NCBI GenBank assembly: GCA_020445645.1
Contig: JAGRGG010000088.1
Span: 1-32,485, forward strand
DNA: 32,485 bases
Reading direction: 5' to 3'
Origin: Geminicoccaceae bacterium
GTDB taxonomy: Bacteria > Pseudomonadota > Alphaproteobacteria > Geminicoccales > Geminicoccaceae
A program made the translations under genes and the position numbers. The notes under the pieces were generated by a model that was given only the letters and a program-made list of their open reading frames with translations, was not told the DNA's origin and searched no databases. This document shows, one piece after another, positions 1-32,485 of the stretch (its first letter is position 1; every line of letters starts with the position of its first letter).

Positions 1-435
1 AATTTCAAACTGAGACACTACCGACCGGACATGCGCATGGCGGTCGTCGGCGCGCCCTCCTACTTCCGAGGGCGGGGGCGGCCACGAACGCCGGCGGATC
101 TGACCGCCCACGCCTGCATCAACCTCCGCCTGCCCACCTACGGCGGGCTCTACGCCTGGGAGTTCGAGCAAAGCGGGCGCGAGATGCGGGTGCGGGTCGA
201 GGGGCGGCTCGTGTTCAACACCATCGCCCTGCGGCTGAACGCGGTCCTGGCCGGGTTCGGCCTCGCGTACCTGCCCGAGGACCAGGCGCAGGCACACCTC
301 GCCGACGGGCGCCTCGTCCGGGTGCTCGCCGACTGGTGCCCCCCCTTTCCGGGCTACCACCTCTACTACCCGAGCCGCCGGCAGCCGGCGCCGGCCTTCG
401 GCGTGCTGGTCGACGCCCTGCGCTACCGGGGGTGA
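1..435 (+). CDS. LysR-family regulator, C-terminal fragment
   Basis: This is the C-terminal half of the effector-binding domain of a LysR-type transcriptional regulator. The recognisable part starts at about base 25 with PDMRMAVVGAPSYF and continues through CINLRLPT, YAWEFE and LVFN to the LYYPSRRQPAPAF end typical of this family. The stop is at 433-435. The reading frame is open back to base 1, but the first eight codons (NFKLRHYR) do not look like the usual LysR sequence at this point and are AT-richer. The gene is therefore either cut by the window edge or truncated by an inserted element ending near base 24. The DNA-binding N-terminus is missing, so no regulatory target can be inferred beyond the nearby same-strand dehydrogenase. 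A methionine codon at 31 is internal to the domain and is not a credible start. Confidence 0.75.
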   Translation, partial: NFKLRHYRPDMRMAVVGAPSYFRGRGRPRTPADLTAHACINLRLPTYGGLYAWEFEQSGREMRVRVEGRLVFNTIALRLNAVLAGFGLAYLPEDQAQAHLADGRLVRVLADWCPPFPGYHLYYPSRRQPAPAFGVLVDALRYRG

Positions 436-466
436 AGGAGGAGCCTCCCGCGCCGTCTCCCGACCC

Positions 467-522
467 CCTACCCCATCCCGCCCGCCGCCCGGGCCTCGCG
501 CTCGCGGGCGGGATGGGGTAGG
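467..522. terminator. Long perfect hairpin after the LysR fragment
   Basis: Bases 467-485 and 504-522 are perfect inverted complements (19 bp stem, 18-base GC-rich loop). It lies 31 bases after the LysR stop and 36 bases before the next start. There is no T-run on the plus side, so it is either a GC-rich terminator without a U-tract or an intergenic repeat unit. Confidence 0.45.
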
Positions 523-557
523 CCGGGGCCCGATCCCAAGCCTTCGAGGAACCCCCG

Positions 558-1496
558 ATGCAGCCCGACGTGATCCTGGTCGAACCCCTGCCGCCCTCCA
601 TCGAGGCGGAGCTTGAAGCCTCCTACACCGTCCACCGCATCGACGGGCCGGACGACCTCGAAGGGGTGCCGGACGCGATAAGGAAGAGCGTCCGGGCCGT
701 CGTCACCGGCGGGGGGACGGGGGTTTCGCGCCGCCTCGTCGAAGGGCTGCCGGCCTTGGGGATCGTCGCCATCAACGGCGTCGGCACCGACGCGGTCGAC
801 CTCGACCACGCGAAGGCGCAAGGCGTCCGGGTGACGAACACCCCGGACGTGCTCAACGACGACGTGGCCGACATGGCGATCCTCCTGATGCTGGCGGCCT
901 TGCGCGGCCTCGTCGTCGGCGACCGCTTCGTGCGCGAGGGCAAGTGGGGCAAGGGCGGACTGCCGCTCGCGGCCAAGGCCACCGGCAAGCGCCTCGGCAT
1001 CGTCGGCCTCGGGCGGATCGGCCGCGCGATCGCCAAGCGCGCGGAAGCGTTCGACATGGAGATCGCCTACCACGGCCGCACCGAGCGCGGGGACGCCCCC
1101 TACCGCTTCGTGCCCTCCCTCGTCGATCTCGCCTCTTGGAGCGACGTGCTCGTCGTCATCGCCGCCGGCGGGACCGGCACGCGCGGCCTCGTCGGCCGGG
1201 AGGCGATCGACGCGCTGGGGCCGAAGGGCGTCCTCGTCAACGTGGCGCGTGGCTCGGTCGTCGACGAGGACGCCCTCGTGGACGCCCTCGTCGCGGGCCG
1301 CCTCGGCGCCGCCGGGCTCGACGTGTTCGCGGACGAGCCCAACGTGCCGAAGGCACTCCTCGGCCTCGACGGCGTCGTCTTCCAGCCGCACCGGGGCAGC
1401 GCCACCGTCGAGACCCGCCACGCGATGGGCCGGCTCGTCCTCGACAACGTCAGGGCCTTCTTCGAAGGCGAGGCCTTGCCGACGGCCGTCGTCTGA
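558..1496 (+). CDS. D-isomer-specific 2-hydroxyacid dehydrogenase
   Basis: This 312-residue enzyme should interconvert a 2-keto acid and a D-2-hydroxy acid with NAD(P)H in the cytoplasm; glyoxylate or hydroxypyruvate are the likeliest substrates. The order of parts fits the family: substrate-binding loop NGVGTD at residues 73-78, nucleotide-binding GLGRIG at 150-155, catalytic Arg231 in NVARGS, Glu260 in FADEPNVP, and the acid/base His278 in QPHRGS. The length is normal. The ATG at 558 is preceded by GAGGAA with good spacing. It stands alone between the LysR fragment and an SDR gene. A second, clearly different member of the same superfamily lies in the polyol operon at 11101-12141. The substrate cannot be fixed from sequence. 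Confidence 0.9.
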   Translation: MQPDVILVEPLPPSIEAELEASYTVHRIDGPDDLEGVPDAIRKSVRAVVTGGGTGVSRRLVEGLPALGIVAINGVGTDAVDLDHAKAQGVRVTNTPDVLNDDVADMAILLMLAALRGLVVGDRFVREGKWGKGGLPLAAKATGKRLGIVGLGRIGRAIAKRAEAFDMEIAYHGRTERGDAPYRFVPSLVDLASWSDVLVVIAAGGTGTRGLVGREAIDALGPKGVLVNVARGSVVDEDALVDALVAGRLGAAGLDVFADEPNVPKALLGLDGVVFQPHRGSATVETRHAMGRLVLDNVRAFFEGEALPTAVV

Positions 1497-1573
1497 GGAA
1501 GAAGGCCGGATGTTCACGGAACGTTGCCCTCGGCAGAACGTTTGGCGCCTGCCCGCAACGTGAGGAAAACCGG

Positions 1574-2596
1574 ATGGCCTTCGACCTGAAACCCCTGGGC
1601 GAGCGGCGCGTCGTCCTGACCGGCGCCACGAGCGGCATCGGGCTCGCGACGGCGCGGCGGCTGGCCGTGCGCGGCGCGCACCTGATCCTGGTGGCGCGCG
1701 ACGAGGCGGCCCTGGAGGACGTGGCGCGGGAATGCGTGTTCCTGGGCGGCGAGGCGGTCGCGGTCGCGGCCGACGTCGGGGATTACGGGGGGCTGGAGCG
1801 CGCCGCCGCCGAGGCCGAGGCGCGCTACGGCGGCTTCGACACCTGGATCAACGACGCCGGGACGGCGATCTACGGCGCCGTGACCGACGTGCCGGTCGAG
1901 GACCAGCGGCGCCTGTTCGAGACCAACTATTGGGGGGTCGTCCACGGCTCGCTGATCGCGGCCGGGCACTTCCGCCACCGCGCGGACGGCGGGGGCGGCA
2001 AGATCGTCAACGTCGGCAGCGTGCTCTCCGACCGCGCCATGATCTACCAGGGGCCTTACTCGGCCTCCAAGCACGCGGTCAAAGCCATCACCGACGCCCT
2101 GCGCATGGAGCTGGAGGCGGCGGGCGTGCCCGTCTCGGTGACGCTGATCAAGCCGTCGGCGATCGACACCCCCTACATGGAGCACGCCCGCAACTACATG
2201 GACGCCGAAGGCACGCGGAACCCGCCGCCGTCCTACGACCCGGACGTGGTGGCCAAGGCGATCGAGCACGCCTGCGAGCACCACCACCGCGACCTCGTCG
2301 TCGGGGCCGGCGGTTGGGCCGTGGCGGCGATGGGCTCCCTGGCGCCGCGCCTGACCGACTTCCTCATGGAGGCCAGCGGGCGGGTCCTGCAGACCTCGAG
2401 CGACCCGGGCCGGCCGGCGCGGCGCGACAACCTCTACGGATCGCGCGAGGACGGGGCGGCGCGCTCGTCGCTGGGCGGTCCCCGGGCGCGGCGGTCGAGC
2501 CTGCTCCTGGAGGCGCAGATGCACCCGGCGCTGGCGGGGCTCGCTATGGCCGGCCTCGGCCTCGCCCTCGCGGGGGCGCTCCTCCGCCGGCGCTGA
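1574..2596 (+). CDS. Short-chain dehydrogenase with C-terminal membrane tail
   Basis: This is a 340-residue classical SDR oxidoreductase. It has the cofactor motif TGATSGIG at residues 16-23, NDAG (a form of NNAG) at 93-96, a serine in the GSV region near 149, and the catalytic YSASK at 162-166. The SDR core ends near residue 270. About 70 further residues follow, charged and arginine-rich, finishing with a single hydrophobic segment (about 318-337) and RRR at the very end, so the enzyme is probably anchored to the membrane by its tail. The ATG at 1574 has GAGGAAA just upstream; the open frame extends far 5' only because of GC bias. Substrate unknown. The 77-base gap after the previous gene leaves open whether they are cotranscribed. 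Confidence 0.88.
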   Translation: MAFDLKPLGERRVVLTGATSGIGLATARRLAVRGAHLILVARDEAALEDVARECVFLGGEAVAVAADVGDYGGLERAAAEAEARYGGFDTWINDAGTAIYGAVTDVPVEDQRRLFETNYWGVVHGSLIAAGHFRHRADGGGGKIVNVGSVLSDRAMIYQGPYSASKHAVKAITDALRMELEAAGVPVSVTLIKPSAIDTPYMEHARNYMDAEGTRNPPPSYDPDVVAKAIEHACEHHHRDLVVGAGGWAVAAMGSLAPRLTDFLMEASGRVLQTSSDPGRPARRDNLYGSREDGAARSSLGGPRARRSSLLLEAQMHPALAGLAMAGLGLALAGALLRRR

Positions 2597-2635
2597 CCCG
2601 GCGGCGACGGGGTGCGGTGGCGGGGCTTCCCGCCG

Positions 2636-2664
2636 TTGACATGCCCCGCCGCTTCGCCTATCTC
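2636..2664 (+). promoter_or_regulatory. Promoter of rplU-rpmA
   Basis: TTGACA at 2636-2641, a 17-base spacer, then TATCTC at 2659-2664 form a strong sigma-70-type promoter. It lies 39 bases after the SDR stop and about 90 bases before the L21 start, as expected for a highly expressed ribosomal operon. Confidence 0.6.
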
Positions 2665-2755
2665 AACCCCCGCTCGCCGGGGTCGTCTCGCGCGGCCGGA
2701 AATGTATTGACCCGGCCTTGCCGCGCGCCTTCGGTCTTCTGTGGGAACCGAAACG

Positions 2756-3067
2756 ATGTATGCAGTGATCAAGACGGGCGGCAAGCAGTACCGCGTGGCC
2801 CCCGGCGACGTGATCAAGGTCGAGAAGCTGGACGCCGAGGCCGGCGGCACGGTCGAACTGGCCGAGGTGCTCCTGATCGGCGGCGAGGGCGAGCCCAAGG
2901 TCGGCACGCCGCTCCTGGGCGGCGCCAAGGTGACGGCGACGGTGCTGGAGCAGGGCAAGGCCGACAAGATCGTCATCTTCAAGAAGCGCCGGCGCAAGAA
3001 CTCGCGCCGCAAGACGGGGCACCGGCAGAAGCTGACGGTGCTGCGCATCACGGACATCGCCGCCTAG
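2756..3067 (+). CDS. rplU: 50S ribosomal protein L21
   Basis: L21 is a 23S rRNA-binding protein of the large ribosomal subunit. The 103-residue product begins [14 protein letters not shown] and has the conserved basic [16 protein letters not shown] stretch near the C-terminus followed by TxVxITDI, all diagnostic. The ATG at 2756 gives exactly the usual length; an in-frame GTG 15 bases upstream would add five non-conserved residues. It is the first gene of the rplU-rpmA operon, with L27 starting 31 bases downstream. The gene that often follows this pair (obg) is not present here. Confidence 0.98.
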
Positions 3068-3098
3068 AGGCGGCGCGGCAAGCTAGGGAACCGGAGCG

Positions 3099-3371
3099 AT
3101 GGCTCACAAGAAAGCGGGCGGCAGTTCGCGCAACGGCCGCGACACGGCGGGCAAGCGCCTCGGCGTCAAGAAGTTCGGCGGCGAGCGGGTCATCGCCGGC
3201 AACATCATCGTCCGCCAGCGCGGCACCAAGTTTCACCCCGGCGCCAATTGCGGCATGGGCCGCGACCACACCCTTTTCGCCCTGATCGAGGGCAAGGTCG
3301 CCTTCCGCCGCAGCGGCGAGCGCCAGTACGTCAACGTCGAGCCGGCGGCGGTGGCCGAAGCCGCCGAGTAG
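3099..3371 (+). CDS. rpmA: 50S ribosomal protein L27
   Basis: L27 sits near the peptidyl-transferase centre of the large subunit. The 90-residue sequence begins [16 protein letters not shown] and contains [21 protein letters not shown] and GRDHTLFAL, all standard. The N-terminus starts directly at MAHKK, so there is no cleavable leader of the Firmicutes type. The ATG at 3099 is preceded by AGGGAA. It is cotranscribed with rplU and ends in front of a hairpin at 3397. Confidence 0.98.
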
Positions 3372-3396
3372 GCGCCGATCTTCCGGACGGACGGCG

Positions 3397-3423
3397 AGGG
3401 GCGGGCGGTGGTCCGCCCCTTTC
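3397..3423 (+). terminator. Terminator of rplU-rpmA
   Basis: AGGGGCGGGC (3397-3406) pairs with GTCCGCCCCT (3411-3420) across a four-base loop, with one G-U pair, and is followed by TT. It sits 25 bases after the L27 stop. The remaining bases to 3574 show no convincing gene. Confidence 0.55.
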
Positions 3424-3574
3424 GCGTTGCGGGTGCCGCGCCCATGGGAATGGCAACGCGCGACCATCCGTCGGGAAGGCCTGGGATGACGAAGTCCCCG
3501 GCGCAGGCGAGGGCCGACGACCGCGCCCGGATGAAGGAGAAAGGCCCCGCGCCGGCGGTCCGCGCGACGAAGCC

Positions 3575-4864
3575 TTACGCCCCCGCCTGCCCCAGCGCCT
3601 GATCGAGGTCGGCGATGATGTCGTCGGCGTGCTCGATGCCGATCGAGAGGCGGATCACGTTGGGGCCGGCGCCCGCCGCTTCCTGCTCCGCCTCGGAGAG
3701 CTGGCGGTGGGTGGTGGAGGCCGGGTGGATGATGAGCGAGCGGGTGTCGCCGAGGTTGGCGACGTGGCTCAGGAGCTGGCACGAATCGACGACCTTGATC
3801 CCCGCCTCGAACCCGCCCTTGAGACCGAAGGTGAAGACCGAGCCGATGCCGTTCGGGCAGTATTTCCCCGTGTGCTCGGTGCGGTTCTGCGGCAGGCGGC
3901 CGTAGGAAACCCAGGCGACCTTATCGTGGTCCTGAAGCCACGCCGCCACCCTGTCGGCGTTCTCGACGTGGCGGGCCATGCGCAGCGGCAGGGTCTCGAC
4001 CCCTTGCAGGATGAGGAAGGCGTTGAAGGGCGAGAGCGCCGGCCCCATGTCGCGCAGGCCGATCGCCTTGTTGCGGACCGTGAGCGCGAAGTCGCCGAAG
4101 TTCTCGTGGAAGCGCAGGCCGTGATAGGCCTCGCAGGGGTCGGTCATGAGCGGAAACTTGCCGCTTGCCCCCCAGTCGAAGCCCCCCTTCTCGACGATGG
4201 CGCCGCCGACCGAGTTGCCCTGCCCGCCGATATATTTGGTCAGCGAGTGGCAGACGATGTCGGCGCCCCACTTGAAGGGGTTGCACAAGGCCGGGGTCGG
4301 CAGGGTATTGTCGACGACGAGCGGGATACCCTCGGCGTGGGCGATCTCGGCCAGCGTCTCCAGGTCGGCGACGATGCCGTCCGGGTTGGAGGCGCTCTCG
4401 ACGAACAGCGCCTTGGTCCGACCGTCGATCGCTCGGCGGAAGTTGTCGGGGTCGCGGGGGTCGACGAACGTGGCCTGCCAGCCGAACTGCGGGAAGGTGT
4501 GGCGCATCTGGGCGATCGAGCCGCCGTAGAGCTTGGAGGACGCGACGAGGTTGTCGCCGGAGGTCATCAGGTTCAGGAAGGTGAGGAACTGGGCGGCGTG
4601 GCCCGACGCCGTGCAGCAGGCGCCGATGCCGCCTTCGAGCGCCGCGATCCGCCCCTCCAGCACCGAAACGGTGGGGTTGGTGAGGCGGGTGTAGATGTTG
4701 CCGAACTGCTGGAGGTTGAAGAGCGACGCCGCGTGGTCGGCGTCGTCGAACACGTAGGACGTGGTCTGATAGATCGGCGTCGCGCGCGCGCCCGTCGTCG
4801 GGTCGGGCTCCGCCCCCGCGTGGATCGCCAGGGTCTCGAAGCCGTAGGTCCTGCCTTCCGCCAT
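3575..4864 (-). CDS. metY: O-acetylhomoserine sulfhydrylase
   Basis: This is a PLP-dependent enzyme of the Cys/Met metabolism (gamma-family) group. It makes homocysteine from O-acetylhomoserine and sulfide in methionine synthesis. The 429 residues fit MetY rather than the shorter cystathionine enzymes or MetZ. Visible signatures are TLAIHAG near the N-terminus, PIYQTTSYVF, YTRLTNPT at 58-65, Asp185 in VVDNT (pairs with the PLP ring nitrogen) and the Schiff-base Lys210 in SLTKYIGGQG. The C-terminus has SLIIHPASTTH and VIRLSIGIEH. The ATG at 4864 has AGGGAG seven bases upstream. It follows the CoA-binding protein gene by 25 bases on the same strand, so the two are very likely one operon. O-succinylhomoserine use cannot be excluded. 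Confidence 0.93.
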   Translation of the reverse strand: MAEGRTYGFETLAIHAGAEPDPTTGARATPIYQTTSYVFDDADHAASLFNLQQFGNIYTRLTNPTVSVLEGRIAALEGGIGACCTASGHAAQFLTFLNLMTSGDNLVASSKLYGGSIAQMRHTFPQFGWQATFVDPRDPDNFRRAIDGRTKALFVESASNPDGIVADLETLAEIAHAEGIPLVVDNTLPTPALCNPFKWGADIVCHSLTKYIGGQGNSVGGAIVEKGGFDWGASGKFPLMTDPCEAYHGLRFHENFGDFALTVRNKAIGLRDMGPALSPFNAFLILQGVETLPLRMARHVENADRVAAWLQDHDKVAWVSYGRLPQNRTEHTGKYCPNGIGSVFTFGLKGGFEAGIKVVDSCQLLSHVANLGDTRSLIIHPASTTHRQLSEAEQEAAGAGPNVIRLSIGIEHADDIIADLDQALGQAGA

Positions 4865-4889
4865 CGTCGTTCTCCCTCGTCGCGGCCCC

Positions 4890-5411
4890 TTAAGGGAGGA
4901 GCCGCCCTTTCCTGGTCTTGAGCTGAACCGCCCGCCCGCGCTTGGCCGACAGCATCTTGCGGTCGATGCCGAGCCAGCCGATCTCGCCGAAGAGACGCCC
5001 GTACTCGATCTTGGGGCAGCGGTCCATCACCACCTTGAGCCCCGCCGCCTCGGCCTTCGCTGCCGCCTCGTCGTGCCGGACGCCCAGCTGCATCCAGACC
5101 ACCTTGGCGCCGATCCGGATCGCGTCGTCGACGATCGGCGGCGCATCCTTCGAGGCCCTGAAGATGTCGACCATGTCCGGCACGTCGGGCAGCGACGCGA
5201 GGTCCGGATGGCAGAGGCGGCCGCAGATCGTCTGCCCGGCGTAGCGGGGGTTCACCGGGTGGACGGTAAAACCCTTGTTCTTCAAATAGAGAAGGACGAA
5301 ATAGGAAGGTCGCATCTCGTTCGCCGAGGCGCCGACCATGGCGATGGTGCGCACCTCCTTCAGGATGGCGCGCAGGTCGGCGTCGGCGTAGGCGAGCGGC
5401 GGGGCGTTCAT
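4890..5411 (-). CDS. CoA-binding domain protein (YccU type)
   Basis: This is a 173-residue protein made of one Rossmann-like CoA-binding domain of the succinyl-CoA-ligase type. Recognisable blocks are RTIAMVGAS near residue 21, RPSYFVLLYLKNKGF, VHPVNPRYAGQ, then VPDMVDIFRASKDAPPIVDDAI and VVWMQLGV, ending with the conserved VMDRCPKIEYGRL. The biochemical role of this family is not established; cofactor binding is inferred from the fold. The start at 5411 is fixed by a perfect AGGAGG (minus strand, 5422-5427) ten bases upstream, and the open frame beyond it is only a GC artefact. It is the first gene of a two-gene unit with metY, which hints at a link to sulfur or CoA metabolism. It is divergent from the M48 protease gene. 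Confidence 0.88.
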   Translation of the reverse strand: MNAPPLAYADADLRAILKEVRTIAMVGASANEMRPSYFVLLYLKNKGFTVHPVNPRYAGQTICGRLCHPDLASLPDVPDMVDIFRASKDAPPIVDDAIRIGAKVVWMQLGVRHDEAAAKAEAAGLKVVMDRCPKIEYGRLFGEIGWLGIDRKMLSAKRGRAVQLKTRKGRLLP

Positions 5412-5477
5412 CGGGCGGAGACCTCCTAGGGGCACGCGACCGTTCTTAATCCCTCGGCCGCGTTCAGGAAAGACGAG

Positions 5478-6236
5478 GTGGCTATGCGACGGACCTTGCG
5501 CAACATGGCGGCGGCGACGGTCATGCTCGGCCTCGCCGGCTGTGCCACGGCACCCGAGACCGGGCGCAGCCAGCTCATCATCTTCCCCGAATCGCAGGAC
5601 GCCCAGATGGGGCTGGAGGCGTACCAGCAGATCAAGAGCGAGATGAAGGAAGCGAACGACCCCGCCCTCGAACGCCGCATCGAGACGGTGGGCGGGCGCA
5701 TCGCCGCCATCAGCCCGCACCCGGACTGGCAGTGGGAGTTCACCCTGTTCCAGGACGACACGCCGAACGCCTTCGCGCTCCCCGGCGGCAAGGTCGGGGT
5801 CAACACGGGCCTGTTCAAGGTGGCGAAGACCGACGACCAGCTCGCCGCCGTCATGGGCCACGAGGTCGCCCACGCCATCGCCCGCCACGGCGCCGAGCGC
5901 ATGTCGTCGGGGATGCTGACCCAGCTCGGCCTCGTCGGCCTCGGCATCGCCACCCAGGATCAGACCACGGTCGGCCTCGCCGCCGCCGCCGCCACGCTCG
6001 GCGTCACCCTGCCGCACAGCCGCGAGCAGGAGAGCGAGGCCGACCACATCGGCCTCCTCTACATGGCCCGCGCCGGCTACGACCCGAGGGGCGCCATCCA
6101 ACTGTGGAAGAACATGGAGGCGGCCGGCGGCGATCAGCCGCTCGAATTCCTCTCGACCCATCCGAGCCACGGCAACCGCATCGCCCGGCTGGAGGAGTGG
6201 ATGCCGGAGGCTTTGGCAGAATATCGGGGAACGTAG
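5478..6236 (+). CDS. M48-family zinc metalloprotease, lipoprotein
   Basis: This is a predicted outer-membrane or periplasmic lipoprotein peptidase of the BepA/LoiP kind, likely acting in envelope protein quality control. From the GTG at 5478 it has 252 residues; an ATG at 5484 would remove two. A basic start and hydrophobic stretch end in the lipobox LAGC, with Cys22 as the lipidated residue. The zinc site is HEVAH (His128, Glu129, His132), and the third ligand is Glu185 in ESEAD, followed three residues later by Asp189. PGGKVGVNTGL and STHPSHGNRI are also typical of M48. AGGAA precedes the GTG by seven bases, which favours that start slightly. The gene converges on the polyol operon with a one-base gap and no visible terminator. 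Confidence 0.9.
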   Translation: MAMRRTLRNMAAATVMLGLAGCATAPETGRSQLIIFPESQDAQMGLEAYQQIKSEMKEANDPALERRIETVGGRIAAISPHPDWQWEFTLFQDDTPNAFALPGGKVGVNTGLFKVAKTDDQLAAVMGHEVAHAIARHGAERMSSGMLTQLGLVGLGIATQDQTTVGLAAAAATLGVTLPHSREQESEADHIGLLYMARAGYDPRGAIQLWKNMEAAGGDQPLEFLSTHPSHGNRIARLEEWMPEALAEYRGT

Positions 6237-6237
6237 G

Positions 6238-7275
6238 TCACGCTTCGCGTCCTAACCCCCGTGCCCTCGCCAACCCCTGCCGATACTTCTCCGCGTCCCA
6301 GTTCATGAGCGCCGCCTCCTCCTCCGGCGTGAGGGCATTCAGGCGCGCGTCGTCCGGGACGCGGCCGAGGGCGTGGCCGAGGCAGGCGGCGAGGGCGTCG
6401 GCGCCGGGGTTGGCGTCGGGGTCGAGGAGGACGCCGACGCCCGGCACCAGGAACAGGCGGCCGCCGTCTTCCCGCGCCGCCGCGGCGATCGGACGGGCCT
6501 TTGCCGAATCGTCCGGCAGGACGGTGGCGCGGGGGCCGAGGAAGACGAGGTGGTCGGGATAGTAGGAGCCCGCGGCCGCGCGCTCCAGGCGGGGGGGGAC
6601 GGTGGCGAGGCCGTCGAGCACGTGGCCTTCGAGCGGCTTCAGCCCCAGGGCGGCGCCCACGCGGCGAAGCGCTTCCCCGTCGCCGCGCGGCGCTTCGGCG
6701 AGCGGCGCGTCGAGGCGGCGTTCGACCTCGGCGAGCATGGTCTCGGCCCCGGCCACGTCGTCCGCGCCGACGACGAGGCCGTGGTTGCCGAGGACGACGA
6801 CGTCGACCGATCGTCCCCCCGTCGCGGCGGCGACGGCCAGCGTGAGCGGCAGGCCCGGCTGGCGGTAGGGGGCGAAGGCGTAAGCGAGCCCGGCCAGCCG
6901 CCGTTCCAGTTCCGCTTCGGCGTCGGTCCGGACCGCGACGGCGATCGTCCGCACGGAGTGGGTGTGGACGACGACCCGGTGCGGCAGGAGGGCGTGGAGC
7001 GTGGTCTCGATCGAGGGACGCAGCCCGGCGGGGTTGCGCTCCGTCACGACGGCGCCCGCCGTCGGGTCGGGGGACCCCGATTCGATGCCCCGGAGCACCG
7101 CGTCGAGACGGACGGGGACGAAGGTCTCGTGCGCCTCGGCGTCGGCGAGCCAGAGGCCGGACGCCTTGACCCAAAGGAGGCCGTCGTCCTTGAGGGACGT
7201 GTTGCCGCCCGCCGCCTGCACCTGTTCGATGTCGCGGCCGATGCGGGCGGAGAGGCGGCGGAGATCGTCGAGCAT
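6238..7275 (-). CDS. Class II aldolase, stand-alone RhaD-type domain
   Basis: This is a zinc-dependent class II (FucA/RhaD) aldolase-type protein of 345 residues, last gene of the polyol operon. It probably splits or forms a ketose-1-phosphate to or from DHAP and an aldehyde. The usual landmarks are present: AGGNTSLK at 22-29 (phosphate-binding region), catalytic-position Glu90 in SIETTLHA, metal ligands His104 and His106 in VVHTHS, and His165 in LGNHGLVVG. Residues from about 200 on, ending in NWDAEKYRQ, resemble the extended aldolase half of the RhaD aldolase-dehydrogenase fusion, but no SDR half follows. The start at 7275 lies five bases after the upstream HAD stop, with AGGAC overlapping it. 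It could instead be an epimerase of the AraD group. The substrate is inferred from context only. Confidence 0.78.
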   Translation of the reverse strand: MLDDLRRLSARIGRDIEQVQAAGGNTSLKDDGLLWVKASGLWLADAEAHETFVPVRLDAVLRGIESGSPDPTAGAVVTERNPAGLRPSIETTLHALLPHRVVVHTHSVRTIAVAVRTDAEAELERRLAGLAYAFAPYRQPGLPLTLAVAAATGGRSVDVVVLGNHGLVVGADDVAGAETMLAEVERRLDAPLAEAPRGDGEALRRVGAALGLKPLEGHVLDGLATVPPRLERAAAGSYYPDHLVFLGPRATVLPDDSAKARPIAAAAREDGGRLFLVPGVGVLLDPDANPGADALAACLGHALGRVPDDARLNALTPEEEAALMNWDAEKYRQGLARARGLGREA

Positions 7276-7280
7276 GGGTC

Positions 7281-8159
7281 CTAGTCCTTCGGATCGAGGC
7301 GGAAGGCGGGCAGGAGCCAGCGCGGCGCCGGCAGGTCGTCGCCCAGGAGCCCTTGCAGCGCGGCGTCCAGGTCCGCGCCCCGCCGGCCTTCGAGCGCCGC
7401 CTCGTGGACCCCGTTCATGACGAGCGCGCCGTCGATGCCGAAGGGGGATGCCCCCTTGATGTCGTGGTGGAGCGAGTCGCCCACCATGACGAGGCGGTCG
7501 GGCGCGACGCCGACGCGCTCCAGGGCCGCGCGGAAGATCGCCGCGTGCGGCTTGCCGACCCAGCGCACCTCGCCGCCGACCTCGGCGTAGTCCTGGGCGA
7601 AGCGCCCCGGCCCGTCGACGCGCCGCTCCCCTTCCAGGCTCACCACGTCGGGGTTGGTGCAGACGAGCGGCAGGCGGCGGCCGAGGGCGATGGCGAGTTC
7701 CCCATCCAGCCGGGCGCGGGCGTGCGCGTCGCCGTCGAGCCCGGCCAGCAGCACGAAGTCGGCCGTGTCCGCATCCACAAGGTCGAGGTCCAGCCCCTCG
7801 ATCGCCGAGCGGTCGCCGCCGCGCGAGACGAGGAGGCAGCGCCGGCCGAGGTCGGCGAAGAGGGGGTCGGTGCGTTCGCGGAGACCGAGCCACGCCGCCT
7901 CGCCCGAACTGACGAGCCCCGTGTAGAGGCTCCGCGGGATCCCCAGGCCCTCCAGCCGGGCCACGTTCGGCGCCGAGCGCTTGCCGGAGTTGGAGAGGAT
8001 GAGGGCCGCCCGCCCCTGCTCCCGCAGGCGAGAGAGCGCCGCGACGACGCCGGGAAAGGGCGCGACCCCGTCGTGGAGCACGCCGAACTGGTCGAGGAGG
8101 AACCCGTCGTAGCCCTCGATCAGCGGCTCGATGCCCGCGATGAACCGCGCGCCGCTCAT
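7281..8159 (-). CDS. HAD-IIA superfamily protein
   Basis: This 292-residue protein has the layout of class IIA haloacid-dehalogenase (NagD-like) phosphatases. Motif I is LLDQFGVLHDG with nucleophile Asp23, motif II is ILSNSGKRS around Ser56, motif III is Lys203 in VGKPH, and motif IV is MVGDSLHHDIKGA (Gly227-Asp228, Asp233). The cap domain lies between motifs II and III. The residue two after the nucleophile, normally an Asp that acts as acid/base, is Phe25. An aromatic residue here is, as I recall, shared by a little-studied HAD-IIA subgroup, so phosphatase activity should not be assumed. Its ATG overlaps the stop of the upstream kinase as ATGA. It may dephosphorylate or monitor an intermediate of the polyol route. 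Confidence 0.83.
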   Translation of the reverse strand: MSGARFIAGIEPLIEGYDGFLLDQFGVLHDGVAPFPGVVAALSRLREQGRAALILSNSGKRSAPNVARLEGLGIPRSLYTGLVSSGEAAWLGLRERTDPLFADLGRRCLLVSRGGDRSAIEGLDLDLVDADTADFVLLAGLDGDAHARARLDGELAIALGRRLPLVCTNPDVVSLEGERRVDGPGRFAQDYAEVGGEVRWVGKPHAAIFRAALERVGVAPDRLVMVGDSLHHDIKGASPFGIDGALVMNGVHEAALEGRRGADLDAALQGLLGDDLPAPRWLLPAFRLDPKD

Positions 8160-9439
8160 GCCTTTCCGGCCCCGATCCGGGCGAGGAGGGCGGCGCCGTA
8201 GGCGGCCTCCAGGTGGACGGGCTCCTTCATCGGCACGCCGAGCAGCCCCTCGCGGATGCGGGTCCAGGCTGGGTTGCCGGCGCCGCCGCCGACGGTGCGG
8301 ACGGAGCGCAGGGTCGGCGCCCCAAGATCCTCCAGCCGGCGGTAGGCGTCCGCCTCGACCCCCGCGATGCCCTCCAGGAGCGCCTGGAAGAACCGGGCGT
8401 CGTCGGCCGGACGGCCCTCGGGCTCGAAGGTCATGCCGGGATCGGCGACGGGAAAGCGCTCGCCCCGTCCCGGCAAGGGGTGCCAGTCGAGCCCGACGGG
8501 GTCGTCGGGGTCGAGCCCCGGCGTCAGCTCCGCCATCCGCTCGCCCGTGAAGAAGCGCAAGAGCGCCGCCCCCCCTGTGTTCGACGCGCCGCCGACGAGC
8601 CAGCGGCCCAGGATGCGGTGGCTGTAGACGCCGAACGCGGGCGCGAAGACGGGGGCGTCGGAGAGGAGCTTGAGCGTCAGGGTCGAGCCCAGCGCCGTGA
8701 CCCCGTCGCCGGCTTCGCTCGCCCCCGTGGCGAGGAACGAGGCGCAGCCGTCGGTCGTCCCGGCGACGGCGAGGCAGCCCTCGGCGAGACCGAGGCGGCG
8801 CGCGAGCCCCGGCTCCACCGGCCCGATCGGCGTGCCCGGCTCGGCCACTTCGGGCAGGAGGTCCATCCTGGCGCCCACGCCTTCGAGCCACCCCGGCCAG
8901 CGCCCGGCGACGGGGTCGTAGCCGAGCTTGAGGGCGTTGTTGGCGTCGCTGCGGCCCCATACCCCCGTGAGCCTGCCCGCGATCCAGTCGGCTTGGTGCA
9001 GGGCGTGAACGGCGCCCCGGTGGCGTTCCTGGAGGACGAGGAGGCGGGCGAGCGGCGAGGTGGCGCCGTGCGCCCCGCTCTCGGCCGGGGCATCCTCGCC
9101 GATCCGGGGGGCCAGATGCGCGGCGCTCGCGTCGTTGTACATCCCGGCGGGCGCGAGCGGGGCGCCGTCCTTGTCCGCGACGAGGAGCGTCCCCGACGTA
9201 CCATCGACGGCGAGCGCCTTGATCGACCCCGCCGCTTTCGCCGCCGCCTCGGCGATCACCGCCTGCACGGCATCCCACCAGAGCGCCGGGTCCTGCCTCG
9301 GCCCGCCGTCCGCCGCGTCGGGCGCCGGCAAAGGCCGCGCGGCTTGCGCCCGAACGGCCCCGGCGGCGTCGATGGCGATGGCGCGCACCCCGGACGTGCC
9401 GAGGTCGACCCCCAGGTAGAGCGCGCCCTCCCCCGGCAT
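8156..9439 (-). CDS. FGGY-family kinase, D-ribulokinase-like
   Basis: This is a short FGGY carbohydrate kinase (427 residues against about 480-550 for most of the family). The ATP-phosphate motif is GVDLGTSG at residues 10-17, and the catalytic base position is Asp230 in GTTDGCA. VDGTSGT near 79, YNDASA at 101-106, HQADWIAGRL near 148 and SDANNALKLGYDP at 164-176 match the compact plant/cyanobacterial kinases first named xylulose kinase-like and later shown to prefer D-ribulose. The C-terminal adenine-binding part is TVGGGAGNP followed by AAYGAALLA. It should phosphorylate a free ketose, so its presence beside an EryA-type kinase means the operon has two phosphorylation steps or two substrates. 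The start lies one base after the GlpD stop (TGAGATG), which implies coupling. Confidence 0.83.
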   Translation of the reverse strand: MPGEGALYLGVDLGTSGVRAIAIDAAGAVRAQAARPLPAPDAADGGPRQDPALWWDAVQAVIAEAAAKAAGSIKALAVDGTSGTLLVADKDGAPLAPAGMYNDASAAHLAPRIGEDAPAESGAHGATSPLARLLVLQERHRGAVHALHQADWIAGRLTGVWGRSDANNALKLGYDPVAGRWPGWLEGVGARMDLLPEVAEPGTPIGPVEPGLARRLGLAEGCLAVAGTTDGCASFLATGASEAGDGVTALGSTLTLKLLSDAPVFAPAFGVYSHRILGRWLVGGASNTGGAALLRFFTGERMAELTPGLDPDDPVGLDWHPLPGRGERFPVADPGMTFEPEGRPADDARFFQALLEGIAGVEADAYRRLEDLGAPTLRSVRTVGGGAGNPAWTRIREGLLGVPMKEPVHLEAAYGAALLARIGAGKA

Positions 9440-9440
9440 C

Positions 9441-10982
9441 TCAGGCCGTGACGGCGGGGCGGGGCGCCGGCCGACGCTCCAGCCAGCTTGCCAGCGCCGT
9501 CTTCTGCTCGGGCGTGAGGAACAGCCCCTGCTTCGTCCGCCTGACCAGGATGTCGTCGGCCGTCTCGGCCCACTCCTCCTCGATCAGAAAACGCACCTCC
9601 CGCTCGTAGAGGTCGCCGCCGAAGTGCCGGCCTAGGTCGGCGACCGCCTCGGCATCGCTTAAGATCGCCTCGGCGCGGGTGCCGTAGAGGCGGGCGTAGT
9701 GGCGGGCGAGCCCGTCCGGCAGCCAGGGGTGATGGGCCTTGAAGCCCTTCAGCCAAGCGTCGAAGTCCGCGTTCGGCATGTCGCCGCCCGGCAAATGCGC
9801 CTTCGCCGTCCAGGCCGGCTTCATCTCGGGGTAGAACGGCTTCAGCTTCTCGAGCGCGTGCTCCGAGAGCCGGCGGAACGTCGTGATCTTGCCGCCGAAC
9901 GCCGAGAGGATCGGTGCCCGCCCCTCGCCGCCGTCGAGTTCGAACGTGTAGTCGCGGGTGACGGCCGACGCCCCCTTCTCGCTGTCGTCGTCGTAGAGGG
10001 GGCGCACGCCCGAGTAGCTCGTCAGGACGTCCTCGGCCGCGAACTGCTTCTTGAAGTAGCGGTTGAGCACGGCCATGAGGTAGGCGACTTCCCCGTCGCT
10101 GATCGCCACGTCCTCGGCCCGGCCCTCGAAGGGGATGTCGGTCGTGCCGACGAGGGCGAGGTCGTCCTGGTAGGGGTTGATGAAGAGGAGGCGCTTGTCG
10201 GTGTTCTGCAGCACGTAGCCGTGGTCGCCCTTCCACCACCGCTTCATGATGACGTGGCTGCCCTTGACGAGGCGCACCCGCCGCTTCGTGTTGACGCCGG
10301 CGACGTTGCCCAGGACCTTCTCGACCCAGGGGCCGGCGGCGTTGACGAGGCCGCGGGCGAAGACGATCCGCTCGCCCTCCTCATTCCGCAGCGTCACCCG
10401 CCACAGCTTGCCCTCCCGCCGGGCGGAGAGGCACTCGGTCCGGGTCAGGATCTCGGCGCCTTTGTCGCGCGCGTCGACGGCGTTGAGGACGACGAGCCGG
10501 GCATCGTCGACCCAGCAGTCGGCGTACTCGAACGCTTTCTTGTACACGTCCTTGAGCGGCACCCCTTCCGGCACCTCGTGCAGGTCGAGGGCGCGCGTCG
10601 CCGGCAGGCGCTTCCGGCCCCCCAAGTGGTCGTAGAGGAAGAGGCCGAGCCGCACGAGCCACGCCGGGCGCTGCTCCGGGCTGTGGGGAAGGACGAGCCG
10701 CATCGGCCACATGATGTGCGGCCCCGCCTCCAGGAGCACCTCGCGCTCGATCAGCGCCTCGCGCACGAGCCGGAACTCGTAGTATTCGAGGTAGCGCAGC
10801 CCCCCGTGGATGTACTTGCCGCTGCGCGACGAGGTGCCCTGCCCGAGGTCGTCCTTCTCGCACAGGAGCACGCTCATGCCGCGCCCCGCGGCGTCGCGGG
10901 CGACGCCGACGCCGTTGATGCCGCCGCCGATGACGACGAGGTCGAGGGGCGACGCGGCCTCACCCTTGCCCTGGCTGCTCAT
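9441..10982 (-). CDS. GlpD/EryB-type FAD-dependent polyol-phosphate dehydrogenase
   Basis: This is a flavoprotein dehydrogenase of the glycerol-3-phosphate dehydrogenase family (about 513 residues), acting at the inner membrane and passing electrons to quinone. The FAD dinucleotide fold is VVIGGGINGVGVARDAAG, followed by EKDDLGQGTSSRSGK and HGGLRYLEYYEFRLVREAL, then GPHIMWPMR. LVKGSHVI, GTTDIPFEG, SGVRPLYDD and FGGKITTFR complete the pattern. Brucella and rhizobial EryB (erythritol-phosphate dehydrogenase) belong to the same family, and the operon context favours a tetritol or pentitol phosphate over glycerol 3-phosphate. I chose the ATG at 10982 because AGGGAG lies eight bases upstream. An ATG at 11000 would add six residues and overlaps the preceding small ORF as ATGA. 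Confidence 0.88.
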   Translation of the reverse strand: MSSQGKGEAASPLDLVVIGGGINGVGVARDAAGRGMSVLLCEKDDLGQGTSSRSGKYIHGGLRYLEYYEFRLVREALIEREVLLEAGPHIMWPMRLVLPHSPEQRPAWLVRLGLFLYDHLGGRKRLPATRALDLHEVPEGVPLKDVYKKAFEYADCWVDDARLVVLNAVDARDKGAEILTRTECLSARREGKLWRVTLRNEEGERIVFARGLVNAAGPWVEKVLGNVAGVNTKRRVRLVKGSHVIMKRWWKGDHGYVLQNTDKRLLFINPYQDDLALVGTTDIPFEGRAEDVAISDGEVAYLMAVLNRYFKKQFAAEDVLTSYSGVRPLYDDDSEKGASAVTRDYTFELDGGEGRAPILSAFGGKITTFRRLSEHALEKLKPFYPEMKPAWTAKAHLPGGDMPNADFDAWLKGFKAHHPWLPDGLARHYARLYGTRAEAILSDAEAVADLGRHFGGDLYEREVRFLIEEEWAETADDILVRRTKQGLFLTPEQKTALASWLERRPAPRPAVTA

Positions 10983-10996
10983 GGAAGCGGCTCCCT

Positions 10997-11083
10997 TCAT
11001 GCTGCCCCGGCCCTTCGGTCCTTCGCCTTCGGGCCGCAGGCCTTGAACCTTTCGCAGCTGCGCTCGTTCTCGGCGTCGTTCAT
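10997..11083 (-). CDS. Possible 28-residue small protein or leader
   Basis: This is a short open frame between the 2-hydroxyacid dehydrogenase stop (11101) and the GlpD-type gene. It encodes 28 charged residues, starting MNDAENERSC and ending AGAA, with two cysteines six residues apart. It has a good AGGAAAG ribosome-binding site six bases before the ATG, and its TGA overlaps an ATG at 11000 as ATGA. That ATG could be the GlpD start, and the next one follows 18 bases on with its own ribosome site. I recognise no family. It may be a real small protein, a translational coupler for the dehydrogenase, or chance. A perfect 12-base palindrome (11084-11095) covers its ribosome site. Confidence 0.4.
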   Translation of the reverse strand: MNDAENERSCERFKACGPKAKDRRAGAA

Positions 11084-11100
11084 GGAAAGCTTTCCTAACG

Positions 11101-12141
11101 TCAGACGCAGGGGTTGAGGAAAGGCTCGCCGCGCAAATAGCGGCCGACCTCGACCGCCGCCATCCGGGCGGCGATGCGCACGGTCGTCAAGGACGCGCCG
11201 GCGATGTGCGGGGTGAGGGTGACGTTCGGCAGCGAAAGCAGCGGGTGGTCGGCGGGCGGCGGCTCCTGCCAGAAGGTCTCCAGCATCGCCCCCTTGAGGC
11301 GCTTCGACTGGAGCGCCGCCGTCACCGCCTCGTAGTCCATCAAGGGCCCGCGCGCCGTGTTGACGAGGTAGGCGCCCGGCTTCATCCGCGCCAGGGCCGC
11401 GGCACCGATCATCCCGGTCGTCTCCGGCGTGACGCGGGGGTGCAGGCTGACCACGTCCGCGCGTTCGAGAAGCGCGTTCAGGTCGACCTGCTCGACCCCG
11501 TCCGCCCGGTCCTCGGCCGAGACCTCGACGTAAGGGTCGCACACCAGGATGCGGGGACCGAACGGCTTCAGGAGCCTGACGACGCGCGTGCCGATGTGGC
11601 CGTAGCCGATCAGGCCGACGACGAGTTCCGAAAGCTCCGGCCCCGCGGTATCGGCCCGGTACAGATCGCCCCGCCACTCGCCCCGGCTGAGCGAGACGTG
11701 GCCTTCGGTGATGAGCCGGGTCATGGAGATGATGGCGGCGATCGTGAACTCGGCCACCGCCGAGGCGTTGCGCCCCGGCGCGTTGACGACGGCGACCCCC
11801 CTCGCCTTCGCCGCCTTCACGTCGACGTTGACCGGCCCGCCGCGCGAGACCGCGACCAGCTTCAGGTCCGGGCAGCGGTCGAGCAGCCAGGCGTTGACCG
11901 GGGCGACGTGGGTGACGAGGATCTCGGCCCCTTCGAGCGGCGCCACGAGGTCCTCGGGCTCGCCGATGAACTCCTTCAGCCCTTCGAGCGGGGTTCCCTT
12001 CTCGCCGTGGCGCATCGGCCGGTCCGGCCAGGGAAGCTCGACGGTGCGGACGTCGAGGTCCACCCCCTCGATCCTCTCCAGGGCCCCGACGAACAGCTCC
12101 GGCTTCATGAAACGGTCGCCGATCACGGTGAGCTTGGTCAT
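11101..12141 (-). CDS. D-2-hydroxyacid dehydrogenase of the polyol operon
   Basis: This 346-residue NAD(P)-dependent enzyme belongs to the D-isomer-specific 2-hydroxyacid dehydrogenase superfamily. It has SRGGPVNVDV in the substrate domain near residue 99, GYGHIG at 179-184 for the nucleotide, Arg264 in NTARGP, a Glu at about 293 in FWQEPPP, and His312 in TPHIAGAS. The usual LDVF before the catalytic Glu is replaced by LETFW, which separates it from the dehydrogenase at 558-1496. Its start overlaps the kinase stop as ATGA (12138-12141), and AAGGAAA lies upstream. In the operon it may oxidise or reduce a sugar-acid side product such as glyoxylate or tetronate. The role is inferred only from position. 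Confidence 0.85.
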   Translation of the reverse strand: MTKLTVIGDRFMKPELFVGALERIEGVDLDVRTVELPWPDRPMRHGEKGTPLEGLKEFIGEPEDLVAPLEGAEILVTHVAPVNAWLLDRCPDLKLVAVSRGGPVNVDVKAAKARGVAVVNAPGRNASAVAEFTIAAIISMTRLITEGHVSLSRGEWRGDLYRADTAGPELSELVVGLIGYGHIGTRVVRLLKPFGPRILVCDPYVEVSAEDRADGVEQVDLNALLERADVVSLHPRVTPETTGMIGAAALARMKPGAYLVNTARGPLMDYEAVTAALQSKRLKGAMLETFWQEPPPADHPLLSLPNVTLTPHIAGASLTTVRIAARMAAVEVGRYLRGEPFLNPCV

Positions 12142-13718
12142 GGCGGGGTTTCCTTGACGGCTTTGGGGCGGCGCGCCGCGTGGAGGTCGGGCCAGACCGG
12201 GACCATCCGCCGGTAGCCTTCCCGGTAGACGGGGAAGAGGGCGTCGTAGCGGGCGGCGAGCGCGGGGTCGGGCGCCTCGGGCTCGCCGAGCGTGGGCTCG
12301 ACCCATTCGGCGCAGCAGGCGGCGAGGTCATCGTAGTGCCCGAGCGCCATCGCCGCCGTCATCGCGGCGCCGGCGGCGCCCGCCTCCTCCCGGTGGCTCG
12401 TGCGGACGGGGCGGTTCAGGCAGGCGGCGAGGATGCGGCGCAGGGCGCGGCTGCGCGCGGCGCCGCCGGCGAGGCGCACCTCTTCCGGGAGATCGCCCAT
12501 CGCGGCGTAGCAGTCGCGGGCGGCGAAGCCCAGGCCCTCGTAGACCCCGCGCATCAGGTCGACGAAGCCCGCGTTCATCGTGAGGCCGAGGAACTGCGCG
12601 CGCGCGAACGGGTCGACGAACGGGCCGCGCTCGCCCGCCTCGTGGATGAAGGGGTGGTAGAGCACCTTGCCCGGCTCGGCGTCGGCCACCATGCCGTCCA
12701 GACGTTGCAGGATCTCGCGCCGATCCGGGGCGTCGCCGAAGAGGGTCAGGACCTCCTCGGCCCGGCGCACGAGCCAGTCGATGTTGAGCGTCGCCGCCAT
12801 GTTGGACTGCATCTGCGCCCAGGTGTCGGGGGCCGGGAGGAACATGGTGTAGCCGGTGTGGGCCGGGTTCAGCGCGATCTGGTCCAGCCCGTGCGCGACC
12901 CGCATGTGCATGCCCGTCGTGCCGAGGACGGTGCAGCCCACCGTCCGCACGGGGTCGTAGAGCCCGCCGCCGAGCCCGGTGCAGATCACGTCGACGTAGG
13001 CGAGGACGACGGGGGTGCCGGGGAGCAGCCCGACGGCGCGCGCCGCGTCCTCGGTGAGCTTGTGGTGGGTGCGGACGCCGTCGACGATCGGCGGCAGGAG
13101 GCGGCGGCAGGAGGCTATGCCGAGAATGTCGAGGATCTCGGGCGCGTAGGAACCCTTCCTGAAGTCGCCGAAGGTGAAGCTGCCCTCGGAGGGGTCGGTG
13201 GCGCGGACGCCCGTGAGGTTCACGTAGAGCCAGTCCTTGCAGTGCATGGCGCAGGCCGCCCGGTCCAGCACGTCGGGCCGGTGCCGCGCCATCCAGGCGA
13301 GGTGCGCCCCTTGCATGCAAGCGTTGAGCCCGGCGCCGGTGAGTTCGTGGAAGCGCCGCCCGGCCTCGCCCTTGCGCAGGTCGGCGACGATCCCAGACGC
13401 CCGGCTGTCGAGCCAGAGCCACGCCGGGGCCGCGGGCCCGCCGGCCTCGCCCACCAGCCACGTCCCGTCGCCCTGCCCGGTGACGGCGAGCGCGGCGACG
13501 CGCCCCTTCAAGTCCGGCACGGCCTCGCCCAGGCGCCGCAGCACGCCGGCGGCATCCTCCCAGGTCGCGGCCATGTCCTGCTCGACCCCGCCGTCGCCCA
13601 ACTCGACGTAGCGGTTCGGCAGGGACGCGACGGCGACCTGCCGCCCCTCCAGGTCGAAGGCGACCGCCTTCATCATCGAGGTTCCGGCGTCGATGCCGAC
13701 GAGGACGTCCTTCGTCAT
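12138..13718 (-). CDS. EryA-type FGGY polyol kinase
   Basis: This 526-residue FGGY kinase looks, from memory, very like Brucella/rhizobial erythritol kinase EryA along its whole length. Shared blocks include GIDAGTS at 8-14, VTGQGDGTWLV at 79-89, WLWLDSRA at 100-107, HCKDWLYVNLTGVRATDPSE at 159-178, TFGDFR, LAYVDV with catalytic Asp243, GTTGMHMR and REEAGAAGAAM. It should phosphorylate a sugar alcohol with ATP in the cytoplasm as the committing step after uptake. It starts 12 bases after the second ATPase gene and overlaps the following dehydrogenase, so it is translated from the same message. Erythritol, threitol, ribitol or arabitol are all possible substrates. The missing erythritol isomerases argue against a plain erythritol pathway. 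Confidence 0.88.
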   Translation of the reverse strand: MTKDVLVGIDAGTSMMKAVAFDLEGRQVAVASLPNRYVELGDGGVEQDMAATWEDAAGVLRRLGEAVPDLKGRVAALAVTGQGDGTWLVGEAGGPAAPAWLWLDSRASGIVADLRKGEAGRRFHELTGAGLNACMQGAHLAWMARHRPDVLDRAACAMHCKDWLYVNLTGVRATDPSEGSFTFGDFRKGSYAPEILDILGIASCRRLLPPIVDGVRTHHKLTEDAARAVGLLPGTPVVLAYVDVICTGLGGGLYDPVRTVGCTVLGTTGMHMRVAHGLDQIALNPAHTGYTMFLPAPDTWAQMQSNMAATLNIDWLVRRAEEVLTLFGDAPDRREILQRLDGMVADAEPGKVLYHPFIHEAGERGPFVDPFARAQFLGLTMNAGFVDLMRGVYEGLGFAARDCYAAMGDLPEEVRLAGGAARSRALRRILAACLNRPVRTSHREEAGAAGAAMTAAMALGHYDDLAACCAEWVEPTLGEPEAPDPALAARYDALFPVYREGYRRMVPVWPDLHAARRPKAVKETPP

Positions 13719-13730
13719 CGTCCCGTTTCC

Positions 13731-14882
13731 CTAGGCCGCCGCCCGGACGCCCGGCGCCGCCGGCTCCAGCCCGTGCATGAGGGCGACCCCGCTCTCGGCG
13801 TCGAACAGGTGGATCGATTCGAGCGGCAGGGTGAGCGGCGCCTCGGATCCGGCCGGGACGTCGAGCGCGCCGTCGGTCACGGCGATCAGCGTGGCGCCGC
13901 CGAGGTCGATGCCGATGTGCGACTGGTCGCCGAGCCACTGGTTCGAGACCACCTGCCCCCTGAGCGCGCCGCCCCCGCCGATGGCGACCAGATGCGGGCG
14001 GATGCCGAGGTGGACCTCGTGCCGGTTGCCCAGGGCGTGGCCGGCGCCGCTCAGCGGCAGCTCGATCCCGAACGCGTCGTGCCCGGCCTCGTCGCCGGCG
14101 ATGAGCCTCGCCACCCCGCCGTCGCGCTCGACGCGGGCCTTGAAGACGTTCATCGGCGGCTCGCCGATGAAGGAGGCGACGAACAGGTTCGCCGGGCGGT
14201 CCTTCAGCTCGTGCGGCGTCGCCAGTTGCAGGAGCACCCCCGCCTCCATGACGGCGATCCGATCGCAAAGGGCCAGCGCCTCGGTCTGGTCGTGGGTGAC
14301 GATGATCGTCGTCAACCGCCGCTCGATGATCCACTCCTTGATGCGCGCCCGCAGGATCGCCCGCAGGCGGGGCTCCAGCTGCCCCATCGGCTCGTCGAGG
14401 AGGTAGAGGTCGGCGTTGCGGACGAGCGCGCGGGCGAGGCTCGCCCGCTGCTGCTGTCCCCCCGAGATCGTCGGCGGGTAGCGCTCCAGGATGTCGTTGA
14501 TCTCGAGCAGGTCCGCGATCCGCTTCACCCTGGCGTCGACCTCGGCCTTCTTCAGCCGGTCGCGGGAGAAGCCGAAGGCGATGTTGTCGCGGATCGTGAG
14601 CGGCGGGTAGAGCGCGTAGCCCTCGAACGCCATCGCCACGTTGCGCTGGGCGGGGGAGAGGCGGTTGACGACCCGGTCGCCGATCTTCACGTCGCCCTCG
14701 GTGACGCCCTCGAACCCGGCGATCATCCTGAGCGTCGAGGTCTTGCCGCAGCCGGATGAGCCGAGCAGGCCGATGATCTCGCCGTCGTCGATCGCCATGT
14801 TGACGTCGTTGACGGCCTTGAGCGCGTCCTTGCCGCCGTGGCCGTAGATCTTGCTGACGCGGTCCAGCGTGAGCGTCGCCAT
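13731..14882 (-). CDS. Polyol ABC transporter ATPase 2 (GlpT/UgpC-like)
   Basis: This is the second ATP-binding subunit of a CUT1-type importer, 383 residues, with an N-terminal nucleotide-binding domain and a C-terminal TOBE/OB regulatory domain. Walker A is GSSGCGKT at 41-48, the signature is ISGGQ at 139-143, Walker B is LYLLDEP with Glu164, and the switch His is His197 in VTHDQTEA. The Q-loop, normally FQ.YALYP, is FEGYALYP, so the Gln is Glu87. The D-loop reads QLEPRLR instead of NLDAKLR. The partner ATPase has a different set of changes. Two distinct ATPases followed by a GlpD family gene recall the rhizobial GlpSTPQV glycerol and Mpt polyol systems. The start at 14882 has AGGAGAGG upstream. 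Confidence 0.9.
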   Translation of the reverse strand: MATLTLDRVSKIYGHGGKDALKAVNDVNMAIDDGEIIGLLGSSGCGKTSTLRMIAGFEGVTEGDVKIGDRVVNRLSPAQRNVAMAFEGYALYPPLTIRDNIAFGFSRDRLKKAEVDARVKRIADLLEINDILERYPPTISGGQQQRASLARALVRNADLYLLDEPMGQLEPRLRAILRARIKEWIIERRLTTIIVTHDQTEALALCDRIAVMEAGVLLQLATPHELKDRPANLFVASFIGEPPMNVFKARVERDGGVARLIAGDEAGHDAFGIELPLSGAGHALGNRHEVHLGIRPHLVAIGGGGALRGQVVSNQWLGDQSHIGIDLGGATLIAVTDGALDVPAGSEAPLTLPLESIHLFDAESGVALMHGLEPAAPGVRAAA

Positions 14883-14893
14883 TCGTTCCTCTC

Positions 14894-15979
14894 CTATGCC
14901 GCCAGCCGCTCGCCGGTCGCCTCGTCGAACAGCAACGCCTTCTCGAAGTCGACCCGGGCGTGGACCTGCCTGTGGTCGCGCCCGAAGCGCTCGCCCCTGC
15001 TCTCGGAGCAGGTGGCGAACACCTCCTCCCGCTCCTTCGTGCGCAGGAAGAGGACGGTGCGGACGTTGAGCGGGGTCACGGCGTCGAGTTCGACCGGAAA
15101 GCTGCCCTCCGACGGTTCCTGCTCGACGTGCACGTCCTCCGGGCGGATGCCGATGAGGCAGGGCCGGTCCAGCCCCGCCCGCCCCTTCAGCCTGAGCGTC
15201 TGCCCCAGGACCGTGACCTCGTGCCCCCCTTCCCCCTTCGTCGGGCGGATCGGGTAGAGGTTGATCGTCGGATCGCCGAAGAGCCGCGCGATCTCGACGT
15301 GGCGCGGGCTCCTGTAGACCGCGGCCGGGTGGTCGACCTGCTGGAATCGCCCGTCGAACAGCACCGCGACCCGCTCGCCCAAGGCCATCGCCTCCTTGTA
15401 GTCCTGGGTGACGTAGAGCACGGTCGACTCGAAGCGCTTCAAAAGGCGCGGCAGTTCGAGGCGCATCTCGTAGCGCAGCTTCGCGTCGACGTTGCGAAGG
15501 GGGTCGTCGAGGAGGATGATCTTCGGCCGCCGGACCAGCGCCCGGCCCAAGGCCGTGCGCTGCTTCTGCCCGTTCGAGAGCTGGCGCGGCAAATGGTGGA
15601 GGACGTGGGCGATCTTCAGAAGCTCCCCCGTCTCCTGGACCTTCCGCTTCACCTCGGCCTCGTCGGCGCCCCTGGCCCGCAAGGGGCTGGCGATGTTCTC
15701 GAACGCGTTCATGTGCGGGTAGAGGGCGAAGTTCTGGAAGGCGACCCCGGTTTCCCGGACTTCCGGGCTCGTGCCGAGGACCGACTCGCCCCCTACCCGG
15801 ATGTCGCCGGCGTCGGGGGGGGCGACGCCCGAGATGAGGCGGAGGAGAACGGTCTTGCCGACGCCGGACGGGCCGAAGATCGCCACCATCTCGTTCTTCT
15901 CGATCGAGAGGGAGGCGTCCTTCAGGACTTCGTCCTTGCCGAACCTCTTGGCGACGCCGTCGAGGACCAGATAGCTCAT
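14894..15979 (-). CDS. Polyol ABC transporter ATPase 1 (GlpS-like), degenerate site
   Basis: This is the first ATP-binding subunit of the importer, 361 residues, with a C-terminal TOBE-like domain from about 240. Walker A GPSGVGKT (36-43) and the Q-loop Gln82 (FQNFALYP) are intact. The signature is LSNGQ (134-138) with Asn in place of the first Gly. Walker B is ILLDDP with Asp159 where the catalytic Glu belongs, and the switch His is Gln192 (VTQDYKEA). These changes suggest a weak or inactive hydrolysis site formed by this subunit's Walker motifs. Homology to the GlpS side of glycerol importers fits the two-ATPase layout. It sits 15 bases after the second permease gene and 11 bases before ATPase 2. 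Confidence 0.9.
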   Translation of the reverse strand: MSYLVLDGVAKRFGKDEVLKDASLSIEKNEMVAIFGPSGVGKTVLLRLISGVAPPDAGDIRVGGESVLGTSPEVRETGVAFQNFALYPHMNAFENIASPLRARGADEAEVKRKVQETGELLKIAHVLHHLPRQLSNGQKQRTALGRALVRRPKIILLDDPLRNVDAKLRYEMRLELPRLLKRFESTVLYVTQDYKEAMALGERVAVLFDGRFQQVDHPAAVYRSPRHVEIARLFGDPTINLYPIRPTKGEGGHEVTVLGQTLRLKGRAGLDRPCLIGIRPEDVHVEQEPSEGSFPVELDAVTPLNVRTVLFLRTKEREEVFATCSESRGERFGRDHRQVHARVDFEKALLFDEATGERLAA

Positions 15980-15994
15980 GGGGTTTTCCTTGCC

Positions 15995-16834
15995 TCAGCC
16001 CTTGACCGCGCCGAGCGACAGCCCCTCGACCAGATAGCGCTGGGCGTAGAGCGCGAGCGCCAGCGTCGGCAGGATCGAGAGGACGACGGCGGCGGCGATC
16101 TGGCCGTACTGGATGCCGGACGCCGTGACGAAGGCGAGCGCCCCCACCGTGACCGGCTGCTTGTCGGCGGACGCCAGGATGAGCGCGAAGACGAAGTTGT
16201 TCCAGGCGAAGATGAAGGAGAGGAGGGCCGCGGCCGCGATGCCGGGCAGCGCCAGGGGGATCGAGATCTTCATGAAGGTCGAGAACCAGCTGTGCCCGTC
16301 GACCCGGTAGGCGTTCTCGATGTCGGGGCTGATGTCCTCGAAATAGCCGCGCACGATCCATAGGATGAGCGGCAGGGTGATCAGCTGATAGACCCAGATC
16401 AGACCGATATAGGTGTCGTTGAGCCCGATGTCCTGGAAGTAGAGGTTGAGCGGCAGGAGGACGAGCAGCGCCGGGGCGAAGCGGAACGAGAGGAGGGTGA
16501 AGGCGATGTCCTCGCTGCCGAAGAACTTGAAGCGGGCGAACGCGTAGGCCGCCGGCACGCCCAGGAGCAGCGAGAGGGCGACCGAGCAGAAGCTGAGGAC
16601 GAAGCTGTTCCACAGGTTCTGCATAAAGGCGAGTTCGAGCACGCCGGCCCCCGTCTCCAGCCGCCCCGAGATGAGGGCGGTGTAGTTCTGGAGGGTCGGC
16701 TCGAAGACGAGGCTCGGGGGGATCCTCAAGATCGTCTCGTTGGTCTGGAACGACATGAGGAACACCCAGACGATCGGGAACAAAAAGAACAGCCCGATCA
16801 GGGTGAGGAGGACGACGCGGATCGCGGGGTGCAT
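15995..16834 (-). CDS. Polyol ABC transporter permease 2 (MalG type)
   Basis: This 279-residue inner-membrane permease belongs to the binding-protein-dependent transport family. Six hydrophobic segments are visible, the first at about 6-28 and the last at about 246-265. The cytoplasmic EAA loop that contacts the ATPases is at about 173-193 (ENAYRVDGHSWF...ISIPLALPG), with the conserved Gly at 180. The sequence ends in LVEGLSLGAVKG, the usual MalG-type ending. It pairs with permease 1 to form the channel. The gap to the preceding permease gene is 16 bases, and the ATG at 16834 gives the normal length. Confidence 0.92.
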   Translation of the reverse strand: MHPAIRVVLLTLIGLFFLFPIVWVFLMSFQTNETILRIPPSLVFEPTLQNYTALISGRLETGAGVLELAFMQNLWNSFVLSFCSVALSLLLGVPAAYAFARFKFFGSEDIAFTLLSFRFAPALLVLLPLNLYFQDIGLNDTYIGLIWVYQLITLPLILWIVRGYFEDISPDIENAYRVDGHSWFSTFMKISIPLALPGIAAAALLSFIFAWNNFVFALILASADKQPVTVGALAFVTASGIQYGQIAAAVVLSILPTLALALYAQRYLVEGLSLGAVKG

Positions 16835-16850
16835 GGCTCTCTCCTCACGC

Positions 16851-17774
16851 TCAAGCGACGCCGCGGGCGCGCTCGCGCAGCCGCAGCCAGTACTTGATGA
16901 ACTGGTGGCTCAGGAAATAGGTGATCGCCCAGAGCACCATGAGGATCGCGGCCGAGCGGCCGACGTTCGTGTAGGTGAAGAATTCGAGGTAGGCCTGGAC
17001 CTGGAAGACCATCAGCGTGTCGCCGGGGCCGCCCTGGGTCATGGCGTAGATGATGTCGAACTGCTGGATCGCGTCCAGCATCCGGAACAGCCCCGCCGTG
17101 AGGATGTAGGGAAAGAGCATCGGCAGGGTGATGCGGAAGAAGACGAAGGTCCAGGGCACGCCGTCGAGTTCGGCCGCCTCGAAGGGCTGCCTCGGCAGGC
17201 CGCGCAGCCCCGCCAGCAGGAGCACCATCATGAAGGGGGTGTAGACCCAGACGTCGACGAGCACGACGGTGAAGAGCGCGCTGCTCGGGCTCGACCCCCA
17301 GCGGAAGTCGGTGACGCCGACGAGGCTCAGGAGATAGCTGAAGATCCCGAAGTTGGGATTGGTCATCAGCTTCCACATGAGGGCCGCGATCGCGGGCGCG
17401 ATCATGAGCGGCAGCATGAGCGCGATGCTCATCGCGTTGTTGAAGGCGCTGGAGCGCTGGAGGAGCATGGCGATGGTGAGGCCCAGCACCAGCTCGATGC
17501 CGACGGTGAGGACCGTGTAGAGGAGCGAGACCCAGACCGTGTGCCAGAACACCGTATCGGTGAACAGGATCTTGTAGTTCTCGAACCAGATGAAGCCCTT
17601 CAGATAGGGCATCGCCAAGTTGTAGCGCTGGAGCGAGTACCAGACCGCCGTGACGAACGGCACCAGGATGCCGATGCAGACGAGCAGCGCCGGCAGGCTC
17701 AGGAGGTAGGGCAAGGCCGACTCGCCGAACGAGCGGCGGGGCGGCTTGCGGACGCCTTCGGCGACGGTGGCCAT
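16851..17774 (-). CDS. Polyol ABC transporter permease 1 (MalF/UgpA type)
   Basis: This 307-residue inner-membrane permease has six predicted membrane spans, the first near residues 22-46. The classical coupling loop EAAELDGVPWTFVFFRITLP is at 199-218, and DIIYAMTQGGPGD at 240-252 is typical of sugar permeases in this subfamily. The ATG at 17774 is preceded by GGAGGAG. The long open frame upstream of it is a shadow of the binding-protein gene. The gap to the binding-protein gene (83 bases) holds a hairpin, which may set the ratio of binding protein to membrane components. Confidence 0.92.
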   Translation of the reverse strand: MATVAEGVRKPPRRSFGESALPYLLSLPALLVCIGILVPFVTAVWYSLQRYNLAMPYLKGFIWFENYKILFTDTVFWHTVWVSLLYTVLTVGIELVLGLTIAMLLQRSSAFNNAMSIALMLPLMIAPAIAALMWKLMTNPNFGIFSYLLSLVGVTDFRWGSSPSSALFTVVLVDVWVYTPFMMVLLLAGLRGLPRQPFEAAELDGVPWTFVFFRITLPMLFPYILTAGLFRMLDAIQQFDIIYAMTQGGPGDTLMVFQVQAYLEFFTYTNVGRSAAILMVLWAITYFLSHQFIKYWLRLRERARGVA

Positions 17775-17820
17775 GTCTCCTCCCCAGGATCGTCCCAGTT
17801 CGTCGTTGTCGTCATGAAGA

Positions 17821-17850
17821 CGCCGGGTCCGGCCTCGACCGGGCCCGGCG
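17821..17850 (-). promoter_or_regulatory. Intercistronic hairpin after the binding-protein gene
   Basis: CGCCGGGTCC (17821-17830) and GGGCCCGGCG (17841-17850) form a 10-base stem with one mismatch and a 10-base loop, seven bases beyond the binding-protein stop on the transcribed strand. There is no U-run, so it more likely stabilises the upstream message or causes partial termination than stops the operon. Confidence 0.4.
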
Positions 17851-17857
17851 GGGGAGG

Positions 17858-19297
17858 CTAGCCGAGGCCGGCCTGCTTCAGCTGGTTGTCGACGCTCGCG
17901 GCGAGCTGGTCGAGGCCCTCGTCGACCGGGACCTCCTTCGCCACCATCTTCTGCAACGACGCCGCCCACTCGGTCGTGAGGTTGAAGAAGAGCGGTTGCG
18001 GGGTGAAGTAGATCTTCGAGCCCGGCGCCGAGGCCTTGTACTGGTCGAGGTAGCCGGGGTAGTTGTCGCTGATCTTCTTCTGGAAGGTCTCGTCGTCCCA
18101 GACCGACTGGCGGACCGGGTTGACGAAGTCCATCTTGGTGGCGCCGAAGAGGGCGTGCTCGGCGCCGCAGGCCCACTGCATGAAGTACCAGGCCGCGTCC
18201 TGCTGCTCGCCGAACGAATTCATGGCGAGCGACCAGATCCAGACGTTCGGCGTCGGCCCCTTGGCCTTGGGGTTCGGGGCGAAGGCGGTGTAGGCGAGGT
18301 TGCCCGCCTCCTTGTTGTCGCCGCCGTTCATGAAGTATCCCAGGATGTCGGCGTCGTAGATCATCGCCGACGCGCCGGCGCCGAGGTCGGTGCCGACCTG
18401 GTACCACGTGTAGGTCGACCAGTTCTTCGGCCCGCTGTCCTGGATCATCTTGACCCACTGCTGGTGGAACGCCTTGCTCTCGGGCGTCGCCATCGCCGCC
18501 TTCAGCTTGCCGTCCTCCATCGTGAAGTCGCGCTGGTCGAAGTTCGTGTAGGCCGAGAGGAAGCCCGGGTGGATCGTCGCCCACGAGCGGGAGCCGCGCA
18601 CGCCGATGCCGTAGACGCCCTGGACGTCCTTTTGCATCTTGGCGGCCAGCTCCATGAGCCCGTCCATGTCCTTGGGCGGCTCGCCCCCGGCGCCGTCGAG
18701 CATCTTCTTGTTGTAGGCGATCGAGTTCAGCTCGAAGCCCCAGGGCAGCGCCCACTGCTTCGCCCCCTCGCCGCCCAAGGCCTCGCCCGGCACGCCGGAC
18801 CACGCCGTCGACTGGCGCAGGTTCGGGAGCACGTCGTCCCAGTTGAAGCCCGGCGCCGTCATGCTCTCGTCCTGGAGGAACTCGTTCGTGTCGACGAGCC
18901 AGCCGGCCGGGCCGTACTGCCACGTCTGGTAGGCGCCGGTCATGAAGGCGTCGTACTGCGACGAGCGCGACGAGAGCGCCGCCGTCACCTTGTCGAAGTA
19001 CACGTCCTCCGGGAACACGTCGTACTTCACCTCCATCCCCGTCAGGTCCTTGAACGCCTGGATGTCGGCGATCATGGCGTCGGTGTAGGGGTGCTTGTTG
19101 AGGAGAAGCGTGACGGTCTTGCCCTTGTGCTTCATCCAGTCGAAGTCGGCGGCCAGCGCCCGGGTCGAGGCCGTGCCCCAGAGCACGTTGGCGCTCGCCG
19201 CCGTGAGGCCGAGCGCCCCCAGGCGCCGCCCCAGCTCGCGCCGGCTCATGCCCTTCCTCATGCAGGCGTCGACGGCGTCCTTCGCTTTCTCGTACAT
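17858..19297 (-). CDS. Periplasmic polyol-binding protein, Tat-type signal
   Basis: This is an extracellular solute-binding protein of the CUT1 (MalE-like) class, about 479 residues, that captures the polyol and delivers it to the permeases. After a 16-residue lead comes MSRRELGRRLGALGLTAASA, a twin-arginine type signal, with likely cleavage near RALA-AD (about residue 50). The mature part contains TVTLLLNKHPYTDAMIADI, YDVFPEDVYFDKVTAALSSR and YDAFMTGAYQTWQYGPAGWL, which I associate with binding proteins linked to SorC regulators and FGGY kinases in alphaproteobacteria. The start at 19297 has GGGAG upstream; a TTG at 19321 is less likely because it lies inside a palindromic operator candidate. 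The ligand is a sugar alcohol by context. Confidence 0.9.
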   Translation of the reverse strand: MYEKAKDAVDACMRKGMSRRELGRRLGALGLTAASANVLWGTASTRALAADFDWMKHKGKTVTLLLNKHPYTDAMIADIQAFKDLTGMEVKYDVFPEDVYFDKVTAALSSRSSQYDAFMTGAYQTWQYGPAGWLVDTNEFLQDESMTAPGFNWDDVLPNLRQSTAWSGVPGEALGGEGAKQWALPWGFELNSIAYNKKMLDGAGGEPPKDMDGLMELAAKMQKDVQGVYGIGVRGSRSWATIHPGFLSAYTNFDQRDFTMEDGKLKAAMATPESKAFHQQWVKMIQDSGPKNWSTYTWYQVGTDLGAGASAMIYDADILGYFMNGGDNKEAGNLAYTAFAPNPKAKGPTPNVWIWSLAMNSFGEQQDAAWYFMQWACGAEHALFGATKMDFVNPVRQSVWDDETFQKKISDNYPGYLDQYKASAPGSKIYFTPQPLFFNLTTEWAASLQKMVAKEVPVDEGLDQLAASVDNQLKQAGLG

Positions 19298-19316
19298 GCG
19301 ACTGCTCTCCCTGTTG

Positions 19317-19332
19317 CCCAAATCCGTTTGGG
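19317..19332. promoter_or_regulatory. Palindromic operator candidate before the binding-protein gene
   Basis: CCCAAATCCGTTTGGG is a perfect 6-bp inverted repeat with a four-base centre. It sits 19 bases upstream of the binding-protein ATG in the 70-base gap after the regulator gene. It is AT-richer than its surroundings and is a reasonable binding site for the SorC-type regulator. No clear promoter hexamers were found beside it. Confidence 0.4.
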
Positions 19333-19367
19333 GTTGGTGGATGACTTTCGACCGATCGCCGCCCCCG

Positions 19368-20342
19368 TCAACCCCCCGCGCCGGTCGCGGTGAGGGCGCG
19401 GGCGGTCGCCTCGTCGGTGACGAGGCCGGTGATGGCGCCCGTGCGCAAAACGGCGTCGATGGCGCGGGCCTTGGTGGCGCCGCCGCAGACCGCGACCACC
19501 TGCTTGCCCTTGAGGTCGTCGAGCTTGAGCCCGATCGAGCGGCGGTTGAGGTCGATCGGGAGCGGCACCCCGTCCTCGTCGACGAACTGCCCCAGCACCT
19601 CGCCGACCGCCCCCGCCTCCTGCAGGCGGGCGAAGTCCTCCGGCCGGATCATGCCGGTGAGGCGGAGAAAGGCGTTGTCGCCGATCTCGCCGATGCCGAC
19701 GAGGCAGGGGTCGGCGCGCATCGCAAGGTCGAACACCGGGCGCAGGCTCCGTTGCGCCGTCAGCACGTCCCGGTCCTCGCCGCTGTCGGCGATGAAGGGG
19801 GCCGGCATGAAGTAGCTCTCGCTGCCCGTCCGCTCGCACAGGCGGTGGATGATGTCGAACGGGTTCGCCTGCGCGTTGTGGATCAGCCCGCCCAGGAGCG
19901 AGACGAAGCGGGTGCCGTCCCGCCGGACGCGGGGCAGGTTCTCGACGACGGCGGCGAGCGTCCGCCCGTGCCCGACGCCGATGATCGGGTGCCCCCCCCC
20001 TTCCAGAAGGCCGTTCAGGTAGCGGGCGCCCGCGTTGCCGAGTGCCGCCAGCGGCAAAGGCCCGTCGTCCAGCGCCGGGGCGACGACCGCGAGGTCGAGC
20101 CCGTAGCGTTGGATCAGCCCCTCCTCCAGGGCCGCGCAGTCGGCCGACGTGCCCTCGACGAAGACCTTGACGATGCCGCGCTGGTGCGCCTTGGCGATCA
20201 GCCTCGTCACCTTGATCCGCGACAGATGCAGCCGCGCCGCGATGTCCTCGTGCGTGTACCCGCCGATATAGGAGAGCCACGCGGCCTGCGCCGCCAACCC
20301 CGCCTCCACGTCGCCGTCCCCCCTGGACCTGCGTTCGTACAT
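19368..20342 (-). CDS. SorC/DeoR-type sugar-binding regulator
   Basis: This is a transcriptional regulator of the SorC family, the family of the erythritol regulator EryD. It has an N-terminal helix-turn-helix (YTHEDIAARLHLSRIKVTRLI, about residues 29-49) and a long sugar-phosphate-binding domain with GVGHGRTLAAV, LLGGL, MPAPF, GIGEIG, GEVLGQFVDEDG and AVCGGATKA. It should repress or activate the polyol operon depending on a phosphorylated intermediate. From the ATG at 20342 it has 324 residues, the usual size. I prefer that start because a promoter at 20371-20399 predicts transcription from about 20364, after the alternative ATG at 20372. It is the first gene of the operon and probably regulates itself through the palindrome just upstream. 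Confidence 0.9.
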   Translation of the reverse strand: MYERRSRGDGDVEAGLAAQAAWLSYIGGYTHEDIAARLHLSRIKVTRLIAKAHQRGIVKVFVEGTSADCAALEEGLIQRYGLDLAVVAPALDDGPLPLAALGNAGARYLNGLLEGGGHPIIGVGHGRTLAAVVENLPRVRRDGTRFVSLLGGLIHNAQANPFDIIHRLCERTGSESYFMPAPFIADSGEDRDVLTAQRSLRPVFDLAMRADPCLVGIGEIGDNAFLRLTGMIRPEDFARLQEAGAVGEVLGQFVDEDGVPLPIDLNRRSIGLKLDDLKGKQVVAVCGGATKARAIDAVLRTGAITGLVTDEATARALTATGAGG

Positions 20343-20345
20343 TTT

Positions 20346-20358
20346 AACAGGTTCTGTT
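20346..20358. promoter_or_regulatory. Palindromic operator candidate before the regulator gene
   Basis: AACAGGTTCTGTT (5-bp perfect arms, three-base centre) lies four bases upstream of the regulator ATG and downstream of its predicted promoter, in the only AT-rich patch of this region. The placement suits autorepression. Its sequence differs from the palindrome at 19317, so the two may not be bound by the same protein. Confidence 0.35.
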
Positions 20359-20370
20359 TTTCTGTTCACC

Positions 20371-20399
20371 ATTGAACGCCTTTGCCCCCTGGGAGTCAA
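20371..20399 (-). promoter_or_regulatory. Promoter of the polyol operon regulator
   Basis: On the minus strand TTGACT (20399-20394), a 17-base spacer and TTCAAT (20376-20371) match the sigma-70 consensus at 5/6 and 4/6. Transcription would start about 22 bases before the ATG at 20342. Confidence 0.45.
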
Positions 20400-20439
20400 G
20401 GGTGAAAGCGGGGGCGGCCGTCGCGTCGACGAACGGATG

Positions 20440-20475
20440 AGAAAGAAGAAGGCCCCGCGACGGCGGACGCGAGGC
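20440..20475 (-). terminator. Terminator of the PQQ-type dehydrogenase gene
   Basis: On the minus strand an 8-bp stem with one G-U pair (20475-20468 with 20459-20452) and an eight-base loop is followed by the pyrimidine run CCTTCTTCTTTC. It begins 15 bases after the stop at 20491 and insulates the polyol operon from the gene upstream. Confidence 0.55.
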
Positions 20476-20490
20476 GGCTTTCCCCCTACG

Positions 20491-21810
20491 TCACCGCGGC
20501 GCCGTCACCCGCCATATCCTGTTGCCGACGTCGTCCGCGACGAGGAGCCCACCCTTCTTGTCCGTGGCGACCCCGACCGGGCGCCCCTGCGCGTTGCCGT
20601 CGGCGTCGAGGAAGCCCCCGAGCACGTCCCGGGCGGGGCCGGAGGGCATTCCGTCCGGGCCGAAGGGGACGAAGATCACCTTGTAGCCGCTCTGCGGGAT
20701 ACGGTTCCAGGAGCCGTGCTGGCCGACGAAGGCACCGCGATCGAAGGGCGGCGGCAGGGCGCCGTCCGAGAAGGCGAGCCCGAGCGACGCCGTGTGGGCG
20801 CCGAGCGCGTAGTCGGGCTTGATCGCCCGCGCCACGAGGTCCGGGCGCGGCGGCTTGACCCGCCCGTCGACGTGCCCCCCGTAGTAGCTGTAGGGCCAGC
20901 CGTAGAAGCCGCCGTCCCTCACGCTGGTCATGTAGTCGGGAACCAAGTCGCTGCCGATCTCGTCGCGCTCGTTGACGGCGGTCCAAAGGGTCTCCGTCTT
21001 CGGCTCGAAGTCGAGCCCGACCGGGTTGCGCAGGCCCGAGGCGAAGACCCGGTGCCCGCCGGTCTTCGGATCGACCTCCCAGACCGCCGCCCGGCCCTCC
21101 TCCGCCGCCATGCCGTTCTCGCCGACGTTGCTGTTCGAGCCGACGCTGACGTAGAGGCGCTCCCCGTCCGGGGAGGCCACAACGTTCTTCGTCCAGTGGT
21201 GGTTGATCGGCCCGGCCGGCAGGCCCGCGACCTTCTCCCCCGGCGCCTTGATCGCGGTCTCGCCCTCCTTGTAGGGAAAGCGCAGCACGGCGTCGGTGTC
21301 GGCGACGTAGAGGCTGTCGCCCACGAGCGCCATGCCGAAGGGCGAGTTCAGCCCCTCCAGGAAGGTCGAGCGCTGCTCCGCGACCCCGTCGCCGTCGGCG
21401 TCGCGGAGCAGCGTGATCCGGTTGGCGCTCGGCACCCCCGCCCCCGCCCGGCCCATGACGAGCCCCATGACCCAACCCCGCACCCCCTTGCGGTCCTCCG
21501 GCTTGGGCGGCGCGTTGGTCTCGGCGACGAGCACGTCCCCGTTCGGCAGGACGAGGAGCCAGCGCGGGTGGTCGAGCCCGTCCGCGAACGCCGCCACTTC
21601 CAGCCCCGGCGCCGCCTCAGGCAGCCCGCCCTCCGGCCACCCCTTCGCCGGCGCCACCTTCAAGGTCGGCAAAAGCCCCGGCCGCGGCGGCGGCAGCGCC
21701 GGCGCCGGCCCCATCCCCGCCTCCACCGGCAGCGTCGCCCGGTCGCCGCAGGCGGCGAGCAGGAGGAGCAAGGGCGGCAGGACCAGGGAACGGGCGCGGG
21801 GGGCTGGCAT
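20491..21810 (-). CDS. PQQ-dependent sugar (sorbosone-type) dehydrogenase, lipoprotein
   Basis: This 439-residue beta-propeller protein belongs to the glucose/sorbosone dehydrogenase family. These enzymes oxidise aldoses with pyrroloquinoline quinone in the periplasm. The N-terminus has a basic start, a leucine run and the lipobox LLAAC with Cys21, so it is a lipoprotein. Family landmarks include [80 protein letters not shown] and [12 protein letters not shown]. The ATG at 21810 is chosen because it places the lipobox correctly; an upstream in-frame codon adds 31 unrelated residues. The ribosome site is weak (GGACGGAAA). The substrate is unknown; PQQ use is inferred from the family. It has its own terminator and is not part of the polyol operon. 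Confidence 0.82.
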
Positions 21811-21888
21811 GGGGGTTTCCGTCCGGTGGGGTGGGTCAGGGGCAACGGTGGGGGGACGGGGGCGGTTCCCGGCTCCTTCCTGAGCCCA

Positions 21889-21937
21889 ACTGTTGCTTGG
21901 CAACAGTCACCTCCGACGACAGGCTTGCCCAAGCCTG
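21889..21937. promoter_or_regulatory. Two perfect palindromes before the defence gene
   Basis: ACTGTTGC/GCAACAGT (21889-21907, three-base centre) and CAGGCTTG/CAAGCCTG (21920-21937, two-base centre) are perfect 8-bp inverted repeats 12 bases apart, 55 bases before the DUF262 start. They may be operators for the cassette or structures at its left border. No promoter hexamers are obvious. Confidence 0.4.
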
Positions 21938-21992
21938 CCAAAGGGGACAAGGCTAAGGAACAAAAACTGCCAATGGAAGGAGTTCACGTTCC

Positions 21993-23982
21993 ATGAAGAT
22001 CTCCACCATCCTCGACCACATCGACAGCGGGCACATGGCGCTGCCCGAGTTCCAGCGCGGCTACGTCTGGAACGGGGAGCAAGTGAAGGGGCGTTCGACT
22101 CGCTCTACCGCCGGCACCCGGTGGGTGGCCTGCTGGCGTGGGTCACGAAAGCGAAGTCGGCCGCCCATCGCGGCGACGGGCCGCGCGCAGCGGGCATCGT
22201 CAAGCTGCTGCTCGACGGGCAGCAGCGGATGACCTCGCTCTACGGCGTCGTGCGTGGCAGGCCGCCCAGGTTCTTCGACGGCAACGTGCAATCCTTCACG
22301 GGGCTGCGCCTCCACCTCGACACCGAGACCTTCGCCTTCCATCAGCCGATGAAAATGCAGGGCGATCCGCTATGGATCGACGTCACCGGCCTCATGCGCG
22401 AGGGAACGGCGGGGTTGGGCGGCTTCGTCACGGCCTTGAGTGCCTGCCCGGATCTGGCGCCTAAAGTAGTCGGCGACTACGCGGGGCGGCTAAGCCGCCT
22501 GCTCGACGTGATGGACGTGGACCTGCACGTCGAGGAAGTCACCGGTACCGTCAAGACGCTGGACGTGGTGGTGGACATCTTCAACAAGGTCAACAGCGGC
22601 GGCACCAAGCTTTCCAAGGGCGACTTGGCGCTGGCCAAGATCTGCGCCGAATGGCCCGAAGCCCGCGATGCCATGAAGCCAAGCTCAAGGCGTGGGCCGA
22701 AACCGATTACCACTTCAACCTCGACTGGCTGCTGCGCTCGGTCAATACGGTGCTGACGGGCGAGGCAAAGTTTCAGTTCCTGCACGACGAGGCCGCCGCC
22801 GACGTTCAAGAGGGCCTCAAGCGGGCCGCGAAGTACATCGACACCTGCCTCAACCTGATCGGCGGCCGGCTGGGGCTGGATCACGATCGGGTCTTCTTCG
22901 GCCGTTTCGGCGTGCCGGTGATGGTGCGCTACCTCGACCGGCGCGGCGGCATGTTGAACGAGAAGGAGCGCGACAAGCTCCTGTTCTGGTTCGTGCAGGC
23001 GGGCATGTGGGGACGGTTCTCGGGTTCGACGGAATCGTTCATCGACCAGGACCTCGCCGCCCTGGAAGGCCCGGACGGCGGGCTGGACAAGCTGCTGGAG
23101 CAGTTGCGCCTCTGGCACGGCGGCCTGCGCGTCGAGCCCGGACATTTCACCGGCTGGAGCCTGAGCGCGCGCTTCTACCCGGTGCTCTATCTGCTGACCA
23201 GGATGGGACGGGCGCGCGATTGGGGCACGGGGCTGCCGCTCAAGGCCGGCCTGCTCGGCAAGATGAACCGGCTGGAAGCGCATCACGTCTTTCCGAAGTC
23301 ACGGCTCTACAAGCGGGGCTTCAAGCACGCGGAGGCGAACGCGCTCGCCAACTTCTGCTTCCTGACCAAGGACACGAATCTCGCCATCAGCGACCGGCTG
23401 CCGGAAACGTATTTTCCCGAGGTCGAGCGGGCGCATCCCCGCGCGCTGGCATCGCAGTGGATTCCCGACGATCCCCGGCTTTGGAAGATCGAGAACTTCC
23501 GCGATTTCCTGGAAGCCCGGAAGGTCCTGCTCGCGGCGGAAGTCAACCGGCGCATGGAGGAACTGCTGCACGGCGATACGCGCTGGCTGGCGGGTCCGAC
23601 GGCGCCCGTCCCTGCCGTTCCCGCCGTGATGGGTGGCATCGCCGACGAGGAGGAAGAGGCGCGGATCGAAGAGTTGGGCGGTTGGATGGAGACGCGCGGC
23701 CTGCCGCGCGGCGAGGCGGGCCACGATTTCGCCGACCCGGCCACGGGTGAGCAGCGGGCGATCTTCGACCTCGCTTGGCCGAACGGCATCCAGGAGGGAC
23801 TCAGCCGCCCGGCCGCCGTGCTGCTAGGCGAGGACAAGGAGGTCATCGCCCTCGCCAGCGGGGTCGGCTACCGCTGCTTCACGACGGTCGCGGCGCTCAA
23901 GCGCTACGTGGAGACGGAGATCCTGGCGCGGGGGGGTGCCCGCATCAGGGAGCCCGGCGGCTTGAAGCGGGGCTCGGCCTGA
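21993..23982 (+). pseudogene. DUF262/HNH (GmrSD-like) restriction protein, twice frameshifted
   Basis: A single-chain homologue of GmrSD-type modification-dependent restriction enzymes, an anti-phage function. It starts at ATG 21993 behind AAGGAG. The DUF262 half is seen as LPEFQRGYVW (about 22041), DGQQRMTSLY (22213) and FNKVNSGGTKLS (22580). The HNH half (DUF1524-like) contains EAHHVFPKS (about 23275). The reading frame shifts twice: after VKG at the G-run 22088-22091, and after AMK at 22678. In each place one missing G restores the frame (GGGGCG for GGGGGCG; AAGCC for AAGGCC) and yields an uninterrupted protein of about 663 residues. Base composition is visibly less GC-rich than the neighbours, which suggests transfer. 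It may be a decayed gene or an intact gene with two sequencing errors. No methylase or partner gene lies nearby. Confidence 0.85.
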
Positions 23983-24076
23983 ACGGGTATCGGTATCGAC
24001 GCGGGATTCAGCCCAGGAACGAGCCCTCTTTCGCAACAGGGCCGGGCTCCGCTGGACCTTCCATCGGAGCCCCTCT

Positions 24077-24099
24077 CGACGCTGGACGCCGCAGCGTCG
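24077..24099. terminator. Hairpin downstream of the defence gene
   Basis: CGACGCTG (24077-24084) and CAGCGTCG (24092-24099) form a perfect 8-bp stem with a seven-base loop, about 95 bases after the DUF262 stop. There is no T-run, so a role as terminator is only plausible. Confidence 0.35.
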
Positions 24100-24180
24100 G
24101 GTATCGTAGGATCATGCGCTTTGCCGCCCGTGCCTCCCTGCCGGCAGGAACCCGTTGCGCGGGCGTAGCGAAACGACGAA

Positions 24181-24332
24181 ACGAACCCGAGAACGGCCCC
24201 CGGAGGGAGCGCGGGCGCGGCACGAACCAACCCGAGAGCGGCCCGAGAATGGGCGCACGAATCCGCCTTCGAGCCTCGAAACGAACCCAAGGGCGCGGCA
24301 AAACGAACCCAAGCGGCGCAAGCGAGCCCAAG
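24181..24332. repeat. Degenerate repeats of an ACGAACCC core
   Basis: Six copies of a core close to ACGAACCC(A/G)AG start at 24181, 24222, 24257, 24281, 24303 and 24322. Several are followed by GCGG-like bases. The spacing shortens steadily (41, 35, 24, 22, 19 bases). The copies are imperfect (for example ACGAATCC at 24257 and GCGAGCCC at 24322). No spacer regularity of a CRISPR kind is present. Confidence 0.55.
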
Positions 24333-24459
24333 GCGTCAACGGGCCCGGTTCTGGGAATGAAAGCCAAGCTGTGGCAGGACGAGATCGTGGCGCCGTCCGC
24401 CGGCCAGGGCGGCGGCAGGCGGGTTTCCCGCCCGGCGCGGCCGGCCTGCGGGCCCTTCC

Positions 24460-25035
24460 TCAAAGAAAGCGCAACGGGCGGTTCGGCTTCCAGGGCGCCG
24501 GGTCGGGGGGCGCGGCGGCAAGGGCCGGAATGGACGACGGCCTGGATGCCGGGACGGGCGCCGCGGCGGAATGCCGATCGAGCGGCGGCGCCGCCTTCGG
24601 GGCGGGCGGGGTCGCAAGGCCGGGACGCGGCGCCGTCCGGCCCGGCGGCGAAGCCGGGGCGGCGCGCAGGACTTCCTGCCGGGCGCGCTGGCCCAGAACC
24701 TCGTTGACCTTGGCGAGCGTGTACGGCTTGGCGACGAAGGCGCCCGCCCCCCGGCCCAGCGCGGCCCCGGCTTCGACACCGTCCTTGCCGACGACGACGA
24801 CGAAGCCCTTCGGGTCGAGCGCTCGCGCCCTGGCGACGAGGTCGAGCCCGTCCCCGCACGAAGGAAGGTCGACGAAAACCAAGTCGAAGCGCACGCGCTC
24901 CAGGAAGGCCAGCGCCGACGCGGTCGTCGCCGCCTCGACGATGCGCAGCCGCCGCTGCGGCGCCGCGAGCGCCTGCCGCAGCAGGGCGCGCTCGGCCTTC
25001 GCGCCGTCGACGATGAGGACGTGGAGTTGCCGCAA
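24460..25035 (-). CDS. Stand-alone response-regulator receiver protein, atypical
   Basis: This 191-residue protein has an N-terminal CheY-like receiver domain (about 1-118) and a 70-residue Pro/Ala-rich tail without a recognisable output domain. The strand VLIVDG gives one acidic residue (Asp10) where two are usual. The phospho-acceptor is Asp56 in FDLVFVDLP, and the switch lysine is Lys103 in FVAKPY. The conserved Thr/Ser after the fourth strand is not visible (VVVVGKDG). It may still be phosphorylated, or may work as a constitutive adaptor. The start is a TTG at 25035 with AGGAA immediately before it; no ATG or GTG lies near the domain start. It is divergent from the small gene at 25173 and faces the repeat-rich gap at its 3' end. 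Confidence 0.75.
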   Translation of the reverse strand: MRQLHVLIVDGAKAERALLRQALAAPQRRLRIVEAATTASALAFLERVRFDLVFVDLPSCGDGLDLVARARALDPKGFVVVVGKDGVEAGAALGRGAGAFVAKPYTLAKVNEVLGQRARQEVLRAAPASPPGRTAPRPGLATPPAPKAAPPLDRHSAAAPVPASRPSSIPALAAAPPDPAPWKPNRPLRFL

Positions 25036-25084
25036 GTTCCTGCCCCTGAATGGCCTCGCGAAGCCGAGAGTAGCGCGGGTATCG

Positions 25085-25099
25085 TTACGAAAGCGTTAA
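25085..25099. promoter_or_regulatory. CtrA-box-like site
   Basis: TTAC-N7-TTAA (read from the other strand TTAA-N7-GTAA) differs by one base from the alphaproteobacterial CtrA consensus TTAA-N7-TTAA. It lies 49 bases upstream of the receiver gene, in the divergent gap before the gene at 25173, in otherwise GC-rich sequence. Confidence 0.35.
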
Positions 25100-25172
25100 C
25101 AGGGGGTGCCGGTAGACGACGCTTCGCGTCTTCCCCTATGTTCACCCCGCCAAGCCCCTTGGGAGGATCTCG

Positions 25173-25418
25173 ATGTCGGAGGCCGAACGCCTTGATCCGA
25201 GCGGCGTCATCGCCGCCGGGCTGAAGGGCGAGCTTGCCCACCCGGCCAGGGACGTGTTCCTCGCCTGGGTGATGGCGCTGCCGCCGGAGGTCGACGCGGC
25301 CGGGGCGGCGGCGGTGCTCCTGCGCGCCTACCGGCCGGACCCTTCGCCGCTGGCCGCGCTTCTGGAAGAGGCGGCCGCCGCCCCTTCGACCGTCCCCCGC
25401 CGGCGGCGCCGGCGCTGA
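25173..25418 (+). CDS. Small conserved-looking protein of unknown function
   Basis: This is an 81-residue protein beginning MSEAERLDPS. It is mostly helical and acidic or alanine-rich and ends in six arginines. GGGAGGA stands at a good distance before the ATG at 25173. No domain is recognised. The segment ARDVFLAWVMALPPEVDAAGAAAVLL resembles a short helical bundle. The gene is 27 bases upstream of cobW on the same strand, so the two are very likely cotranscribed and may act together in metal handling, which is inference from position. Codon use matches the surroundings. Confidence 0.7.
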   Translation: MSEAERLDPSGVIAAGLKGELAHPARDVFLAWVMALPPEVDAAGAAAVLLRAYRPDPSPLAALLEEAAAAPSTVPRRRRRR

Positions 25419-25445
25419 TCCCCTTCCCTCGAACAGGTTGATCCC

Positions 25446-26480
25446 ATGCAGAAGATTCCGGCCACGATCGTCACGGGCTTCCTAGGCTCCGGCAAGACGA
25501 GCCTCGTCCAGCATCTGTTGCAGAACGCGAAGGGCCGGCGGATCGCGCTCATCGTCAACGAGTTCGGCGACGTGGGCGTCGACAGCGACCTCGTGCGCGG
25601 CTGCGGCGACGAGGCCTGCGCCGAGGCCGACATCGTCGAACTCGCCAATGGCTGCATCTGCTGCACCGTCGCCGACGACTTTTTGCCGACGATGCGCCTC
25701 CTCCTCGGCCGCGACGCCCCGCCCGACCACATCGTCATCGAGACCTCGGGCCTCGCCTTGCCAAAGCCGCTCGTGAAAGCGTTCACGTGGCCGGAAGTCC
25801 GCAACCGGGTGACGGTCGACGCCGTCGTCGCCGTCGTCGACGCGGCGGCCGCCGCCGAGGGGCTGTTCGCCAGCGATCCGGACGCGGTCGCGGCGGCGCG
25901 CGCCGCCAACCCCTCGCTCGACCACGAGAGCCCGCTCGAAGAGCTGTTCGAGGAGCAGCTGGGCAGCGCCGACATGGTGGTCCTCAACAAGCTCGACCTC
26001 GTGGGCGAGGAGGGACGCCAAGCCGCCGAAGCCGCGATGGCGCCGCATTTGCGCCCGGGCGTCAAGGTCGTGGGCGCCCGCTTCGGCGCCGTCGACCCCG
26101 CCGCGTTCCTCGGCCAGGGCGCCGCCGCCGAGGACGACCTGGAGAGCCGCCCTTCGCACCACGAGAGCGAGGCCGACCACGACCACGACGACTTCGAGAG
26201 CTTCGTCGTCGACATCGGCGAGGCCGCGTCGGCGGACGACCTCGCGGGGCGGGTGCGGGCCGTGGCGGGGGCGAAGGGCGTGCTCCGGGTCAAGGGCTTC
26301 GCCGCTATCAAAGGGCGGCCCCTGCGCCTCGCCGTCCAGGCGGTCGGCGGGCGCGTCGCCACCTACTACGACAAGGCCCCGGCGGCGGCGCGGGCCGGGC
26401 GCCTCGTCGTCATCGGGCTCGCCCCCCTCGACCGGGGCGCGATCGAGGCCGGGCTGAGGGGGGAGCAGGCCGCCGCCTGA
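25446..26480 (+). CDS. cobW: CobW-type metal-chaperone GTPase
   Basis: This 344-residue COG0523 GTPase of the CobW type is thought to deliver cobalt for cobalamin synthesis. The N-terminus has Walker A GFLGSGKT at 11-18, VNEFGDVGVD at 38-46, the metal site NGCICC with Cys70, Cys72 and Cys73, ETSGLALPKPLV at 99-110, and the guanine motif NKLD at 181-184. A short His/Asp-rich linker (HHESEADHDHDD, 238-249) precedes the C-terminal domain with FVVDIGEA and KGRPLRLAVQAVGGRV. The start MQKIPATIVTGFLG and the length match CobW itself better than zinc-responsive relatives, though those cannot be excluded. No other cobalamin gene and no B12 riboswitch are visible near it. It converges on trkH with a six-base gap. 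Confidence 0.88.
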   Translation: MQKIPATIVTGFLGSGKTSLVQHLLQNAKGRRIALIVNEFGDVGVDSDLVRGCGDEACAEADIVELANGCICCTVADDFLPTMRLLLGRDAPPDHIVIETSGLALPKPLVKAFTWPEVRNRVTVDAVVAVVDAAAAAEGLFASDPDAVAAARAANPSLDHESPLEELFEEQLGSADMVVLNKLDLVGEEGRQAAEAAMAPHLRPGVKVVGARFGAVDPAAFLGQGAAAEDDLESRPSHHESEADHDHDDFESFVVDIGEAASADDLAGRVRAVAGAKGVLRVKGFAAIKGRPLRLAVQAVGGRVATYYDKAPAAARAGRLVVIGLAPLDRGAIEAGLRGEQAAA

Positions 26481-26486
26481 CCCCGT

Positions 26487-27980
26487 TCAGCCGCGCCAGA
26501 AGGCGGGGGTGAAGAGGATGAGGACGGTGAAGAGTTCGAGCCGCCCCAGCAGCATGGCGAACGCCAGGATCCACTTGGCGCCGTCCGGGATCGAGGCGAA
26601 GTTGCCGGCGGGGCCGACGATCTCGCCGAGGCCGGGGCCGACGTTGGCGAGCGCGGTGATCGCGGCCGACATCGCGGTGAGGAACTCGAGCCCCATCGCG
26701 GCGAGCAGCGCCGTCACGACGGCGAAGACGAGGGCGAAGAGGAAGACGAAGGCCAGGACCGAGATCGCCGCCGCGTCGGAGATCGGGCGGCCGTTATAGG
26801 CGGGGCGGAAGACGCCGTTCGGGCGGATGAGGCGTAGTGCTTGGACTTGGCTCACCTCGTAGAGGATGACGAAGCGGAACACCTTGATCCCGCCCGTCGT
26901 CGAGCCCGTGCAGCCGCCGACGCAGGTGAGAAAGAAGAAGACGACGACGGGAAACGTGCCCCAGCCGTTGTAGTCGACCGAGGCGTAGCCCGTCCCGGTG
27001 ACGACGGCGACCGTGCTGAAGAGGGCGTGGCGGACGCCCGTGTGACCCGTCGCCTGCCCCGTGAGGTGGACCCAGGCGAAGAGGAGGAGGGCGACGCAGA
27101 GGATGATCGACAGGTACCAGCGCACCTGTACGTCGCGCCAGAGAAGGCGCGGGCGTCCGCGCAGCGCCTGGACGATGCGCATGAGGGGAACGCCGCCCAG
27201 GGTCATGAAGAGGATGGCGATCCACTCGATGCCGGGGCTGCCGAAGCCCGCGATCGAGGCGTCGGAGGTGGCGTAGCCGCCGGTCGCAAGGGTCGTCATC
27301 GCGTGGGTCAGGGCCTCGAAGACGGGCATCCCGGCGAGCCCGTAGGCGAGCGCGCAGGCGGCGGTGAGGCCGAAGTAGACGACGACGGTGGCCCAGGCGA
27401 TCTGCGCCGCCCGCGGCAGCGCCTTTTCGGTGCGCTCGGAACTCTCGGTGCGGAAGAGCTGCATCCCGCCGACGTTCAGGAAGGGCAGGACCGCGACCCC
27501 CATGACGATGATCCCCACGCCGCCCAGCCATTGCAGAAGGGAGCGCCAGAGGAGGATGCCGGGCGGCGCCTCGTCGAGGCCGGTGATGACGGTCGAGCCC
27601 GTCGTCGTGATCCCGGACATCGCCTCGAAGAAGGCGTCCGCCAGGGTGAGGTTGAGGCCGGAGAAGAGGAAGGGCAAGGAGGCGAAGGCCGTCGTCACCA
27701 GCCAGACGAGGGTGGTCAGGAGGAAGGCCTGCCGGGTTTCAAGGCGGACGATCGGGCGCAGGCCGCGCATCAGGACGAGCGAGCCGCCGGCAAAGCCGGT
27801 GACGAGGGAGGCGAGCGCGAAGACCCCCCAGTCGGGGGTGCCGCTCCAAAGGTCGACGAGGAGCGGCGGCATCATGGCGAGCGACAGGACGAAGAGCGCC
27901 ACGCCGACGACGGGGCCGATCGGGCCGAGGTCGATGCCGGGCGCGAAGCGGCGGGCGGCGGTCAGTTGACGGAGCGGCAC
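26487..27980 (-). CDS. trkH: TrkH-family potassium uptake channel
   Basis: This is the inner-membrane potassium-translocating subunit of a Trk/Ktr system, about 497 residues with many hydrophobic spans. The four pore loops, each with a selectivity-filter Gly, are visible: TTTGST at 125-130, ATGGYA at 232-237, TGTGYA at 328-333 and NVGPGLG at 446-452. GGVGIIVM, GGMQLFRTESS and CTGSTTGGIK are further family marks. The likely start is a GTG at 27980, inside the end of apaG (19-base overlap), because the next Met lies inside the first membrane segment. The ribosome site is weak, so translation may be coupled to apaG. The partner TrkA is not in the window. Confidence 0.88.
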   Translation of the reverse strand: MPLRQLTAARRFAPGIDLGPIGPVVGVALFVLSLAMMPPLLVDLWSGTPDWGVFALASLVTGFAGGSLVLMRGLRPIVRLETRQAFLLTTLVWLVTTAFASLPFLFSGLNLTLADAFFEAMSGITTTGSTVITGLDEAPPGILLWRSLLQWLGGVGIIVMGVAVLPFLNVGGMQLFRTESSERTEKALPRAAQIAWATVVVYFGLTAACALAYGLAGMPVFEALTHAMTTLATGGYATSDASIAGFGSPGIEWIAILFMTLGGVPLMRIVQALRGRPRLLWRDVQVRWYLSIILCVALLLFAWVHLTGQATGHTGVRHALFSTVAVVTGTGYASVDYNGWGTFPVVVFFFLTCVGGCTGSTTGGIKVFRFVILYEVSQVQALRLIRPNGVFRPAYNGRPISDAAAISVLAFVFLFALVFAVVTALLAAMGLEFLTAMSAAITALANVGPGLGEIVGPAGNFASIPDGAKWILAFAMLLGRLELFTVLILFTPAFWRG

Positions 27981-28348
27981 GGGCTTGGCGCGTCGAGCGC
28001 GAACGCCGGGATCACGGCGTCGAACCACAGCCCGTCGGCGCCCAGCATCTGGTAGGCCCCCGTCATGAAGCCGGAAGCGGTCGGCAGGCGGACGCCGCTC
28101 GTGTAGGTGAAGCCGCCGCCCGGCGGCAGGACGGGCTGCTCGCCGACGACCCCCTCGCCCCGGTGCTCGACGAGGTGTCCCCGCCCGTCCACGACGCGCC
28201 AGTGGCGGCTCATCAGCCGCACCTCCGCGTCGCCCTCGTTGCGGATGGCGACGGTGTAGGCGAAGGACCAACGCCCGTCTTCCGGGCCAGCGATGTAGAA
28301 AGGTTCGACGGTGATCCGGATCGAGCGGGTGACGGCTTCGTAGGGCAA
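27962..28348 (-). CDS. apaG: ApaG protein
   Basis: ApaG is a small fibronectin-III-like beta-sandwich protein of uncertain function, historically linked to cobalt/magnesium resistance and diadenosine tetraphosphate levels. The 128 residues show the conserved pattern YEAVTRSIRITVEPFY, FAYTVAIRNEGD, VRLMSRHWRVVDG, VVGEQPVLPPGGGFTYTSG and TASGFMTGAYQM. The start is a TTG at 28348, with GGGGAAAG close before it; no ATG or GTG is available before the conserved N-terminus. Its 3' end overlaps the trkH start, so both form one transcription unit on the minus strand. Confidence 0.92.
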   Translation of the reverse strand: MPYEAVTRSIRITVEPFYIAGPEDGRWSFAYTVAIRNEGDAEVRLMSRHWRVVDGRGHLVEHRGEGVVGEQPVLPPGGGFTYTSGVRLPTASGFMTGAYQMLGADGLWFDAVIPAFALDAPSPCRSVN

Positions 28349-28394
28349 GGCTTTCCCCGCTTTTGACGCGTTGGCCCCGGCGTCGGGATGCTCC

Positions 28395-28414
28395 GGGGCA
28401 GCGCACCCTGCCCC
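28395..28414. terminator. Hairpin between the methyltransferase gene and apaG
   Basis: GGGGCAG (28395-28401) and CTGCCCC (28408-28414) form a perfect 7-bp stem with a six-base loop, 25 bases after the methyltransferase stop on the minus strand. There is no T-run. It may end the methyltransferase message before apaG. Confidence 0.4.
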
Positions 28415-28438
28415 ACCCGGCGGGCCGCCGCAACCTGT

Positions 28439-29254
28439 TCAGGGGCGACCGAGGCGCCACGCGTAGAGGGCGACGGCGACGGCGGTGGCGAGGTTCAGGG
28501 ACGAGACCCCCGGCCGCATCGGCAAGGCGAGGCGCCGCCCGGCACGCGCCTTGAGCAGGGGCGACAACCCGCCCCGCTCGGTGCCGAACAGGAGGACGGC
28601 GCCGTCGGGGATCGCCCCGAAGCGGAGGGGCTCGCCCCCGGGGTCGAAGGCGACGAGCGGGCGGGCGGTGTCGGCCGGACCCGCGACGCGCCGCACGGGC
28701 AGCGCGAAGTGCAGCCCCGCCGAGCCCCTGAGCGCCGCCGGGTGCCAGGGATCGTGCGGCCCCGTCGTCAAGAGCCCCCCGGCCCCCGCCGCCGCGGCGG
28801 CTCGCACGGCGGCGCCGACATTGCCCAGATGCGTCGGCGCCTCCAGGAAGACGAAGGGCGCCCTGCCCTCGCCCGCCAAAGGGTCGGGGCCGGGCGCGGG
28901 ACGCCGCGCCAGCGCCACGACGGGCGAGCGCAGGGGCGCCGAGGCTATCCCCGCCAGCGCCGCGGTCGAAACCGGGCGCAGCAGCGCCCCGATACCCTCC
29001 GCCACGTCGGGGGCGAGCTTGGCCGCCAGCGCCTTGATGCGCCCGGGCTCGCTCGTCCACGCCGCTTCGATGGAGGCACCGAAGCGCAGCGCGTGCTTGA
29101 GGGGGTGCAGCCCCTCCAGCAACGCGAAGGCCGGGTCGCGCCGGGCTTCGCGCCAGCGTTGCACGAAAGGGTCGGGAAGAGGGGACGTCGGCGGCACCTC
29201 GGTTCGCGGGGATGATCCAAGGTGAACGTCGCGTGCCCGCCGGAAACCCGCCAT
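28439..29254 (-). CDS. SpoU/TrmH-family RNA 2'-O-methyltransferase
   Basis: This 271-residue member of the SPOUT class methylates ribose 2'-OH in tRNA or rRNA with S-adenosylmethionine. The three knot motifs are clear: HLGNVGAAVRAA around Asn145 and Arg151, LLFGTERGGLSP with Glu226, and LALPMRPGVSSLNLATAVAVAL at about 242-263. An N-terminal substrate-binding part begins near ALLEGLHPLKHAL (44-56). The first ~30 residues are not conserved, and the ATG at 29254 has no clear ribosome site, so a shorter protein is possible (for example from the GTG codon at residue 31). The target nucleotide cannot be told. It is divergent from the acetyltransferase gene. Confidence 0.85.
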   Translation of the reverse strand: MAGFRRARDVHLGSSPRTEVPPTSPLPDPFVQRWREARRDPAFALLEGLHPLKHALRFGASIEAAWTSEPGRIKALAAKLAPDVAEGIGALLRPVSTAALAGIASAPLRSPVVALARRPAPGPDPLAGEGRAPFVFLEAPTHLGNVGAAVRAAAAAGAGGLLTTGPHDPWHPAALRGSAGLHFALPVRRVAGPADTARPLVAFDPGGEPLRFGAIPDGAVLLFGTERGGLSPLLKARAGRRLALPMRPGVSSLNLATAVAVALYAWRLGRP

Positions 29255-29267
29255 GCGCGAACGCGCG

Positions 29268-29297
29268 TTGCCCCTTGATGCTGCGATGCAATATAAC
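29268..29297 (+). promoter_or_regulatory. Promoter of the CoA-synthetase/acetyltransferase gene
   Basis: TTGCCC at 29268-29273 and TATAAC at 29292-29297 are separated by 18 bases, in a locally AT-rich patch about 47 bases before the ATG at 29344. It lies in the divergent gap with the methyltransferase gene. Confidence 0.45.
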
Positions 29298-29343
29298 CCC
29301 CCGACCTGCCTGCGTGTAAACCCCTCTCCCTGGAAGACACCCC

Positions 29344-32034
29344 ATGTCGATGCGCAACCTCGACAAGCTGTTCAGGCCCGCCTCGATCGCCCTCATCGGC
29401 GCCGGCCGCGACGAACGCTCGGTGGGGCGCGTCCTCGCCCGCAACCTGACGGGGGGCGGCTTCGCCGGGCCGATCCTGCCGGTCCACCCCACTTTGCCGG
29501 CGGTCAACGGCCTGCTGGCCTATCCAGGCGTCGACGCCTTGCCGCTCGTGCCGGACCTCGCTGTCATCGCCACCCCGGCCTCGACCGTGCCCGGGCTGAT
29601 CGACGCGCTGGGGCGTCTTGGCACCAAGGCGGCCGTCGTGCTGTCGGCCGGATTCGGCGAGGCGGGCGCGGACGGCGGGGCGCTCCAGACCGACCTCCTG
29701 GAGGCCTCGCGGCCGCATCTGCTCAGGATCGTCGGGCCGAACTGCCTCGGGGTCGCCGTCCCGGGGCTCGGCCTCAACGCCACCTTCGCCCCTACCATGC
29801 CGCCCAAGGGCGACATCGCCCTCGTCTCGCAATCGGGCGCCGTGCTCACCTCGATCCTCGACTGGGCGGCGCACCGGGGCGTCGGCTTCAGCCACGTGGT
29901 TTCGCTCGGCAACATGGCCGATGTCGACGTGGGCGACCTCCTCGACTACCTGCTCACCGACCCCGGTACCCGGACGATCCTCCTCTACGTCGAGACGATC
30001 ACCCACGCCCGCAAGTTCATGTCGGCCGCCCGCGCGGCCGCCAGGGTCAAGCCGGTCGTCGTCGTCAAGGGCGGGCGGAGCAGCCAGGGCGCCAAGGCCG
30101 CGTCATCGCACACAGGCGCGCTCGCGGGCGAGGACCGGGTCTACGATGCCGCTTTCCGCCGTGCCGGGATGCTGCGCGTCCTTGGCCTCGGCAACCTGTT
30201 CGCCGCCGTCGAAACTCTGGGCAAGGGCTTCGACCCCAAGGGCGACCGGCTCGCCATCGTGGGCAACGGCGGCGGGCTCGGCGTGCTCGCCACCGATGCG
30301 CTGATCGAAGGGGGTGGGCGGCTGGCCGAACTCGAGCCTGCGACGGTGGCGGAGCTCGACGGCGTGCTGCCCCCCACCTGGAGCCGGGGCAACCCGGTCG
30401 ACATCATCGGCGACGCCGACGGGCCGCGCTACGCCCGCGCGGTCGAGACCCTGCTCGCGGCACCGGAGGCGGACGCCGTCCTCGTCCTCAACTGCCCGAC
30501 CGCCGTCGCCAGCAGCCTGGAAGCGGCCGAGGCCGTCGTCGGCACGCTCAGGGGCCGCAAGCGGCCCGTGCTCGCGGGCTGGGTCGGGGAGAGCGAGGCG
30601 GCCGGTGCACGGCGGCGCCTCGGCGAGGCCAGGATCCCCTGCTACGCCACGCCCGCCGAGGCCGTGGAAGGCTTCATGCAACTGGTCCAGTACCGCCGCA
30701 ACCAGGAGAAGCTGGCCGAATTGCCGCCCGCCTTCGCGCCCGAGATCGCCCCCGACCGCGCCCTGGCGGAAGACATCATCGCGGCGGCGCGGGACGCCGG
30801 ACGGGCCGAGTTGGGCGAGGTTGAGGCCAAGCGCCTGCTCGCCGCCTACGGCATCGAGACAGTGCCGACCGTGCTCGCCGCGACGCCGGAGGAGGCGGGC
30901 GCCGCCGCCGTCCGGATCGGCCTTCCCGTCGCCCTCAAGATCCATTCCCCCGACATCTCGCACAAGTCCGACGTGGACGGGGTGCGCCTCGACCTGAAGA
31001 ACGAACCCGCCGTCGTCGCGGCGGCCGAGACCATGCTGCGGCGTGTCCGGGACCTGCGGCCCGACGCCCGGATCGAGGGCTTCGCCGTGCAGGCGATGGC
31101 GCCGCGCGCCGGGGCCATCGAGCTCATCATGGGCGCCAAGGACGACCCGATCTTCGGCCCCGTCATCGCCTTCGGGAGCGGCGGCACGGCCGTCGAGGTC
31201 CTCGACGACGTGGCGCTCGACCTCGTGCCGCTCAACCCGCACCTCGCCAGGGGCCTGATGGCGCGGACGAAGGCGTGGCGGCTCATGCAGGGCTACCGCA
31301 ACCAGCGGCCCGTCGCCGTCGACGAGGCTGCGCTCACCCTCGTCCGCCTTAGCCAACTCGTCACCGACCTCGACAGGGTGGCGGAACTCGACATCAACCC
31401 TCTTCTTGCCACCCCGGACGGCGTCGTCGCCCTCGACGCGCGCGTGCGCCTCGCCGAGCCCAGGGCGCGGGGCGTCGCCCGCCTCGCCATCCGCCCCTAC
31501 CCGCAGGAGTTGGAAGGAACCCTGCGCCTGCGCGACGGCGCGGCCCTGCCGATGCGCCCGATCCGGCCCGAGGACGCGGCCGGCCTCCAGGCGATGATCG
31601 AGGCCTCCGAGGTCGAGGACCTGCGCCTGCGCTTCTTCTCGGCGCTGCGCCGCCTGCCGCCGCAGATGGCGGCCCGCCTCACCCAGATCGACTACGACCG
31701 CGAGATGGCCTTCGTCGTGCTCTCGCCCGACCGGCGCGAGGTCTGGGGCACGGCCCGGCTCCACGCCGAGCCGGGGCGCGAGCGCGCCGAGTACGGCATC
31801 CTCGTGCGTTCGGACCAGAAGGGGCGCGGCTTGGGCTACCTGCTCATGCAGGCGCTCATCGCCCACGCGAACCGCTCCGGGCTCGGCGAGATCTACGGCG
31901 AGGTGCTCGCCGAGAACCGGCGGATGCAGGAGGTCTGCGCCTCGCTCGGCTTCGCCATCGACCGTAAGGACGCCATCACCGACGGCATCGTCCACGCCTG
32001 TCTGAAGCTGCAAGGGGAACGGGAAGCCGCCTGA
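29344..32034 (+). CDS. NDP-forming acyl-CoA synthetase fused to GNAT acetyltransferase (Pat-like)
   Basis: This 896-residue fusion resembles the protein lysine acetyltransferase Pat/YfiQ, which acetylates metabolic enzymes such as acetyl-CoA synthetase. Parts in order: CoA-binding domain (about 8-135: RPASIALIGAG, GPNCLG), succinyl-CoA-ligase-like domain (about 150-300: ALVSQSGAV, GNMADVDVGDLLDYL), ATP-grasp domain (about 490-715: PVALKIHSPDISHKSDVDGV), and a C-terminal GNAT domain (about 735-890) with acetyl-CoA loop DQKGRGLGYLLM and YGEVLAENRRM. The ligase domain keeps the phosphorylatable histidine, His256 in SSHTGALAG, which I recall is lost in Salmonella Pat. It may therefore be an active ADP-forming acyl-CoA synthetase as well as an acetyltransferase. 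The start ATG at 29344 has only a weak ribosome site, and a second Met follows two codons later. Confidence 0.92.
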   Translation: MSMRNLDKLFRPASIALIGAGRDERSVGRVLARNLTGGGFAGPILPVHPTLPAVNGLLAYPGVDALPLVPDLAVIATPASTVPGLIDALGRLGTKAAVVLSAGFGEAGADGGALQTDLLEASRPHLLRIVGPNCLGVAVPGLGLNATFAPTMPPKGDIALVSQSGAVLTSILDWAAHRGVGFSHVVSLGNMADVDVGDLLDYLLTDPGTRTILLYVETITHARKFMSAARAAARVKPVVVVKGGRSSQGAKAASSHTGALAGEDRVYDAAFRRAGMLRVLGLGNLFAAVETLGKGFDPKGDRLAIVGNGGGLGVLATDALIEGGGRLAELEPATVAELDGVLPPTWSRGNPVDIIGDADGPRYARAVETLLAAPEADAVLVLNCPTAVASSLEAAEAVVGTLRGRKRPVLAGWVGESEAAGARRRLGEARIPCYATPAEAVEGFMQLVQYRRNQEKLAELPPAFAPEIAPDRALAEDIIAAARDAGRAELGEVEAKRLLAAYGIETVPTVLAATPEEAGAAAVRIGLPVALKIHSPDISHKSDVDGVRLDLKNEPAVVAAAETMLRRVRDLRPDARIEGFAVQAMAPRAGAIELIMGAKDDPIFGPVIAFGSGGTAVEVLDDVALDLVPLNPHLARGLMARTKAWRLMQGYRNQRPVAVDEAALTLVRLSQLVTDLDRVAELDINPLLATPDGVVALDARVRLAEPRARGVARLAIRPYPQELEGTLRLRDGAALPMRPIRPEDAAGLQAMIEASEVEDLRLRFFSALRRLPPQMAARLTQIDYDREMAFVVLSPDRREVWGTARLHAEPGRERAEYGILVRSDQKGRGLGYLLMQALIAHANRSGLGEIYGEVLAENRRMQEVCASLGFAIDRKDAITDGIVHACLKLQGEREAA

Positions 32035-32060
32035 CCCGGATGGATTAATATCCTAGCGAC

Positions 32061-32090
32061 AGGAATCAAGCCCAAGGGCTGAATCCTTTT
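32061..32090 (+). terminator. Rho-independent terminator of the acetyltransferase gene
   Basis: AGGAATCAAGCCC (32061-32073) pairs with GGGCTGAATCCT (32076-32087), with one A-A mismatch and one bulge, and runs into TTTT (32087-32090). It starts 26 bases after the stop. It is the best classical terminator in the window. Confidence 0.6.
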
Positions 32091-32199
32091 CCGCGCTTCG
32101 TTCGGTTAGTATTTCCCTAGCCGCCAAACCCGATCAGGTTGTTGAGCGAGCCTAGAGAACCTGCCTTTTCGAGCACGTTGGCAGCCGCGTGAGGTAGGG

Positions 32200-32485
32200 A
32201 TGAGCAGCCTGTTTTGGCTGGGCGATGTCCAGTGGGCGATGATCGAGCCTTTCATGCCCAAAACTCAGCCGGGTACGCGCCGGGTCGATGACCGGCGCGC
32301 GGTCTCGGGCATCGTCCACGTCCTCAAGTCCGGTTGCCGCTGGCAGGACTGCCCCTCGGCCTAGGGCCCGCCGACCACGATCTACAACCGCTTTCATCGG
32401 TTGAGCGACTGGGGAGGGCGTGATCCCAAGGGGTCGTTCGGGCCGGCTTGGGACGGGCGGGGGGGGGGGCGGCCGCCCGCCGGCA
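32200..32485 (+). pseudogene. IS5-type transposase, N-terminal part with nonsense codon
   Basis: From the ATG at 32200 the frame reads MSSLFWLGDVQWAMIEPFMP, RRVDDRRAVSGIVHVLKSG, then CRWQDCPSA, the typical start of IS5-family (IS1031/DUF4096-type) transposases. A TAG at 32362-32364 interrupts it exactly where these proteins have a Tyr (SAYGPP); a single C-to-G change would explain it. The frame then continues GPPTTIYNRFHRL before losing similarity near 32405. The catalytic DDE part is beyond the window. The element is either an inactive remnant or misread near a contig end. I could not define its left inverted repeat or a target duplication; it should lie between 32091 and 32199. Confidence 0.75.

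Follow-up and report, generated by a model that had tools for sequence, protein, structure and literature searches.

The window analysed here is the whole stretch of 32,485 nucleotides of contig JAGRGG010000088.1, from a Geminicoccaceae bacterium. Two complete ABC ATPase genes lie on its minus strand at 13731-15979. ATPase 1 (A1; 14894..15979) is a CUT1/UgpC-like ATP-binding subunit of 361 amino acids, and ATPase 2 (A2; 13731..14882, with an ATG at 14882) is a CUT1/UgpC-like ATP-binding subunit of 383 amino acids with a TOBE_2 domain. The ABC_tran domain (PF00005) is present in both proteins. The UgpC, MalK and GlcV profiles are the closest to both, with UgpC the best match in each case (1.1e-85 for A1 and 1.8e-94 for A2), but neither protein reaches the curated UgpC cut-off of 432 bits (287.8 bits for A1 and 316.7 bits for A2).

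The ATPase genes are embedded in a cassette of transport and catabolic genes, all on the minus strand. Next to A1 are a permease of MalG/UgpE type (15995..16834), a permease of UgpA/MalF type (16851..17774), a substrate-binding protein (SBP_bac_1; 17858..19321, its true start probably lying within the open reading frame) and a SorC/DeoR-type regulator with a sugar-binding domain (19368..20399). The domain content is that of a CUT1 operon, with BPD_transp_1 (PF00528) found twice and the PF01547 binding protein once. The UgpA/MalF-type permease has a canonical EAA loop, whereas the EAA-type loop of the MalG/UgpE-type permease reads E-x-A-Y-R-x-x-G and is kept in 95 sequences; this asymmetry, conserved on both sides, parallels the unequal ATPases. 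Next to A2 are an FGGY carbohydrate kinase (12138..13718), a D-isomer 2-hydroxyacid dehydrogenase (11101..12141), a GlpD-like FAD dehydrogenase (9441..11000) and a second FGGY kinase of 427 amino acids (8156..9439), and a HAD hydrolase is also found among the genes of the cassette region. Within 8156-13718, the GlpD-like enzyme scores far above the glycerol-3-phosphate dehydrogenase cut-off (797 bits against 352) and both FGGY kinases fall below every curated cut-off.

The order SorC regulator, binding protein, permease, permease, A1, A2, FGGY kinase, 2-hydroxyacid dehydrogenase, GlpD-like dehydrogenase is repeated in most complete loci, including one on S. meliloti pSymB, and the cassette is a conserved and widespread alphaproteobacterial cassette of polyol type. 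An identification of the S. meliloti locus with SMb20484-20490 was dropped, as correspondence to that locus (L116) was not demonstrable; Smb20484-20487 have been tied to psicose transport (PMC4961836). Because the nearest solved relative of the binding protein is the sorbitol-binding protein 4rya (E 5e-18), a sugar alcohol is most likely the substrate of the importer. Upstream of the importer's regulator lies a glucose/sorbosone-dehydrogenase-like protein (PF07995; 20491-21903, minus strand). Further along, on the plus strand, a GmrSD N-terminal-like open reading frame (21893-22756) overlaps a long open reading frame in another frame (22651-23982), which suggests either a frameshifted or broken gene of GmrSD type across 21893-23982 or an assembly error.

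A1 aligns with E. coli MalK over residues 4-247 of both proteins (phmmer), and residue numbering is therefore common to the two. The Walker A motif of A1 (GPSGVGKT, residues 36-43; 15851..15874) and its Q-loop Gln82 (15734..15736) are canonical, and its D-loop (RNVDAKL, 162-168; 15476..15496) retains Asp165. The signature is LSNGQ (134-138; 15566..15580), with Asn136 in place of Gly, while Asp159, in D158-D159, stands at the position of the catalytic Glu (15503..15505) and Gln192, in VTQD, at that of the switch His (15404..15406). A2 has the Walker A motif GSSGCGKT (41-48; 14739..14762) and retains the catalytic Glu164 in LDEP (14391..14393) and the switch His197 in VTHD (14292..14294). Its Q-loop has Glu87 for Gln (14622..14624), its signature opens as ISGGQ rather than LSGGQ (139-143; 14454..14468), and its D-loop (GQLEPRL, 167-173; 14364..14384) contains Gln168, Glu170 in place of Asp, and Pro171. 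An earlier note on this DNA had read Asp159, Gln192 and LSNGQ in the first ATPase and Glu87, LDEP, VTHDQ and a QLEP D-loop in the second, and translation shows all of these calls to be right.

We gathered relatives from 40 related genomes, 385 genomes of the class and a species-level contig collection, in which orthologues (E <1e-90) were separated from paralogues (E >1e-72) by a clear gap. The resulting 95 A1 and 93 A2 sequences, from collections that share some genomes, were reduced to 83 and 80 by dropping rows at least 97% identical. The relatives span Alphaproteobacteria at about 47-72% identity, and an A2 orthologue adjoins A1 at every locus whose contig reaches far enough. D159, Q192 and Q82 are invariant in A1 (each 95/95), as are E87, H197, Q168, E170 and P171 in A2 (each 93/93); the A2 Walker A motif is likewise invariant and Glu164 is present in all 92 sequences readable at that position. 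Asn136 of A1 has a single exception, a Gln, among 95 sequences. The third position of the A2 signature is Gly in 75 relatives and Ala or Ser in 18 of the 93 (16 and 2, respectively). The earlier note had asked whether these positions are fixed, and they are: the same invariance was found in the non-redundant sets, where random variation was sought among the 83 and 80 relatives and none was seen.

Generic CUT1 paralogues from the related genomes and from rhizobial plasmids have Q/G/E/D/H at the five positions in 45 out of 45 cases. At the DNA level, the pattern DDP...VTQD at the A1 spacing occurs once in the window's own genome. A search of 398 Pseudomonadota genomes recovered the own genome, three other A1 orthologues and one chance match, and the exact DNA pattern was absent from the sampled genomes outside Alphaproteobacteria (about 260 genomes).

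A change from Asp to Glu, from Gln to His or, in the D-loop, from Glu to Asp requires one third-base purine/pyrimidine change in each case. We counted third-base changes on trees of non-redundant sequences, using invariant fourfold-degenerate columns as the reference. Purine/pyrimidine changes averaged 14.3 per column in A1 (n=45, minimum 3) and 13.2 in A2 (n=57, minimum 1), and no fourfold column in either gene had zero. The third base of the D159 codon switched between C and T 16 times or more and never gave Glu; the A2 Glu170 codon underwent 20 such third-base switches, all A/G, and the Q192 codon 5, also all A/G. No purine/pyrimidine crossing was seen at any of these codons on the trees of non-redundant rows. 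As third-base changes are frequent but never lead to the canonical residue, the canonical residues are being selected against, as would be any change at a residue required for function, with the D159 and E170 counts weighing most. Fixed residues indicate constraint, and their fixation does not tell what the constraint is for.

A sister type of tandem CUT1 pair is found in the same family of bacteria, at L156 (2611-4828, plus strand), L157, L161 and L162. The motifs of its first subunit are TFESYALYP, ISGGQ, LDEP and VTHDY, and those of its second subunit are AFE[TS]YALYP, LSGGQ, LDEV and VTHDQ. The L156-type pair has the Q-loop Glu in common with A2 and VT-x-DY in common with A1, but it differs in having Glu in both Q-loops and in keeping the catalytic Glu and the switch His intact in both subunits. 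In a tree built without the long-branched GlpS/GlpT and L155-type rows (described below), A1 joined the first L156-type subunit (100/98) and A2 joined the second (100/99). This tree indicates that the two pairs share one ancestral pair, and the parallel descent of both subunits supports A1 and A2 as partners. By parsimony, with canonical outgroups, the heterodimer is older than its degeneration, with Glu159 and His192 having been lost after the two pairs split. Because the Q-loop Glu of the L156-type goes together with otherwise intact sites, Glu87 alone is unlikely to cripple a site. The earlier note had listed Glu87 among its substitutions in catalytic motifs; on the evidence of these four loci it probably does not disable its site.

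In ABC dimers each ATP is sandwiched at the interface: one subunit supplies Walker A and Walker B, the Q-loop and the switch residue, and its partner supplies the signature and the D-loop. Two unlike subunits would therefore form two unlike ATP sites. We consider it likely that A1 and A2 power a heterodimeric CUT1-type importer (MalFGK2/UgpBAEC-like) with one degenerate, slow site and one active site. Site I would consist of the A1 Walker motifs, Asp159 and Gln192 facing the signature and QLEP D-loop of A2; ATP bound here would be hydrolysed slowly or not at all and would clamp the dimer together. Site II would consist of the A2 Walker motifs, Glu164, His197 and Glu87 facing the LSNGQ signature and intact D-loop of A1, and would hydrolyse the ATP that resets the pump. 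We infer the pairing of A1 with A2, the slow site I, the active site II, the use of about one ATP per cycle and the polyol substrate alike.

The assignment of roles to the two sites draws on ABC exporters. In these, a Walker B Glu-to-Asp change, often accompanied by an H-loop change, marks degenerate sites at which hydrolysis is far slower than the transport cycle, although such Asp sites can still turn over slowly (PMC7756269). TM287/288 has an aspartate of this kind, and its mutation did not further reduce the residual ATPase activity (PMC5216877). Because exporter Glu-to-Asp sites are slow and mutation of the TM287/288 aspartate left the residual ATPase no lower, site I probably acts as the clamp and site II probably as the motor. 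The hallmark of a non-Glu Walker B residue together with an altered H-loop in one ATP-binding domain, fixed across the family, is found here (D159 and Q192, 95/95). A degenerate signature in the partner is absent from most A2 sequences, which have ISGGQ; the D-loop is altered instead. As the A2 signature is intact in most members, site I is less degraded than its counterparts in TM287/288 or GlpS/GlpT. Its Asp may still support turnover, and site II, with the unusual Glu87 and Asn136, could be slowed too. The earlier note's proposal of two unequal sites in a heterodimer is supported in part, and the A1 Walker site that it chose is the likelier slow one. Its term 'complementary' was loose, since D159 and Q192 of A1 fall with the A2 D-loop in one composite site and E87 of A2 falls with N136 of A1 in the other.

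Two further kinds of unlike CUT1 ATPase pair provide a comparison. At the rhizobial glycerol locus (L117), GlpS has Thr or Ser at the switch position in 31 of 31 sequences and an altered Walker A motif, mostly GxTLxGKT. GlpT, over 31 loci, keeps its Walker residues and His but has a signature of the form L-[TSG]-[AP]-[DE] (L-T-A-D-type). First subunits of the L155-type have Pro in place of the switch His (11/11), and second subunits have the signature [LI]-[AS]-EGE with intact Walker residues and His (6/6). The L155 locus itself (111-5785, minus strand) encodes a CUT1 importer of this type, with the substitutions fixed in the sampled genomes. In both kinds of pair a single composite site takes both the loss of the switch His and the defect in the partner signature, and the other site, formed by the Walker residues of the second subunit and the signature of the first (LSGGQ or LSGGE), is ordinary. 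The window's own genome also encodes a GlpS at L216 and, at L209, an L155-type pair that is complete. In a 69-row tree GlpS was placed next to A1, but its branch measured 3.6 changes per column, and the GlpS and A1 losses are therefore not shown to be independent. The loss of the switch His in the L155-type looks separate from the others, because first subunits bearing His lie between them in the tree.

Unusual fixed residues occur in both composite sites of the A1/A2 pair, and both sites might hydrolyse ATP, each of them retuned, with Asp and Gln slowing site I and the Q-loop Glu and Asn signature slowing site II, in a slow, tightly coupled machine that uses two ATP. The slow turnover of exporter Asp sites (PMC7756269) fits such a machine, as does the A2 signature, which is intact in 75 of 93 sequences. 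We nevertheless regard it as unlikely: both subunits of the L156-type pairs have the Q-loop Glu and still keep the catalytic Glu and the switch His, which makes Glu87 a poor candidate for a crippling change, and one good site is the rule in GlpS/GlpT and the L155-type. It is less probable still, and by some distance, that A1 and A2 each form homodimers, which would drive a single permease pair as alternatives to each other, or that A1 is a regulator outside the pump. The L155-type, in which the permease genes separate the two ATPase genes, lends this arrangement some plausibility, but A1 and A2 are constantly adjacent, the two permeases are unlike, the descent of both subunits matches that of both subunits of the sister tandem, and an A1 homodimer would carry two Asp/Gln sites.

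Divergence alone could also suggest neutral decay or family drift, with A1 losing its function and the substitutions having no mechanism behind them. A1 and A2 score about 140-180 bits against each other and about 200-250 bits against generic CUT1 subunits, so that both have diverged. Against this, the residues are invariant in 83 non-redundant A1 sequences, the reading frames are intact and the cassette is conserved, and the D159 codon changed silently at its third base 16 times or more without once yielding Glu. Neutral drift in A1 is rejected by the codon analysis and we give it almost no credence; judged from the sequences, the substitutions in A1 and A2 are not drift.

The heterodimer with a clamping site and a hydrolysing site would extend to importers an unequal-site design described chiefly in export pumps. 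For ABC exporters, the reason why many heterodimers retain a site that hydrolyses poorly is still regarded as an open question (PMC5216877). The same logic would here operate in a sugar-type importer that depends on a binding protein. Importers of this class are usually described as having two identical ATPases, and the sequence evidence that selection retains the weak residues is clear. In the literature searched we found no CUT1 importer described as having a degenerate ATP site, which is weak evidence as most subscription journals lay outside the search. We are evenly divided on the broader proposal that heterodimeric CUT1 importers of Alphaproteobacteria turned one ATP site into a clamp more than once, by different residues at the catalytic and switch positions (Asp and Gln in A1, and at the switch Thr or Ser in GlpS and Pro in the L155-type). 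If this is true, the design of one motor and one clamp arose in importers independently of exporters, and the window's genome has all three kinds. The intact L156-type and the differently altered GlpS/GlpT and L155-type relatives form a natural comparison set for coupling, directionality and ATP cost.

Among known importers of polyols, MptABCDE transports erythritol, adonitol and L-arabitol. MptD and MptE were sought on pNGR234b as possible counterparts of A1 and A2 and were not located there; an ery-like cluster of GlpD-like, FGGY and SorC genes near 754 kb, which may or may not be the mpt locus, has an RbsA-like ATPase of 508 amino acids instead. A tandem on the same plasmid near 407 kb (L154) was considered and does not belong to the A1/A2 family, having near-canonical motifs. 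RbsA-type fused ATPases of CUT2 importers have two unlike ATP-binding domains, as do the OppDF/DppDF peptide importers (Dpp: PMC12136057). DppD and DppF both have the catalytic Glu, which was mutated to Gln in that study (PMC12136057). These systems are likewise importers with unlike ATP-binding domains, but they belong to other families.

TM287/288, TAP1/2, BmrCD and TmrAB resemble the A1/A2 pair in having the Walker B Glu-to-Asp change in one ATP-binding domain, often with an H-loop change, and in their asymmetric D-loops (PMC7756269, PMC5216877). They differ in having an exporter fold with fused ATP-binding domains and in belonging to an unrelated lineage, whereas the ATPases and permeases here are encoded by separate genes and no domain is fused to a transmembrane domain. 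The degenerate site of TM287/288-type exporters also has a deviant signature, while that of A2 is mostly intact. MalFGK2, UgpBAEC and SmoEFGK share with the present system a binding protein, two BPD_transp_1 permeases, ATPases nearest to UgpC/MalK and the residue register of E. coli MalK. Their ATPase is a homodimer, whereas here there are two unlike genes, with A1 lacking the catalytic Glu and the switch His and A2 having the Q-loop Glu.

The closest parallels are within CUT1 itself. GlpS/GlpT (pRL9 of R. johnstonii 3841) are also two unlike CUT1 ATPases in which degeneration is one-sided, and to this extent the comparison proposed in the earlier note holds; the family and the substitutions are different. 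GlpS keeps its Glu, LSGGQ and NLD, and one GlpS/GlpT site is canonical by motif. The locus has the order glpD-S-T-P-Q-U-V with a DUF2160 protein, and thus differs from the present cassette in order and partners. Identity of A1/A2 with GlpS/GlpT is ruled out by the Gln and GPSGxGKT of A1, the ISGGQ of A2 and this gene order. The L155-type is similar in being a CUT1 ATPase pair with a one-sided loss of the switch His and an altered partner signature, but it retains the catalytic Glu in both subunits, its defects fall in one composite site, and its ATPase genes flank the permease genes.
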